A stretch of 64,000 nucleotides of DNA from Saccharicrinis aurantiacus. Its GTDB lineage: Bacteria > Bacteroidota > Bacteroidia > Bacteroidales > Marinilabiliaceae. The notes under the pieces were generated by a model that saw only the letters and a program-made list of their open reading frames with translations, ran no database searches and was not told the origin of the DNA. Numbering within the stretch: the first letter of the stretch is position 1; every line of letters begins with the position of its first letter. This document shows positions 1-64,000 of this stretch, one piece after another. The translations under genes and the position numbers were made by a program. The stretch is from the NCBI RefSeq assembly GCF_001660705.2, contig NZ_LYBV02000023.1:62001-126000 (forward strand), written 5' to 3'.

Positions 1-2
1 TT

Positions 3-1232
3 GTTGCAATAATTAAGGTATTACTAAAAATGGGGCATTCCATACCTATTGTAGAACTCATGGTATCCATGTCGGCACTTCAGTGGATCATCGGCCCCTT
101 TATCGATTATCACAATGGAATCACCCATTACAAATACCACATGTATGTGCCCGAGTCTGAGTATATGGCTTTTATAGTACCCGCTTTGCTCCTCTTTTAT
201 GCAGGTACCCTATGGTATAAAAATACGCTAGACTTAGATGAGTTAAGCGAGCGAGTTTCTAATTTATTAGATAGACATCCAAAATTACCCTTTATATTAG
301 TAGCCACAGGTTTGGCTATCCCTTTTATTAATGGTATAGTGCCGCCGGCATTGCGTTTTATTTTCTTTTTATTATCCAACGTAAAATATGTAGGGGCTAT
401 TTATTTGCTCTTTTCTAACCATAAAAATAGGTGGACTATATTTATGTCTACTATGGCCTTAACCGCATTGGCATCCATGGCTAGTGGAATGTTTCACGAT
501 TTACTGCTGTGGAGTATGCTTACTTTCACCTTTGTGGCCAAAGAGCTACAGTTAAGCACCTTAAAAAAAATAAGCATAGGCATTATAGGCATGCTATTAG
601 CCATTACCATACAATCCGTAAAAGCAGATTATAGGGCTATTATACATAAAGGATATAGTGGCAACAAAGCAGCGCTATTTATTGGTATGGCAACAGAGAA
701 CTGGCGCAGTGGTGGTATTACTAACCCAACTAATGAAGAAAATATGACAGCACGCCTCAACCAAGGGTGGATTATTTCTGCTGTAATGTATCATGTACCT
801 CAAAAAGAACCTTATGCAGGTGGATCTACCATTATAGAGGCATTAGAAGCTAGTTTACTACCTCGCTTTTTAGCCCCCAATAAGAAGAAAGCAGGGGGAA
901 GAGAAAACTTTATGAAGTATACTGGCTTACCTTTAGGAGATAATACGAGTATGGGTATTAGTATTTCGGGTGAGGCCTATGCCAACTATGGTAAGTATGG
1001 AGGCATGCTATTTATGCTTATTTGGGGTATGTTTATATCCTGGTTCTGGAAAAAGCTTGGAGATTTAAGTAATCTATATCCCACTTTACTCATTTGGAGC
1101 CCCATCCTATTTTTACAGGTAATAAAAGCCGAAACTGAATTTGTGGTGGTATTAAATCACTTGATTAAGTCAGGTGTATTGGTATTTGGTTTGCTGTGGT
1201 TTATTAAAAAGCAGTGGAGAATAACAATATAA
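3..1232 (+). CDS. Partial O-antigen polymerase-like membrane protein
   Basis: The reading frame stays open to the first base, so the ATG at 30 is probably internal and the true start lies before the window. The visible 400-plus residues are strongly hydrophobic, with about ten likely membrane segments and a soluble central loop (roughly residues 195-320 from the ATG at 30) containing GGSTIIEALEAS and GDNTSMGISISGEAYANYG. A large periplasmic loop between membrane helices is the layout of Wzy-type polymerases and O-antigen ligases. The GT4 glycosyltransferase downstream fits a surface-polysaccharide locus. The assignment rests on topology and context; I see no diagnostic catalytic motif. Confidence 0.55.
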   Translation, partial: VAIIKVLLKMGHSIPIVELMVSMSALQWIIGPFIDYHNGITHYKYHMYVPESEYMAFIVPALLLFYAGTLWYKNTLDLDELSERVSNLLDRHPKLPFILVATGLAIPFINGIVPPALRFIFFLLSNVKYVGAIYLLFSNHKNRWTIFMSTMALTALASMASGMFHDLLLWSMLTFTFVAKELQLSTLKKISIGIIGMLLAITIQSVKADYRAIIHKGYSGNKAALFIGMATENWRSGGITNPTNEENMTARLNQGWIISAVMYHVPQKEPYAGGSTIIEALEASLLPRFLAPNKKKAGGRENFMKYTGLPLGDNTSMGISISGEAYANYGKYGGMLFMLIWGMFISWFWKKLGDLSNLYPTLLIWSPILFLQVIKAETEFVVVLNHLIKSGVLVFGLLWFIKKQWRITI

Positions 1233-1240
1233 AATTAAAG

Positions 1241-1318
1241 AACCACAAAGGCACGGAGTAGTCGCAGAGGGCACAGAGAACAAATTTGGCGCACTTTGCG
1301 TAAAACTCTGCGGTTAAA
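1241..1318. repeat. Dispersed repeat, copy 1 (left of GxxExxY gene)
   Basis: This copy begins aaccacaaag and ends ctctgcggttaaa, with cgcagagg and actttgcg inside. It is related to the copy at 1736-1825, in the same orientation. The ends are imperfect inverted repeats of one another (aaccrcaaag against ctctgcggtt), so the unit can fold. The pair brackets the GxxExxY gene. Confidence 0.7.
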
Positions 1319-1333
1319 CTAAAGAATAAACCT

Positions 1334-1712
1334 ATGACTGAAAACGAAATCTCTCAAAAAAATAATAGGTGCTGCTATAGAAGTGCATAAAGCACTAGGC
1401 CCTGGCCTACTAGAAAAAGCCTACCAAGAGTGTTTATATTATAAGCTACAACAAGATGGCCTGAAAGTTGAAAAAGAAAAGCCAATGCCTTTGATCTTTG
1501 AAGAGGTGAAATTGGAATGTGGGTATAGAATAGATTTGTTAGTCGAAAATAAAGTAATAGTTGAACTAAAGAGTGTGGAAGTTCTAAATGATGTACACTT
1601 AGCACAAACCCTCACCTACATCAAATTAGGAGATTATAAGTTAGGCTTGTTGATTAATTTTAATGTGGCATTATTAAAACAAGGGATTAAACGAGTAGTT
1701 AATAACTTGTAA
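1334..1712 (+). pseudogene. GxxExxY family protein, frameshifted near its start
   Basis: From the ATG at 1334 the frame reads MTENEISQK and then meets seven A bases (1356-1362). With six A bases it would continue IIGAAIEVHKALGPGLLEKAYQ, which is the usual start of a GxxExxY protein (GPGLLEKAY matches the name-giving motif). As written, that frame stops at 1388 and only a GTG at 1383 opens the remaining 109 codons. The C-terminal part, with YRIDLLVENKVIVELKSV and LLINFN, is intact. The family is small, of unknown biochemistry and has a nuclease-like core. This may be a real pseudogene, slippage-dependent expression or a base-call error in the A run. Confidence 0.75.
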
Positions 1713-1735
1713 AAGTAAGAAGCGCAAAAAAAATG

Positions 1736-1825
1736 AACCGCAAAGGAACAGAGGATACGCAGAGGGAACAGAGAAATGAAAACTTAGCATTCTTTGCGAA
1801 AATATCAGCGAACTCTGCGGTTAAA
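1736..1825. repeat. Dispersed repeat, copy 2 (right of GxxExxY gene)
   Basis: The copy begins aaccgcaaag and ends ctctgcggttaaa, with cgcagagggaacagagaa inside. It is the direct-orientation partner of 1241-1318. The terminal 10 bases are inverted repeats with one mismatch. Confidence 0.7.
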
Positions 1826-1837
1826 TAAAAATAAATA

Positions 1838-2818
1838 ATGCAAACACCCATACATCTCTTCTTCCGTAAAAAGCTAGGTCAGTTCAATAGTATTGAAGAG
1901 ATATTTAATGCCTTATTACCAGAGTTACAAGAACACCATAATGCCATTAAGGCAGAAGTGCCTGAGAGCAGTATATGTCTTAAAGGTCTGTATGCTAACA
2001 TTAAATTTGCACGCCAATTTAAAGGAATCAAGCACATTACTGGTCATATCAATTATCTTACCCCTTTTTTAGGTAAAAACACCATACTCACTATACACGA
2101 TGTAGGCTCAAACTTATATGGTAATTGCACTAAACGCATACTATTAAAAACCTTTTGGCTTTGGATACCTGCACTATTTGCAAAAAAAATAACGGTGATT
2201 TCTGAATTCTCAAAGCAAGAGTTGAGTGCCATAGTTCCCTTTGCCAAAAATAAAATACAGGTAATACACAACCCTATTAAGCCTGAATTACACTATACTC
2301 CTAAGGTATTTAATAAAACTTGTCCTACCCTATTACACCTAGGTACAAAGGACAATAAAAACCTAGAGCGCACCATTGAAGCCATAAAGGATATACCATG
2401 CCAACTGCATATTATAGGTAAGCTAAACAATACACAACTTGCTTTACTTGATAAATACGACATCAACTATAAAAACCAATACTATATTCCCTATTCCGAG
2501 ATTATAGAAGCCTATAAACAATGTGATATTCTTAGTTTTGCCTCTACCTACGAGGGCTTTGGAATGCCCATCATAGAAGCGCAAGCTATAGGCAGACCAG
2601 TACTCACCTCCAATTGCTGCTCAATGCCCGAGGTGGCAGCAGATGCAGCCCTACTCATTAACCCACGCTCCAGTGCCGAGATTACCCAAGGCATCCAAAA
2701 AATCATCAACGATGATACTTTCCGCGAGCAACTCATCCCCAAAGGACTAGAAAACGTAAAACGCTTTGATATTAAAGAGATAGCTAGGCAATATGGTGCT
2801 ATATATAAATCACTTTAG
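1838..2818 (+). CDS. Glycosyltransferase family 4 protein
   Basis: The 326-residue protein has the GT-B arrangement of family 4 enzymes. The N-terminal half carries LTIHDVGS and VISEFSKQEL followed by IQVIHNPI. The C-terminal nucleotide-sugar half has LLHLGTKDNKNLERTIEA and the family signature STYEGFGMPIIEAQAIGRPV (EX7E motif). It probably adds a sugar to a lipid-linked surface polysaccharide on the cytoplasmic face. It is at the short end for the family but complete. Donor and acceptor cannot be read from sequence. Confidence 0.88.
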   Translation: MQTPIHLFFRKKLGQFNSIEEIFNALLPELQEHHNAIKAEVPESSICLKGLYANIKFARQFKGIKHITGHINYLTPFLGKNTILTIHDVGSNLYGNCTKRILLKTFWLWIPALFAKKITVISEFSKQELSAIVPFAKNKIQVIHNPIKPELHYTPKVFNKTCPTLLHLGTKDNKNLERTIEAIKDIPCQLHIIGKLNNTQLALLDKYDINYKNQYYIPYSEIIEAYKQCDILSFASTYEGFGMPIIEAQAIGRPVLTSNCCSMPEVAADAALLINPRSSAEITQGIQKIINDDTFREQLIPKGLENVKRFDIKEIARQYGAIYKSL

Positions 2819-2862
2819 ACCTGTCAGGTTTATTAGCGCTATGCCATATACCTGACAGGTCT
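2817..2862 (+). terminator. Perfect 13-bp inverted repeat at the end of the GT4 gene
   Basis: Arms at 2817-2829 (agacctgtcaggt) and 2850-2862 (acctgacaggtct) pair perfectly around a 20-base loop, and a T-rich stretch follows at 2866-2874. The left arm begins inside the TAG stop codon. It could act as a terminator or be a dispersed CCTGTCAGG palindrome inserted at the gene end. Confidence 0.6.
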
Positions 2863-2922
2863 ATTGTATTTTTTACTGCATAAAATCGTCGCCATCCGTA
2901 ACCGTCTCCAAATTGCGGTAAA

Positions 2923-2970
2923 TATAAACACCCCATCAGATTGTTGATTCAATTTGATGGGGTGTTTATA
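2923..2970. terminator. Perfect 16-bp inverted repeat, likely bidirectional terminator
   Basis: Arms tataaacaccccatca (2923-2938) and its exact complement (2955-2970) flank a 16-base loop. T-rich bases follow on the plus strand (2971-2977). It lies just past the stop of the minus-strand IS66 remnant and could also end transcription from the GT4 gene. Confidence 0.65.
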
Positions 2971-2982
2971 TTTTGTTAATAG

Positions 2983-3411
2983 TTATTCAGCCCACTTGTC
3001 AGGGAGCAATTTCCGCATTTGCTCATCGGTCATTTGTGGGTGTTCTGCTAAGGTTTGTATTACCTCTTTAAAATACGTATAGGTGTTCACATTATTCAGC
3101 CTGCAAGAAATAGCAAGAGAATACAGGGTAGCAGTTCTTTCAGCTCCGGCATTGGAACCACAGAAAAGAGAATTATGACGACTGATGCTAATGTAACGCA
3201 TTGGCCGTTCTATTATATTGTTGTCTAAATCATAATCGGTAGATGTTATTATATTGTATATCGACTCCAATTCTTTGAAGCAGTATGCTGCTGCTTTATA
3301 TAAAATGTGGTTGCCTATTGTTTCGGGGTCTCTTTCAATTTTCCGAAGCTCCTTTATTTCAATAAACCGATTAAGTGGATATAATGTTGGTGCCGTTTGG
3401 GGAGCACCCAA
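2983..3411 (-). pseudogene. IS66 family transposase, C-terminal remnant
   Basis: About 140 codons survive of a transposase normally near 500. The segment DLDNNIIERPMR with ISRHNSLFCGSNAGAERTA and LYSLAISCRLNNVNTYTYF is the conserved IS66 C-terminal region, including the last acidic catalytic residue (E of NNIIER). The upstream part, with the first two catalytic aspartates, and the accessory orf1/orf2 genes are missing, so it cannot be active. It sits at the border between the surface-polysaccharide genes and the carbohydrate-degradation locus, consistent with past IS-mediated rearrangement. Confidence 0.88.
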
Positions 3412-3423
3412 GATAGTAGTGAC

Positions 3424-3522
3424 AGCCCTTTGCTGTTGGGTTTTAGTGATTTTTGACTGGTGGCTGCGACCGCAGGAAGCTCACGCACAGTTTAAAAACA
3501 CTTAAGCCCAACAGAAAAGGCT
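3424..3522. repeat. Small element with imperfect terminal inverted repeats
   Basis: The left end (3424-3448, agccctttgctgttggg...) and the complement of the right end (3499-3522, agccttttctgttggg...) match at about 20 of 24 positions. The 50-base centre contains ctgcgaccgcag, itself a small hairpin, and is more GC-rich than its surroundings. It may be an IS end, a MITE-like element or a structured repeat. Confidence 0.45.
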
Positions 3523-3547
3523 ATAGCGGATAGCTTGAAAAGGTGCC

Positions 3548-5095
3548 TTAATTATAGTAATCCCAAAAATTATATTTTTCGCCGGTGCTTTGGGTATTGT
3601 CGCCCAGTTTAATGGCTTCGGCTTGCATTTCGGCTTGCATGGTTTTTAGGGTTTCGTGGTATTGAGGCAAAAATGCAAGGTTGGTGGTTTCCCAAGGGTC
3701 GTTAGCCGTGTTGAAAAGCAAGGTTACGCGCGAACCTGCCACAAACTCGCCTTTCTTTTTGTGGTAATCGTTGGCTTTTACAAATTCTATTAGCTTAAAA
3801 TCGCCCTTACGGTATGCGCGCTGATGCTGACGATAGGCATGATAAGTATGATCGCGTACCTGAGCCACTTCGCCATTAATTACAGGTTTTAAGCTCAGTC
3901 CGTTTACTGATGCGGGTGCCTGAATGCCAGCCAAATCGCAAGTGGTTGGGTATATATCGTGTATGTAACAGAGGGCATCTGAACGCACACCACTTTGCTT
4001 GGTGGCTCCTCCGGATACGATGAATGGCACATGAATTCCATCCTCATCATATACATTTTGCTTGCCCAACAGTCCGTGACACCCAACGGCCAAACCGCTA
4101 TCGCCAGAAAGAATGATGATGGTATTGTCATATTCTCCGCTTTCTTTTAGGGCTTGAATTACCTTTCCTATTTGGGCATCTAAATGGGTGATGATAGCAT
4201 AGTAGGCAGCCAAATGTTCGCGTGCCACTTGGGGCGTACGTGGCCAAGGACCAAGTTCTTCATCGCGCAAAAACAGGGCGCCATTGTCGAAGGGATGCTG
4301 TGGCAGATATGATGGCGGCAGTTGAATTTGATCGGTGGGATACATATCTTGATATTTCTTGGGTGCCTGACGCGGATCGTGCGGAGCATGAAAAGCCAAA
4401 TACATGAAGAACGGCTCTTTATCCTTGTAGTTTTTGATATAAGTGGCTGCATTACGTGCAAATATTTCGGAGGTATGTGGACCTAGTTCTTCAGTGCCTG
4501 TGGGACCGCGTTTATCTGTTTTAGCTACCGGGCGACGGGTTTCGTTCCCATTGGCATCAAACTCTAAAAGGTAGGCATCCTTTTTAGGAAAGGCTCCGGT
4601 TTTATCCCAATCCCAAAGTGGCATTCGGTAATGATCGGTAAGGTATACGCCAATGCCCATTACCGTCTGGCCATCATCAAACGAACGCGACAAGGATTCC
4701 CTATCCTGATGCCACTTGCCCACCATGTGAGTATGGTAGCCATTGTTTTTAAAGGTTTCGCCAATGGTAATATGTTCTTTGGGCATGGTGTGGCCTTGAC
4801 CCTTGAGGGTAAATAACTGACGTCCGCTTAACAACATAGCCCTACTAGGCATGCAGGTTGCTCCTGAAAATGCCCCCATTAAATAGGCGTTTGTAAATAC
4901 AATACCCGTATTGGCCAATTGATCGATATTGGGTGTTCGCACCGCTTGTCCGCCAAGGGCATGAATTCCGGTATAACGATGGTCGTCGGTATAAATTACC
5001 AATACGTTGGGCTTCTTCGTTTTTTTGGCAAATGTATTCATCGCCATAAGGCTGATGATGCAGACTGCGATTAATTTAAAAGTAGGTAGTTTCAT
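3548..5095 (-). CDS. Secreted sulfatase (S1 family, Cys-type)
   Basis: This 515-residue sulfatase starts at the ATG at 5095, where a signal peptide begins (MKLPTFKLIAVC to about residue 23, ending MNTFA). An in-frame start 42 codons further up would bury that signal and read through repeat DNA. CMPSR at residues 81-85 is the formylglycine-forming signature (C81 becomes the catalytic aldehyde), and the metal-site YTDDHR is at 35-40. NTIIILSGDSG and GCHGLLGKQNVYDEDG are also typical. It removes sulfate from glycans in the periplasm and needs an anSME maturase encoded elsewhere. It is the distal gene of the minus-strand arm. The exact S1 subfamily and sulfate position are unknown. Confidence 0.92.
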   Translation of the reverse strand: MKLPTFKLIAVCIISLMAMNTFAKKTKKPNVLVIYTDDHRYTGIHALGGQAVRTPNIDQLANTGIVFTNAYLMGAFSGATCMPSRAMLLSGRQLFTLKGQGHTMPKEHITIGETFKNNGYHTHMVGKWHQDRESLSRSFDDGQTVMGIGVYLTDHYRMPLWDWDKTGAFPKKDAYLLEFDANGNETRRPVAKTDKRGPTGTEELGPHTSEIFARNAATYIKNYKDKEPFFMYLAFHAPHDPRQAPKKYQDMYPTDQIQLPPSYLPQHPFDNGALFLRDEELGPWPRTPQVAREHLAAYYAIITHLDAQIGKVIQALKESGEYDNTIIILSGDSGLAVGCHGLLGKQNVYDEDGIHVPFIVSGGATKQSGVRSDALCYIHDIYPTTCDLAGIQAPASVNGLSLKPVINGEVAQVRDHTYHAYRQHQRAYRKGDFKLIEFVKANDYHKKKGEFVAGSRVTLLFNTANDPWETTNLAFLPQYHETLKTMQAEMQAEAIKLGDNTQSTGEKYNFWDYYN

Positions 5096-5199
5096 TTTTT
5101 TCGTTTGTCTTTCTTTTAGAATAGTATTTGCATGTAGCCTTAAGATGGCTTCCTTTGTCGCGATGATGTAAAACCTTAAGCAGGCAGTAAAATAAATAA

Positions 5200-5238
5200 G
5201 CGCCTTGTTATTCCGAGGCACAAAGGAATCTCAAGGCA
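5200..5238. repeat. Dispersed 39-bp repeat copy
   Basis: The sequence matches the complement of 55245-55283 at 34 of 39 positions. The shared core is attccgaggcac followed by aaggaatct. It lies between the sulfatase and the GH28 gene. Confidence 0.7.
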
Positions 5239-5266
5239 AACTTCAAATCCGTTACTCATTGAGACT

Positions 5267-6637
5267 TTAGTTTTCTTCAATAATTATTTCTTCTCTCCCA
5301 TCTTCACCCTCCAAGGAAAAAGTAATATTTTCTTTTACGATATTTTTGGCATGGCGTGCATATAAACCATAGGCAGGTAATACGCCAAAAAAGCTAAACT
5401 CGGGATAACGCTTTTCGTCTTCGGCAATTACAGCTTTTACTTGCTCTGCAGTTCCTCCACCTGGTAGAGTGATGGCGATATTGCTAAGGGTAATATTTTC
5501 GACAGCGTGGTTTGGTGTTCCGGTAATAAAAATACCTGCCGGAGGTGTCACTCTTGATTCTTCAATGCTACGAGTTACTGCTGTTACGTTACTAATCTGA
5601 ATATTTTTAATAGAGCCTACTTTTTGCTTTGGAGCATCGCGATAAGTGCGCAAACGCTCGCCCAAGCGAATAAATATTGGCATATCCACATTATTCATTT
5701 TAATGTTATCGATAAGAATGTTATCGATATTTGCGCCATCAACACTAAGTATTTTTATACCACCGCCGCGCGTATCGTTTATGGTACAGTTTTTAACCAC
5801 AATATTTTTGAAATCGCCCATTGATTCGGTACCAAATTTAATAGTACCCCAATCACTTTTTAGTGTACAATTGCTCACAACAACATTACTGGTTGCCACC
5901 GGCGATGTGGTTTTAAAACAGATGGCATCGTCGCCACTATCGATATCGCAGTTTTGGATTATGGCATCGCTACTGGAGTCTAAATCAATACCGTCGTTAT
6001 TTTTGTGTGCATGGCTGTATATTTTAACACCATCCACTAATATATTCTTACTTTGGAAGAAGTGTAAAGTCCATGCGGCAGGCTGGCGTAAGCTGATATC
6101 TTTAACTTGAATATTGCTTGATTTTACCAAACGTACCAAAAATGGTCGGTTACTGGCATAAACGCCATACTCACTTTGGGCTACCCCCAAACGTTTCATT
6201 GTTTTTTTAATATTCTTTGATAAAAACAATTCTCCTCGCCCATCAATAATTCCCTGACCTGTGATGGCAATATTATTGGCACCCTCGGCACCCACTAGGC
6301 ACTTACCACGCACTTGCCCCGTAGCATCGGTAAATGGGTCAATACTTATGTAATCCATAGGATTATCGCTACCAATAAGCTGCGCGCCTTCTTCAACATG
6401 AAGCGTAACATTATCTTTTAGCAAAACGGTACCTGTTATAAAATGGCCGCTAGGTACTATAACTGTTCCTCCGCCATTATTATAGCAATCGTCAATTGCC
6501 TGCTGAATGGCTTTTGTGTTAATAGTAGTTTGATCGCTTATGGCACCGTAAGTGGTGATAACGTAGTGCTTATCCGATTGGCACGATAGCAAAGTTACTG
6601 CCAACAGCATTGATACAATATAAAGTAGTTTTTTCAT
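5267..6637 (-). CDS. GH28-like polygalacturonase family lipoprotein
   Basis: The 456-residue product has a lipoprotein signal (LLSC, Cys19) and then a right-handed beta-helix of the GH28 type starting YGAISDQTTINTKAIQQAI. The family aspartates are present: NNDGIDLD (D215), and D236/D237 in SGDDAICFK. The usual GHG histidine and RIK segment are replaced by DWGTIKFG (about 262-269) and GGIKIL (about 292-297), so the substrate may differ from plain homogalacturonan. GH28 enzymes hydrolyse alpha-linked galacturonosides, including rhamnogalacturonan. A second GH28-like gene lies at 10012-11400. Confidence 0.82.
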   Translation of the reverse strand: MKKLLYIVSMLLAVTLLSCQSDKHYVITTYGAISDQTTINTKAIQQAIDDCYNNGGGTVIVPSGHFITGTVLLKDNVTLHVEEGAQLIGSDNPMDYISIDPFTDATGQVRGKCLVGAEGANNIAITGQGIIDGRGELFLSKNIKKTMKRLGVAQSEYGVYASNRPFLVRLVKSSNIQVKDISLRQPAAWTLHFFQSKNILVDGVKIYSHAHKNNDGIDLDSSSDAIIQNCDIDSGDDAICFKTTSPVATSNVVVSNCTLKSDWGTIKFGTESMGDFKNIVVKNCTINDTRGGGIKILSVDGANIDNILIDNIKMNNVDMPIFIRLGERLRTYRDAPKQKVGSIKNIQISNVTAVTRSIEESRVTPPAGIFITGTPNHAVENITLSNIAITLPGGGTAEQVKAVIAEDEKRYPEFSFFGVLPAYGLYARHAKNIVKENITFSLEGEDGREEIIIEEN

Positions 6638-6750
6638 GTGTTTTTATATTAGAATTTAAATTATACCTGATATAGTAAGGGTAGAACTCGCACCAATATG
6701 AACCCTTAGAATTTATTGATACCTAGAGGTGCGAATCTGTAAATGATTTT

Positions 6751-7668
6751 TTATTCTATAGTAGCGAACCAATCTTCGGCAAGCTTTGTCCAGTGTGGTG
6801 CTCCTTCTCTACTTAGGCCCAAGCTATAACCATGTCCACCTGTTGGAAATAAATGCATGGTTGCACTTACCTTATGTTTTACTAATGCCTGATACATTCT
6901 GATGGAGTTTTCTACTGGCACTGCTTTATCATCAGCAGAGTGCACCATAAAAGTAGGCGGTGTATCATTGGTAACTTGCAATTCGTTAGAGAACTCCTCT
7001 ACCAATTCTGGAGATGGGTTTTTACCTAGTAAATTCTTCTTTGAACCCTTATGTGTTACACCATCTTGCATGCTGATAACGGGATAGATGAGCATCATAA
7101 AATCAGGGCGCGCACTTAATGCGTCAATAGAATCCTTTCTATCATAAATAGGCATCTCGTAATGGGTACCAATGCTTGAAGCCAAGTGACCTCCTGCAGA
7201 AAACCCTATTACGCCAACCTTATTAACATTTACATTATAATCTGGTGCATTGCTTCGTATCCATCGCATGGCGCGTTGGGCATCTTGCAATGGTGCTTGA
7301 TGCCCAGTTACTACAGATGCTGATTGTGGTAATCTATACTTTAAAACAAAAGCTGCAATACCATTACTGTTTAACCATTTGGCAATATCTGTTCCTTCCC
7401 AATCGTATGCTAAACCACCATAACCACCTCCTGGCATTATTAAAACGGCACGTCCGTTGGCATTTTGCTTTGAAGGAATAAAGGCTTCTATCGTCGGGGT
7501 TTGAACCTTTTGGATGAAAAGTATATCTCGCTCTGGATAAAACTCCTTTTCCTTCGATTTCTGATAATTTGGCAATTCTTTTATATCCCAAAGCGGAATT
7601 TGTTCTTGTGCCATACTGCTCATTGTTAGTAATACTACGATAGCTGCAATAAGTGTTCTTTGTTTCAT
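6751..7668 (-). CDS. Secreted alpha/beta-hydrolase, probable carbohydrate esterase
   Basis: After a signal peptide ending near MSSMAQ (residue 21), this 305-residue protein shows the esterase/lipase fold: oxyanion segment PGGGYGGLAYDWEG, nucleophile elbow GFSAGGH (Ser157), acidic residue in HSADD (246-247) and catalytic His279 in TGGHGY. Related proteins (acetylxylan esterase/BD-FAE-like) remove acetyl or feruloyl groups from plant and algal polysaccharides. Only 5 bases separate it from the GH31 stop-to-start junction at 7674, so the two are almost certainly co-transcribed. Confidence 0.83.
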   Translation of the reverse strand: MKQRTLIAAIVVLLTMSSMAQEQIPLWDIKELPNYQKSKEKEFYPERDILFIQKVQTPTIEAFIPSKQNANGRAVLIMPGGGYGGLAYDWEGTDIAKWLNSNGIAAFVLKYRLPQSASVVTGHQAPLQDAQRAMRWIRSNAPDYNVNVNKVGVIGFSAGGHLASSIGTHYEMPIYDRKDSIDALSARPDFMMLIYPVISMQDGVTHKGSKKNLLGKNPSPELVEEFSNELQVTNDTPPTFMVHSADDKAVPVENSIRMYQALVKHKVSATMHLFPTGGHGYSLGLSREGAPHWTKLAEDWFATIE

Positions 7669-7673
7669 GTGTA

Positions 7674-9854
7674 CTATAGGTTTACTGTAATGGTATCTGT
7701 ATATCCACCAGTGGCTTCAATTACTTCACCTTTATAATATAATTTTACGTTTATTTTACTTTGCGTATTAAAATAGTTGCCCTCAAATTTAGTGCTAATA
7801 TTTACCTTATTACCATTAGCAATTGCTTTATAGTGCACCATTGTGTATTCTTTATTCTTATAAGCAAAACCTTCACCAGCATCGGTATATAGTTTTCCCT
7901 TTGCTTTTCCTGATTCATCTAAATTAACCAATAGGGTAATTTCATCTGTTGAATAATCAACTGTACTTTGTGCCAGGTTGCAAAGCGGAACAATAGCCCC
8001 AGGGCGCAATAAAACATCCGCTTGGTATTTGTCATCTGCACTATTTTCGCCATCGATGGAAACTATCTTCCAATCGCCTTTGGGCAGATGGGGATTTTTT
8101 GACCACTTTGGAACAATAATTAAATCGGACCCAATCATAAAAGCTTCTTGTTCCTTTCTTAAGGAAAGATCTTTATCATCGGCCATAAAAACAGGACGCA
8201 TAACAGGGGTGCCAATGGCTGATGCCTCTTGAAACAAAGTATAATAATACGGTAATAAACGGTATCTACGATTGATAGAAGTACGACATGATTCTTCCAC
8301 CTTTTTACCAAAAGCCCAAGGCTCGTGCGGCTTACTACCATTGATAGAATGTGCACGTGAAAAAGGAAAGAAAGCCCCAATGGCCATCCAATGTGCAAAC
8401 AGATTGGGAGTTGCATTACCCTCGAAACCACCAATATCAGGACCATTAAAAGGCTGACCCGATAAACTTAGGTTGATGCTCATGGGTATAGACATTTTTA
8501 AATGTGCCCATGTAGAGGCATTATCGCCAGTCCATGTGGCTGCATAACGCTGACCACCGATATAATTAGATCGGGTTAAAACAAAAGGTCTTTTCTCTGG
8601 GTTGGCCTTAAGAATTCCTTCGCGGGAAGCCTTCACCATCAAATAACCATATACATTATGATATCGCAAATGCGAACTGGCAGGCAACAACTCACCCCCT
8701 CTATGTTTATTATCCGAAGGCATAGTCATGTCGGTAAGTCCATTCATCACCGCCTCATTCTCTTCTGTATTCTCAAAAACTGCAGGCTCGTTCATATCGT
8801 TCCAAACACCATCAATACCGGTGGCCATAAATGGCTTATATAAGTTAGCCCACCACTGGTTGACTTCTTCGTTGGTAAAATCGGGAAAAACGCAATCGCC
8901 TGGCCAAACACGGCCAACAAAATCCTCATCGTCGGCAGTTTGAACCCACACTTTATTTTTAGTACCTGAATCGTACACATGGTAACCCTTTTCTTTTTTC
9001 ACGCCAGGGTCAATCATCCATATCGATTTAAAATCTTTCTGATGCAGATAAGCATTGGTCTTTTCGGGGTTAGGAAAGTCTTTTTCTGAGAACGTAAACA
9101 CACGGTTGCCATCCATATAATGAATATCCATCCAAATTACATCGCAAGGGATATTCTTTATTCTGAAGGTATCCGCAACTTCAGCCACTCTAGTGTCGGG
9201 AAAATAAGACCATCTACATTGTTGGTAACCCAAACTCCAAAGAGGAGGCATTTCCATTTTTCCTGTTAGCTGAGCCAATTCCTTAAGTACTTCAGTAGTA
9301 TTTTCTTTTTCAATGATAATTACTCGGAATGGTTTAGAGTCGGCTGTAAAGGTGATTCCATCTTTCAAATATAAATTTTGTCGCCAGGTATTATCGGCCA
9401 AAACACCAAAAGCAGAGCCATCTTTTCGAACTCCTAATACCCAAGGATGCGATTGGTAGAGGCGCTTTCCATCATCGAGCTTATAGGTAAAGTTATCCGT
9501 ATTCCATAGGCTTATTTCGGTATTGTTTCTGAGTAAATTTCCGGTTACTTCTCCTGTTCCATACAAGCTAGCATCTCCTGTATTAATATGGGCAATGCTT
9601 TTCCCGTCTAACACCGAGAATTCTACCTTTAATTTCCAACCGTACCCTAATTGATCTACTTTTTGAGGTTCATCAATAAGCGCTAAAGAAGGCAGGTGAT
9701 CTTCTCCACTGAAACCTTCGGGATAAAAGATGGCGATATTGTCTCCAATTAAATACGACTGATTTTTAGTTTCCATACACGATGTAAAAAGCAAGGTTAA
9801 GGGTAAGACTAGCATGGCTTGCCTTACCGCAGTTTTTAATGTTGATGTGTTCAT
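7674..9854 (-). CDS. Glycoside hydrolase family 31 lipoprotein
   Basis: The 726-residue enzyme begins with a lipoprotein signal (LLFTSC, Cys26). The GH31 barrel carries DVIWMDIHYMDG, the nucleophile in GVWNDMNEP (Asp353) and the acid/base in TWTGDNAST (Asp444), followed by GPDIGGFEG. The family contains alpha-glucosidases, alpha-xylosidases and sulfoquinovosidases. The IWMDIHYMDG loop is of the alpha-glucosidase type, but xylosidase activity would also suit this locus. It is upstream of and co-transcribed with the esterase. Confidence 0.93.
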   Translation of the reverse strand: MNTSTLKTAVRQAMLVLPLTLLFTSCMETKNQSYLIGDNIAIFYPEGFSGEDHLPSLALIDEPQKVDQLGYGWKLKVEFSVLDGKSIAHINTGDASLYGTGEVTGNLLRNNTEISLWNTDNFTYKLDDGKRLYQSHPWVLGVRKDGSAFGVLADNTWRQNLYLKDGITFTADSKPFRVIIIEKENTTEVLKELAQLTGKMEMPPLWSLGYQQCRWSYFPDTRVAEVADTFRIKNIPCDVIWMDIHYMDGNRVFTFSEKDFPNPEKTNAYLHQKDFKSIWMIDPGVKKEKGYHVYDSGTKNKVWVQTADDEDFVGRVWPGDCVFPDFTNEEVNQWWANLYKPFMATGIDGVWNDMNEPAVFENTEENEAVMNGLTDMTMPSDNKHRGGELLPASSHLRYHNVYGYLMVKASREGILKANPEKRPFVLTRSNYIGGQRYAATWTGDNASTWAHLKMSIPMSINLSLSGQPFNGPDIGGFEGNATPNLFAHWMAIGAFFPFSRAHSINGSKPHEPWAFGKKVEESCRTSINRRYRLLPYYYTLFQEASAIGTPVMRPVFMADDKDLSLRKEQEAFMIGSDLIIVPKWSKNPHLPKGDWKIVSIDGENSADDKYQADVLLRPGAIVPLCNLAQSTVDYSTDEITLLVNLDESGKAKGKLYTDAGEGFAYKNKEYTMVHYKAIANGNKVNISTKFEGNYFNTQSKINVKLYYKGEVIEATGGYTDTITVNL

Positions 9855-10011
9855 TGAATTTCATATTAGTACGTTTCAATGTTCAATCTCTTCTTTTTAT
9901 TGACTTTATGCAAACTATATAAATATAAAATAGCCTTTCTAATTGGATTTAAACAAAATACAGTCCTGTGACATATAAAATATATAGACTGCAAAACCGA
10001 GTACAAAAGCC

Positions 10012-11400
10012 TTATTTTATCTTTTTACCGTTTAAATAACAATTACTAATATTGCTATTACTTACATCATCTAAAACAAATGGTTTCCGGGCATCAGCAT
10101 CAACAACCGTTAACTGAAAATTATCCACTAGCACATTCTCCATATGTCGTAAATAAACCCCTGATGCAGGTAATGTACCTACTAAATGAAACTCGGGCCA
10201 CCAACCCTCTAAGGTTTCTACAGTGTATTCTTTTATGCTTTTCTTACTATCCTCTTTTGTTCCTCCACCCGACACAAAAAACTGAACATCCTTAATGATG
10301 ATATTTTGGATGTTATGTCCGGGCATTCCGGTTAAAAAGAAAGCTGAATTCTTATCCAATTCAGTATTATCAGCAATGATATTCTGAAAGGTAAAATTCT
10401 TCATTTCTTTCATAGAATACATTTCTTCAGGAGCATCAACACAGGCTTTTTGTTGGGCAAAGGTCATGAAAACAGGGCGCGGTACATTTTTCATCACCAA
10501 GTTGGAGAAAACCATATTCTTCATGGTACCCCCTTCGTTCAATTGTATTTTTAGGCCCGAATCTTTTATGTTTTTAAAGGTACAATTGGTCACAGTCACC
10601 GATTCAAAATCACCACGAGATAATAAACCAATGCGCATACCCGCCCATTTACTCTCGAAAATACAGTTGGTAATTACTACATCTTTACAGGGTTTATCTT
10701 GCATAGAAGCTTGTAGGCAAATAGAATCATCGCTGGTATCGAATGATGAATTGGACACACGCACATTAGTGCAGCCATCAAAATCGAGGCCATCGCCATT
10801 TCCATTTACTCTGCTTCTGATTTTTATGCCATCAACTACTATCTCATTACAATAAAGCCATGCTGAAACCCATGCTGCTGGGTTTAATATGGTAATGTCG
10901 CGCATATGAATTTTATCGCAATTTTTAAAGCGCATCAACATCGGACGCCCTCCTTTTTTACGGGTAAAGTTTTTCATATAACCATTCCCATCAATAATAC
11001 CGTAACCTTCGAAGGCAAATGACTTGGCATCTTCGGCATAAATAAAACAACGATCCATATGAGGCTCGTTTTTATACATGTTTTTGTGTGTGTTATTGGG
11101 GTAATCTTTATAATCAGGACTTGCCAATAAAGTTCCGCCATTTTCGATGTGTAGCGTTACAAAATCTTTCATATAAATAGTACCTGAAAGAACTATTTTA
11201 CCAGATGGGATGATTACTTTACCTCCCCCATTTTGGGTAGCGGCGTTGATGGCATTTTGTACTGCTTCGGTATCAAGAGATACGCCATCGGCTTTAGCCC
11301 CAAAATCACGCACATCAAAATCTTTTGCCGCGCTAATTTGCGTGATTAATAACATGGCAAAGGCTATACAAAGTGTTTTAAAGGTGAATCGATTTTTCAT
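10012..11400 (-). CDS. GH28-like polygalacturonase family protein, second copy
   Basis: A signal peptide (to about residue 25, QISAA) is followed by a 430-residue beta-helix opening FDVRDFGAKADGVSLDTEAV, the standard GH28/pectate-lyase-3 entry. Catalytic-type aspartates appear in NGDGLDFDG (D203) and TSDDSICLQ (D224/D225). As in the other copy, the GHG motif is absent (KWAGMRIG at 251-258) and RIK reads GLKIQ. The two proteins are only distantly alike, so they are divergent paralogues rather than a recent duplication. It has its own upstream region, because the GH43 gene before it ends in a terminator. Confidence 0.82.
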   Translation of the reverse strand: MKNRFTFKTLCIAFAMLLITQISAAKDFDVRDFGAKADGVSLDTEAVQNAINAATQNGGGKVIIPSGKIVLSGTIYMKDFVTLHIENGGTLLASPDYKDYPNNTHKNMYKNEPHMDRCFIYAEDAKSFAFEGYGIIDGNGYMKNFTRKKGGRPMLMRFKNCDKIHMRDITILNPAAWVSAWLYCNEIVVDGIKIRSRVNGNGDGLDFDGCTNVRVSNSSFDTSDDSICLQASMQDKPCKDVVITNCIFESKWAGMRIGLLSRGDFESVTVTNCTFKNIKDSGLKIQLNEGGTMKNMVFSNLVMKNVPRPVFMTFAQQKACVDAPEEMYSMKEMKNFTFQNIIADNTELDKNSAFFLTGMPGHNIQNIIIKDVQFFVSGGGTKEDSKKSIKEYTVETLEGWWPEFHLVGTLPASGVYLRHMENVLVDNFQLTVVDADARKPFVLDDVSNSNISNCYLNGKKIK

Positions 11401-11610
11401 AATTCTGTATTGGTTTTTATCATCATGTTCGAAAGTAGTAATTCTGAGGTTGCGAAGTGGGTTAATGGAGGGGTAAAAAATGGGTAAAAATGAATCTATC
11501 CCCTGTTTTTGGATGGTTTAACGCACAATAGTAATTAGAAACGCATCATTTATAAATAACCTGAACCAACAACTTCATATCAAACTCAGCCTGATAAGTA
11601 TTGTTACAAG

Positions 11611-11646
11611 CAAAAAAAACTCTCACCCTATAAAGGAATGAGAGTT
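11611..11646 (-). terminator. Terminator after the GH43 gene
   Basis: On the minus strand aactctca (11618-11625) pairs with tgagagtt (11639-11646) and is followed by a run of eight T. It separates the GH43 transcript from the GH28 gene beyond. Confidence 0.8.
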
Positions 11647-11678
11647 TCTAAAATAATTTCTGATAATTTTACTGAATA

Positions 11679-13010
11679 TTACTCTGTCATTAATAACCAA
11701 TTCAGATTAACTGCCTTGGTATTACCCCAATCAGATTTAAATACTACCACAAGGTTATGAATACCTGTGATATCTTCTTTTACATCAGCCTCAATGGTTT
11801 CCCAAGTATTCCAGCCACCAGTATAGTTAATTGGGAACTCAGCCACTAATTTACCCTTTGGGTTATTTAGTCGTACCTCAAAGCTTCCCATTCTCTGACC
11901 ACTAGCAACGCGTGCTTTTATTTTTTTAGCACCATCAAATTTCACTCTATCAAAACGCACAAAGCTATTCATACGTGTATCGCAAACCATCCATCCTGTT
12001 GGTTCGTTTCCTCCTACAAATGTTGTGTTGGCACCACTAATATCATTGTACCTATCCACTTGAATGGTATCATTCACTTGTGGCGTTCCGATACCGCGTA
12101 AAGTTGGCTTTACACGTTTGATGCTTCCATCTTTTTTAAACTCCATATAATCGGCACGCATAGAACGCAACTTGCTAAATCCACTAATATCCCACGAGTG
12201 GTAAAACAATATCCATTGTCCTTCATATTCAACTACAGAATGGTGGTTGGTACCATTATAGATATTATCCATAATTTTACCCCCATAAATATAAGGTCCC
12301 ATTGGATTGTCAGAAGTGGCATAGCCAATTGTATAACCCTCATCGGCAAATACGTGTGCAAAAGTTAAGTAGTACGTACCATCTTTTTGAAATGGGAAAG
12401 AACCTTCTTTATATCCTGCAGGTAAACCTTCAATTAAAATTGGTTCAGCAGTAATTTCGCTCATGTTATCAGCCAAAGGAGCTACATATAACTCATGTCC
12501 TCCTCCAAAGAAAAGGTAAGCATCGTTTTTATCGTCCACTAATAAACCTGGATCGATACCCGAAACGCCTTCAATAAAGTTCTTATTCCATTTAAACGGA
12601 CCAAGTGGATTATCAGAAACCCCTACACCAATTCTTCTAAAAGCTTTATCTTTTTTTGGTTTGGCCGGATAATAGTAATAATACTTTCCATCCTTCTCGA
12701 TACAATCAGGTGCCCACATGGCGTAAGTATCTTTCTCGCCCCAAGGCACATCATTCTCTTTTAATATCCAACCATGATCTTTCCAAGTGGCACCATTTTC
12801 GAGCGTAAAAGCATGGTATCCTGGCATACAGAAACGCGGAAATTCTTCTTCGCGCCCAGCAGGGGGATAAGTATCACTTGAAGGATAAACATATAACTTT
12901 CCATCGAATACACGCGCTGTGGGATCAGCTGTAAACATGTGTGTAACTAATGGGTTTTGCGCATACAATGTTCCTGTTATTATGAACAACGCGAATAAGA
13001 TTCTTCTCAT
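11679..13010 (-). CDS. GH43 family glycosidase with C-terminal CBM6-like domain
   Basis: After a signal peptide (residues 1-17, TLYAQ) the five-bladed propeller shows the three GH43 acids: base Asp29 in FTADPTARVF, modulator Asp153 in SGIDPGLL and acid Glu202 in YKEGSFPF. MWAPDCIEKDGKYY and GTNHHSVVEYEGQW are further family landmarks. From about residue 315 a beta-sandwich (FVRFDRVKFDGAKKIKARVAS to the end) looks like CBM6. Family members act on arabinofuranosides, xylosides and galactans. It is the first gene of the minus arm next to the regulator. Confidence 0.9.
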   Translation of the reverse strand: MRRILFALFIITGTLYAQNPLVTHMFTADPTARVFDGKLYVYPSSDTYPPAGREEEFPRFCMPGYHAFTLENGATWKDHGWILKENDVPWGEKDTYAMWAPDCIEKDGKYYYYYPAKPKKDKAFRRIGVGVSDNPLGPFKWNKNFIEGVSGIDPGLLVDDKNDAYLFFGGGHELYVAPLADNMSEITAEPILIEGLPAGYKEGSFPFQKDGTYYLTFAHVFADEGYTIGYATSDNPMGPYIYGGKIMDNIYNGTNHHSVVEYEGQWILFYHSWDISGFSKLRSMRADYMEFKKDGSIKRVKPTLRGIGTPQVNDTIQVDRYNDISGANTTFVGGNEPTGWMVCDTRMNSFVRFDRVKFDGAKKIKARVASGQRMGSFEVRLNNPKGKLVAEFPINYTGGWNTWETIEADVKEDITGIHNLVVVFKSDWGNTKAVNLNWLLMTE

Positions 13011-13111
13011 ACCTTGTTTATTTTATGTGTTTTTGTTTCACACAAATCTAAGCTAGAGTTCACCTATCCTACGGAAATAATTAGAATTGATAAAGGGGAT
13101 ATAATTTAAAC

Positions 13112-14260
13112 TTACTCAATAGCACTGGTTAAAATGAGTTCTAATTTTGTGTTGGTTCTACTTTTACCTTCGGCTTTAAATACCGCAGTAAAATACGGCG
13201 TGTTATTAGTATTCTTCTTTATAAATGATGTTAAGCTTTCCCTATTGGTGTAGAATTCAATGGTAGAACTTACGCCAATATCGTGGTTAGAAAAAAACAG
13301 CAATTGATTTGTATTACCTGGGCCAGGTATATTGGAAACCACGGCATATTCCTCGGTTAAGCCCGATGAGTTTAGATAAAACGAGGTATCAGCTAATTGT
13401 GGGTGCCCCTTTAAAAACAAAGAATCATTACTGATTCTGAAGTATTTATTGCTCTGATTGAAAAAGTGGATAAAGTGATTGTTATTTTTAGTAGGTCCCA
13501 CATAAATAGCATTCTCCTGCTTAATATCGGCAATAGAGCTTTGTGATATAAACTTTATACTAGGCGAAGTATTAAACTGCTGAAAAACTTGTTCAATACG
13601 CTGAGTAGCAATTACAGCCATACCCGTAGTATAAGTATAGTTTGCAGGCTTTGTATTAGTTTTAACATCTTCATTCTTCTGACTTAGCGCATAATAATCA
13701 CTCAAGTTATTTATTGCATAGTCTCTATTCCAACCATAATTCCCTGTTGCCGTATTTCCCATAATACCAAATATATCTCCAATATATAAGCTTGTGGGCT
13801 TTTCAATATACGACCCCCAAATTGCATCCTTTTTAGGGGGTAAATTCGATACCAGAAATACCACTAGCATTATTAAAATAAGACCATACGGAACAACATT
13901 TTTCAACTTAATTTTAGAATAGAATGATTTAATCGGTGGCCTTTTAGTAAAATGAAGATTGTATTGTCCTTTTTCGATTGAAACAATATGAGCGTCTTCC
14001 TTACCTTCTGCTTGGTAATATTCGTTCAACTTTTTTCTTAGATTATAGATATTCACCCTAACCCTAGGCGAAGACTTATCACTATCGGCATTACTCTTAA
14101 AAAACTCTACATCTATAATACTTTCTTTTAAAACTATTTCATTAATCGATGCATCGCACAAATATTGTAGCAAAGAATTACTGGTAGTTGCCTTAGAAAA
14201 GGTTTTACTATTACGAATGGATGATATTAATAATTGCTTCTTTTCGTTATTGATATTCAT
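13112..14260 (-). CDS. Membrane-anchored winged-helix regulator (CadC/ToxR-like layout)
   Basis: I place the start at the ATG at 14260 (382 residues); an upstream ATG at 14386 would run through the operator palindrome. Residues about 15-104 form a winged helix: SLLQYLCDASINEIVLKES, then VRVNIYNLRKKLNEYY (recognition helix) and IEKGQYNLHF (wing). This matches the DNA-binding domain often joined to TPR or periplasmic domains. One membrane segment (121-140, VVPYGLILIMLVVFLVSNL) is followed by a periplasmic domain of about 240 residues containing YVGPTKNNNHFIHFFNQS and YAVVSNIPGPGNTNQLL. It lacks kinase, receiver and TPR domains, so it looks like a one-component regulator sensing something outside the cytoplasm. 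Its position between the two divergent arms makes it the likely local controller. Confidence 0.72.
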   Translation of the reverse strand: MNINNEKKQLLISSIRNSKTFSKATTSNSLLQYLCDASINEIVLKESIIDVEFFKSNADSDKSSPRVRVNIYNLRKKLNEYYQAEGKEDAHIVSIEKGQYNLHFTKRPPIKSFYSKIKLKNVVPYGLILIMLVVFLVSNLPPKKDAIWGSYIEKPTSLYIGDIFGIMGNTATGNYGWNRDYAINNLSDYYALSQKNEDVKTNTKPANYTYTTGMAVIATQRIEQVFQQFNTSPSIKFISQSSIADIKQENAIYVGPTKNNNHFIHFFNQSNKYFRISNDSLFLKGHPQLADTSFYLNSSGLTEEYAVVSNIPGPGNTNQLLFFSNHDIGVSSTIEFYTNRESLTSFIKKNTNNTPYFTAVFKAEGKSRTNTKLELILTSAIE

Positions 14261-14296
14261 ATATAGATTACGGATAAACAAGTCTTTACGCAAAAC

Positions 14297-14332
14297 TTTA
14301 ACGGTTATAGGTACCGTTAAAATGCTGTTAAA
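14297..14332. promoter_or_regulatory. Candidate operator: 9-bp inverted repeat plus a third half-site
   Basis: tttaacggt (14297-14305) and accgttaaa (14313-14321) are perfect complements with a 7-base spacer. gttaaa recurs 11 bases after the second arm (14316 and 14327), about one helical turn away. The site lies in the 145-base divergent gap between the winged-helix regulator and the PL-like gene, where a regulator of both arms or of itself would bind. Confidence 0.6.
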
Positions 14333-14405
14333 GTTATTAAATAATGTATAAATCTGTTGTTTTGTGTATTCAATGTTTAATATCAATACAACAAATTAAA
14401 GACTT

Positions 14406-15704
14406 ATGAATAAATATTCTCTTGCTACATTTCTACTTAGCATTGGCATGATACTTCAAGCACAAATTAAAGAACTTAGCGATGATGGAACCTGGTGTTG
14501 GTTCTCAGCACCCGGAGCTGTATATCATCACAATGGTCTACCACAAATAGTAACTGGTTGGGTAAAAGCCGATGGCTCAATAGAAGCTGCTGTACTTAAT
14601 TATGAAAGTGATGAAATAAGCACCCAAATAGTAAGCCCTAAATTGGATAAAGACGACCATGCTAATCCCGGATTTGTGGAGTTAGAGAATAAAGAGGTGC
14701 TGATGATGTATACCAAGCATTTTGATGAAGGGGTACGTTCGCACCGTTTAAATGCAAATGCTAAAGAGGCTACTTTTTCAGAGCTTCAAATGATTGATGT
14801 TTTTAACGAAGCCCTATTTAAACGTTACCCTAAAAAGTGTATTACCTATGCAAACCCAATTTCATTAAGTGACGAGAATGGCCGCTTGTTTGTATTTGGT
14901 CGATGGACAGGCTATAAGCCGAATATGCTATGGAGTGATGATAATGGTAAAACTTACAATGATGCACAAGTATACATAACCAATAAACCATTTGACGATG
15001 TAAACCGCCCCTATGTAAAATACTATTCAGATGGAAAATCTAAAATCCATATCATTTTTACTGATGGACACCCAAGAAAGGAACCTACTAATTCTGTTTA
15101 TTATGCCTATTATGAAAAGGGTGCCTTTTGGCGAGTTGATGGATCAAAAATATGCGATCTTGAAAACATACCTTTTGAGCCCAAAGAAGCCTCTGTAATA
15201 TATAAAGCCACTAAAGAATCGGGACGTGCCTGGGTATATGATGTTACCCAAGATAAAAAAGGAAATCCGGTGGTTTTATATGCCAGATATCCAAAAGAAT
15301 CGGAACACTTATACCACTATGCCAAATATGAAAAAGGCAAATGGATAGATCACAAAATATGCAACTCTGGCAAATGGTTTCCACAAACTCCTAATGGCAA
15401 AAAGGAGCGTGAACCGCATTACTCGGCCGGCTTAACCTTTCATCCCTCAAAATCCAACACTATTTATTTATCACGCGATATTAATGGGGTATTTGAAATA
15501 GAAAAGCGAGTAACCAAGGATAAAGGTAATTCGTGGGACATTACGCCCATCACATCAAACTCAAAATACGACAATGTGCGCCCAATTGTACCCAAAAATC
15601 CGGAAAAAAGAGATAAAACGGTAGTTCTATGGATGGAGAACGAAAAATACATTCATTACTCAAATTACAAAACCCGCGTTAAATATCTGGTGGAAAACAA
15701 ATAA
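14406..15704 (+). CDS. BNR_4-type beta-propeller protein, possible PL24/PL25-like polysaccharide lyase
   Basis: The signal peptide (1-19, MILQAQ) precedes about 410 residues of propeller-type repeats (LWSDDNGKTYN and TKDKGNSWDITPI are BNR-like blades). DDHANPGF (His85), YTKHFD (His105), ITYANP (Tyr148) and FGRWTGY (Arg166) reproduce the His-His-Tyr-Arg set I recall for PL24/PL25 ulvan lyases, with the same 20-residue gap between the histidines. Such lyases cut next to uronic acids and leave unsaturated ends, which the adjacent GH105 would remove. Non-catalytic BNR_4 proteins exist, so the activity is inferred. Confidence 0.6.
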   Translation: MNKYSLATFLLSIGMILQAQIKELSDDGTWCWFSAPGAVYHHNGLPQIVTGWVKADGSIEAAVLNYESDEISTQIVSPKLDKDDHANPGFVELENKEVLMMYTKHFDEGVRSHRLNANAKEATFSELQMIDVFNEALFKRYPKKCITYANPISLSDENGRLFVFGRWTGYKPNMLWSDDNGKTYNDAQVYITNKPFDDVNRPYVKYYSDGKSKIHIIFTDGHPRKEPTNSVYYAYYEKGAFWRVDGSKICDLENIPFEPKEASVIYKATKESGRAWVYDVTQDKKGNPVVLYARYPKESEHLYHYAKYEKGKWIDHKICNSGKWFPQTPNGKKEREPHYSAGLTFHPSKSNTIYLSRDINGVFEIEKRVTKDKGNSWDITPITSNSKYDNVRPIVPKNPEKRDKTVVLWMENEKYIHYSNYKTRVKYLVENK

Positions 15705-15747
15705 GAAGCATTCACAAAATCTATATAATTCATAAAGAATCTGAAAT

Positions 15748-16860
15748 ATGAACTTACTAAAAACAATTGCCCTAATTATTGTACTGAGTTTACCTTCTGT
15801 TGCCCATGCTCAAAAAATCAAAGCCAAGCGCGTTAAAAAGGACATGCAAACGGTTGCCGATTGGCAGATAAGGCATTTTAGAGACACCTTTAGCATGAAG
15901 CGCAACAAGCCCCACCATATTGCCGATTGGACCAATGCAGCTTTATATGTGGGCATGGTAAAGTGGGCAGAAATGGCCGATAGCGACAAATACTATCAAT
16001 GGCTAAAAGGCGTTGGCGAAGAGCAAAAATGGAAACTACATTGGCGTAAATACCATGCCGATGACCATGCGGTAGCTCAAATGTATATTGAGCTTTTCAG
16101 AAAGTATGGCGATTCAACAATGATAAAACCAAGTATTAAAGGGATGGACTACATTATTAATAACCCAAGTACACAACCCATTACATTAGACAACTACAAA
16201 CATTTAGAACGATGGACATGGTGCGATGCACTATTTATGGCTCCTCCGGTATTGGCAAAATTGGCTAATATAACAGGCGATAAAAAATATACTGACTTCA
16301 TGCTAAAAGAGTTTAAGGCTACTACAGCGCATTTATACGATGCAGACGAAGATTTATATTATCGAGATAACTCTTACATCGGCAAATTAGATAAAGGTCA
16401 TAAAACCTTTTGGTCGCGCGGTAATGGATGGGTTTTTGGAGGCTTAACCATTATAATGGAAGAATATCCGAAAGACTCTAAGGAGTATGCTTACTTTTTA
16501 GATATCTACAAAAAAATGGCTAAAAAGTTAATAGAAATACAAACTCCAAAAGGGCATTGGGCTATGAGCTTACTGGCTGCAGATTTATATCCAACTCCTG
16601 AAGCAAGCGGAACAGCGTTCTTCACCTTTGGTCTGGCTTGGGGAATAAACAATGGCATCCTCAATAGAGAAACTTACGAGCCGGCTGTAAAAAAAGGATG
16701 GAATGCCCTCACTAGCTACATTACAAAAGATGGCATGCTCGGATATGTACAACCCATTGGCGCAGCTCCTGGTAAAGCATGGCCCGATAAAACAGAAGTT
16801 TATGGTACCGGTGCCTTTTTAGCTGCGGGTAGCGAAGTTTACAAAATGTATAGCAAATAG
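15748..16860 (+). CDS. GH105 unsaturated glucuronyl/galacturonyl hydrolase
   Basis: The 370-residue protein has a signal peptide (to about residue 22, HAQ) and an (alpha/alpha)6 barrel with the landmarks of the YteR/GH105 family: YHADDHAVAQ (103-110), TWCDALFMAPP with the likely catalytic Asp160, FWSRGNGWVFGGL and KTEVYGTGAFL. The family hydrates and cleaves the 4,5-unsaturated uronic acid left by lyases on rhamnose-containing oligosaccharides. It starts 43 bases after the lyase-like gene and is likely co-transcribed. The pairing argues for an ulvan- or rhamnogalacturonan-like substrate. Confidence 0.93.
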   Translation: MNLLKTIALIIVLSLPSVAHAQKIKAKRVKKDMQTVADWQIRHFRDTFSMKRNKPHHIADWTNAALYVGMVKWAEMADSDKYYQWLKGVGEEQKWKLHWRKYHADDHAVAQMYIELFRKYGDSTMIKPSIKGMDYIINNPSTQPITLDNYKHLERWTWCDALFMAPPVLAKLANITGDKKYTDFMLKEFKATTAHLYDADEDLYYRDNSYIGKLDKGHKTFWSRGNGWVFGGLTIIMEEYPKDSKEYAYFLDIYKKMAKKLIEIQTPKGHWAMSLLAADLYPTPEASGTAFFTFGLAWGINNGILNRETYEPAVKKGWNALTSYITKDGMLGYVQPIGAAPGKAWPDKTEVYGTGAFLAAGSEVYKMYSK

Positions 16861-16936
16861 ATTTCTTAGATAAAAGCTTTTAATTTATGCCCCTTTGTAA
16901 TTACAATGATCAATCATCTGTTATTGCAAAGGGGAA

Positions 16937-17115
16937 TTTGTTGATACAAACATAACTTCGGCGCCAATGTTTGAACCTTTGTTGATACAAACACGTCTTT
17001 GGCGCCAGTGTTTGAGCCTTTGTTGGTACAAACACGACTTGGGCGGCGATGTTTGAGTGTTTGTTGATGCAAACACAGCTCTGGCGTCAATGTTTGAAGC
17101 TTTGTTGATGCAAAC
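16937..17115. repeat. Tandem array of 41-bp hairpin repeats, about 4.4 units
   Basis: Units start at 16937, 16978, 17019, 17060 and 17101 (partial), each opening with tttgttgrt and containing caaaca...ggcg...tgtttga. In unit 1 the arms are caaacat/atgtttg and in unit 2 caaacac/gtgtttg, so a change in one arm is matched in the other. Units 3 and 4 have one mismatch. The array lies in the 398-base gap between GH105 and the SGNH gene; before it, cccctttg (16890) and caaagggg (16927) form a further hairpin. The rest of the gap (17116-17258) shows nothing recognisable apart from the presumed promoter. Confidence 0.85.
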
Positions 17116-17258
17116 ATTGCATTACGCAAGTTATGGCATTACCCCGTCAATCCCATTAATAATTATAATATCCCCCCTATTTTACCAATAATACCAAATC
17201 TCTAATCATCATAATAAGTATAAATTAGCATTCGTAAATAAACTACTCATACTACTTT

Positions 17259-18626
17259 ATGAAACGGATTCAATTATTCTTATTAATATCCTTAGTTACC
17301 GTATTTTCCCAGGGGCAAAAATTACCCTCATTTGCTGATGGCGACAAAGTCTGTTTTATTGGCAATAGCATAACTCAAGATGGCAGGTACCATATGTTAT
17401 TCCAGTCCTATTTTGCTACCCGATTTCCTGGTGTAGAAGTCGAATTCTACAATTGCGGAATTGCTGGTGATGTAGCAACAGGGATGATCAATAGATTTGA
17501 ATCGGATATTTGGATACACAAACCCACCAAAGCCTTTTTAATGACAGGCATGAACGATGTAATGCAATATTTATATGAACCATCTGCCATAGTCGATTCC
17601 TTGAATTTAGCTCGCAGAGAGCAGGCATTGCAAGCCTACATTAATAATACCGAAACACTCGCCTCGATGCTTAAAAACAAAGGTGTAGAAACAATATTCA
17701 TCACACCTTCCATTTACGATCAAACTTCAAAAATATCGCAAAGTAATAATTTGGGGGTTAACGATGCCCTAAAACAATATTCAGCTCATATTAAACAATT
17801 GGCAAAGAAACACAATGCAACAGTGGTTGATTTCAATAGCATGATGGAAACCATTAATTTAAATGGCCAACAAAACGATAGTTTATTTACTATTGTTGGG
17901 CACGATAGGGTTCACCCTGGTGATGTTGGACATTTTATTATGGCCTATGAGTTGATTAAAACAATATTGCCCCAACAAGCTCTTTCAAAAATTGTAATTG
18001 ATGGTAAAAAAGGAAGAATACAAGCAAGTAATAATGCAACAGTTGAATGCAAAAAAACGCGAAAAGAGATTAGTTTAAACGTAAAAAACGTGTCACTACC
18101 CTTCCCTATTTTTAAACAATATTCACAAGCTTTAAACTGGATACCTTTTCAGGATGAACTAAACCAAGAACTATTAACCATATCCAACCTTAAGCAAGGA
18201 AATTACACACTAGATATCGATGGTATTTATATTGGGACTTTCTCATCTGATGAACTAAAAAAAGGAATTAACCTTGCTACAAATGAGAATACACCACAAT
18301 ACAAGCAAGCCACTAAGGTTTTAAAATTATGCACAAAATATCATAAAACAATGGGTAAACTCAGAACTCTGGCTTTTATCGATTATCGTATGTTAAACGA
18401 ATACACGGGCCCAGATACGGCAAAGGGAAAACAATCTTATCTGCAAGCTAAACTCGATGCCGATATTGGTAAAAGTTGGCATGCTTGGAATACAAAAAAT
18501 GTAAATAGATATTTTGAATTATTACCCCAAAAAGAAGCCTTAACAAATGAAGTTAACGAACTAAGAAACCAAATATACAAAAGTAATATACCGCTCGAAC
18601 ACAATTATGTAATAAAGGCACAATAA
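17259..18626 (+). CDS. SGNH/GDSL hydrolase, probable carbohydrate esterase
   Basis: The signal peptide (1-20, SQGQ) is followed by the four SGNH blocks: GNSITQ (Ser37), GIAGDVATG, TGMNDV and the Asp/His pair in GHDRVHPGDVGH. These enzymes deacylate polysaccharides or small esters. Beyond about residue 250 comes an extra region with a beta-rich part (ISLNVKNVSLPFPIF) and a long helical tail (about 350-455) not needed for catalysis. The 455 residues exceed a bare SGNH domain of about 220. It sits between GH105 and the sulfatase genes on the same strand, which suggests deacetylation of the same polymer. Confidence 0.85.
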   Translation: MKRIQLFLLISLVTVFSQGQKLPSFADGDKVCFIGNSITQDGRYHMLFQSYFATRFPGVEVEFYNCGIAGDVATGMINRFESDIWIHKPTKAFLMTGMNDVMQYLYEPSAIVDSLNLARREQALQAYINNTETLASMLKNKGVETIFITPSIYDQTSKISQSNNLGVNDALKQYSAHIKQLAKKHNATVVDFNSMMETINLNGQQNDSLFTIVGHDRVHPGDVGHFIMAYELIKTILPQQALSKIVIDGKKGRIQASNNATVECKKTRKEISLNVKNVSLPFPIFKQYSQALNWIPFQDELNQELLTISNLKQGNYTLDIDGIYIGTFSSDELKKGINLATNENTPQYKQATKVLKLCTKYHKTMGKLRTLAFIDYRMLNEYTGPDTAKGKQSYLQAKLDADIGKSWHAWNTKNVNRYFELLPQKEALTNEVNELRNQIYKSNIPLEHNYVIKAQ

Positions 18627-18737
18627 GCCCAACATAAGGTACAGACTAGTGAATTAGCATCACTTTGTCTAGTTACTACGATATTCACCCCCTGTTAATG
18701 CACGTAAAAATGTAGCATCTGTGCGCACACTTTTTGA

Positions 18738-18745
18738 TACATTTG
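18738..18745 (+). promoter_or_regulatory. Possible Bacteroidota -7 element before the sulfatase pair
   Basis: TACATTTG fits the TAnnTTTG consensus and lies about 90 bases before the ATG at 18838. A clear -33 TTG at the right spacing was not found, so this is tentative. Confidence 0.35.
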
Positions 18746-18837
18746 ATACAAGAAATAAAAGTACTTTATATGAAAATAATCACAGCAAAAAAAGCAAACA
18801 GCTAAGTTGTGAACTAATAAAACTTAATTATAAGAAC

Positions 18838-20241
18838 ATGAATAAAATTATTTTATTATTCGGTGTTTTCTTGCTATCAATTACCTTGAATGCACAAAAA
18901 GACAAACAACCCAACGTATTAATTATTCTATCCGACGACCAAGGTTGGGGCGATGTTGGCTTTAATGGCTGCACCGATATTCCAACACCTAACTTAGATC
19001 AGCTTGCAGCTGATGGAGTAATATTCTCGCAAGGATATGCTGCCCACCCATATTGTAGCCCAAGTAGGGCGGGTTTGCTTTCTGGTAGAAACCAACAACG
19101 ATTTGGTCACGAAAACAATTTACCATATACCGATGCAGATGCGGATGATGGTTTTCCTCTAACACAATTGATGATGTCGGAGTTGTTAAGCGATTACGAT
19201 TTTCAAACTTGCGCTATTGGTAAATGGCATCTTGGTGACTCAATTAGCCTATGGCCCGACAAACGTGGTTTCGACGACTGGTATGGTTTCTGGGGTGGCG
19301 GAATGAACTATTGGGGAAAACCCAAACACAACGACCCCTACCACGGTGTACTACGCAACGGAGTGCCTGTTCCTCTAGATGAGATTACTTACCTGACTGA
19401 CGATTTCACTAACGAAGCCGTAAACTACATAGATGGGTATGTGAAAAAGGACAAACCATTTTTTATGTACCTAGCGTATAATGCGCCGCACACACCTATT
19501 CAGGTTACCAACGAATATACCAAAGCCGTAAGCCATATTGAAGATGGGGAACGAGCTGCATACGGTGCCATGGTTTATGCAATGGATCAAGGTATTGGTA
19601 AAGTCATTCAGAAGTTAAAAGACGAAGGAGAATACGAAAATACTCTAATATTCTTTTACAGTGATAATGGTGGAACACGCTATAGAGCGAGTAACGCTCC
19701 CTATAGAGGATATAAAGGGATGCTCTTTGAAGGTGGTATTAGAGTGCCATTTATTATGGCCTACCCTGGACACCTAAAAGGAGGAAAGACTTACCACAAA
19801 ATGGTTTCTGCTTTGGATATTTACCCAACTATTTTAGCCGCTACAGGATTAAAACACCCCGAGCCTGAAACACTAGCTGGAGTAGATATTATGCCTTTTG
19901 TTAAAGGAAAGAAAAAAGGAGAACCACATACCGATTTATACTGGCGATACTCTGATGGTGCAGGTTATGCCATGCGTTTAGGAAAGTATAAAATGGTAAT
20001 GTCTGGGTTTAAAAAAGATTTCTTTTTATTTGATATGGAACAAGATCCATACGAGCACACAAACATAGCTTCAGAAATGCCTGAAAAATTAGCAGAAATG
20101 AAGCAACTCTATGCCAAATGGGATAAGGGTAACATAAAAGCCTTGTGGCAAGATCCTCACGCTGCTAATTTATCTAAAGAAGAAGGTGGTAGACAAAAAG
20201 CTCTTGATAGAGCAACAAGTGGAGAAAAGTCAAACAAATAA
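18838..20241 (+). CDS. Secreted sulfatase (S1 family, Cys-type)
   Basis: I start at the ATG at 18838, where a clean signal peptide begins (MNKIILLFGVFLL to LNAQ, residue 20). The longer frame from the GTG at 18721 adds 39 unlikely residues. The 467-residue product has metal residues in SDDQGWGDVGFN, formylglycine site CSPSR (73-77), GKWHLGD and YSDNGGTRYRASNAPYRG. This is the arylsulfatase-A-like type acting on sulfated glycans as exo- or endo-sulfatase. It is 12 bases from the next sulfatase, so the two form an operon. Confidence 0.94.
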   Translation: MNKIILLFGVFLLSITLNAQKDKQPNVLIILSDDQGWGDVGFNGCTDIPTPNLDQLAADGVIFSQGYAAHPYCSPSRAGLLSGRNQQRFGHENNLPYTDADADDGFPLTQLMMSELLSDYDFQTCAIGKWHLGDSISLWPDKRGFDDWYGFWGGGMNYWGKPKHNDPYHGVLRNGVPVPLDEITYLTDDFTNEAVNYIDGYVKKDKPFFMYLAYNAPHTPIQVTNEYTKAVSHIEDGERAAYGAMVYAMDQGIGKVIQKLKDEGEYENTLIFFYSDNGGTRYRASNAPYRGYKGMLFEGGIRVPFIMAYPGHLKGGKTYHKMVSALDIYPTILAATGLKHPEPETLAGVDIMPFVKGKKKGEPHTDLYWRYSDGAGYAMRLGKYKMVMSGFKKDFFLFDMEQDPYEHTNIASEMPEKLAEMKQLYAKWDKGNIKALWQDPHAANLSKEEGGRQKALDRATSGEKSNK

Positions 20242-20253
20242 AAATATAGAAAC

Positions 20254-21921
20254 ATGTTAAGAAATATATTCACCATATGCATACTAACCTTAATGCTTGC
20301 AGTGCAAGCTCAAAAGGATGAACGCCCAAATGTAATATTCATACTTACCGACGATCAACAAGTGGGTTTATTGGGCGTTGAAGGAAACGAATTAATTCAA
20401 ACACCCAACCTTGATAAACTGGCCAACGAAGGCGTACGTTTTACCAATGGCCATGTATCAACAGCCATTTGTACACCTAGCCGTATTTGTATGCTCTTAA
20501 GCCAATACGAACGTAAGCATGGTGTAAACTTTAATTCAGGTACATCTGTAGCACCAGAAGCTTGGGCACAATCGTACCCAGTGGTAATGCGTAACAATGG
20601 TTATTATACGGGTTATGTGGGTAAAAATCATTCCCCTATTGGCAAAGGTGGTTACGCAAGCGGATTAATGGAGAAATCATTTGATTATTGGTATGCGGGT
20701 CATGGTCACTTGAGTTTTTATCCTAAAAAGCGTCACGAAATTTTTGAGGATGCTTACCACAATACTCAGGTAGAAATTATGCAAGAAGGTGTGAACGATT
20801 TTATGAGTAACGAGCACCGCTTAGGTGGCGCTTTACACTTTATTGATGAGCGCCCAAAAGACAAACCTTTCTTATTAAATATCTGCTTTAACCTACCGCA
20901 TGGCGCCAGCACAGGAACCATGAAGTTACTAAAAGGAGATTCTGTTATTTATCGCGATTTATATCGTGATATAGAAATACCAATGCCTGAAAATTATATT
21001 GCTAAAGCTGATATCAAAGAACCTAAATTGCCAGCTTCTATACATAGAGCATCCGACCGACAAGCGGGATACGACTATGTAGATACTCCTAAGAAAAACA
21101 AAGAGCGCATTATTCGTCAAATGCAGGCCATGACAGGTATCGATGGCTTAGTTGGTAACCTTCGTCAAGTGCTAAAAGAAAAAGGTTTAGATAAAAACAC
21201 CATCATTGTATTTACTTCTGATCATGGTTTATTTATGGGCGAGCAAGGCATGGGTGGTAAAGCCCTTTGTTACGAGGCTTGCACCAATGTTCCTATGATT
21301 ATATATAATCCTTTAGATAAAAAGAAAAGCAGAAAACGTGTTAGTGATGAATTGATATTAACCATCGATTTGGCACCTACCATATTAAGCTATGCGGGTA
21401 TCGAAGCTCCAAAAGAATTTCAAGGTAAAGATGTTTCAGGAATAGTTTCTGGCACAAAAGATAAAGTACGCGACTATTTATTTACCGAAAACATGTGGTC
21501 TACACAATTCGGTAACCCACGTTGCGAATCAATTCAAAACAAAGAGTGGAAATACATCCGATATTATAAAAACGAGAACTTATCAGCAGCCACTAAAATT
21601 GCAGCTGCAAAACAGTTAGGTATTCCCGTTAATAAAATGTTGTATTCAGTGCACGATCCGGATATTGCGCTTTACCGCAGCTTTGTTGAAGGGCCATTGA
21701 ATGGTGAAAAAGCCGTATACGAGGAGTTGTATCACTTATCGGAAGATCCTAAGGAAGTGCATAATTTAGCAAGTAAAAAAGAACATGCTGAAATATTGGA
21801 AACACTCAGATCCGAGTGGAAAATTGCCATTAAAGAAGCGCGTGGTGAAGGGAAACCCAAAGTATTACGCTATACAGCAGATAGCATGATGGAACAATTT
21901 GGAACCGTAAAAAATCACTAA
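20254..21921 (+). CDS. Secreted sulfatase (S1 family, Cys-type)
   Basis: This 555-residue protein has a signal peptide (to AVQAQ, residue 20), TDDQQ metal site, CTPSR at 73-77 and late motifs TSDHGLFMGEQGMGGKAL. The inserts around ICFNLPHGAST and the YEELYHLSEDPKEVHNLA tail mark a different subgroup from its neighbour, so it probably removes sulfate from another position. A strong terminator follows 26 bases after the stop, closing the two-gene operon. Confidence 0.94.
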   Translation: MLRNIFTICILTLMLAVQAQKDERPNVIFILTDDQQVGLLGVEGNELIQTPNLDKLANEGVRFTNGHVSTAICTPSRICMLLSQYERKHGVNFNSGTSVAPEAWAQSYPVVMRNNGYYTGYVGKNHSPIGKGGYASGLMEKSFDYWYAGHGHLSFYPKKRHEIFEDAYHNTQVEIMQEGVNDFMSNEHRLGGALHFIDERPKDKPFLLNICFNLPHGASTGTMKLLKGDSVIYRDLYRDIEIPMPENYIAKADIKEPKLPASIHRASDRQAGYDYVDTPKKNKERIIRQMQAMTGIDGLVGNLRQVLKEKGLDKNTIIVFTSDHGLFMGEQGMGGKALCYEACTNVPMIIYNPLDKKKSRKRVSDELILTIDLAPTILSYAGIEAPKEFQGKDVSGIVSGTKDKVRDYLFTENMWSTQFGNPRCESIQNKEWKYIRYYKNENLSAATKIAAAKQLGIPVNKMLYSVHDPDIALYRSFVEGPLNGEKAVYEELYHLSEDPKEVHNLASKKEHAEILETLRSEWKIAIKEARGEGKPKVLRYTADSMMEQFGTVKNH

Positions 21922-21947
21922 GGTGATACCCATTAAAAGAATATAAT

Positions 21948-22000
21948 AAAAAGCAGGCTCTCACATTGAAACTATTCAATGATGAGAACCTGCTTTTTTT
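21948..22000 (+). terminator. Rho-independent terminator after the sulfatase pair
   Basis: gcaggctctca pairs with tgagaacctgc (one bulged base) and flows into seven T (21994-22000). It separates the sulfatase pair from the plug/sulfatase operon. Confidence 0.9.
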
Positions 22001-22082
22001 ATTTAGGTGCAGTTGCGCTATGTGCATAGGAGATAAATAAACAAAGTAATATTTAAAACTAAATAAACTAAGATTTAAAACT

Positions 22083-22766
22083 ATGAAACAAATTATTTTC
22101 CTAGCCATAGCAATGGCTTTTGTGCAACATGTAATCGCCCAAAACAAAGTAAGCGGCAGAGTAACAGCCTTCAATAAATATACCTTAGAAGGAGTTAAAG
22201 TTGAAGCCAAAAAGAGTGGAAATGCGGTGTATACCGATAAAAATGGGAACTACGATATTGAATGTAAAAAAAAGGATGCCCTAAAAATTAGTGCTGATGG
22301 GTTTATGCAGGCACGGATAAAATTAGATGGATCCGAGTCGTACTTCAACACTAACCTTATCATGCTAAAAGGAAGTTCTGCACAATATAAAGTAGTTAAC
22401 AAAGGGTATATGACTCAAGATGAATTGGATTATGCTTTAGAAAATCTGACATCCGAAAATAACGATTTCTCAAGATTCCAGGACATCTGTGACCTTTTAC
22501 AATCCAAGTTTCCATTGGTTAAGTGCATTGAAGACAATGGTATTAACCGTATTTATTTAGGCTCTAATCCTCAATCGCTTCAATCTGGCTCTTGGGCCCT
22601 ATTGGTAGTTGACGGGATTACAACTGATGAGATTAGCGGATTATCACCTATGCAAGTGGCCGACATTAGAGTACTTTCCAAAGAGGGTGCTTCAGCCTAT
22701 GGCGTTCGGGGCTCAAATGGTGTGGTAGAAATTGATTTAAAAGCATCTGCAGGATCAGGATATTAA
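22083..22766 (+). CDS. Barrel-less SusC-like protein: carboxypeptidase-like domain plus TonB plug
   Basis: The 227 residues start with a signal peptide (to VIAQ, residue 20). Residues 21-95 are a carboxypeptidase-regulatory-like domain (VSGRVTAFNKYTLEGVKVE, YTDKNGNYDIE) as at the N-terminus of SusC transporters. Residues about 125-220 resemble a TonB-receptor plug: ALLVVDGITTDEISGL, then IRVLSKEGASAYGVRGSNG, then VVEIDLK, which is the usual end of the plug. A SusC protein would continue with a barrel of about 700 residues, but here a stop follows and the next gene, 21 bases on, is a sulfatase. It is not a simple frameshift, since no barrel coding follows in any frame. Role unknown; binding or gating with a SusC encoded elsewhere is possible. 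Confidence 0.75.
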   Translation: MKQIIFLAIAMAFVQHVIAQNKVSGRVTAFNKYTLEGVKVEAKKSGNAVYTDKNGNYDIECKKKDALKISADGFMQARIKLDGSESYFNTNLIMLKGSSAQYKVVNKGYMTQDELDYALENLTSENNDFSRFQDICDLLQSKFPLVKCIEDNGINRIYLGSNPQSLQSGSWALLVVDGITTDEISGLSPMQVADIRVLSKEGASAYGVRGSNGVVEIDLKASAGSGY

Positions 22767-22787
22767 TAAAATAACATATTTAAAATA

Positions 22788-24302
22788 ATGAAGAAGACAT
22801 TAATCACACTCTTAGTTATACTAATTACAATCCCATCTTTCTCAAAGAAAAAACCCAATGTTATTGTGGTTTTAGCAGATGATGTTGGCACAGGTGACAT
22901 TTCGTTTTATAGAAAGAAACATAGCCAAGATATTAAAGTAGAAACACCAAACCTCGATAAAATTGCAAGTCAGGCAATGGTTTTCACCAATGCCCACTCT
23001 CCTGCTGCCCTATGCGCTCCGTCGCGCTACGCTATAATGACTGGCAACAGCTGCTACCGTAGCGATTACCCTTGGGGCGTATGGGGAGCCTATGAAAAGT
23101 CTCCTCTAAAAGAGGATCAATTAACACTGGGTAAATTAATGAAGGAAGCTGGTTACAACACCGCCTTTTTCGGGAAATGGCATTTAGGCGGAGATTACCG
23201 TCGCAAGGATAATCCTGAGAAAATATATCGAAGCCCGCGTTGGAAGCCAGAGTTAGAGGTAGATATTACCGAAGTTATTGGCGGAGATCCGTTAAGCAAT
23301 GGCTTTGATTATAGTTTTATGTACCCCGCAGGCATACAAGATGTACCCTACGCCGTATACGAAAATAACAAATGGATGCCCTTAGCTGATGATTCTGAAA
23401 TTACCTTTATTTCAAAAGAAAACATGCTAAAGAAAGACGTGAAACTCGATAAATCAGAAGGCTTAGGAGACAGTAATTGGGATGCCCACAATATGGGTCC
23501 TTTATTGGTTGCCAAAGGAGTTAATTACATCAACGAACAAGCTTCGGAAAAGAATCCATTCTTTATGTATTATTGCTCACAAGCTGTACACTTACCACAT
23601 ACCCCTCCTGATAGCCTTAATGGAATTGCCATTAAAGGAACCACTCCAAGCCATCATTTAGATATGATTAAGGAGATGGATGTACAAATGGGTATGCTTG
23701 TGGATGCGCTAAAGGAAAATGGAGAATATGACAACACTATTTTCATTTTCACCTCGGACAATGGGGGATTAACATTTAAGGAAACCATGCAAACAGGGCA
23801 TCGACCGAGTAATATTTATCGTGGGGGTAAAAACCAAATTCACGAAGGTGGCCACCGAGTTCCTTTCATTGTTTCATGGCCCAATGAAATTAAAAAGGGA
23901 AGTAGCGACGAGCCAATACTTGGACTGGATATCATGTCAACCTTGGCGCACATTTCAGATCTTACAATAGCGGAAAATCAGGCAATGGATTCACATAACC
24001 TATGGCCTATTTTAAATGGCTCTAAAAATGCCAAGGGACATCCTTACCTAATGGTACAAGGCGGTACAGCTAAAGAAGTAGCCATTATTGAAGATGGTTG
24101 GAAGCTAATCATCCAAATTGATAAAAAAGACAAAACTGACAATACAAGAACACCGAAGGCACTTTTCAATTTGATAAATAACCCTGGCGAAAAACAAGAT
24201 CAGAATAAACTAAACGATCCAGAACAGAAAGGAAGGGTAAAAAAGCTATTTGATAAATACAATCGCTTGCGCGATGGAAAAGAAGCTACAGCGAAACGAT
24301 AA
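22788..24302 (+). CDS. Secreted sulfatase (S1 family, Cys-type)
   Basis: A 504-residue sulfatase with signal peptide (to TIPSFS, residue 19), metal site LADDVGTGD, CAPSR at 76-80, FFGKWHLGGDY and FTSDNGGLTFKE. It belongs to the arylsulfatase-A-like group. Co-transcription with the plug-only protein upstream (21-base gap) and a terminator 12 bases after the stop define a two-gene operon. Confidence 0.94.
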   Translation: MKKTLITLLVILITIPSFSKKKPNVIVVLADDVGTGDISFYRKKHSQDIKVETPNLDKIASQAMVFTNAHSPAALCAPSRYAIMTGNSCYRSDYPWGVWGAYEKSPLKEDQLTLGKLMKEAGYNTAFFGKWHLGGDYRRKDNPEKIYRSPRWKPELEVDITEVIGGDPLSNGFDYSFMYPAGIQDVPYAVYENNKWMPLADDSEITFISKENMLKKDVKLDKSEGLGDSNWDAHNMGPLLVAKGVNYINEQASEKNPFFMYYCSQAVHLPHTPPDSLNGIAIKGTTPSHHLDMIKEMDVQMGMLVDALKENGEYDNTIFIFTSDNGGLTFKETMQTGHRPSNIYRGGKNQIHEGGHRVPFIVSWPNEIKKGSSDEPILGLDIMSTLAHISDLTIAENQAMDSHNLWPILNGSKNAKGHPYLMVQGGTAKEVAIIEDGWKLIIQIDKKDKTDNTRTPKALFNLINNPGEKQDQNKLNDPEQKGRVKKLFDKYNRLRDGKEATAKR

Positions 24303-24313
24303 TAAAACGAATT

Positions 24314-24344
24314 AAGCCATTCAAATTTAATTGAATGGCTTTTC
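24314..24344 (+). terminator. Terminator after the last sulfatase
   Basis: aagccattcaa (24314-24324) pairs perfectly with ttgaatggctt (24331-24341), loop atttaa, then T bases. Confidence 0.88.
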
Positions 24345-24365
24345 TATAGCTTAAACATTGCAAAA

Positions 24366-24821
24366 CTAACGCAATAGTATTTTTATATTCGTTGCAGCTG
24401 ATTTATTTCCTGCCGCATCTTCACAAACTATACTTAACTGATAACCACTATCACCAGTATAAATATTGTCTGGTATAACATCAAATATTTCCTGATCAAC
24501 TTCATCTGAAGTACCCGATAATTCAACAGTTTGAGTTTGCGTCTCCCATGGCTCATCATCAACACCAGTTGCTGACTTTAAAGAACTCAAAGTAAAAACA
24601 ACAGACTTGAGCTCTGTATCATCAGTAAATGTACCTTTATAAGCTACTTTACCTCCAGTCATAAATTGTTGATCCGAAGTTGGCACTGTAGGAGTTTCAA
24701 TTACAGGTTTTGTTTCATCTGCTGGTTTTTCTTCTTCATTGTCACTATCTCCTCCACACGAAGATAAAATCAGCGCTGTACCAATTAGGAATGGTAAAAA
24801 CTTTAATAAATTTCTTTTCAT
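24366..24821 (-). CDS. DUF4625-like lipoprotein
   Basis: The 151 residues begin with a lipoprotein signal (LILSSCGG, Cys22) and an acidic linker (SDNEEEKPADETKP). The remainder is an immunoglobulin-like beta domain with TGGKVAYKGTFTDDTELK and LSIVCEDAAGNKSA, as in DUF4625 proteins, which are common next to Bacteroidota surface systems. No enzyme motif is present. It faces the sulfatase operon tail to tail. Family assignment is by pattern recall. Confidence 0.6.
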   Translation of the reverse strand: MKRNLLKFLPFLIGTALILSSCGGDSDNEEEKPADETKPVIETPTVPTSDQQFMTGGKVAYKGTFTDDTELKSVVFTLSSLKSATGVDDEPWETQTQTVELSGTSDEVDQEIFDVIPDNIYTGDSGYQLSIVCEDAAGNKSAATNIKILLR

Positions 24822-24995
24822 AATTACGTTTGTTATATATAATGTTGAATTGTTTGCAATGCAATATATAAAATATATGCAATGTACAATGTCACAATTG
24901 GTTCAAAAAATGGCATCAAAAATAAATATATGCTTTTACACATCATATAAACAATATTTTGCCCCCTACACAAATAAAAATTCCTGATAATGGAG

Positions 24996-25034
24996 ATAAA
25001 AAAAGGGATAAAACATTCACAGTTTTATCCCTTT
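24996..25034 (-). terminator. Terminator after rny
   Basis: On the minus strand a perfect 13-bp stem (arms 25022-25034 and 25002-25014, loop of 7) is followed by T-rich bases. Confidence 0.88.
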
Positions 25035-25063
25035 ACTAAATAATCAGTATACTTTAATTGAAA

Positions 25064-26596
25064 CTACTTTGCGTAATTAATGGCGCGAGTTTCTCTAATA
25101 ACCGTAATCTTAACTTGACCTGGATAGGTCATCTCAGTTTGAATCTTCTTAGCAATATCGTATGACAATGTTTCGGCATCCTTATCTGAAACCTTTTCAC
25201 TACCAACAATAACTCTTAATTCTCTACCTGCTTGAATTGCATATGTTTTAAGTACACCAGGATAATCAAGAGCTAATGTCTCTAAATCTTTTAACCTTTT
25301 GATATATGAATCAACTACCTCTCTACGAGCTCCTGGACGTGCACCTGAAATAGCATCACACACTTGAATAATTGGAGCAATCATAGTGGTCATCTCTACC
25401 TCATCATGGTGAGCACCAATAGCATTACAAATATCTGGCTTCTCTTTATACTTTTCAGCTAATTTCATACCCAAAATAGCGTGTGGTAACTCTGGCTCCT
25501 CGTCGGATACCTTACCTATATCATGCAGTAAACCTGCACGTTTAGCCTTTTTAGGATTTAAACCTAATTCACTTGCCATAACTGCACAAAGGTTGGCAGT
25601 TTCGCGCGAGTGCTGTAATAAGTTTTGACCGTATGAAGAACGATACTTCATTTTACCTACTAACTTAATTAACTCAGGGTGTAAACCATGAATACCTAAA
25701 TCAATAGTAGTACGCTTTCCAGTTTCAATCATTTCTTCCTCAACCTGCTTGCGTACTTTATTTACAACCTCTTCAATACGTGCTGGGTGAATTCTTCCAT
25801 CAGTAACCAATTGGTGCAATGCCAAACGAGCAATTTCTCTTCTCATCGGATCAAATGCACTCAATACAATTGCTTCTGGAGTATCATCAACAATAATCTC
25901 TACACCTGTTGCAGCCTCAATAGCTCTAATATTACGACCTTCTCTACCTATAATTCTACCCTTAATTTCATCAGAATCAATGTGGAAAATTGTAACTGAG
26001 TTTTCTATTGCATTTTCAGTGGCAACACGTTGAATTGTTTGTAATACAATTCTCTTAGATTCTTTAGTAGCATTAATCTTAGCTTCATCCATAATATCGT
26101 TTACATACGACATTGCTTCAGTTTTAGCCTCTGCTTTTAAAGACTCAATAATTTGCGCTTTAGCTTCCTCTGCTGTTAGTCCACTTATGGCCTCTAGTTG
26201 CTCAACTTGTTGACTTCTTAACTTGCTTAATTCATCCGACTTTTTCTCAACTATTTCTAACTGAGAATCTAAATTTAAACGAATTGCATCTACTTCTTTT
26301 TTCTTCTTTGCAAACTCGTCCTGACGTTGATTTAAGGTAGCTTCTCTTTGCTTTTGTCTGTTCTCAGAAGCTACAACTTTACTATTACGAGCTGTAATTT
26401 CCTTTTCGTGTTCTGCTTTTAACTCTAAAAACTTTTCTTTGGCTTGAAGTATTTTATCTTTCTTTAATACCTCTGCTTTATTCTCAGCATCATGAATAAT
26501 CTTATGGCTCTGCGTTTTAAGCAATTTACCGTAGATAATCCAAGTACCTAGTACCCCTATAGCCAGGGCTGATATTCCTATGATTAACTCTTCCAT
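25064..26596 (-). CDS. rny: Ribonuclease Y
   Basis: The 510-residue protein has an N-terminal membrane anchor (1-23), a long charged coiled coil (about 30-150), a KH domain ([19 protein letters not shown] near 215) and an HD domain (LLHDIGK with the metal His-Asp, and GAHHDEVE). This is the endoribonuclease that starts mRNA decay at the inner membrane. Length and order fit the family exactly. It is the last gene of a minus-strand operon with zapA and a zapB-like gene, an arrangement common in Bacteroidota. Confidence 0.96.
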
Positions 26597-26732
26597 TAGT
26601 ACTTATTTAATTAAAATAAAAAACCGCTATCGCTAATAATAAAATTACCACTTTCTATTTCATCCTATCTAAATAGAATAGAAACAAAGCAATAACAATA
26701 AAAGCAATGCGGATATTATTGATATATAGTAT

Positions 26733-27023
26733 TTACTCTCTTCTTAATATTTCACTCAATTGCTGATCCAACTCTTTGGCAGCATCTAATATTGGTGAGG
26801 TATCTTTTTGTTCTTCAAGCTCAAGCAACTTAATTACAAACTGTAAAGCCGCCATACCTAAAAAATCTTGTAAGTCTTTGTCTGAATAATGTTGTTTATA
26901 TTGTAAAACCTTCTCATTAATCATCTTAGCTGCCTTTCTAATACGTTCTTCATCTTTTCTATCAATCCTTAAAGGATAATAGCGATCTGCAACATTCACA
27001 CGTATTGAAAGTTTTTCCTCCAT
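26733..27023 (-). CDS. zapA: Cell division protein ZapA
   Basis: At 96 residues it matches ZapA in size and pattern: LSIRVNVADRYYPLRI, then EERIRKAAKMINEKV, and a C-terminal coiled coil with ALQFVIKLLELEEQKDT. ZapA bundles FtsZ filaments at the division site. It follows the coiled-coil gene by 8 bases and precedes rny by 136 bases (nothing else recognisable in that gap). Confidence 0.88.
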   Translation of the reverse strand: MEEKLSIRVNVADRYYPLRIDRKDEERIRKAAKMINEKVLQYKQHYSDKDLQDFLGMAALQFVIKLLELEEQKDTSPILDAAKELDQQLSEILRRE

Positions 27024-27031
27024 ACAGCTAA

Positions 27032-27325
27032 CTATCTATTTAAAAGAGCAATGCACTTATCAATTTCCCGCACAATCTGATTAATCCTAATCTTCGCACC
27101 ATGAACGTCTCCACTGGTGACTTCTATTGCTTTAGAAAATTTCAATGTATTGTATTTTTCCCTAAGAGCAGCTGTTTCACGAGCACCCTCTTCAAGCTTA
27201 GTAGTTAGTTTGTCATTCTCGGCCAACAAATTCCCATTTTCTGTTTTTAAATCGTTATAACGACTTACTAACAACCCAATTTTTTGTTGTAAACTATCTA
27301 CTATTTCTATATTTTCGTTGGCCAT
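27032..27325 (-). CDS. ZapB-like coiled-coil protein
   Basis: I choose the ATG at 27325 (97 residues, MANENIEIVDSL), because the longer version starts with a TTG inside the promoter. Residues about 8-65 are a heptad-rich coiled coil (KTENGNLLAENDKLTTKLEE) and the tail ends IVREIDKCIALLNR. Its place directly before zapA is the usual site of a small coiled-coil partner in Bacteroidota. The ZapB comparison is by shape and context only. Confidence 0.65.
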   Translation of the reverse strand: MANENIEIVDSLQQKIGLLVSRYNDLKTENGNLLAENDKLTTKLEEGARETAALREKYNTLKFSKAIEVTSGDVHGAKIRINQIVREIDKCIALLNR

Positions 27326-27343
27326 ATTCACAAAAATGCAATA

Positions 27344-27378
27344 CAAAGTTAACATTGCAATTAAAAAATAAAAACAAA
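27344..27378 (-). promoter_or_regulatory. Probable promoter of the zapB-like/zapA/rny operon
   Basis: On the minus strand TAACTTTG (27351-27344) matches the TAnnTTTG -7 element, and TTTG at 27378-27375 can serve as the -33 element with a spacer of 23, at the long end. It lies 18 bases before the chosen ATG. Confidence 0.5.
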
Positions 27379-27492
27379 CCCCTATATTCTTTTTGCATTC
27401 TATATTTTTGGCCTCACTAAGTAAACTTATATTAATGTTTTATAGGTCGATTTTTTTATACTTTTACTGAAATATTTTTTCAAAAATTCAAT

Positions 27493-29196
27493 ATGTGTAA
27501 TTATTTTCTTTTACTTTTCTTGCTAGCATCATCAAGTATTTTCTCACAAAAAAAAATAGACAATACTTTCCTATTCCCAATAGATATAAAACCATCAGTT
27601 AGTGGATCGTTTGCAGAATTACGCTCAAACCACTTTCACTCAGGCATTGACCTTAGTACAAATGGAAAAACGGGTATTCCCATAAAATCGATGGAAAGCG
27701 GCACCATTTCACGCATAAAAGTATCACCTGTTGGTTATGGTAATGCTATTTACATAAAACACCCTAATGGATATACCACGGTTTATGGTCATTTAAAATC
27801 TTACTCGAAGAAAGTTGAAGAAATCATCACAAAAGCGCAATACGAAAAACAGAGTTTTGCCATAGACTATTTTCCTAAAGAAGAAATCCAAATAAAAAAA
27901 GGTGAGGTTATTGGTTTCTCAGGTAATTCAGGAAGCTCTGGAGGTCCCCATTTACATTACGAAATAAGAGATACAGAAAGCGAAGAACCTTTGAACCCGT
28001 TTATGTTTCAAGATATCATTAAAGATGATATTAGACCGCATATTGAAGCCATTAGGTTATATCCTTTAAACAAAGACAGTCGCATCAATGGTTCAACAAA
28101 TCCAATAAACTTTGTAGCTGTATTTTACGATGGTAAGTTCCACTTAAAAGGTAATCCAACTATAAAGGTGAAGGGCGATATTGGAGTTGCCATAAAGATG
28201 CTTGATTATATGTCGGGTTCATGGAAAAAATGTGGAGTTTATAAACTAGACTTATACAAAAATGACACTCCAATATATGGATGGGAGCTTTTCCGTTTTT
28301 CGTTTTATGAAAGCAGATATCTAAATAGCCACATCGATTATTCGTATAAGAAAAAAACGGGTCGTAGGTATGAAAAGTGTTTCCGAGATCAGAACAATAA
28401 ACTAAGCATCTACTCAAACACTGTCAATGATGGAATAATAAATTGTACAGGTAAAGACCATTTAAAGTTTATTGCTAAAGATGCTGCGGGTAATAAATCT
28501 GAACTAGGATTTAACATTATTGCTGATACTAAATCCTACCCTAGTGTTGAACCGAATAAAATAAGCAATCAACACAAAGTTAATTGTAAGGAAGATTTTA
28601 AGTTAGAGGAAGAAAACTTCTCTTGTCACATTCCAAAAAATAGTCTGTATAAAAATGAAGCAATCATTATTAGAGAACTAAAACAAAAGAGTAAAGAAAA
28701 CAATCCTATATTTGAAATTGGTGATTCGAGTATTCCTTTACATACCTCTATCGAATTAAATTTTAACTGTACCGATTCTACAAATCATGAACAATTATGT
28801 ATTGCTAGTGTAAGCTCCAAGGGTAATTTATATTATGCAGGTGGCAATTTTAATGATGGTAAACTAAGCTTAAAAACAAGAAGCTTTGGAAAATATACAT
28901 TATCAAAAGATACTCTCCCTCCGAGTATTTCTTTGAGAAACATTCCTGCAAATCATAATTATAGCACAAAGGGAATCATCTATTTTAGAATATCGGATAG
29001 TTATAGTGGTATAAAATCCTATAATGGTTTCATTGATGGTAAATGGTGCCTTTTTGAATACGATGCTAAATCTAAATTAATTTGGTGCAAATTAGATAAA
29101 ACTCCAGTTGTTAAAGGTGTAAAACACAGTTTAGAATTAATAGTGGAAGATAATTGCAACAATACAGCTAAAAAAGAATATTCGTTTGTGTATTAG
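27493..29196 (+). CDS. M23 family metallopeptidase, secreted
   Basis: Behind a signal peptide (to SIFSQ, residue 19) lies a LytM/M23 domain at 30-170 with the zinc and catalytic residues: HFHSGIDL (His49, Asp53), VYGHL (His100) and GGPHLHYEI (His153, His155). The family cuts peptide crosslinks of peptidoglycan. The remaining 400 residues are beta-rich, with DAAGNKSE and DNCNNTAKKE segments typical of Ig-like domains, probably for wall or partner binding. It is divergent from the zap/rny operon and monocistronic. Confidence 0.92.
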   Translation: MCNYFLLLFLLASSSIFSQKKIDNTFLFPIDIKPSVSGSFAELRSNHFHSGIDLSTNGKTGIPIKSMESGTISRIKVSPVGYGNAIYIKHPNGYTTVYGHLKSYSKKVEEIITKAQYEKQSFAIDYFPKEEIQIKKGEVIGFSGNSGSSGGPHLHYEIRDTESEEPLNPFMFQDIIKDDIRPHIEAIRLYPLNKDSRINGSTNPINFVAVFYDGKFHLKGNPTIKVKGDIGVAIKMLDYMSGSWKKCGVYKLDLYKNDTPIYGWELFRFSFYESRYLNSHIDYSYKKKTGRRYEKCFRDQNNKLSIYSNTVNDGIINCTGKDHLKFIAKDAAGNKSELGFNIIADTKSYPSVEPNKISNQHKVNCKEDFKLEEENFSCHIPKNSLYKNEAIIIRELKQKSKENNPIFEIGDSSIPLHTSIELNFNCTDSTNHEQLCIASVSSKGNLYYAGGNFNDGKLSLKTRSFGKYTLSKDTLPPSISLRNIPANHNYSTKGIIYFRISDSYSGIKSYNGFIDGKWCLFEYDAKSKLIWCKLDKTPVVKGVKHSLELIVEDNCNNTAKKEYSFVY

Positions 29197-29465
29197 AGTT
29201 GATCCTCTACTCGATGATAATTAGAAATCGAGCTACATTTTCACTATAATGAAGGAGCAAGAATAACAGACTTAAATGAAACATCGAAGGCACTTCAAGT
29301 ATGTCGCGTTTAAAAATTGAACAAATGGGCCATTTTAGGACTGAATTTTTGCATTAAAAATTCTGGAACTATCAAGAATTAAAAATCTAGGTATATTTTA
29401 TCAAGCAACAGATTGAATAGTTAATTTTTTTGGTAAATTTACGCTCCGAAATTTAACACAGATTC

Positions 29466-30011
29466 ATGTCAAAACAGACTAACGAGCAATTTGATGCAAT
29501 TATCAATATCTGTAAAGATATTTTTATAAAGAAAATGAAGGATTATGGAACTGCTTGGCGTATACTTCGTCCGGCTTCTATGACAGACCAAATATTTATT
29601 AAAGCACAACGAATTAGAAGTATCGAAACCAAAGGTGTTTCTAAAGTTGATGAAGGTGTTCGTTCAGAATTTATTGGCATAATCAACTACGCTTCAATGG
29701 CTATCATCCAACTTGAATTGGGCACATCAGATTCGCCAGAGATGGATACAGAAGAAGCTTTAAACAAATACCTAAAAAACCTAAACGAAGCCAAAGATTT
29801 AATGTGCAATAAAAACCATGATTACGATGAAGCATGGAGAAGCATGAGAATTAGCTCATTTACTGATTTAATTTTGATGAAATTGCACCGAACAAAACAA
29901 ATTGAAGATAACAAAGGAAAAACAATTATATCAGAAGGTATTGATGCCAATTATTTAGATATGATTAACTACGCAATCTTTGCAATGATTCACTTAGAGT
30001 TTCCTGAATAA
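29466..30011 (+). CDS. DUF1599 (Nmad1-type) protein with internal duplication
   Basis: The 181 residues consist of two similar halves: about 14-84 (KKMKDYGTAWRILRPASMTD ... FIGIINYASMAIIQLEL) and 104-179 (NKNHDYDEAWRSMRISSFTD ... YLDMINYAIFAMIHLEF). DUF1599 is also listed as nucleotide modification associated domain 1, and the helical fold suggests nucleotide binding. It starts 6 bases before the DoxX gene in the DUF1599-doxX-tpiA operon found in many Bacteroidota. The 269-base gap before it shows no gene; the promoter could not be fixed. Confidence 0.8.
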   Translation: MSKQTNEQFDAIINICKDIFIKKMKDYGTAWRILRPASMTDQIFIKAQRIRSIETKGVSKVDEGVRSEFIGIINYASMAIIQLELGTSDSPEMDTEEALNKYLKNLNEAKDLMCNKNHDYDEAWRSMRISSFTDLILMKLHRTKQIEDNKGKTIISEGIDANYLDMINYAIFAMIHLEFPE

Positions 30012-30017
30012 AGTTTA

Positions 30018-31244
30018 ATGAAGAAGTTATTATTTATAATAAGTAGAGTAATTGTTGGCGTTGTATTCCTTTTATCGGGTTTTGCAAAGGCAGTTGACCC
30101 AACCGGTTACGCTATTAAAATAACAGATTACCTTGTTGCTTTCAATGTTGAAGCTTTTAGCAGCATTGCTTATGTATTGGCTGTAGGTATATCAGCCTTA
30201 GAATTTATTACAGGCGCTCATTTAATTATAGGATTACGCAATAAACTATTTTCGATAATAGTCACAATATTCATGGCTATTTTCACACCTCTTACATTGT
30301 GGATAGCCTTATTTAATCCGGTTACTGATTGCGGCTGTTTTGGCGATGCTTATCAATTAAGCAATTGGGAGACTTTTCTTAAGAACATTGTTTTACTTGT
30401 TCCTACACTTTACGTATTCTTTAATCGTAAAAACTATCCCTCTAGGCTAAATGCGTTTCAAAGTATTTTAACAACTCTTGGTTTATCATCGCTTATTGTA
30501 TATATATCCATAGCTGCATTAAACCATTTACCTATTCTGGATTTTAGACCTTATCATATTGGAGCCAATATTCAAGAAGGTATGACTATACCCGATGGTG
30601 CTGAGCAACCTGAATATTTGACCACATTTACTCTTGAAAAAGATGGTGTGCAAAAAGAATTCTCTGCTGAGAATTACCCATACACGGATACGACTTGGGT
30701 GTTTGTTGACAGCAAAACAAAAGTAATTAAAGAAGGGTATCAGCCACCCATTCACGATTTTGTTTTAATTGATGAAGAAGGAAACGATTTTACCAGCACC
30801 CTTTTAAACTCGAGCACTCCTACCCTATTAGTTGTGAGCCCACAAATAAAAAAAGGAAATTGGGAAAATAGCTTTAACAAAATCACAGCACTCAAAAACT
30901 TAGGTTTAGAAAAGAATATCAACACCTATGTATTAACAGCATCGAGCAATGCTGATATTTCTGAATTTGAATTTGCCAATAATGCAGGTTATCAATACCT
31001 AACTGCTGACGAAACAGTATTAAAAACCATGATACGCTCTAACCCAGGAGTCATTCTTATACAGGACGGAACCATAATATCTAAGTGGCACTATAATAAT
31101 ATACCATCTGCCAATGAGTTTTCTAAGCCCATTTCGTATTCTTTAAAAGAACAGAAAAAGCAAGCAAATTCATATTGGTTATGGTGCCTAGTATTAGGTA
31201 CGGTACTTTTTATAAGTATCATTTATTTAAGTAAACGAAAGTAA
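30018..31244 (+). CDS. DoxX/MauE-like membrane protein with thioredoxin-like tail
   Basis: Residues 1-165 contain four membrane helices of the DoxX/MauE type ([18 protein letters not shown], and DCGCFGD after the third helix, whose two cysteines suggest redox work). A periplasmic stretch and a thioredoxin-like domain without CxxC (about 245-370, [16 protein letters not shown] to [16 protein letters not shown]) follow, and one more helix ends the protein (about 385-405). The family is widespread upstream of tpiA in Bacteroidota, with a presumed role in membrane thiol or quinone redox chemistry. Confidence 0.82.
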
Positions 31245-31275
31245 TTTTTATATTCTAATAACAAACATTTTTACG

Positions 31276-32031
31276 ATGAGACAAAACATTGTTGCCGGAA
31301 ACTGGAAAATGAACAAAACCCTTCAAGAAGGGGTAGAATTAGCAAACGAATTAAACACAATTCTTGCTTCAAAAACACTTAACTGCGATGTAGTTATCGG
31401 TGTTCCTGCTACTCACATCACTGAGGTTGTTAAAACTGTTGATGGCGCGAAAATCGGTGTTGCTGCTCAAAACTGTGCTGACCAAGTATCTGGTGCTTAC
31501 ACAGGTGAGATTTCAGCTTCTATGGTAAAATCTACAGGTGCTGAGTATGTGATCTTAGGTCACTCTGAAAGAAGAGAGTACTATGGCGAAACTAACGCTA
31601 CTTTAAAAACTAAAACTGACTTAGCTTTAGCTAACGGTTTAACTCCAATTTTCTGTATTGGTGAGGTTCTTGAAGAAAGAGAAGCTAACAAACAAAACGA
31701 AGTGGTAAAATCTCAAATCGAAGAGGCTTTATTTCACCTTTCTGCTGACGAGTTTGCTAAAATCGTTTTAGCTTACGAACCAGTTTGGGCTATTGGTACT
31801 GGTAAAGTAGCTTCTCCTGAGCAAGCTCAAGAGATTCACGCTTATATCCGTTCTATCGTTGCTGATAAATTCGGTGCTGAAGTTGCTGATAACACTTCTA
31901 TCCTTTACGGAGGTAGCTGTAAGCCAGGTAACGCAAAAGAGTTATTCTCAAACCCTGATGTTGACGGTGGTTTAATTGGTGGTGCTGCTTTAGCTGCTGC
32001 TGATTTTGTAGGTATTATTGACGCATTTTAG
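31276..32031 (+). CDS. tpiA: Triosephosphate isomerase
   Basis: The 251-residue enzyme has all active-site elements: GNWKMN (Lys11), LGHSERR (His96), [11 protein letters not shown] (Glu168) and the phosphate loop [10 protein letters not shown] near 215. It interconverts dihydroxyacetone phosphate and glyceraldehyde 3-phosphate in glycolysis. Codons are noticeably biased compared with neighbours (gct, aac, ggt and tta dominate), as expected of a highly expressed gene. It is last in the DUF1599-doxX-tpiA operon and followed by a terminator. Confidence 0.98.
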
Positions 32032-32053
32032 TCGGTAAAACCCAAATGATATA

Positions 32054-32090
32054 GAATGGCCATCTCATATTTGAGAGTGGCCATTTTTTA
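32054..32090 (+). terminator. Terminator after tpiA
   Basis: aatggcca and tggccatt, with ctca/tgag inside, form a long stem ending in six T. Confidence 0.88.
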
Positions 32091-32111
32091 TTACTAAAAG
32101 AACACCTTAAG

Positions 32112-32144
32112 TTGATACTTTGAAGCACTAAATATATACTTTTG
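32112..32144 (+). promoter_or_regulatory. Probable prmA promoter
   Basis: TACTTTTG (32137-32144) matches TAnnTTTG, and TTG at 32112-32114 lies 22 bases upstream, a usable -33 distance. A leader of about 60 bases precedes the ATG at 32213. Confidence 0.5.
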
Positions 32145-32212
32145 CAAAAAAGTAATCTATCATTCACAATTCGTAATAGTAAAGGCACTATTGCGTTAAT
32201 TATTTCTATATT

Positions 32213-33052
32213 ATGCAATACACAAAAGTAAGCTTTACTATTTCCCCACTTTCAGAAACAATTCAAGAAATACTAATTGCTGAGTTATCACAATTTGCTT
32301 ACGATAGCTTTCAGGAAACAGAAAGTGGGCTTGATGCTTACATTCCTACACAAGACTTTAATACTGAAGACCTAGAAACACTTCATTTGCTGAATGATGA
32401 AAATTACCAGACTAATTATACTAGTGAACCTTTAGAAGATCAGAATTGGAATGAAACTTGGGAAAAGAATTATTTTCAACCTATTGAGATTGATGATCGC
32501 TGCGTAGTTCGAAGTCCTTTTCATACTAATGTAAAAGAAGTTGAATACAACGTACTAATTGACCCAAAAATGGCTTTTGGTACTGGTCATCATGAAACTA
32601 CAGGTCTAATGATAAAGCATATTCTTGAAATGGATTTTACAGGCAAATCAGTTTTAGATATGGGATGTGGAACCGCGATACTCGGAATTCTATGCGCAAT
32701 GCGCAATGCTAAATCGGTATTCGGAATTGATATTGAAGAATGGGCTTACCATAACTCCAAAGAAAACATTAAGCTTAATCATATTGATAATATGGATGTA
32801 GCACAGGGTGATGCCGCATTACTTTCGGGTAAACAATATGACATTGTCTTGGCCAATATCAATCGTAATATTCTTTTAGAAGACATTAAAAAATATAGAG
32901 CCTGCCTAAACACAGGAGGCATACTACTACTTAGTGGATTCTATAATTCTGACATTGATGTTATTGATGCCGAGTGCTCTAGTAACAAGCTTAAAAAAAT
33001 AACTGTAAAAGAGGATAACAAATGGGTAGCTCTCTCGTATATGGCTTTTTAA
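32213..33052 (+). CDS. prmA: Ribosomal protein L11 methyltransferase
   Basis: In this 279-residue protein the N-terminal substrate-recruiting domain (1-105, ending WNETWEKNYFQPIEI) precedes a Rossmann methyltransferase. DPKMAFGTGHHETT is the PrmA signature, VLDMGCGTAILGI binds SAM, and IVLANINRNILLEDI is the NPPY-like motif of the family. It trimethylates ribosomal protein L11. The next gene follows 9 bases later. Confidence 0.96.
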   Translation: MQYTKVSFTISPLSETIQEILIAELSQFAYDSFQETESGLDAYIPTQDFNTEDLETLHLLNDENYQTNYTSEPLEDQNWNETWEKNYFQPIEIDDRCVVRSPFHTNVKEVEYNVLIDPKMAFGTGHHETTGLMIKHILEMDFTGKSVLDMGCGTAILGILCAMRNAKSVFGIDIEEWAYHNSKENIKLNHIDNMDVAQGDAALLSGKQYDIVLANINRNILLEDIKKYRACLNTGGILLLSGFYNSDIDVIDAECSSNKLKKITVKEDNKWVALSYMAF

Positions 33053-33061
33053 GCTAAATTT

Positions 33062-36000
33062 ATGAGATTACAATTTATAATGGCCATCCTATTATTGATG
33101 GCTACCCAATCTTTTGCACAAAACAAAACACAACTCTTCAGTGATAATCCTGAGGAGTTTTTACCTCAAGTTGAAGACCTTTTTAAAAGCATTAGCGACA
33201 AAAAGTATGCTAAAAGCTTTATTGAAGATCTGGAGATATTCTGGTACAATCCAGATATAACAGATCAGGACAAAAAACTCATTATCGACAACTGTAATCT
33301 ACTGGCCTTAAAACGCGCCAGACCTATTCCTGATTACGAGACCTACCTTAATACCATCCGCAATTATATTCTATCTGATATTGCTACCACAAGCTTTGAT
33401 GCTTGGAATAATGCAATTGTTAGCTTATTAAAAGAAAAGCGATATCCACTGCGTAAAATTAATAGTCTGCTAATTACAACTAATGCCTTATTAAAAGACA
33501 ACTTCATATACAAAACACCCTCTGCTCAATGGAAAGCTAGTGATAACAATTGGACCTTAGAATTTAAGGATGAGTTAATCGTTAAATTTAACCCGATGAC
33601 TTTAACTTGCTTTTCTAAAAGCGATAGCCTAAAGATATACAACACCAAGGGTGAGTTTAATTACAAAACAAATATTTGGAGAGGTGAAGATGGTAAAGTA
33701 ACCTGGCAAAACGCAGGGTTTAAAGCTAACCAAGTTTATGCTACTTTTAAAGAATATTCAATACCTTTTAAAAGCGCTTCTTTCGAAATAAAAGAAGTAG
33801 ACTTTTACAACCACACCTACTTTGATCATCCATTAAAGGGATCATTACGTCATAAGGTAATGAATATTTCAAATCCCGATAACGCCACCTATCCTCAATT
33901 CAGATCTACACAGGAACGTTTCAACCTTGAAAATATTCAACCTAATGTAAATTACGAAGGTGGTTTTGCTCAGAATGGTGCTAAGTTCTTGGGTGCAGGA
34001 ACCTACGAAGATCCTGCTGAGATAACTATTTTAAGAAACGACACAGCCTTTTTAACTGCAAAATCATTGTTCTTCGCACTCCGATCAGATCAAATTCTAA
34101 GTACAGATACTGAAATAAAAATGGACTTAGATACTGGGTTTATTTACCACCCAGGGCTTCAGTTTAAGTACATGGTTGACAATAATGAATTACACCTCAT
34201 ACGCAATGGAGAAGGTTTATCAATTAGTCCTTACTTTAATACATATCATAACGTAAGTATGGATATTGAGCTGCTTACCTGGCAGCTTGACAGTGCAATT
34301 ATGGACCTAAAGATGGTAGCTGGCGCTGCTGAAAACCATGGTGCCTTTGAATCTCTAAGTTACTTCAGAGAGTCATTTTACAATCAGTTACAAGGCATGG
34401 ATGCTATTCATCCCTTACAAGGACTAAAAAATTGCGCCCTCTATTATGGTAATAACTTTACTGCAAAACAGTATGCTAAAAACTTAGGTTTACCCGAAGC
34501 ACAAGTGAGGCAACAGGTTATTAACCTTTCCTTTTATGGCTTTATTGGGTATAATGTTAATACCGATGAAATTATTATTAGGCAAAGGCTTGAAGATTAC
34601 CTCCAATTTCGCTTAGGGGAAAAAGATTACGATGTAATTCGTTTTGCCTCAAACACACCTGGCAACCTAGCGAATGCCACACTCGATTTAAAAAACTACG
34701 ATCTCAATATCAATGGAGTAAAATCCATCTCTATTTCCGACCATCAAAATGTTGTATTCTTCCCGGCTAATGAAAACATCATGTTAAAACATAACAGAAA
34801 CTTTGTATTTGATGGAGCCATAAATGCGGGTATGTTAAACTTATTCGGAAATGGCTTTAAATTTAATTATGAAGAATTCTTAATAGAGATGACTAATATT
34901 GACTCTTTAAGAATGAAAGTCCAAACAGGTGAGCTTGACTATTTTGGACGACGAAAACTTACCTACGTTCGTAATGCAATTGAAAATCTATCGGGAACAC
35001 TCAAAATTGATGAAGCTGATAACAAGTCGGGTACCGAATCCTATAGTCAATACCCGATATTAAATAGTACTAAAGAATCGTATGTTTATTACGATAAGCC
35101 CGAAATACAGAATGGGGCTTATAATAGAGAAAAGTTCTACTTTAAATTAGATACATTTATGTTGGATAGTATTAGTCAGCTCTCTCGTTCTAACTTTGAC
35201 TTTACAGGATCCTTTGTTTCAAATATCTTCCCAACCTTTAATGAAGCACTTACTATACAGCCCGATTTCTCGCTCGGCTTTAACCGAACTGCACCTGCTG
35301 AAGGATATGGAATTTACGAAGGAAGAGCAACCTATTTTAGTAATATCTCACAAAGTAATCAAGGCTTAAGAGGTAATGGTATTTTAAAATACCTTACTAC
35401 AACATCAGCTTCAGACGACTTCTTATTTTTACCAGAAGAGGTTAATGGAATTACAAAAGAATTTACCGTTGAAAAGCGTGAAGATGGTATTGAGTATCCT
35501 GATGTTATTGGCCATTACAATACTATTGTTTATAAACCTTATAAAGATCAGTTGATGGCCAAATCTCAGGAAGAAAGCTTCACTATGTATAATAACGAGG
35601 CAAACCTAGATGGTAAACTTGTTATTAATAAATACGGTGCAAAAGGAGAAGGAACATTCTATATGGATAAAGCCAACATTGTATCTCCGATAATGACTTT
35701 TGGTGGGCACACTGTATTAGCTGATTCCTCAGACTTTAACCTTGTGCTTGCAGAGAATGTTCAAGATGTATCCTTTAACACTACCAACTTAATATCAAAC
35801 ATCGATTTCGAAACTCGCAAAGGGACCTTTGTTTCCAAATCAGGCGGTAGTTTAGTAAACTTTACCGATAACAAGTACATCTCTTACATTAGTGAATTCT
35901 CATGGGATATGGATTTAAACGACATTTTTATGGGAACCAGTGGTTCTGAGGGTAACCGATTTATTTCTACTCACAGAAAACAGGACTCACTGGAATTTAG

Positions 36001-37540
36001 AGCTCCTTTGGCGAGATATGATGTTGAAAACAAAATAATTTATGCCGAGGAGGTAACTGAGCTTAAAGTAGCCGATGCCCAACTGAAACTTAGTGATGGT
36101 TTTATTACCATTAGAGAAAATGCTGATATGGCTCGCCTAGATAGTACAACAATTGTTTTAGCCGACACATCACACACACATACCATTTATAATGCCACAA
36201 TGAAAGTTGATGGTAAAAATGCGTATTCAGGGTATGGTGAATACAATTATGTAAATGGCAATGGCAAAAATTATAAAATAAACCTGAGTGAGATTAACTT
36301 GAATGAAAACAATAGAACCATAGCAAATGGAACAATAATAAGTCAAGACCTATTTACCTTTGATGAAAACTTCACCTTTAAGGGTAAGGCTAATCTTTTG
36401 GCTTCAGACCCACTATTTACATTTAAAGGAGGTGCTCAAATGCTGCATCAGTGTAATGGTGGCCCGCAAACTTTTGTATACTTTGAAGAAGCTATTGATC
36501 CAAACAATGTTATTATACCAATTGGCGCAGAACCAGTAAACTACGATCGCGATAACGTTTATAGAGGTTTCTTTTTAACTAAGGATTCATCTCATGTTTA
36601 CTCCTCGTTTTTAGGTAGCAGAAAAGATTATAGCGATATACCAATTATTACGGCTGATGAATATTTATATTTCAATAGCAATGAAAATGCCTTTGAAATA
36701 AGTTCAATGGAAAAGATCGCAAATCCTGATACAACAGGTACAATATTGAGGTATTCAAATACTAACTGTGATATTGTAGCACAAGGTATTCTTAATTTAG
36801 GTATTGACCTTGACCAGGTTAAAACAACTGCTTCAGGAACGATTACTGATAATCCTAAAAAGAAAGAAATCACATTAAACACATTATTCTCTTTAGATTT
36901 CTTCTTTAATGAAGAAGCCAGTGCTCAAATGGTAAAAACCATACAACAATCAAAAGCTGAAGAAAGTAAAATTAGTGACGAACTACTTAATAAAAGGTTA
37001 AGTGAATGGGTTGGTAAAAAAGAAGCAAAAACTCTTAGCTCAAAACTAAAATCAAATGCCTTATTTGAGGATATTAATCCTGAGTTAAAAACAATGTTGC
37101 TATTCGGAAATATAGACTTTGAATTTAATGGGAAAGCACATACGTATATTGCCGACGGAAAAGCTGACATCAGTTTTATAGATGGCTATGCCGTAAATAA
37201 GCAAGTTGATGTTAAAGCTGAGATTACAAAAAAACGCAGCGGTAACTCAATAGAAATGTTCCTTCAGTTTGATAAGGATAATTGGTTTTTCTACTCGTAT
37301 AAGAATGGTATGATGCAAACCTTATCATCATCGGATGATTATAACAACACCGTACAAACGCTTGAAGCTGCAGACAGAAAACTAAAAGTGGGAATAACTG
37401 AAAAACCTTATACGTTTATATTATCTCCAACAACTAAGTTAAATCGATTTATTAAAAAGTTTGGTTTAAGCCCCATAAGTAAGGCCACAAGAGCAGCAGG
37501 TCAAGACATTCAAGAAGAAGCTGAGGAGGAGGAAGAGTAG
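33062..37540 (+). CDS. Very large exported protein of unknown function
   Basis: I do not recognise a named family for this 1492-residue protein. It has a signal peptide (to TQSFAQ, residue 20), a helical N-terminal part (about 25-145) and then a long succession of short beta strands with turn motifs (GKVTWQNAGF, GKLVINKYGAKGEG, GKADISFIDGY). This suggests an extended beta-helix or jellyroll stack in the periplasm or at the outer membrane. In the middle (about 465-515, NLGLPEAQVRQQVINLSFYG then FIGYNVNTDEI) lies a compact helix-turn-helix-plus-hairpin shape. The tail is very acidic (EEAEEEEE), and no T9SS domain is seen. It is co-transcribed with prmA (9-base gap). Similar giant hypothetical proteins occur in Bacteroidales. 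Confidence 0.8.
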   Translation: MRLQFIMAILLLMATQSFAQNKTQLFSDNPEEFLPQVEDLFKSISDKKYAKSFIEDLEIFWYNPDITDQDKKLIIDNCNLLALKRARPIPDYETYLNTIRNYILSDIATTSFDAWNNAIVSLLKEKRYPLRKINSLLITTNALLKDNFIYKTPSAQWKASDNNWTLEFKDELIVKFNPMTLTCFSKSDSLKIYNTKGEFNYKTNIWRGEDGKVTWQNAGFKANQVYATFKEYSIPFKSASFEIKEVDFYNHTYFDHPLKGSLRHKVMNISNPDNATYPQFRSTQERFNLENIQPNVNYEGGFAQNGAKFLGAGTYEDPAEITILRNDTAFLTAKSLFFALRSDQILSTDTEIKMDLDTGFIYHPGLQFKYMVDNNELHLIRNGEGLSISPYFNTYHNVSMDIELLTWQLDSAIMDLKMVAGAAENHGAFESLSYFRESFYNQLQGMDAIHPLQGLKNCALYYGNNFTAKQYAKNLGLPEAQVRQQVINLSFYGFIGYNVNTDEIIIRQRLEDYLQFRLGEKDYDVIRFASNTPGNLANATLDLKNYDLNINGVKSISISDHQNVVFFPANENIMLKHNRNFVFDGAINAGMLNLFGNGFKFNYEEFLIEMTNIDSLRMKVQTGELDYFGRRKLTYVRNAIENLSGTLKIDEADNKSGTESYSQYPILNSTKESYVYYDKPEIQNGAYNREKFYFKLDTFMLDSISQLSRSNFDFTGSFVSNIFPTFNEALTIQPDFSLGFNRTAPAEGYGIYEGRATYFSNISQSNQGLRGNGILKYLTTTSASDDFLFLPEEVNGITKEFTVEKREDGIEYPDVIGHYNTIVYKPYKDQLMAKSQEESFTMYNNEANLDGKLVINKYGAKGEGTFYMDKANIVSPIMTFGGHTVLADSSDFNLVLAENVQDVSFNTTNLISNIDFETRKGTFVSKSGGSLVNFTDNKYISYISEFSWDMDLNDIFMGTSGSEGNRFISTHRKQDSLEFRAPLARYDVENKIIYAEEVTELKVADAQLKLSDGFITIRENADMARLDSTTIVLADTSHTHTIYNATMKVDGKNAYSGYGEYNYVNGNGKNYKINLSEINLNENNRTIANGTIISQDLFTFDENFTFKGKANLLASDPLFTFKGGAQMLHQCNGGPQTFVYFEEAIDPNNVIIPIGAEPVNYDRDNVYRGFFLTKDSSHVYSSFLGSRKDYSDIPIITADEYLYFNSNENAFEISSMEKIANPDTTGTILRYSNTNCDIVAQGILNLGIDLDQVKTTASGTITDNPKKKEITLNTLFSLDFFFNEEASAQMVKTIQQSKAEESKISDELLNKRLSEWVGKKEAKTLSSKLKSNALFEDINPELKTMLLFGNIDFEFNGKAHTYIADGKADISFIDGYAVNKQVDVKAEITKKRSGNSIEMFLQFDKDNWFFYSYKNGMMQTLSSSDDYNNTVQTLEAADRKLKVGITEKPYTFILSPTTKLNRFIKKFGLSPISKATRAAGQDIQEEAEEEEE

Positions 37541-37613
37541 AAAGAATGAACATTGATAATACAAAGGAAGTAGGAAACGTTAACTAAAATTTTATCGAGT
37601 ACTTCTTTTTAGC

Positions 37614-37621
37614 TACTTTTG
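37614..37621 (+). promoter_or_regulatory. Possible -7 element before the adhesin-like gene
   Basis: TACTTTTG fits TAnnTTTG and lies 28 bases before the ATG at 37650. The -33 element is unclear. Confidence 0.4.
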
Positions 37622-37649
37622 AAGCTATTAATAATTCTAAAAATTAATA

Positions 37650-38702
37650 ATGAGACTTATATTATTTATCATATTAGCCTTAACCATCAACCTGAGTTTA
37701 GTTAAAGCGCAAAACGAAAACTTAGTTGACACCTGCAATTATGCTCTTAACATCTATTCTTCAGAAGGAATCAAAGAACTCAATATAAAAAGCTTACACG
37801 CCAAAATAAATATCCATAATTGGGATAAAGAAACTGTTAGTGTTGAATCAACCGTGAAAATTCTCACGCCTAAATTGGTAGTTGCTGAAGAACTATTAGC
37901 TCTAATTAAAGTAAAGACAAAGAACACTAAAGATGCCATTAATACTACTACAACCCTAAGTAAAGACTTCTCAAGCACGGTGCCTTACGAGATTATACAC
38001 AACATTTTTGTACCTGAACACATTGCTTTGAATATTACGAATAATCATGGTAATGTTGTTATCCCAAAAACAACAAATGGGGTAAATCTCAAGCTTAATT
38101 ATTGCTCATTAATTGTTAACGATATCCGAGCAGAACTGGCAGAAACTAAAAACTACTTAAATTTAAAATTCTGTAAGGCAGATATTAATCTGTTGGGGAA
38201 TGCGAGTATAAACAGTAATAGTTCTGAAATATTAATAACGAAGTGTGATTCTATTTTACTCAAATCAGAATATAGTAATATTTCAATTCTAGATAATAGA
38301 AAACTAGATGGAAATACTAATCTTGATAAAATACAAATAGACAAAACAGATAACATTGTTTTACTAGGTAAATACAGTGCTATAAATCTTGATTATTTTA
38401 GCACGAATGGAAAGTTTGAATTAGAAGAAGGAAAGCTCAATATTAATGGCTCTTCTAATAATTTTAGTTCGCTACTAATTAGTAACAATAATACTCCAAC
38501 AACTCTGAAATTAAACCCATCTGCATCGTACATCATTAATGGTGAGGTAAAAGATGCAAAAATAAACCATCCGAATACAAGTGAACTTGATTTGATTAAA
38601 GATCACAACAAAACTTCTTTCTCAGGAGTTATTGGTGATAATCCCAATACAAATTCAAGTGTAATTGTTTTCAATAAAAACAAAGACATAACTTTCGACT
38701 AA
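37650..38702 (+). CDS. Exported DUF4097-like (adhesin-type) beta protein
   Basis: A signal peptide (to SLVKAQ, residue 21) is followed by repeats of the form KINIHNWDKETVSVESTVKI and VPEHIALNITNNHGNVVIPK, which resemble the right-handed beta repeats of DUF4097 putative adhesins. The 350 residues contain no enzyme motif. It opens a run of five same-strand genes with gaps of 2-19 bases. Confidence 0.6.
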   Translation: MRLILFIILALTINLSLVKAQNENLVDTCNYALNIYSSEGIKELNIKSLHAKINIHNWDKETVSVESTVKILTPKLVVAEELLALIKVKTKNTKDAINTTTTLSKDFSSTVPYEIIHNIFVPEHIALNITNNHGNVVIPKTTNGVNLKLNYCSLIVNDIRAELAETKNYLNLKFCKADINLLGNASINSNSSEILITKCDSILLKSEYSNISILDNRKLDGNTNLDKIQIDKTDNIVLLGKYSAINLDYFSTNGKFELEEGKLNINGSSNNFSSLLISNNNTPTTLKLNPSASYIINGEVKDAKINHPNTSELDLIKDHNKTSFSGVIGDNPNTNSSVIVFNKNKDITFD

Positions 38703-38721
38703 CAACATAAAACACACATAT

Positions 38722-40500
38722 ATGTCAACTGCAGATAATATTTTTTTGCTTCGCACTAAAATGCTAGCCAACGGTATAGATGCTGTTATTATACCAAACA
38801 GCGATCCTCACATGAGTGAATATATATCCGGACATTGGAAAAAAAGAGATTTCATTTCTGGATTTACTGGTTCAGCAGGCACCATAGTAATTATGGCTGA
38901 TGAAGCAGGCCTATGGACCGATAGTAGATATTATCTTCAGGCTGAAGATGAACTAGCTGGCTCTGGAATTGATTTATATAAAACAGGAGAAAGTAGTACA
39001 CCTCACTATTCTGATTGGATTGCTGAAAGATTAAATCCCGGAAGCACCATTTCAATTGAAAGCCTTGTTTTTTCTACTGATGATGCGCGTAAACTAGCTA
39101 AAAAGTTTAAACCATACGGCTTACATCTTGATACGCAAGGAAATATTTTAGATGAAATATGGCAAGGTCGTCCTCCTATTCCTGAAAATAACGTATTTGT
39201 TCACGATACTGAATATGCTGGTTTAAGTAGAACTGAAAAGATAACAATGATTCGTGAAGAAATGCGCAATGTGGATGCTTCGCACTATATCGTTTCTGCA
39301 CTTGATGAAATTGCATGGGTACTAAACCTAAGGGGCTCAGATGTATCTTACAACCCGGTTTTTCATTCTTATTTAATAATATCTCTTGACAGTGTTCATC
39401 TATTTATAGATACGCATAAAATAACCGCAAATATTGGAAAAGAACTCTCTAATGATGAAATCTCAATTCATTTATATGGAGACGTTTTCAAGTGGATTAA
39501 CGAAATGCCAAGTGATTCTGGGCTACTTTTTGATACTTCTACTACCAATGCGCGTATTTACTCATTAATACCTAAAGAAGTTATTAAAATTGAGAACCCT
39601 AGCTATGTTCGCCGTATTAAAGGAACAAAAAACGAGGTTGAACAGAATGGGTTTAGAACAGCTATGCTTAAGGATGGTGTGGCGATGACTAAATTCTTAC
39701 ATTGGCTCGAGCAAGAAGTTCCTTCAGGGAATGTAAGTGAAATTAGTGCTTCTAAACAGCTTAAGAAATTCAGAGCTGAAAACGAAAATTTCATTGGTGA
39801 ATCATTCGGAACTATTTCTGGGTTTGGTGCTCATGGTGCTATAGTGCATTATTCAGCTGATAAAGACTCAGATATTAAACTTACCACCAACTCATTCTAT
39901 CTGGTAGATTCTGGTGGTCAATATTTAGAAGGTACAACTGACATTACCAGAACTATACACTTTGGCGAACCTACAGAACAACAAAAAACAGATTTTACGC
40001 TAGTATTAAAGGGTAATATTGCGCTCGATTCAACCATATTCCCAAAAGGAACTCGAGGAGTTCACCTCGATATTTTAGCACGTAAAGCACTTTGGTCTCA
40101 TGGCTTAAATTATGGGCATGGTACGGGGCATGGCGTGGGTTGTTTCCTGAATGTACATGAGGGTCCTCAAAGTATTCGCCCAGATGATAATGGCATTTGT
40201 CTTGAGGAAGGCATGGTAAGTTCTAACGAACCAGGATTGTATAGAGCAAATGAATATGGGATACGTATAGAAAACTTATTACTGACTACTAAAGCTCAGA
40301 GCACTGAATTTGGAGATTTCTTGCAGTTTGAGACATTAACTCTGTGTCCTATCGATTTAAAATCAATCAAAAAAGAATTACTAACTGAAGAAGAAATTCT
40401 GTGGTTAAATAATTACCATAAAAATGTATACGAAAGTGTATCACCATTCTTAAACGATACACTTAAGGCTTGGTTAAAAGAAAACACAAGAAGTATATAG
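38722..40500 (+). CDS. Xaa-Pro aminopeptidase (M24B)
   Basis: This 592-residue member of the long, three-domain aminopeptidase P group has two creatinase-like N-terminal domains (residues 1-about 310, containing GFTGSAGTIVI and LWTDSRYYLQAEDEL) and the pita-bread catalytic domain. Metal ligands are visible in LVDSGGQYLEGTTDITR (two Asp), GHGTGHGVG (His), VSSNEPGLY (Glu) and GIRIENLLL (Glu). It removes an N-terminal residue before proline, normally in the cytoplasm; no signal peptide is seen. The start is 19 bases after the previous gene. Confidence 0.95.
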   Translation: MSTADNIFLLRTKMLANGIDAVIIPNSDPHMSEYISGHWKKRDFISGFTGSAGTIVIMADEAGLWTDSRYYLQAEDELAGSGIDLYKTGESSTPHYSDWIAERLNPGSTISIESLVFSTDDARKLAKKFKPYGLHLDTQGNILDEIWQGRPPIPENNVFVHDTEYAGLSRTEKITMIREEMRNVDASHYIVSALDEIAWVLNLRGSDVSYNPVFHSYLIISLDSVHLFIDTHKITANIGKELSNDEISIHLYGDVFKWINEMPSDSGLLFDTSTTNARIYSLIPKEVIKIENPSYVRRIKGTKNEVEQNGFRTAMLKDGVAMTKFLHWLEQEVPSGNVSEISASKQLKKFRAENENFIGESFGTISGFGAHGAIVHYSADKDSDIKLTTNSFYLVDSGGQYLEGTTDITRTIHFGEPTEQQKTDFTLVLKGNIALDSTIFPKGTRGVHLDILARKALWSHGLNYGHGTGHGVGCFLNVHEGPQSIRPDDNGICLEEGMVSSNEPGLYRANEYGIRIENLLLTTKAQSTEFGDFLQFETLTLCPIDLKSIKKELLTEEEILWLNNYHKNVYESVSPFLNDTLKAWLKENTRSI

Positions 40501-40514
40501 TAAAAAGAAACTGA

Positions 40515-41405
40515 ATGCTGAGTATATGTTTACCTGTTTATAATGTTGATGTTAGAGCTATCACAAATAAATTGATGGTTCAAGCAATTGAATGTAAAAT
40601 TGAATTTGAAATACGCATTTATGACGACGGCTCCACTCAAAATTACAAGCAGGTAAATCATACGCTTGGCAATAATAAAAATATAATATATCACGAGCTA
40701 CCACAAAATCTAGGAAGCGCTGCCATCAGAAATAAATTATTAGCTGATGCTGCCTACAATAATATCCTCTTCCTAGATAGCGACTCGGATATACAAGACG
40801 ATTACATACAGAAATACATTCCTCATTTAACTCAGAAAAACCTTATAGTATGCGGAGGACGCGTGCACCCAAGTACATTACCCTCTTCTGAATTTTCACT
40901 TAGGTGGATAGTTGGCAAAAAAAGAGAAGACCATAGTGCTGCACTTCGAAATAAAGTACCCAACAAAAGTTTCATGTCAAATAACTTCTTGGTTAAAAAA
41001 GAATTATTTAATACCGTTGCTTTTAATGAAAGTATTAAACGCTCGGGACACGAGGATACCATGTATGGAATAGAGTTGGAGAAAAATGGCATTAACATTG
41101 TTCATATTGATAACCCGGTAACTCATATTGGCTTAGAAACGAATAACGAGTTTATTACTAAAACAAAACAACGCATAGAAACGCTTTATTACTTGGAAAG
41201 TATAAATAAGGATGAACTAATATACAAGCGCATTACACTATTAAAGGCACATCAAAAATTAAAAAGATGCCATGGAACTTTTATTTTTAGTGCACTGTAT
41301 AAAACTTTAGGGTCGAGCATTGAAAAGAATTTAGCATCAAAGAAACCGAGCATGTTTCTGTATGACATATATAAATTAGCATACTATTCAACATTAAATA
41401 ATTAA
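40515..41405 (+). CDS. Glycosyltransferase family 2 protein
   Basis: LSICLPVYNVD opens the GT-A fold, YDDGSTQNYK is the nucleotide-binding segment, FLDSDSDIQDDY the metal-binding DxD equivalent, and KRSGHEDTMYGIEL the acceptor/base region with its conserved ED. The 296 residues are cytoplasmic with no strong membrane segment. It lies 14 bases after the aminopeptidase; the sugar and acceptor are unknown. Confidence 0.9.
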   Translation: MLSICLPVYNVDVRAITNKLMVQAIECKIEFEIRIYDDGSTQNYKQVNHTLGNNKNIIYHELPQNLGSAAIRNKLLADAAYNNILFLDSDSDIQDDYIQKYIPHLTQKNLIVCGGRVHPSTLPSSEFSLRWIVGKKREDHSAALRNKVPNKSFMSNNFLVKKELFNTVAFNESIKRSGHEDTMYGIELEKNGINIVHIDNPVTHIGLETNNEFITKTKQRIETLYYLESINKDELIYKRITLLKAHQKLKRCHGTFIFSALYKTLGSSIEKNLASKKPSMFLYDIYKLAYYSTLNN

Positions 41406-41423
41406 CTGAACGAAAAGAAACCA

Positions 41424-42836
41424 ATGAAACGTATCATATTCCTATTCATAGCCACTGTAACATTTGTTACCTCTGCTACGGCCCAAGGTTATAAAATTGA
41501 TGTAAACATTAATGGATGGCAAGATACCACCCTTATTCTTGGTCATTATTTTAATAAGAAAATGTTGGTAAACGATACCATTGACCTTGATTCAAACGGT
41601 AATGGAACCTTTACTGGGGAAGAAAAACTTCCGGGTGGAGTATACATCATTTATATGCCCGATCAGAACTTCTTTGATATTATTATAGATGATGAGCAAC
41701 ATTTCCAGATTGCAGCTGATAAATCAAATCCTGTTAATACTTTAACAGTAAAAAATAACAAGCAAGAAGCTGCATTTAATAAATACCAACGTTTTATTGC
41801 CAAGCAACAAGAAAAAGCAAAATCGCTACAAGAACAGATTAAAACGTCACCTGAAGACCCATCTGTTGCGGATTGGAAAGAAGAACTTGGTTCGCTTTCA
41901 ACTGAAGTAAACAAGCAATGGGATCATATCACAGCCAATAATCCTAATACATTTTTAGCTTCTTTTATTACGGCCATGCGTGAAGTTGAGATCCCCGATT
42001 TTGCTGCTGATAAAAGCTTAAATGATTCTATTATTCAATGGAAGAAATATGAATATTACAAAAACCATTACTTCGATAATATAGATCTGAAAGATGATCG
42101 CTTATTGCGAACGCCTTTTTTTACGAATAAATTGGAAAGCTTTTTTACAAAAACAGTGTTTCAGATGCCTGATAGTTTAAGTAAGGAAGCCAAACGCATT
42201 GTTAAGTTGGCTGAAGGCAATAGCGAAATGGAGAAATACCTAATTCAATATACTTTTAATTTAGTAAACGAAAGTAAGGTGATGGGTATGGATGCTGCAA
42301 TGGTTGATTTAGCAGAAACATTTTACCTATCGGGAAAAGCCGATTGGGTTGATCAAGAGTTTATTGATAAATTACAAGACCGCGTAAGTAAACTAAAACC
42401 AAACTTATTGGGTAATACAGCACCCGACCTTAAATTATACACTCCAAATAAAGAAGCCTACAAACTTAGTGAGGTTTTTGCCAACTATACTATTTTAGTT
42501 TTTTGGGAGCCAGACTGTGGCCATTGCAAAAAAGAAATTCCGAAAATTAAGGAACTAGTTTACGACAAATACCAAGATAAAGGTGTAAAAGTATTTGCTG
42601 TATATACCCAATTTGAAACAGAACATTGGACCGAATTTATAGAGGAAAAACAATTGGAAGAGTGGATTAATGTATATGATCCTTATAACCAAAGTAATTT
42701 TCGTAATTTGTACGATATTTATAGCACTCCAGTAATATACGTGCTTGATAAAGACAAAAATATTGTTGCAAAACGCATTGGTGCTGAACAAATACCTGAT
42801 TTTTTAGATCACCAATTTAACCTAGTAAATAAATAA
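41424..42836 (+). CDS. Thioredoxin-family protein with DUF4369/DUF5106-like front
   Basis: After a signal peptide (to TSATAQ, residue 21) residues 22-120 form a beta domain typical of DUF4369 (INGWQDTTLILGHYFNKKM), then a helical DUF5106-like middle (about 130-325), and a TlpA-like thioredoxin domain at about 330-470 with WEPDCGHCKKEIP (active-site CGHC) and the cis-proline segment STPVIYVLD. This build is common in Bacteroidota for periplasmic disulfide reductases. The next gene begins 2 bases after its stop. Confidence 0.88.
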   Translation: MKRIIFLFIATVTFVTSATAQGYKIDVNINGWQDTTLILGHYFNKKMLVNDTIDLDSNGNGTFTGEEKLPGGVYIIYMPDQNFFDIIIDDEQHFQIAADKSNPVNTLTVKNNKQEAAFNKYQRFIAKQQEKAKSLQEQIKTSPEDPSVADWKEELGSLSTEVNKQWDHITANNPNTFLASFITAMREVEIPDFAADKSLNDSIIQWKKYEYYKNHYFDNIDLKDDRLLRTPFFTNKLESFFTKTVFQMPDSLSKEAKRIVKLAEGNSEMEKYLIQYTFNLVNESKVMGMDAAMVDLAETFYLSGKADWVDQEFIDKLQDRVSKLKPNLLGNTAPDLKLYTPNKEAYKLSEVFANYTILVFWEPDCGHCKKEIPKIKELVYDKYQDKGVKVFAVYTQFETEHWTEFIEEKQLEEWINVYDPYNQSNFRNLYDIYSTPVIYVLDKDKNIVAKRIGAEQIPDFLDHQFNLVNK

Positions 42837-42838
42837 AG

Positions 42839-43852
42839 ATGAAACTATATATAAGCCTTATAATACTTACAGCAGTTCTCAGTTTCTCTTCGTGTGAAGA
42901 TCAAACTCGTGAAATACCAGTATCTGAAATATACTCAGATATGCCTGAAGATGGATATGAAGTTGAGATAGACAGTTCGTTCGTCCTTTACCCAAAAATT
43001 ACCTACGATTACGATTCTCAATACTCATGGTATTCTCATGAAGAAGATCAAATCATATCAAATCAATTAATTTATGAACGCGAATACAATGAACTAGGCA
43101 CTTTCAATTATACATTCTCTTTAAATAATGATAGAGGTTCTGCTACCTATAACTACATAATAACCAGTTTATTTTTAACAGACTTTGACGAACTAGATAC
43201 CTTGTCTAGCAATAGTTTTTGGGATGCGCCTAATAATGAAACTTCATTTACCTCAGGAGAAACCTCCTTTAGTTTAGTTGGTAAACCCGATTTAGTAGAA
43301 GAATGGTATGGCTTTACCTTTTCTAATTTAAGTGGTGCACGAAACGATGTGAATCAAAGCTATTTTAGTATGAATAGTGCTCCTACAGAATACAGCTCAA
43401 AGATATTCGCTGTGCTTAAGCAAGATCCCTCATTAAAATCCTCCTTTATCACCTTTGATGAAAATAAAGAACACCTAGTAAAAAGTATATCAGTAAATAA
43501 TACTTACGGTACACGACTTGCTCTTGAGCAGGGTACTAAAGATGAAGAGGGAAATGAACTCTCTAAAAAATTTGGAGGAGACGGTACTGAGAAAGATTTG
43601 TTTACCCTAAATATTATAGGACATAAGGCAGATGGCTCAAAAACTGAGCCTATTGAGTTCTACATGGCTGATTATACTTTTGACGCTTATAGAGATAACT
43701 ACATTATCAGAGATTGGACTACAATTAATCTTGAATCTTTAGGTTTAATAACCAAACTTGAACTGGTACTGCATTCAACCGATATGGATGATGAAGATAA
43801 TATGCGAACACCTGCATCAATTTGTATTGATCAAATAAAAATAACTGAATAA
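42839..43852 (+). CDS. DUF4465-like lipoprotein
   Basis: The lipoprotein signal (LSFSSCED, Cys19) leads to a 337-residue beta-rich protein. SNSFWDAPNNETSFTSGETS, then WYGFTFSNLSGA, and later IEFYMADYTFDAYRDNY with ICIDQIKIT at the end follow the DUF4465 pattern, which has a carbohydrate-binding-module-like fold. It is probably surface exposed. It is translationally close to the thioredoxin-like gene (2-base gap). Confidence 0.72.
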   Translation: MKLYISLIILTAVLSFSSCEDQTREIPVSEIYSDMPEDGYEVEIDSSFVLYPKITYDYDSQYSWYSHEEDQIISNQLIYEREYNELGTFNYTFSLNNDRGSATYNYIITSLFLTDFDELDTLSSNSFWDAPNNETSFTSGETSFSLVGKPDLVEEWYGFTFSNLSGARNDVNQSYFSMNSAPTEYSSKIFAVLKQDPSLKSSFITFDENKEHLVKSISVNNTYGTRLALEQGTKDEEGNELSKKFGGDGTEKDLFTLNIIGHKADGSKTEPIEFYMADYTFDAYRDNYIIRDWTTINLESLGLITKLELVLHSTDMDDEDNMRTPASICIDQIKITE

Positions 43853-43870
43853 TACCAAAATATTAAGCAT

Positions 43871-43900
43871 AAAAAAGAGTTTGCTTTAAAGCAAACTCTT
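43871..43900. terminator. Bidirectional terminator between convergent genes
   Basis: aagagtttgct and agcaaactctt pair perfectly around ttaa. A run of A on the left gives a T tract for the minus strand. It serves the DUF4465 gene and the 43957-44466 gene. Confidence 0.85.
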
Positions 43901-43956
43901 CACACTCTCTTCTTCCCCAATATACTCGCATAAAAAACTACAATGCGAGAATTACT

Positions 43957-44466
43957 TTAATTCGTTTTATTCTTCGCATTATAATATGTTGACAGTGAAT
44001 TTAACTCTCCTGCTTTATTCAACTGAGCGAGTTCTTTTATTTCTTTAGTTAACTTTAGTTTATTCATCGGGTTGGTGCAATAATCCAGAAATGATGTAAT
44101 TGCCTTTTCTTCGGCCTGTAAACTATTATCTGCATTTCCTTCAACCAATTCTTTTGCAATACATGTAAAGTATAAACCTAATAATTCAGTTCTATTATCA
44201 GTTAATGATTGAATATTTTCACTCACTTTATAAGAACTATTAGGAGCTCCTTTTACCCAACGTTCAATAAAATTAGTTGCTGCTATACGTTCACTATCCT
44301 TTTTACTAAATGGTGTTAATAATAAGTAATCGCAGCAGTCGTAAACTGTTTCTGTGTACTCTGAATAATCCGCTGCGCTTTCTAACTGAACATCATTTAA
44401 ATATGAAAACTGTGCACTAACTATTGTGGCTGACACACAGAATAGAAATAATAATATATGTTTCAT
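43957..44466 (-). CDS. Exported hypothetical protein
   Basis: I do not recognise a family. The 169 residues have a signal peptide (to VSAQ, residue 18) and a helical mature part with a CC pair (YDCCDYLLLTPF) and a later FLDYC. Length and helix pattern (IKELAQLNKAGELNSLSTYY) suggest a small periplasmic protein. It is monocistronic with its own terminator. Confidence 0.65.
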   Translation of the reverse strand: MKHILLFLFCVSATIVSAQFSYLNDVQLESAADYSEYTETVYDCCDYLLLTPFSKKDSERIAATNFIERWVKGAPNSSYKVSENIQSLTDNRTELLGLYFTCIAKELVEGNADNSLQAEEKAITSFLDYCTNPMNKLKLTKEIKELAQLNKAGELNSLSTYYNAKNKTN

Positions 44467-44660
44467 AATTTACACGTTTTATATTCTAATACGCAAACGC
44501 CTGATAATGTATACATTGATTTGATTAATGCCCATAATCTATACACTAAAGTCATTTTCATTATGATGAATATTATTTACACTTACATGACTCTATGATG
44601 GTTAATTATCAGCACACTACACAGAACTACCATATAATCTTCCTCTATTTTCTAGTTTTC

Positions 44661-44705
44661 TATAAAAAACAAAAGTCTACTAGTAACAAATACTAATAGA
44701 CTTTT
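44661..44705 (-). terminator. Terminator after the GH2 gene
   Basis: aaaagtctactagta (44671-44685) pairs with tactaatagactttt (44691-44705) with one G-U pair. On the minus strand a T tract follows (44670-44663). The rest of the 44467-44713 gap shows no gene. Confidence 0.85.
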
Positions 44706-44713
44706 ATGTTAAA

Positions 44714-47146
44714 TTATTCAGCAACAATCTGGCATGAGTTCTTTATCAAACCTTTACAACTAACTTCTAATGTTATATCACCGGGTTTAGTACCTGCCTG
44801 CACCAAAACAACCAGCTGTCCGCTAAATGCCTTCATTGATGGATTGTGAAATAGCTCTAATGAAGTCGCATCACCATTACATGCGGCACGATAGCTACCA
44901 GCTCCTTTTACTTTAAAGTTTAACTGACTATTAGCTGTTGGACATAAATTTCCATCTTTATCAAGCACTGAAACCGTTACGTAACTCAACTCTTTTCCGT
45001 CGGCCTTTATGGTTTCTCTATCAGCAGACAATCTGATTTGATGTGGTTTACCTGCTGTATTGATTTCTTTTTCAGCAGCAGCTTTACCATTTTCATCGTA
45101 AGCCACAACTTTAATAGTTCCTGGCTCATATTTCACGTCCATCCACATTAATCGATAACGTGTTTGATTGCTCTCCTTGTTCTTTTTTCTAATCCCTTGG
45201 CTTTTACCGTTAACAAATAATTCGGCACTATCATAACTGGTGTAAGCAAATACAGGCGTTGTTTCCCCTTCTCTACCTTCCCAATTCCAATGCGGTAATA
45301 AGTGAAGGGTTTCATCCTCAGTATTCCAACGGCTTCGATATAAATAAAATCTATCCTTTGGCAAACCACCTAAATCGCAAATACCAAAATACGAACTGCG
45401 CGAAGGCCATTGACGGTCGTATGGAGTTGGTTCACCTAAATAATCAAAACCTGTCCAAACAAATTCTCCAATAACCCAATCTTTGTCATCTTGCAATACA
45501 AAATCATCATCAGGAACGTTACTCCAATTACATCTACCAAAATCGTATGAACAACACTGTCCATCTTTATAACGTTTCATGTTAGTGAATTCAAGCGGGA
45601 ATTTATAAACCCCACGTGAACTAATGGTGGATGCCGTTTCTGAGCCTAAAAGAAAACCTTGCGGGAATTTATCGTAGGCCTCTTCATATAAATGAACGCG
45701 GTAATTTAAGCCTGGGACATCAGTGATTGAACCAAATCCACTTTCCATAACTGCTTTTACTTGGTCCATACCTACCGTAACTGGGCGAGTTGGATCTTCG
45801 CGATGGAAAATATCTTGTAACCACTTGGCACGTTTTACACCAATACTTCCGTGCTGATCTGGCACCTCATTACCCGAACTCCACATAACAATGCATGGAT
45901 GATTGCGAGTAGCTCTCACAAGATTCACCACATCGGCCTCAGCCCATTCATCAAAAAAGCGATTATAACCATTCTCTACTTTAGGTTTAGCCCACTCATC
46001 AAAACTCTCTGCCAAAAATAAGAAACCCATCTCATCGCATAATTCAAGTTGCTCCATAGATGGCATATTGTGTGCAGATCGGATGGCATTACAGCCCATA
46101 TCTTTTAAAATTACCAACTGACGGCGCAATGCGGATACATTAATAGCTGCCCCGATTGGTCCTAAATCGTGGTGAAGGCACACCCCTTTAAACTTGGTTA
46201 CTTTGCCATTTAGCTCAAAACCTTTTTCAGCACTATATTTAATGGTGCGCACACCAAACTGAATACGCTGCACATCTTTTAGTTCATCGCCTTGATATAA
46301 CTTTAAATTGGCATAATATAGGTTCGGAGCTTCTGGGCTCCACAAGCTAGGTTTTGGTAATGCAACATCAAACTCTATCTCATTGCCATAGCGTTCACTT
46401 GATTTCTTAGTTGCCCATATTTTGCCCCTTGCATCCACAATTTCAGTTTCAATGCTAAGGTTATCCCCCTGAACAGCAGATTTTACATTTACTTTAGCAA
46501 CATCATTTGTTATATAAGGCGTTGTAATAAACGTTCCCCATTGCTTAAAACTGACTTCATCTTTTACTATAAGCTGTACCTTTCGGTAGATACCTGCTCC
46601 GGGATACCAACGCGATGAATAAGGATCGTTATGCAATCGAACGGCTAATGTATTCTCCTCACCTTCCTTTAGATATTCCGAAATATTAAAATAGAAATAG
46701 CTGTATCCATAAGGACGCTCTCCTACTCTTTGACCATTTACATATACCTGGGCCTGACTCATGGCGCCATCAAATACCAACAAAGCCTCTTTACCTTTTT
46801 TATATGCTGGTGCTGTAAAAGTTTTACGATACCAAGCCGTTCCTATGTGCGGTAAAGCCCCTGTTCTTCCATATTTCTCTGTAGCCTTCTTCTCCATATT
46901 CTGAGTAATACGGACTGTTTGTTTATCAATTTCCTTATCAAACGGACCATATATGGCCCAATCATGAGGTACGGTAACCGTTTCCCATTTTCTATCATTG
47001 AAATCTACCTGTTGGGCCTCAGCAATATCTCCCTTACTAAATTTCCAGTTATCCTCTAAGGTAATAATGGTTCGTTCTCCATTAGTCTGAGCCTCTACAC
47101 CAATAAACGCAAGCACACAAAGTAGTGCGAATATAATTCTCTTCAT
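44714..47146 (-). CDS. GH2 glycoside hydrolase, beta-galactosidase type
   Basis: A signal peptide (to GVEAQ, residue 20) is followed by the sugar-binding domain (about 30-195, VTVPHDWAI, GTAWYRKTF), a beta-sandwich, and the catalytic barrel with acid/base Glu427 in MWSSGNEVP and probable nucleophile Glu503 in LLGSETAS. After it come a DUF4982-like domain (YTSYDSAELFVNGKSQG) and a C-terminal Ig-like domain (RLSADRETIKADGKELSYVT). The 810-residue, five-domain layout is common in Bacteroidota for beta-galactosidases and beta-glucuronidases. Its closeness to the GH82 gene suggests a galactan target. Confidence 0.92.
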   Translation of the reverse strand: MKRIIFALLCVLAFIGVEAQTNGERTIITLEDNWKFSKGDIAEAQQVDFNDRKWETVTVPHDWAIYGPFDKEIDKQTVRITQNMEKKATEKYGRTGALPHIGTAWYRKTFTAPAYKKGKEALLVFDGAMSQAQVYVNGQRVGERPYGYSYFYFNISEYLKEGEENTLAVRLHNDPYSSRWYPGAGIYRKVQLIVKDEVSFKQWGTFITTPYITNDVAKVNVKSAVQGDNLSIETEIVDARGKIWATKKSSERYGNEIEFDVALPKPSLWSPEAPNLYYANLKLYQGDELKDVQRIQFGVRTIKYSAEKGFELNGKVTKFKGVCLHHDLGPIGAAINVSALRRQLVILKDMGCNAIRSAHNMPSMEQLELCDEMGFLFLAESFDEWAKPKVENGYNRFFDEWAEADVVNLVRATRNHPCIVMWSSGNEVPDQHGSIGVKRAKWLQDIFHREDPTRPVTVGMDQVKAVMESGFGSITDVPGLNYRVHLYEEAYDKFPQGFLLGSETASTISSRGVYKFPLEFTNMKRYKDGQCCSYDFGRCNWSNVPDDDFVLQDDKDWVIGEFVWTGFDYLGEPTPYDRQWPSRSSYFGICDLGGLPKDRFYLYRSRWNTEDETLHLLPHWNWEGREGETTPVFAYTSYDSAELFVNGKSQGIRKKNKESNQTRYRLMWMDVKYEPGTIKVVAYDENGKAAAEKEINTAGKPHQIRLSADRETIKADGKELSYVTVSVLDKDGNLCPTANSQLNFKVKGAGSYRAACNGDATSLELFHNPSMKAFSGQLVVLVQAGTKPGDITLEVSCKGLIKNSCQIVAE

Positions 47147-47288
47147 CTATTTTAGTTTTGTTTGTTTCTATTAGCAAAGATGCTCAAAGGGGAACTGCAA
47201 AAAATATCTGTGGGTAAATAATATAAAGCTATGGGTAAAAACGGCATTGTTATTCTATAATATCACTCCTGAAAATCAGATTTGTGTT

Positions 47289-47864
47289 TTATTCGTTTAA
47301 AATTTCAGCAACTCGATGTTTTAAAGAGGGTAAAACATTTTTAGCAAACCAATCATTTTTAGCCTGCCATATATTATTACGCGGTGATGGATGCGGAAGG
47401 ACAAAATATTTTGGTAGGTACTCCTGATAACTTAAAACCGTTTTAGTCAGGTTCTCCTTTGCATTATTTCCCAAATAATAGTCTTGGGCATACTTGCCAA
47501 TTAACAGAATAAGTTCAGGATTTTTTATAGCGCTCAATAATTTCTGGTGCCACTGAGGCGCACATTGCTTCATGGGTGGTTTATCTCCCGATTTACCTTT
47601 TCCGGGATAACAAAATCCCATTGGAATGATCGCAATATTAGAAGAATTATAGAAGCTAAACTTATCAATGCCCATCCAATCTCTTAGGTTTTCACCACTT
47701 TTATCATCCCATGGTATACCTGAATTATGCACTGCTAAACCGGGGGCCTGCCCAATAATAACAATTTTACTGTTTGGGTTGGCACTTACAACTGGCCTTG
47801 GGCCTAATGGCAAATACTCATTGCAGATTGTACAGTTTTTAATTTCCACTAATAGAGATTTCAT
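47289..47864 (-). CDS. Uracil-DNA glycosylase family protein
   Basis: I start at the ATG at 47864 (191 residues), since the 23 extra residues of a longer frame are not conserved-looking. KNCTICNEYLPLGPRPV carries two cysteines, but only two of the four expected for an Fe-S cluster are visible. IVIIGQAPG is the UDG motif A and LPHPSPRN motif B. The family removes uracil or related bases from DNA or is uncharacterised (YcdX/UdgX relatives). It interrupts the carbohydrate genes and is likely a resident housekeeping gene. Confidence 0.8.
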   Translation of the reverse strand: MKSLLVEIKNCTICNEYLPLGPRPVVSANPNSKIVIIGQAPGLAVHNSGIPWDDKSGENLRDWMGIDKFSFYNSSNIAIIPMGFCYPGKGKSGDKPPMKQCAPQWHQKLLSAIKNPELILLIGKYAQDYYLGNNAKENLTKTVLSYQEYLPKYFVLPHPSPRNNIWQAKNDWFAKNVLPSLKHRVAEILNE

Positions 47865-47979
47865 ACCCTTACTACTTAAGTTTACACCAAAAGAACAGGT
47901 TAATTGATATTGCCTTTTTATTTTCTTCACCAATGTAGTTAGATAAAAAAAAGCACAATGCGGTGCCTTATAATATACT

Positions 47980-48019
47980 TATAAAAAAAGGGAATATCAT
48001 ATAAAACGATATTCCCTTT
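47980..48019 (-). terminator. Terminator after the GH82 gene
   Basis: Minus-strand arms at 48019-48008 and 47998-47987 (aaagggaatatc and its complement) are followed by T-rich bases. A weaker ggcac/gtgc hairpin with seven T lies at 47947-47971. Confidence 0.85.
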
Positions 48020-48073
48020 AGTTTAACACTTATAATAACTTAACCTTAATATCCTTTGTTATGTTTAACTTAT

Positions 48074-49570
48074 TTATTGTACAACTAATTTTTTAACACA
48101 AGTACCAGCCTCTATAAAATAGATACCAGTTTCAAGGTCACTAATATTTAAAGACACTGTTTCTGTTAAATTAACAGCCTGTTTTGTAACTATTTTTCCA
48201 TCTGACGAACGAATCAAAACACTAGTAACTGATTCAGCATATTTGCCCAATTGAACGTTTACAATTTCATTAGCTGGATTAGGATATACTTTAAAATCCT
48301 CTGCCAATTCAGACTGTAAATCTGGCGAAATAGCATTTGCCGACTTCAAACAATCATATACGTCAGTATCAAGTAATACATCTTTATCCTGCTCTTTAAA
48401 ACCGATGGAGGTAACATCCTCTACACTCATATTATAATATCCTTCACCATTACCAACGGATGCATTAATTACAGCTGCAATAGACGGACCTTGGTAACTC
48501 TCTCCATCCGGACTAATATCCTCGGCAATAAGGTTACGTAAATCACAAGGCATATATTTAAAATGCTTCGACTTTAATTGAGCTTCGGTTCCATAAGTTG
48601 CTTTTACTGTTTTTACTATTGACTTACTATCAAACCAACCTGGTTTAATCCCTAACTCTTCTTCAGCAGTACGGGTATAGCCCTGACCTATTCGTACTGC
48701 AAAACCGCAGCTTACCGCCTTTACACCTTCAATATTTACATAACCATTTTTTTGGGCATGGGGCGATATCATAAGCGCTGCATTTCCATTGGTACATGAA
48801 ATATCACGGCCATAAATATCAAATAAACCTTCAACTTGGAGAAGATTTAGTTTTGAATAACCTGATTCTAACCTCAAGGTTACGCCTCCCTCACCACTTA
48901 AATTTGTAAACAGGATATTGGAACCTACTTGAGCTTGAACCAAACCATATCCGTAATGCGCATTTGTAATTCTAGCATTTTTAAGAACCCCATTACGAGG
49001 AGAGAAATATTTTCCGTTATATTCCGCCAGACTTAATGCAATAGCCGAAAATTTTGTGATATCATCTTTAACTATAATATTCTCCAAACGGAAATTATCT
49101 ACATTTTTAAGACGAAATGGGGTTACATTTTTATTATTGGCAACACGAAGGTCGACCTTAAAGCTTCCCTCCCTACCGATAATACTCACATTCTCAACCA
49201 CCTTATCATCATCACCCAAGCCTAGAATAAAATAGTTCTTATCATCAGAACGTTCTGTTGGATAAATAATGGCATCAGGTGATACTTTCAAGTGTACATT
49301 TGACTTTAAATTTACGTTGGCCAAAAAATACTTTCCTGCTGGTAAAAAAATACGCCCACCATTACTCAAAGCGCTGACCTCGTCGATAGCACGTTGCAGC
49401 ACTTCGGAATCATCATTCTTATCTGTTACATTAGCCTGATAATCTTTTACCAGGTTTTTATACACGCCCATATTAACAGGACTTTTGTAGAAATCGGCCT
49501 CCTTCTGAGACCACATAGACATAGATATCAACAGCCCTAAAGCCATTAATACAAAATTTCTTTTTTTCAT
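48074..49570 (-). CDS. GH82 (iota-carrageenase family) homologue with T9SS domain; altered active site
   Basis: The 498-residue protein has a signal peptide (to MWSQ, residue 22), a right-handed beta-helix (25-405) and a T9SS type A C-terminal domain (about 425-498, DFKVYPNPANEIVNVQLG). From memory, the helix follows Alteromonas CgiA closely: ADFY..P opening, SDVLQRAI-like segment, SNVHLKVSPD, YGYGLVQ, GGVTLRLES, SPHAQKNG and GPSIAAVI. With a constant offset of 10, CgiA Gln222, Glu245 and His281 fall on Gln212, Glu235 and His271, but Asp247 falls on Gly237. It is therefore exported to the cell surface or medium, and its activity may differ from true iota-carrageenases. Confidence 0.75.
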   Translation of the reverse strand: MKKRNFVLMALGLLISMSMWSQKEADFYKSPVNMGVYKNLVKDYQANVTDKNDDSEVLQRAIDEVSALSNGGRIFLPAGKYFLANVNLKSNVHLKVSPDAIIYPTERSDDKNYFILGLGDDDKVVENVSIIGREGSFKVDLRVANNKNVTPFRLKNVDNFRLENIIVKDDITKFSAIALSLAEYNGKYFSPRNGVLKNARITNAHYGYGLVQAQVGSNILFTNLSGEGGVTLRLESGYSKLNLLQVEGLFDIYGRDISCTNGNAALMISPHAQKNGYVNIEGVKAVSCGFAVRIGQGYTRTAEEELGIKPGWFDSKSIVKTVKATYGTEAQLKSKHFKYMPCDLRNLIAEDISPDGESYQGPSIAAVINASVGNGEGYYNMSVEDVTSIGFKEQDKDVLLDTDVYDCLKSANAISPDLQSELAEDFKVYPNPANEIVNVQLGKYAESVTSVLIRSSDGKIVTKQAVNLTETVSLNISDLETGIYFIEAGTCVKKLVVQ

Positions 49571-49730
49571 TTTAGATTTATGTTAAAAGGATATTAAGGG
49601 TACTCCGTGCTATATTATTAAGCACTCTCAAATCTAGATAACACACAATAATTCTTGTACTTAGACGTAATAATTAAATACACTGTAGTAAATCATAGCT
49701 TTAAAATTATCAGAACAAGAACCTATAAAA

Positions 49731-49771
49731 CAAAAAAATCCCTAGTGAAAATAAGTATTACACTAGGGATT
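49731..49771 (-). terminator. Terminator after the pullulanase gene
   Basis: aatccctagtg and cactagggatt form an 11-bp stem around a 13-base loop, with seven A at 49732-49738 giving a T tract on the minus strand. Confidence 0.88.
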
Positions 49772-49792
49772 ATCTTAGCTTAATTTAGCTAG

Positions 49793-51820
49793 TTATTTCA
49801 CCATGATTATTGCCGAATGTGGTGGCACAATTAACTTCTTACCTTTTGTTATGTCTACAGGTAAGCCATCCTCATCAATATCTCGCCCGTCGCAAATTAA
49901 TTTATAGCCATCGCCATTAAATGGATAAGTTACGCTTTTGCTTTTACCGTTAAATACGATAAAAATATCTTCCCACTCATCACCCAATTGTTCACCAGCA
50001 ATATTATAAGCAATTACATTATCGTATTTAATATCACTTCGTATTTTAATATAGTCCTGAATATCTTTGGTACTGCTCATCCTAAAGGATGGATGATTCT
50101 TTCGCATCTGAATCAGGTTTCTATAATAAACATATTGGCTGTGGTTTATCGCCTTTAATCCCCAACGTATTTGGTTAATTGAATCAGGAGCATTGTATGA
50201 GTTTTCTACACCAAATTTGGTTCTTCCGAACTCAACCCCTGCATGCAAAAATGGAATACCTTGCGATGTTAATACAATTGTATTGGCCAAACGGTGCATA
50301 GCCATTATTTGTTCTTCAGTGGCATTGGGGTTAGACTCGTGCAGCTTATCATATAAGGTATGATTATCGTGACACGATACATAATTAATGGCTTGTGATG
50401 GCGTATTAGCCCAAGGCTCCTTAGAATAGTTTACCTTGCTATAATCAATATCAGGGTGCTGTACTGACCCAACAATTCCGTACTTCACACTCTCTTCAAA
50501 ACCTTTTTTACCACTTACAAAACCCTTTTCCTTGTAATCAGACCAGTGTCCTTTTATGGCATCGCGCATATCATCAGAAAAAACGGCTAAATCGGGCATT
50601 TGTTTGGCGTGTGCTTTTAAAGCTCTATCCTTTTCCTTTAAAGGAGAATCGGTAGCAGTCCACCCTTCACCATAAATAAATATAGAAGGATCAATGGCCT
50701 TTAAGGTATCTGTAATCTGGTTCATGGTTTCAATGTCGTGTATCCCCATCAAATCGAAACGGAAACCATCAATATGATATTCATTGGCCCAATAGGCAAC
50801 TGATTCAATCATAAACTTACGCATCATGGCTCTATCCGAGGCTGTTTCGTTACCACAAGCTGAGGCGTTAGACCATTTCCCATCTTCCCATTGGCGGTAA
50901 TAATAATCAGGAACTAACTGGTTGAAAGTTGAATTTTCGCCAGGTCCAGTATGATTGTAAACCACATCCATAACAACGCGAATCCCTGCTTTATGGAAAC
51001 CCTGCACCATTTGTTTAAACTCTTGAATACGCACCTCTCCGTTATAAGGGTCTGATGCATACGAACCTTCAGGAGCATTATAATTAACGGGATCGTATCC
51101 CCAGTTAAACTGAGAATCTAAATCTCCGGCTTCATCAACTGAATGAAAATCGAAAGCAGGTAATATATGTACATGAGTTACACCTAGATCTTTGATATGA
51201 TCTAAACCTGTAAACAAGCCATCGGGACTTTTGGTACCTTCTTCTACTAGTCCGGTAAACTTTCCTTTATCCGTAATACCCGAACTGTTGTGAGATGAAA
51301 TATCGCGCACGTGCAATTCATAAAGGATGATATCGTTAATATTAGTTAAGGCAGGCTTTTGATCATCTTCCCAATTTTTAGGATTGGTTTTATTTAAATC
51401 TACCACCATTCCTCTATGACCATTAACTCCTGAGGTACGGGCATAAATGTCGGCTACTTCATCATTCCACTGATCATTATAAAGTGTTTGATAGGTATAA
51501 TAAACCCCATGTAAATTCTCGTTGGTATGATACGACCAGGTACCTTGCTCACTGGCAACCATACTAATTGTTTGAATTAACTTATCACCATCGCCTGTTT
51601 TATACAAACGCAGTTTTACTTCCTTAGCCTCTGGTGCCCATAGTTTAAAACAGGTTTTCCCACTTTTTACTATAGCTCCTAAATCATTACCCTCGTATAC
51701 CGGATAGTCTGAAAATGATTGGTAATTAACTTCTCGCACAGTTTTACATTTTGTGTTACAGCAGGCTGATATTAATAAACTTGTGGTAATTATTAGCACA
51801 ATACTAAGTGGTGGTCTCAT
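49793..51820 (-). CDS. pulA: Type I pullulanase (GH13) lipoprotein
   Basis: A lipoprotein signal (LLISACC, Cys20) precedes a CBM48-like N-domain (about 45-130, CFKLWAPEAKEVKLRLY). The GH13 barrel has QFNWGYDP (type I pullulanase signature, about 237-244), VVMDVVYNHTG, nucleophile Asp356 in GFRFDLMG, acid/base Glu385 in IYGEGW and the transition-state Asp in VSCHDNHTLYDKL. It hydrolyses alpha-1,6 branches of glycogen, starch fragments or pullulan at the cell surface. At 675 residues it is a normal length. It is not obviously linked in substrate to the sulfated-galactan genes beside it. Confidence 0.93.
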   Translation of the reverse strand: MRPPLSIVLIITTSLLISACCNTKCKTVREVNYQSFSDYPVYEGNDLGAIVKSGKTCFKLWAPEAKEVKLRLYKTGDGDKLIQTISMVASEQGTWSYHTNENLHGVYYTYQTLYNDQWNDEVADIYARTSGVNGHRGMVVDLNKTNPKNWEDDQKPALTNINDIILYELHVRDISSHNSSGITDKGKFTGLVEEGTKSPDGLFTGLDHIKDLGVTHVHILPAFDFHSVDEAGDLDSQFNWGYDPVNYNAPEGSYASDPYNGEVRIQEFKQMVQGFHKAGIRVVMDVVYNHTGPGENSTFNQLVPDYYYRQWEDGKWSNASACGNETASDRAMMRKFMIESVAYWANEYHIDGFRFDLMGIHDIETMNQITDTLKAIDPSIFIYGEGWTATDSPLKEKDRALKAHAKQMPDLAVFSDDMRDAIKGHWSDYKEKGFVSGKKGFEESVKYGIVGSVQHPDIDYSKVNYSKEPWANTPSQAINYVSCHDNHTLYDKLHESNPNATEEQIMAMHRLANTIVLTSQGIPFLHAGVEFGRTKFGVENSYNAPDSINQIRWGLKAINHSQYVYYRNLIQMRKNHPSFRMSSTKDIQDYIKIRSDIKYDNVIAYNIAGEQLGDEWEDIFIVFNGKSKSVTYPFNGDGYKLICDGRDIDEDGLPVDITKGKKLIVPPHSAIIMVK

Positions 51821-51944
51821 GGTATTCTATTTTAATGTGGCATGCTTTAATCAATACTCATGCCAAGATACTAATCATTAATCAAAGGTTAAATAGTAAA
51901 AACACTAGAAATATCATGATATTTAACCATACAAGCAACATCTC

Positions 51945-53063
51945 TTATTTGGTAAAAACAACATCCCAATCTTTCCATACTACTTCGTAATTTATTTTGT
52001 TAAGCATCCCTTCAATTTCCTGTGGCGACCGCTCATCAGATATTTGAAACTGCTCTAGGGAATCCTTCTCGGTAACATAACCGCCAGGATTGGTTTTTGA
52101 ACCTGCGCTCATGCTGGTTACGCCCATTTTAACAATATGATTACGAAAATGAGCAGATTCACGAGTAGATAGGGATAATTCAACATCGTTATCAAACAGT
52201 CGGTAGGCGCAAATTACCTGTGCCAGTTGTTTATCGCTCATGGGCACATTAGGTGTAAAACTCCCTTCGTGCGGGCGAATACGTGGAAACGATATAGAGT
52301 ACTTGGTTTGCCAATATTGTTTGCGCAAATATTGCAAGTGCAGGGCTATAAAAAAACTCTCGGTCCGCCAATCTTCTAGTCCATATAAGGCACCCAGGCC
52401 AATGGTATTAATATTAGCTCTACCAAGCCTGTCGGGGGTTTCAATGCGATTATTAAAGTCCGATTTCTGCCCTGCAAGATGGTACTTTTTGTAATTGGCC
52501 TTGTGGTAGGTTTCTTGGTACACATAAACACCATATAAACCTTCGGTAACAAGCAACTCATATTCATTCTGCTCAAGGGGCTGCACCTCAATGGATATTT
52601 TTGAGAAAAAGGGCTTAATGAGTTGTATCACCTTTTGCAGATAAGGAATATTAACAGCCGTTGGTGATTCGCCCGAAACCAATAATATATTATCAAAGCC
52701 CAATGCTTTTAAGGCTTTTACTTCCTTTAATATTTGCGATTCGCTTAGGGTGTGGCGGGCAATGCGATTGGTAATACTTAAGCCACAATAGGTGCAAATA
52801 TTTTTACACTCGTTACTCAGATATAGCGGAATAAACAACTGCATGGTTTTGCCAAAACGTTTCTGGGTAATTTTATGACTTTGCTGTGCCAAAGACTCTA
52901 AATACTGATCTGCAGCAGGAGATACCAAAGCTTTAAAATCCTCAATATCTAAATCCTTCTTTTGCAAAGCGCGTGCTACATCAGCATCCGTTTTGGCTAA
53001 TATACTTGCCTTAACATCATTCCAATTGTAGGAATTATAAACTTGTAAAAATGAGTTTTCCAT
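51945..53063 (-). CDS. thiH: 2-iminoacetate synthase ThiH (radical SAM)
   Basis: The 372 residues include CKNICTYC (Cys86, Cys90, Cys93), the CxxxCxxC site for the 4Fe-4S cluster, LVSGESPTAV, EVQPLEQNEYELL and YQETYHKANY, all standard ThiH segments. It cleaves tyrosine to dehydroglycine for the thiazole ring of thiamin. It follows thiC by 119 bases, a gap with short agtataaag/ctttatact repeats, and shares its riboswitch control. thiS, thiE, thiG and thiF are not in the window. Confidence 0.96.
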   Translation of the reverse strand: MENSFLQVYNSYNWNDVKASILAKTDADVARALQKKDLDIEDFKALVSPAADQYLESLAQQSHKITQKRFGKTMQLFIPLYLSNECKNICTYCGLSITNRIARHTLSESQILKEVKALKALGFDNILLVSGESPTAVNIPYLQKVIQLIKPFFSKISIEVQPLEQNEYELLVTEGLYGVYVYQETYHKANYKKYHLAGQKSDFNNRIETPDRLGRANINTIGLGALYGLEDWRTESFFIALHLQYLRKQYWQTKYSISFPRIRPHEGSFTPNVPMSDKQLAQVICAYRLFDNDVELSLSTRESAHFRNHIVKMGVTSMSAGSKTNPGGYVTEKDSLEQFQISDERSPQEIEGMLNKINYEVVWKDWDVVFTK

Positions 53064-53182
53064 TATTATAATTTAGAGGTGAGATGAGAGATTTTTGACA
53101 AAAGACAAAAGTATAAAGAACGAGATGTAGATACCGTAATTCCTTCATCTTTATACTTATGTCTTTATACTTTATACTTAAA

Positions 53183-55000
<1,818 letters not shown>

Positions 55001-55071
55001 TTAAATTAATGATTAACAAATTCAATAAACCATAGGGGCAACACATGGATATTCCACGGCTCCTCAGTAAC

Positions 55072-55142
55072 TTTTCCCTACGCTGGTATTAACCAGATCA
55101 GGTTAAAGGGTATCATCTCAGCCTTGCGGCACCCCTAAAGTT
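55072..55142 (-). ncRNA. TPP riboswitch (THI element)
   Basis: Read on the minus strand the segment carries the conserved core: ggggtgcc, then ctgagat, aacctgatctggttaa, taccagcgtagggaa. This is the aptamer of the thiamin-pyrophosphate riboswitch. It sits in the leader of thiC and would shut off thiC-thiH when TPP is plentiful. Confidence 0.96.
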
Positions 55143-55244
55143 TATTCTTACATGGAAACATAGCTTAGGGGAAAATGTTTAAGATACCGAAGTATTTTAT
55201 TATTCCTGACTATCGGCAGACAGGTGTCAATGCGCTTTACTTGG

Positions 55245-55329
55245 CGCCTTAAGATTCCTTCGTGCCTCGGAATGACGAGGCGCTTTACGATATTGCGTCA
55301 CTGCGAGGAACGCGGCAGTCTCAAGGCGA
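55245..55329. repeat. Dispersed repeats in the gap before thiC
   Basis: 55245-55283 is the complement of the 5200-5238 repeat (34 of 39 positions). It is followed by gtcactgcgaggaacgcggc...ctcaaggcga (55297-55329), a relative of the block at 62517-62584. Part of the 459-base gap 55143-55601, which holds no gene. Confidence 0.7.
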
Positions 55330-55338
55330 CTTGGGGTA

Positions 55339-55453
55339 ATTGTTAATGAGGATTTACAGCTCGTAGTAAGTTATAAGTTATAAATTATCGCAATAGCGTA
55401 AACAAGCCGCTAAGCGTTTATCATTTATAATTGAACACTTATAAATGATAAAC
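55339..55453. repeat. Composite repeat on the right-hand (3') side of the SEC-C gene
   Basis: Block B (attgttaatgaggattta, 55339-55356) and block A (55416-55453, a perfect 15-bp inverted repeat gtttatcatttataa with an 8-base loop) recur at 57352-57414, with B in the opposite orientation. Further palindromes lie at 55509-55524 (cgagcttttagctcg) and 55547-55565. Confidence 0.7.
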
Positions 55454-55601
55454 ACAGCTTGGGTAATTATTATCTATTAAGCAAATACTTGGCTACGCAT
55501 TGCTAGCGCGAGCTTTTAGCTCGTGACTTATTTGTATTGCATAGGCACGAGTTACAAACTCGCGATAACTATTGGGAAGCTTTGCTGCTCCCCCCTTGTT
55601 A

Positions 55602-57179
55602 CTATTTATTTAAACAACACTTTTTATATTTTTTTCCACTGCCACAATTACAAGGGTCGTTTCGCCCAAGCTTTGGTTCAGCTCTTATGGGTATCACAGG
55701 TGGTTCAAAAATATCATTATAATCAAACTCTGAGTTACCTTCTTCTTCGTTATAACAAGCCCAAGTTGAGGTAATTTCTATGTAACGCTCAGCAATGGGA
55801 AGAATTTCTTTTCGTTTATTGTATTTGTCGGGTCGCTTAAAAGCCTTACACACTTCCTCCCAATTACCGCATATACCCATTGATACCATGTTACGCTCAA
55901 ATAACATTTCTATTTCGGGCAATAATTCAGAGCCCTTTATGTCAATTACATTGCATATTAAAAGGGCAATTACATCACTATCAATTACATTGTCTTCTAT
56001 TTTACTATTCAGAAAAAACTGTATGACCTCTTTAAACCAGTTTAAAGCAATATTTCGCTTTTCAGGATGATGCAATGCGAATTGTTCTACCATATCAGGC
56101 ATAGTAGTAAGGGCAAAGGTATCAATACCTGGTTTAAACATAAACTGCTTACAAACCTCCAAATTATTGGCTGCCATTTTGTAAACAGGCTCCCATAGCA
56201 TTGATGTAAGAAAATCGCCTAAATAAAGATCGAAATATTCATAGGATTGACTTAATACTTTAAACACATGCTCTATACTATCTGTTGCTTTCAGCTCACC
56301 CAAAATATAAATGGCATGAACAATAAAGTTCATCTTTTCTTCGTCCCAGTCATTCTCATTAACCAGCTTATTAAAATACCCATATCTATCAATACTGTCT
56401 TGCAATACTAATTCAATATCAGCAATTAATGTTTCCCTCGGAAGAGCCAAGATGGTATTTAGTTTTTCGGCTTCAATATTTAAGCCATTGCAATAAAGCC
56501 ATTCAATTTCAGAATGGGTAAATTTTGGATCCGCACTAACAGTTTTAATATTCTGTGCTTTTGTTTCTACCTTTATTTTTGTTTTTTCTTCCTCTTCAAA
56601 ACGTTTTTGACTTGCTGACATGTTTGCAACAAGTACTTGCGTCATAACAAACCTTGCATCGTCAGAATCAGGTGCCAATTCTTGTATCATATCACACCTA
56701 ATTTGGGCTTGTTCAAGATCGTCAATGGCAATAAAATACAGCACTGTAAATTTGTAAAACGAAACAACTTCGTTTAGATGAAAAGTATCGCGTTTTGGGT
56801 ACAATGCCTTTAGCTCCATTTCTGAACCTAAAACATCTTTTATTTTATCGTATTCTTTTTCTAAAAAATACTCATTTGCGAGGTTAATTTTCCCAAACAA
56901 ATAATCAGGATGTTCTGCAATAATCCACCTGTTGGTATCATACATTTTTTTAGTTTCGTTCAAATTTGCGTATAGTACCGACAAGTAGTTTTTCAACTGT
57001 GGATTATCCGGGTATTGCTCAATGGCATCCAATATTTTTTTAACGCTAGACCTATTACCGCCTAATGCCATTTTATGAAACTTCTCTAATTTTATCGATA
57101 ATTCTGGCGTAATACAATTTTGCGCATCTAAAAAGTTTGGGTCAGTGCTTATCCTATAAGTTGTTTCTATTTTACTCAT
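55602..57179 (-). CDS. TPR-like protein with C-terminal SEC-C zinc motif
   Basis: The 525 residues are almost entirely helical. About 40-205 reads as tetratricopeptide-like repeats (QYPDNPQLKNYLSVLYANLN), the middle resembles DUF1186 (LYLGDFLTSMLWEPVYKMA), and the last 20 residues are a SEC-C motif, GRNDPCNCGSGKKYKKCC, which binds zinc as in SecA. No signal peptide is seen, so it is cytoplasmic. Such proteins are scattered, function unknown, perhaps adaptors. The gene is flanked on both sides by the same two repeat blocks. Confidence 0.75.
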   Translation of the reverse strand: MSKIETTYRISTDPNFLDAQNCITPELSIKLEKFHKMALGGNRSSVKKILDAIEQYPDNPQLKNYLSVLYANLNETKKMYDTNRWIIAEHPDYLFGKINLANEYFLEKEYDKIKDVLGSEMELKALYPKRDTFHLNEVVSFYKFTVLYFIAIDDLEQAQIRCDMIQELAPDSDDARFVMTQVLVANMSASQKRFEEEEKTKIKVETKAQNIKTVSADPKFTHSEIEWLYCNGLNIEAEKLNTILALPRETLIADIELVLQDSIDRYGYFNKLVNENDWDEEKMNFIVHAIYILGELKATDSIEHVFKVLSQSYEYFDLYLGDFLTSMLWEPVYKMAANNLEVCKQFMFKPGIDTFALTTMPDMVEQFALHHPEKRNIALNWFKEVIQFFLNSKIEDNVIDSDVIALLICNVIDIKGSELLPEIEMLFERNMVSMGICGNWEEVCKAFKRPDKYNKRKEILPIAERYIEITSTWACYNEEEGNSEFDYNDIFEPPVIPIRAEPKLGRNDPCNCGSGKKYKKCCLNK

Positions 57180-57351
57180 ATTAAAAATATCTACCTTATT
57201 AAAAAACGTACATGTATTGTTTGTTGCTAAATTATACTTTTATAAATTATCACGAAACACATACCCAAAATACTGCTTAGTTTTATATATACCTGCTAGG
57301 GCTAATTTTTAATACATGCAATACGTAAGTTGTATAAAAGCCTTGAGTTCG

Positions 57352-57414
57352 CCGTTTATCATTTATAATTGAACACTTATAACTAACTAAGAGCTATAAA
57401 TCCTCATTAACAAT
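57352..57414. repeat. Composite repeat on the upstream side of the SEC-C gene
   Basis: gtttatcatttataattgaacacttataa (57354-57382) is identical to 55416-55444, and taaatcctcattaacaat (57397-57414) is the exact complement of 55339-55356. Lies in the 467-base gap 57180-57646; no gene was seen in the rest of the gap. Confidence 0.75.
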
Positions 57415-57589
57415 TTAAGGCTCGATTTAAAATAGAATTGGTATAATTGGTCAATTACTATCACTTATAATTTGGAGTATTTGGCCAGTAAGTATTGATA
57501 TTATGTTTGGGCCTTTTCATATTCCTTTACTTCTCTCAATGCTAGGTGTAGCACCTATACTAATAAAGCTATTTGGGTTTACGATAATA

Positions 57590-57619
57590 AAAAAAAACCG
57601 CTTGAACTGAATCAAGCGG
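57590..57619 (-). terminator. Terminator after the frameshifted remnant
   Basis: ccgcttga (57598-57605) and tcaagcgg (57612-57619) pair around actgaa. The A run before it provides a T tract on the minus strand. Confidence 0.85.
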
Positions 57620-57646
57620 CTTTCATATTTTTATACTTTGAATTAA

Positions 57647-58067
57647 TTATTCAAGATTGAATACTTTTATTTCATCATCATCTAAAAAGTATAATCTATT
57701 GGTTAGTTTATCCAATTGGTAAATCACTTTTCTATCATCCCCGAAATCAAAGCTATCCACTTCTTTACCTGAATCTTTTTTCAACCTTAATAATAGCCAT
57801 TTCATCGCCATTATCGGTTTTAGATCCTTTAAGGAAGTATACGTGATCTTTTGTAGACTTAGCTGCACTATTCAACTTAGCTGCTTCTTTTAGTTTTTTT
57901 ACTGCATTAAATTGCGCATCTGAAACCTCGCCCATTGCACGAGCATTCTCTTTACTCATAAATAAACCACCTGATGCAAGCTCATTTCCATCTTCATCCT
58001 GAACTAAATATTCAGTACTAGCAATACTGGATGCAATAATAGTAGTTATGAAAGCTGCTTTTAACAA
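57647..58067 (-). pseudogene. Frameshifted small exported protein or propeller C-terminal remnant
   Basis: Two minus-strand frames overlap. The first reads from a TTG at 58067 (LLKAAFITTIIASSIAS, signal-like) to NGDEMAIIKVEK and then stops at FR. The second continues KDSGKEVDSFDFGDDRKVIY to the end at 57647. They join if one base is removed from the six-base A run (57776-57781 on the plus strand reads T6), giving about 139 residues. The joined end (LTNRLYFLDDDEIKVFNLE) resembles the last strands of a PQQ-like propeller. A separate frame upstream (ATG at 58143, MNEFIMLNNDVLLAATDYF) may be its original start, implying a second shift. Identity unknown. Confidence 0.5.
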
Positions 58068-58423
58068 AAATCCGTTTTAAGGGTTTAAAATAATCGGTAG
58101 CTGCAAGCAACACATCGTTATTTAACATGATAAATTCATTCATTCCTGTAAAAAAAGCAAGCTAATTTCACAGAACTACAAACCCCCAAAAGGGGTTAAC
58201 TATTTAAAACCAAACACAATAATATGTTATATACTTTATCCGAAGTATTTACATTAAGCAACTGATCAAAACACTAATTTTAAGGCTTGTCCGTTCCATA
58301 ATTTTTATTTACTATTGTGCCCATTATTATTAAATACTTAACATAGTGAAGCAGTCTCACTTTAAAAACGGGTGTATCCGAAAAACCTTAAGAGTAGGAT
58401 CTTAACTTTATATTTTTTGAAAA
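58068..58423. other. 356-base intergenic gap, no recognised gene
   Basis: The stretch is AT-rich. It may hold the lost 5' end of the remnant (58068-58143) and the promoter of the TRL-like gene; cttaacttta at 58399-58408 is near the TAnnTTTG pattern but lacks the G. No structured RNA was evident. Confidence 0.5.
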
Positions 58424-58702
58424 ATGAAAAAATTTAAATCTCTAGCTGCAGCATTTATTGGAGCTGCGTTATTATCAAGCTGTACAATGACTATGCCTGT
58501 AGCTACAACAAGCAACCCAACAGGATCTAAAGTTGGTACATCAAAAGCAACAATGATTATTGGTTTATCTTTCGGACAAGATGCTAGTATTTCTAAAGCT
58601 GCAAAAGCTGGTGGTATTAAAACTATTTCAACTGTTGACCAAAAGCACACAAATGTTTTAGGTATTTACCAAACATTTGAAACTATTGTTTCAGGAGAAT
58701 AA
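58424..58702 (+). CDS. TRL-like lipoprotein
   Basis: At 92 residues, with a lipoprotein signal (ALLSSCTM, Cys20), it matches the TRL-like family: ATTSNPTGSKVGTSKAT, then GQDASISKAAKAGGIKTIST, VDQKHTNVLGIY and ETIVSGE. The family is small, secreted and of unknown function, and common in Bacteroidota and spirochaetes. It is monocistronic with a terminator 7 bases after the stop. Confidence 0.85.
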   Translation: MKKFKSLAAAFIGAALLSSCTMTMPVATTSNPTGSKVGTSKATMIIGLSFGQDASISKAAKAGGIKTISTVDQKHTNVLGIYQTFETIVSGE

Positions 58703-58709
58703 TTTAATG

Positions 58710-58747
58710 CCCAGTAATGCATATAAATCTGCATTACTGGGTTTATA
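58710..58747 (+). terminator. Terminator after the TRL-like gene
   Basis: cccagtaatgca (58710-58721) and tgcattactggg (58730-58741) form a perfect 12-bp stem with an 8-base loop, followed by ttta. Its presence argues against starting the next gene at 58677. Confidence 0.85.
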
Positions 58748-58763
58748 TAACACATTATATGAA

Positions 58764-59273
58764 ATGAAAATAATCAATAGTAGAATTATATTATGTATAT
58801 TACTAGCAGCAATAAGTTTTGTATGTAATTCGCAATCAAATGCTAAAACATATGTTTCTTTCTATAAAGATCAAGGCCTCATTCAGTATTTTATAAAACC
58901 TCTAATATTTGTTGAGAATACTACCAAAGATCAATTGAACATTGATTTTACTTTCGTTCCTGAGCAATCCGTTAACATTAACCTATCAGTTTTATCCGGT
59001 CAAAAAATTAAATCAATTGATAGCATCACAATTGCCAACAGTAATGTAATATTATGCTCAACTGATCTTCAGCTTCTTTTTATCGATAAATACAAAAAAA
59101 GTATCGAATCACGTTACACTTGCAAAACGCAATACAATCTATATCCTGAACTTTTTGCTGATGGAGACTGGACCATCACCATATACACCCGAAATAAAAA
59201 GTTTGTAACTCACCCAAAGAAAAAAGGTAAAAAAATTAACAAAGTTAACGACGAGTTATTCTCAATATTATAA
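58764..59273 (+). CDS. Exported hypothetical protein
   Basis: I start at the ATG at 58764, after the terminator hairpin; the signal peptide MKIINSRIILCILLAAISF begins there. The 169 residues have a beta-rich mature part (TYVSFYKDQGLIQYFIKP, FADGDWTITIYTRNKKFV) and a basic segment THPKKKGKKINK. No family recognised. Confidence 0.65.
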   Translation: MKIINSRIILCILLAAISFVCNSQSNAKTYVSFYKDQGLIQYFIKPLIFVENTTKDQLNIDFTFVPEQSVNINLSVLSGQKIKSIDSITIANSNVILCSTDLQLLFIDKYKKSIESRYTCKTQYNLYPELFADGDWTITIYTRNKKFVTHPKKKGKKINKVNDELFSIL

Positions 59274-59337
59274 GCACAATTATCGTAACATACTGAACCC
59301 TACCCCCTCTTTTCTATTATCCCCAAAAAACATACAA

Positions 59338-59937
59338 ATGAGAAACATATCCATTATTGCAATCGCAGTGATTTTATTTATTTCGTGTAAACAAAAAAAG
59401 GCAGAGAATAACGATAAAATTGTAGATCATTTATACTCAAACAGCGATTTAGGTTGGGCAATAGAAATACCCAAAAATTGGACTATTATTCAGACTGATA
59501 AAATAGAACAAAATGGCAAAGCTGCCATTGAAGAAGTACAAGGTAAATTTAATACTAGTGATCTAAAACATTTAATTGGCTTTCAGAAAGATGAGTTCAA
59601 CACCTTCTTATCAACCTCTGAAGAGTTTACCCCACGTTATACAAACGAGTGGGAAGATAATCTAAGCGAACTTAAAACTATTATTTACAACACCTATACC
59701 GAACAGGGTATTAAGGTAGATACCTCCTCGTATAAAACGCCTATCAATAATTTAGATTTTGAAGTATTCCATACTATTTTGTACAATTTAGATGGTGATA
59801 TCATTTTACACCAAGAAATATACACGCAATGGATTAATGGTTATGATTTTGCCGTATACCTGAATTACAATAATGCTACTGATGAAAAAGTAATGAAAGA
59901 CATGTGGCTAAATTCTACATTTGAAATGGCTTTTTAA
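59338..59937 (+). CDS. Hypothetical lipoprotein
   Basis: The signal ends ILFISCKQ (Cys17). The mature 180 residues include GWAIEIPKNWTI and end MWLNSTFEMAF, a pattern of PsbP/DUF-type small lipoproteins in Bacteroidota, but no specific family was recognised. Monocistronic; it can share the bidirectional terminator at 60022-60053. Confidence 0.65.
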   Translation: MRNISIIAIAVILFISCKQKKAENNDKIVDHLYSNSDLGWAIEIPKNWTIIQTDKIEQNGKAAIEEVQGKFNTSDLKHLIGFQKDEFNTFLSTSEEFTPRYTNEWEDNLSELKTIIYNTYTEQGIKVDTSSYKTPINNLDFEVFHTILYNLDGDIILHQEIYTQWINGYDFAVYLNYNNATDEKVMKDMWLNSTFEMAF

Positions 59938-60010
59938 GTATACTTAATCCTTGGCAATAAGCTACACTTTATTTTATACTATGTAGTAAAAAAGCATTAT
60001 AAGAAAAACT

Positions 60011-60053
60011 AAAAGTAAAAAAGAACGCCTCAAGAATTAACTTGAGGCGTTCT
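60011..60053. terminator. Strong bidirectional terminator after htpG
   Basis: agaacgcctcaag (60022-60034) and cttgaggcgttct (60041-60053) pair perfectly around aattaa, with A/T-rich flanks on both sides. Confidence 0.9.
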
Positions 60054-60106
60054 ACTTTTATTATCTTAATTCTATATCGCCATTAAGGCGAATAAGAACA
60101 AACTAT

Positions 60107-62164
60107 TTAAATTAAATCGATGCTACGTTTTACAAACTTAGTTAAGGCCTCACCCTTAAGCATGTTGTTTGATAAAAGCGCCAAGTCAATTAATTGCGAT
60201 ACCAATTTATTATCAGTGCTAAACTTACTCAAAACCTCTGTTTTCTTAGTATTTAACTCGCTAATTTTCTTGTCAACATCCGCTAACTCATCTTTCTGAG
60301 CTTGCTCAATCTCTTCTTCTTTTTTACCCTCTTTAGCTTTTTCAAGCTCTTGACGTTTACCATTTAAGCTCTCAATTTTGCTACGTAAACTATCAGCTTC
60401 TTTACCTACAGCTTCATTTTTATCAGCTAAAATACGCTCAACAATTGGATGATTTTCGTTCACAACTAACTGGTAGCTATCTGGCATTTCGCCGTAGAAA
60501 TTCATTCCACCGCCACCTTGCATAGCGCTCATCTCTTTCATACGACGCATAAACTCTTGCTGCGTAATAATAGCCGGACTAGAATCTTTACCCATTGCTT
60601 CAAAAGCAACAATAAAGTTCATTTTATCGCCATTAGGCACTTGTGCAGAGAATACTGAAGTTAAATCGTCTTTATCGCCAGCAGAAAGTTGCGACTCTAA
60701 AGTAGATTCTTTTGGTATTAATTTTTCAGCAACATCACTATCTACACGAACAAAACGGGATTTCTCAAACTTTTGCTCCAAGTGATTCACAAAGTGATTG
60801 TCAAGCTGACCATCCATTACCAACACATCGTAACCTTTGTTTTTAGCAGCCTCAATAAAGCTATGTTGCTCCTCAACATTAGTTGTGTATAAGTATACTA
60901 ACTGATCGTCTTTATCCGTTTGGTTTTCCTTAATAATATCTTTGTACTCATCAAAAGTAAAGTACTTACCATCGGCATTTTTAAATAAAGAGAACTTCTG
61001 TGCTTTATCGTAGAATTTCTCCTCAGTAAGCATTCCGTAACCAATAAATAATTTTAACGAGTCCCACTTGGCTTCAAAATCAGCTCTATCAGCTTTAAAA
61101 ATTTCAGCCAAACGATCCGCTACTTTTTTAGTAATGTGGTTCGAAATCTTCTTCACATTACCATCAGCCTGAAGGTAAGAACGAGAAACGTTCAACGGAA
61201 TATCTGGCGAATCAATAACACCATGTAAAAGCGTTAAAAACTCAGGCACAATATTCTCTACCGAATCGGTAATAAATACCTGGTTGCTATAAAGTTGAAT
61301 TTTGTTCTTTTGAACCTCAACGTTATTCTTAATTTTTGGGAAATAAAGAACACCAGTTAAGTTAAACGGATAATCCACATTCAGGTGAATGTTAAAAATC
61401 GGATCTTCGCTCATCGGATATAAATCCTTGTAGAACTGATTGTAATCCTCATCTTTTAATTCAGATGGAGTACGTGTCCAAAGTGGAGCTACATCGTTAA
61501 TTTGGTTCTCTTCAGCAGTCTCTTCTTCTTTACCATCTTTCCACTCAGTTTTGTTTCCAAAAACAACTGGTACAGGTAAAAACTTACAATACTTATTTAA
61601 TAAAGTAGTAATCTCTGCTTTTTGCAAGAAGTTTTCGTTCTCCTCATCAATATGAAGCACAATATCAGTACCTCTATCCTCTTTCTCAACCTCTTCAAGC
61701 GTGTACTCAGGGCTACCATCACAAGTCCATTTAACAGCTTTAGCACCATCTTTATGCGACTGTGTAATAATGTTTACCTTTTTAGCCACCATAAACGATG
61801 AGTAAAAACCTAAACCAAAGTGACCGATAATAGCGTTTGCATCATCCTTATATTTATCAACAAACTCCTCAGCTCCTGAAAAAGCAATCTGATTAATGTA
61901 TTTCTCAATTTCTTCAGCCGTCATACCCACACCTCTATCAGAGATTGTAAGCGTTTTAGCCTTTTCATCAATACTAATCGAAACTTTTAATTCGCCTAGT
62001 TCACCGTTAAACTCACCAACGCTCGATAGCGTTTTCATTTTTTGCGATGCATCAACAGCATTCGAAACTAACTCACGTAAAAAGATCTCGTGATCTGAGT
62101 ATAAAAACTTCTTAATGATGGGGAATATATTCTCGGTAGTAACCCCAATATTACCTTTTGACAT
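60107..62164 (-). CDS. htpG: Molecular chaperone HtpG (Hsp90)
   Basis: The 685-residue chaperone has the GHKL ATPase domain (FLRELVSNAVDASQK, SDRGVGMTAEEI, GHFGLGFYSSFMV), the middle domain (LNVSRSYLQAD) and the C-terminal dimer domain. An insert rich in K and E (near 600-625, EKAKEGKKEEEIEQAQKDEL) is typical of Bacteroidota HtpG. It helps late folding of client proteins. No classic -7 element was found before it. Confidence 0.97.
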   Translation of the reverse strand: MSKGNIGVTTENIFPIIKKFLYSDHEIFLRELVSNAVDASQKMKTLSSVGEFNGELGELKVSISIDEKAKTLTISDRGVGMTAEEIEKYINQIAFSGAEEFVDKYKDDANAIIGHFGLGFYSSFMVAKKVNIITQSHKDGAKAVKWTCDGSPEYTLEEVEKEDRGTDIVLHIDEENENFLQKAEITTLLNKYCKFLPVPVVFGNKTEWKDGKEEETAEENQINDVAPLWTRTPSELKDEDYNQFYKDLYPMSEDPIFNIHLNVDYPFNLTGVLYFPKIKNNVEVQKNKIQLYSNQVFITDSVENIVPEFLTLLHGVIDSPDIPLNVSRSYLQADGNVKKISNHITKKVADRLAEIFKADRADFEAKWDSLKLFIGYGMLTEEKFYDKAQKFSLFKNADGKYFTFDEYKDIIKENQTDKDDQLVYLYTTNVEEQHSFIEAAKNKGYDVLVMDGQLDNHFVNHLEQKFEKSRFVRVDSDVAEKLIPKESTLESQLSAGDKDDLTSVFSAQVPNGDKMNFIVAFEAMGKDSSPAIITQQEFMRRMKEMSAMQGGGGMNFYGEMPDSYQLVVNENHPIVERILADKNEAVGKEADSLRSKIESLNGKRQELEKAKEGKKEEEIEQAQKDELADVDKKISELNTKKTEVLSKFSTDNKLVSQLIDLALLSNNMLKGEALTKFVKRSIDLI

Positions 62165-62608
62165 AATATTTTAGTTTATATTGATAAAACAATTTCTTCA
62201 CTCAGTTTATCAAAGCCTGTGCCAAGTCATTTCCCATGCCACAAAGGCAGTTTTACTGCCATCAGACTGACACATCTTCAAGCCAACACCCTTTGTTCTG
62301 ACAAGCTTTCACCTCTCCCACAAATCACAATATAAACTTTCTATTATTTGGGCAGACAAACGGGCTATACACTATAATAAAGCTTCCGTTTTTGCAAACG
62401 CTGCATGGTCGTTGCGGGGGCTCCTATGGTCGCCTCCACTCTCCCTGCATCGTGGCAAAACAAAAGCTTTATTGCCGTTGCTATCCCTGCTGCACCCATG
62501 CACTACATCTTTGCACCTCGTCATGGCGAGGAACGCGGCCACCTCAAGGCGCCTTGAGATCGCTTCATGCTTCGCGAATACGAGCCGCATTAAAAATTCA
62601 AAAACAAT
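62165..62608. repeat. 444-base gap with dispersed palindromic repeat
   Basis: 62517-62584 is bounded by ctcgt and cgag and contains the perfect 16-bp palindrome ctcaaggcgccttgag (62543-62558) and gcgaggaacgcggc, shared with 55295-55329. Short frames across it are translations of the repeat, not genes. The remainder carries the presumed htpG promoter. Confidence 0.65.
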
Positions 62609-63286
62609 CTACTGCTTAGCAAACAAGCTATTGATATTTACGCCAACGGTAAACTCATAAAACTTATCGCTAATGGATAAAGCACTATTATCATAAATAC
62701 TACTAAATGGCGGACAATACTCAAATTCGATATAAACCAACTCTTTGTAATCAAAGCCAAGGCCTAATATTCCACTCAGTAATGTACTCTTATACTCATC
62801 AACAATCTCTTTATAAATGCCAATAGAATTCTCACCTTGCCCCACCTGAACATCGTTATATGCTATTAGAAAATCACTTCGTAAACCTAGTAGTAAATAA
62901 GGTTTAAAAGTAGTCTCAATTGGAGTAAACTTACCTGCTAAATTTAGCACAATATTATGAAGCACTAGGTTCTGCTTTGTATCAGAAAATACAGGATCAG
63001 CCTCATCTGTCAAAATTTGAAGGCTTTCGTTAAAGCCTTTCTGTGCATAGCCTATTTCAGGTCGGAGTGCTATAAACTTATTAAACTGCTTCTCAACATT
63101 GGCATAAACCGAAAAACCAGTGTAATTATCCTTCCAATCTGTTAAATCACCAAACATATCACTTTTATACTTCCATTGCTGATTAGCTATGCCCACCCCT
63201 AGTCGGATTCCATAATTATCAATCACTTGTGCTTTCGCAATACTACCAGCTACAAGTATTAGTACTAATACAATTACTTTTCTCAT
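62609..63286 (-). CDS. Outer-membrane beta-barrel protein (PorT/OMP_b-brl_2 type)
   Basis: After a signal peptide (to SIAKAQ, residue 20) the 225 residues alternate hydrophobic and polar strands: NYGIRLGVGIANQQW, FIALRPEIGYAQKGF, PYLLLGLRSDFL, and the last strand KFYEFTVGVNINSLF. This is the eight-stranded barrel type common in Bacteroidota. Ligand or partner unknown. Confidence 0.8.
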   Translation of the reverse strand: MRKVIVLVLILVAGSIAKAQVIDNYGIRLGVGIANQQWKYKSDMFGDLTDWKDNYTGFSVYANVEKQFNKFIALRPEIGYAQKGFNESLQILTDEADPVFSDTKQNLVLHNIVLNLAGKFTPIETTFKPYLLLGLRSDFLIAYNDVQVGQGENSIGIYKEIVDEYKSTLLSGILGLGFDYKELVYIEFEYCPPFSSIYDNSALSISDKFYEFTVGVNINSLFAKQ

Positions 63287-63330
63287 TATTATAGTTTAAG
63301 TTAGTTAAAAATCGTGTTTCTCTTTTCTAC

Positions 63331-64000
63331 TTATATTCCTTCATCAAGCTTTATGCAAGGCTCCATTGTTGGAATATAAATTATACCATCAAAAATATTT
63401 GCCCATTCCTTTTTCATTGAAACTTCATAAATGATATTGGCCGAAAACTTGGTGTTTTTTTCTGGTAAACCCCTTAAATTAATAAATGAAGTTTGATGGT
63501 TATTATTCTTCATCCAAGCTTCCAATGATTTTGAGTTAGGCTTGTTTTTTTTAGTTGCTACATTGCCACTAGAAAACCTAGAAAAGCCATCGTATGAGGT
63601 GAAACCAATATTATACATATCCTCACCTAAAACATCGTGCAAGCCTGTACCAAAATAATAAAAAGACGTTTCAACATCTTTAGATATATGAACGTTATGC
63701 GCCCAAACAATAGCCTTTTTATTAGGATACCTTTCTTGTAACAACCACAATAAATTATTAGTCATTGCACTATCCCTTACATTATGGTATTCGTATTTTT
63801 TAACACCTTTTCTATATTCTGTTTGCTTTAATTCAAAATACGCCAATAGGCATTTAACTTCTTGATGAAAAAAATCATTGTCTTCAATATGCCAGGCCTT
63901 AACACATTTAATTAGTTTACTTATTTCCTCTTTTGAGTTGCTGTTGCCAAACTTTAAGGACTTTCTAATGGCCGAATAAAACCAAGCAGTATCAGGTATA
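63331..64000 (-). CDS. Partial erythromycin esterase-like protein
   Basis: The frame stays open to the window end, so the N-terminal part lies outside; about 222 codons are visible. RDSAMTNNLLWLLQERYPN and AIVWAHNVHIS are the signature of the erythromycin esterase (EreA/EreB-like) superfamily, where the WAHN histidine is part of the active site. Members include antibiotic esterases, but many in Bacteroidota act on other substrates, so no resistance claim is made. Confidence 0.8.
   Translation of the reverse strand, partial: IPDTAWFYSAIRKSLKFGNSNSKEEISKLIKCVKAWHIEDNDFFHQEVKCLLAYFELKQTEYRKGVKKYEYHNVRDSAMTNNLLWLLQERYPNKKAIVWAHNVHISKDVETSFYYFGTGLHDVLGEDMYNIGFTSYDGFSRFSSGNVATKKNKPNSKSLEAWMKNNNHQTSFINLRGLPEKNTKFSANIIYEVSMKKEWANIFDGIIYIPTMEPCIKLDEGI

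Follow-up and report, generated by a model that had tools for sequence, protein, structure and literature searches.

The window (the whole 64-kb stretch of DNA analysed) carries a gene whose product is probably a one-component, membrane-anchored transcription activator of the right arm of a polysaccharide locus, controlled by sugar through its periplasmic domain. The existence of a family of such proteins, its synteny with glycan genes, its operator-like repeats and, in the nearer relatives, the spacing of these repeats to a promoter box are settled at the level of sequence comparison. The gene and the parts of its product are as follows:

13112..14260, minus strand: membrane-tethered winged-helix regulator of 382 aa, from ATG 14260 to the stop codon at 13112-13114 (included)
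13943..14248, minus strand: predicted winged-helix DNA-binding domain, residues 5-106 (AlphaFold2 model and a sub-threshold match to Trans_reg_C)
13847..13906, minus strand: single membrane helix, residues 119-138 (AlphaFold2 model and hydropathy)
13121..13825, minus strand: predicted periplasmic alpha/beta domain, residues 146-380, which matches no known family

The longest reading of this open reading frame starts at TTG 14386. We dropped that start in favor of ATG 14260 because the homologues agree with the latter and because the operator region, which would otherwise fall within coding sequence, then stays outside it. The AlphaFold2 model (69 sequences, mean pLDDT 92.1, pTM 0.68) divides the protein into the winged helix, membrane helix and alpha/beta domain listed above; the first-pass annotation had proposed a winged helix at residues 15-104, a membrane helix at 121-140 and a periplasmic domain, and reading frame and model together bear out a winged helix, a membrane helix and a C-terminal domain with shifted limits. 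By hydropathy, 57 of the 69 family members, the window protein included, have a single membrane segment, and lysine and arginine are in excess on its N-terminal side (means of 4.6 before vs. 2.3 after it), a charge bias that would suit the predicted topology with the DNA-binding side in the cytoplasm and the C-terminal domain in the periplasm.

The winged helix came through profile tests only in part. The window protein reaches 15.8 bits against Trans_reg_C (Pfam), below the cut-off of 26.2, but both the model and the relatives speak for a winged helix, 43 of the 69 members matching this family at E ≤ 1 (best 3.7e-4). Among 25 of 38 Pfam families listed, no other was matched by more than two of the 69 members. 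The proposed one-component make-up, lacking kinase, receiver, TPR and ECF parts, held up as well: Pfam and NCBIfam revealed no kinase, receiver, TPR or sigma component in the protein. Searches of NCBIfam and of PDB sequences, with the single protein and with a profile, yielded no match, and PHROGs yielded a single nonsignificant one (E 0.34). Two further sub-threshold candidates were set aside, namely DUF4441 (matched by 1 of the 69 members) and YodL (absent among the 25 of 38 families listed for the 69 members).

The C-terminal domain is modelled with confidence on its own (pLDDT 92.4, pTM 0.90), and the suspicion that it might be an undescribed sensor is in line with our searches, in which it had no described relative in Pfam, NCBIfam, PDB or Foldseek. 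Neither the full regulator model (against PDB and viral structures) nor the domain alone returned anything at E ≤ 0.001 in Foldseek. The top 21 Foldseek matches of the domain were all BcsB (best E 2.7e-3) or GH67/GH115, with TM-scores of ~0.3, so that the resemblance to the N-terminal alpha/beta regions of these proteins is weak yet consistent. A profile comparison with hhalign gave 0.4% for GH67N (PF03648) and 0.2% for GH20b (PF02838), against 0.1-0.4% for ten unrelated controls and 97.5% for the positive control, GH67N vs. GH20b; because this test failed, we claim no kinship to BcsB or GH67/GH115. Invariant positions in the domain include W148, G329, and R368; these and other invariant residues are functional candidates and no proof of a ligand.

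We infer that the domain binds a sugar ligand. It may instead read a partner protein or the state of the membrane, as in ToxR/ToxS or CadC/LysP, a reading that is compatible with the main one and that we consider rather unlikely. Such behavior has precedents in the class (associated proteins are listed in the accessible portion of PMC10269533), and it would suit a domain that matches no known sugar-binding domain (Pfam over the 69 members, PDB profile, Foldseek and hhalign); against it, the neighbor clusters contain no small partner gene recurring beside the regulator, and the neighbors that do recur are enzymes, SusC and SusD.

The genes of the two arms are arranged around the regulator as follows:

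14406..15704, plus strand: BNR_4 protein (Pfam), encoded at the head of the divergent right arm; predicted target
15748..16860, plus strand: GH88 family protein, right arm
17259..18626, plus strand: GDSL-type esterase/lipase, right arm
18721..20241, plus strand: sulfatase, right arm
20254..21921, plus strand: sulfatase, right arm
22788..24302, plus strand: sulfatase, right arm
11679..13010, minus strand: GH43 + CBM6 protein, first gene of the left arm, in the regulator's direction and 101 nt after it
11615..11649, minus strand: terminator-like hairpin (14 pairs and a T run) 3′ of the GH43 gene
3548..11400, minus strand: rest of the left arm (GH28, GH31, esterase, GH28, sulfatase), candidate targets at most

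Because the BNR_4 gene (plus strand) is divergent and the left arm (13010 to 3548, minus strand) is co-directional, the regulator stands between two divergent glycan arms, as had been noted on first reading, and heads the left one. Control of both arms by the regulator is only a possibility. The 64 kb contain only one operator, with promoter geometry on the right-arm side only, and no left-arm operator was found with up to three mismatches. A scan for Sigma-70-type promoters gave a count not above that in shuffled sequences. Hairpins of the type that follows the GH43 gene occur at three sites vs. 3.8 expected from shuffles, that at 11615..11649 being the longest. Among the arm genes scanned with Pfam, none matched SusC or SusD. 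Two other reading frames in the window are recorded here for completeness: a 227-residue protein amid the sulfatase genes (22083-22766), with only a sub-threshold CarboxypepD_reg-like match, and a 1492-residue frame (33062-37540) with no Pfam match at 1e-3.

The regulator is real and does lie beside glycan genes, as the first-pass annotation had it, but it is no lone case: it belongs to a paralogous family with six members in its own genome, each beside glycan genes. Homologues were found in 6 of 61 genomes (its own and 60 relatives), which together carry 30 copies without internal stops, 12 of them in one genome. In a sample of the phylum scored at up to four candidates per genome, 15 of 395 genomes had a match, three of these over the N-terminal 130 positions only. 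We also ran one peptide pattern against 84,980 species genomes, which returned 215 stretches encoding a relative; the best 80, taken with their flanks, are all from Bacteroidota judging by record names and include Labilibaculum, Zobellia, Maribacter, Lutibacter, Aquimarina, Echinicola, and Flammeovirga. The locus counts below refer to these best 80 of 215 loci and the window (83 regulator copies, 1.67 Mb). The locus set and the genome sets overlap: the regulators of G214 and G242 are identical to ones in the locus set, and contigs G018:C288, G033:C30, G004:C29, and G018:C116 correspond to loci L067, L043, L107, and L110.

In the 80 loci and the window, open reading frames were predicted mechanically and neighbors grouped by single linkage. 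Pfam was then run on a single representative from each of 20 further clusters, and separately on the window's own clusters. The 5′ neighbor is head-to-head with the regulator in 82 of 83 copies, vs. 214 of 934 other reading frames in the same loci, and it falls in a cluster with a glycan or sugar-catabolism representative in 75 of 83 copies (GH2 21, BNR_4 14, SusC 12, UxaC 9, 3-keto-disaccharide hydrolase 9, GH43 6, and one copy each of beta-helix, GH88, GH29, and sulfatase). The other eight comprise six glycan or sugar genes (three GH3, UxuA, GH88+DUF2264 and a SusC-like fragment), one glyoxalase and one transposase-family gene. At least one annotated glycan cluster is present in the locus of 81 of 83 copies. 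After clustering of the regulators at 60% identity the divergent arrangement is kept in 30 of 31 clusters by majority rule, and at 50% in 14 of 14. The genome-neighborhood check asked for at the outset thus came out in favor of conserved synteny with glycan genes. The sole non-divergent 5′ neighbor of the 83 is a PDDEXK_2 transposase-family gene (L067:3664-4659) that lies between operator and regulator.

In the genome from which the window comes, five of the six paralogues have a sulfatase match no more than 10 kb away, compared with zones of that kind covering no more than 21% of the genome (binomial P = 0.002); the corresponding figures are four of six at 5 kb (P = 0.004) and five of six at 15 kb (P = 0.008). 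The sixth paralogue has no sulfatase near it and adjoins a GH2 gene. This genome (G000) has 94 sulfatase matches, some of them halves of a single gene; G004 has 99, G003 has 56, and G033 has only 9.

The spacer between the regulator and the right arm contains two elements:

14298..14332, minus strand: operator-like sequence of three tandem half-sites, TTTAAC-N5-TTTAACGG-N4-TATAACCGTTAA, core 14301-14318
14357..14364, plus strand: −7-like box TTGTTTTG, one base away from TAnnTTTG and 38 nt past the operator core towards the right arm

An operator had been expected in the fragment 14261-14405, and the triple repeat at 14298-14332 lies in it. Aligning 61 intergenic sites gave a common pattern of half-sites TTTAAC / TTTAACGGT / TATAACGGT, 11 and 12 bp apart. 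The 35-nt triple repeat, searched with up to three mismatches, occurs once in the window with zero mismatches (expected 0.01). Its tight form AACGGTANNTRTAACSGT has 45 sites in the 1.67 Mb, and 43 of these are within 300 nt upstream of a regulator copy and on the regulator's strand; the remaining two are in L052, where the start was mis-set and the site is upstream once this is corrected, and in L067, where the transposase-family gene intervenes. The loose form has 69 matches, of which 62 are upstream on the regulator's strand (62 of 83 copies), two are upstream on the other strand and five are elsewhere (three of these five again belong to L052 and L067); the loose core is absent near the start in 20 of 83 copies. 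Since the pattern was derived from the same loci in which it was counted, the noncircular part of these figures is its near absence elsewhere in them. By majority rule, the operator is kept in 21 of 31 clusters at 60% identity and 9 of 14 at 50%, and the third half-site in 17 of 31 and 5 of 14. Two of the six paralogues in the window's genome have the tight form. The winged helix of the regulator would be expected to bind these tandem repeats.

More distant relatives differ. The group L100-L109 and L013 has TTTAATGGTT in 7 of 11 upstream regions, a tandem variant readable by eye, and another distant group has TTAACCGTTA in 8 of 20 upstream regions. The former is a more distant clade that sits mostly next to 3-keto-disaccharide hydrolase genes. 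A spacer code relating the operator spacer to winged-helix residues was sought by mutual information over 50 rows; the signal was mixed with relatedness, and we make no claim for it.

Genome-wide counts were compared with those of reversed patterns. The loose pattern AACSGT-N6-AACSGT carries no weight alone, because in each of six genomes its reversed control is the more frequent of the two. The tight form has 13 sites in 9 of the 61 genomes (reversed control, 10 sites), and 9 of the 13 (control, 1) fall in the six regulator-bearing genomes: seven adjoin a regulator, one (G018) lies 1.2 kb upstream of a regulator and one (G004, see below) is at a distance from any regulator found. Four sites are in relatives without a regulator, and one of these (G006) is inside a long reading frame. 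The 395 phylum genomes have seven tight sites in six genomes (reversed control 17, counted by hand); four are at regulators, and the other three are in predicted coding frames without a −7-like box at offset 38.

Promoters of this kind follow a −33 / −7 consensus. Of the 62 loci, 29 have a TAnnTTTG-like box (up to one mismatch) exactly 38 nt past the operator core on the enzyme side and 36 have one at 37-39 nt, vs. 1-4 at each of eight other offsets on that side; the offset of 38 nt was picked after a histogram of exact matches in the same loci, in which it accounted for 12 of 15. The regulator side peaks at 9 of 62, at offset 0, which is the operator edge. The box at 37-39 nt is missing from 26 of the 62 operator-bearing loci, and it is a feature of the nearer relatives because it is in the majority in 13 of 31 clusters at 60% identity and 4 of 14 at 50%. 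None of the 36 box-bearing loci has TTG at offsets 13-20, the −33 position, and in 34 of the 36 the third half-site GTTAAA (14327-14332 in the window) is at offset 8, abutting the −33 position. The lack of TTG at −33 and the abutting half-site together suggest that the regulator is an activator taking the place of the −33 contact.

The same half-site could also serve a membrane-tethered repressor that sits on the operator by the right-arm −33 region and is freed when the periplasmic domain binds sugar. This is improbable in our judgment. With TTG at −33 in none of 36, the promoters look weak unaided, and activators of the PhoB/OmpR type use this arrangement of direct repeats in tandem ahead of the promoter. 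A further argument comes from a satellite site in the congener G004 (L111:7106-7123, equal to G004:C28:207105-207122), where a tight site precedes a GH88 gene by 141 nt, counted to the ATG, the −7-like box is again at 38 nt and the third half-site is one base off. The 15 kb fetched around it contain no regulator homologue, and the site is possibly the target of a distant paralogue.

The satellite also bears on whether the operator serves mainly the regulator's own promoter, with the divergent enzyme genes under other control. Every tight site upstream of a copy is on the regulator's strand, and the loose sites are no more than 200 nt from the regulator start as called, which would suit such an autoregulator. 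We nevertheless regard this as highly improbable, since the fixed −7 spacing occurs on the enzyme side only, a site with that spacing and no regulator nearby precedes a GH88 gene, and almost every copy has a glycan or sugar gene as its divergent partner. We infer activation, not repression, with autoregulation in addition.

The activator reading would work as follows. The cytoplasmic winged helix, probably as two or three side-by-side copies, would occupy the repeat array at 14298-14332, in which the half-site closest to the right arm abuts the place of a would-be −33 element. Because no such element is recognizable there, the bound regulator would recruit RNA polymerase to the −7-like box (14357-14364) and so switch on the BNR_4, GH88, esterase, and sulfatase genes of the right arm. 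The periplasmic alpha/beta domain would be in control, most likely by binding a sugar set free from the polysaccharide that the locus serves to degrade.

The architecture of the regulator is not new, because transmembrane transcription regulators (TTRs) are already a recognized class, enriched in Bacteroidota according to the available part of PMC10269533. One or more membrane helices within the polypeptide belong to the features of the class, and here there is one (helix 119-138, one hydropathy segment). With ToxR/CadC-type TTRs the regulator shares a predicted N-terminal winged helix, one membrane helix, a putative C-terminal sensor domain and the lack of a phosphorelay; it differs in that its sensor domain has no significant sequence or fold match, in its position beside glycan loci and in the confinement of the best 80 of 215 loci to Bacteroidota (by record names). 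Its repeats are tandem and direct, whereas CadC sites are described as head-to-head in the accessible text of PMC5430869.

As predicted from its sequence, the regulator lacks the defining features that were compared for three kinds of system known from glycan loci, the descriptions of which are taken from partial source texts. It resembles SusR-like proteins of Bacteroides in being a membrane-anchored regulator of a glycan locus, but the putative helix-turn-helix of SusR is reportedly near the carboxy terminus (both points from the available portion of PMC3878776) and the DNA-binding domain here is N-terminal. Like hybrid two-component systems (HTCS), it would join a periplasmic sensor and DNA binding in a single polypeptide at a glycan locus; kinase, receiver, and AraC-type domain are missing from the window protein and from the families listed for the 69 members. 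ECF sigma / anti-sigma pairs likewise pass a signal across the inner membrane to glycan genes, but neither the protein nor the 20 window proteins scanned, both arms included, had a sigma or anti-sigma match.

The titles and abstract beginnings of the open-licence literature contained no description of this glycan-associated regulator family. It is a tentative possibility, with the balance against it, that the family forms a further class of Bacteroidota glycan regulators: paralogous tethered activators with a new sugar-sensor fold and near-shared operators, their specificity set by position or spacer bases. A near-identical operator is found among the closest paralogues in two of six copies in the window's genome, and in two of five and two to three of 12 in two congeners. 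If this class were real, specificity would come from the adjacent promoter at the membrane or from the six spacer bases, not from distinct half-sites. Promoter choice by membrane-tethered activators becomes directly testable in close paralogues with nearly one operator. The C-terminal domain would be a new sensor to try against polysaccharide breakdown products, and a readable operator with its promoter geometry would allow the glycan genes of each regulator to be predicted and satellite targets to be found genome-wide.

The accessible part of PMC5613140 reports 35 induced regulatory genes in Zobellia, one-component proteins included, and this set could contain family members under another name. 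Two regulator copies may also share one locus: Flavobacterium sp. 7A has two (L055:9974-11125 and L055:14056-15228, 44% and 28% identical to the window protein) ~3 kb apart with a divergent GH3 gene between them, and a second locus of the same strain (L051) has a like arrangement in more fragmented form.
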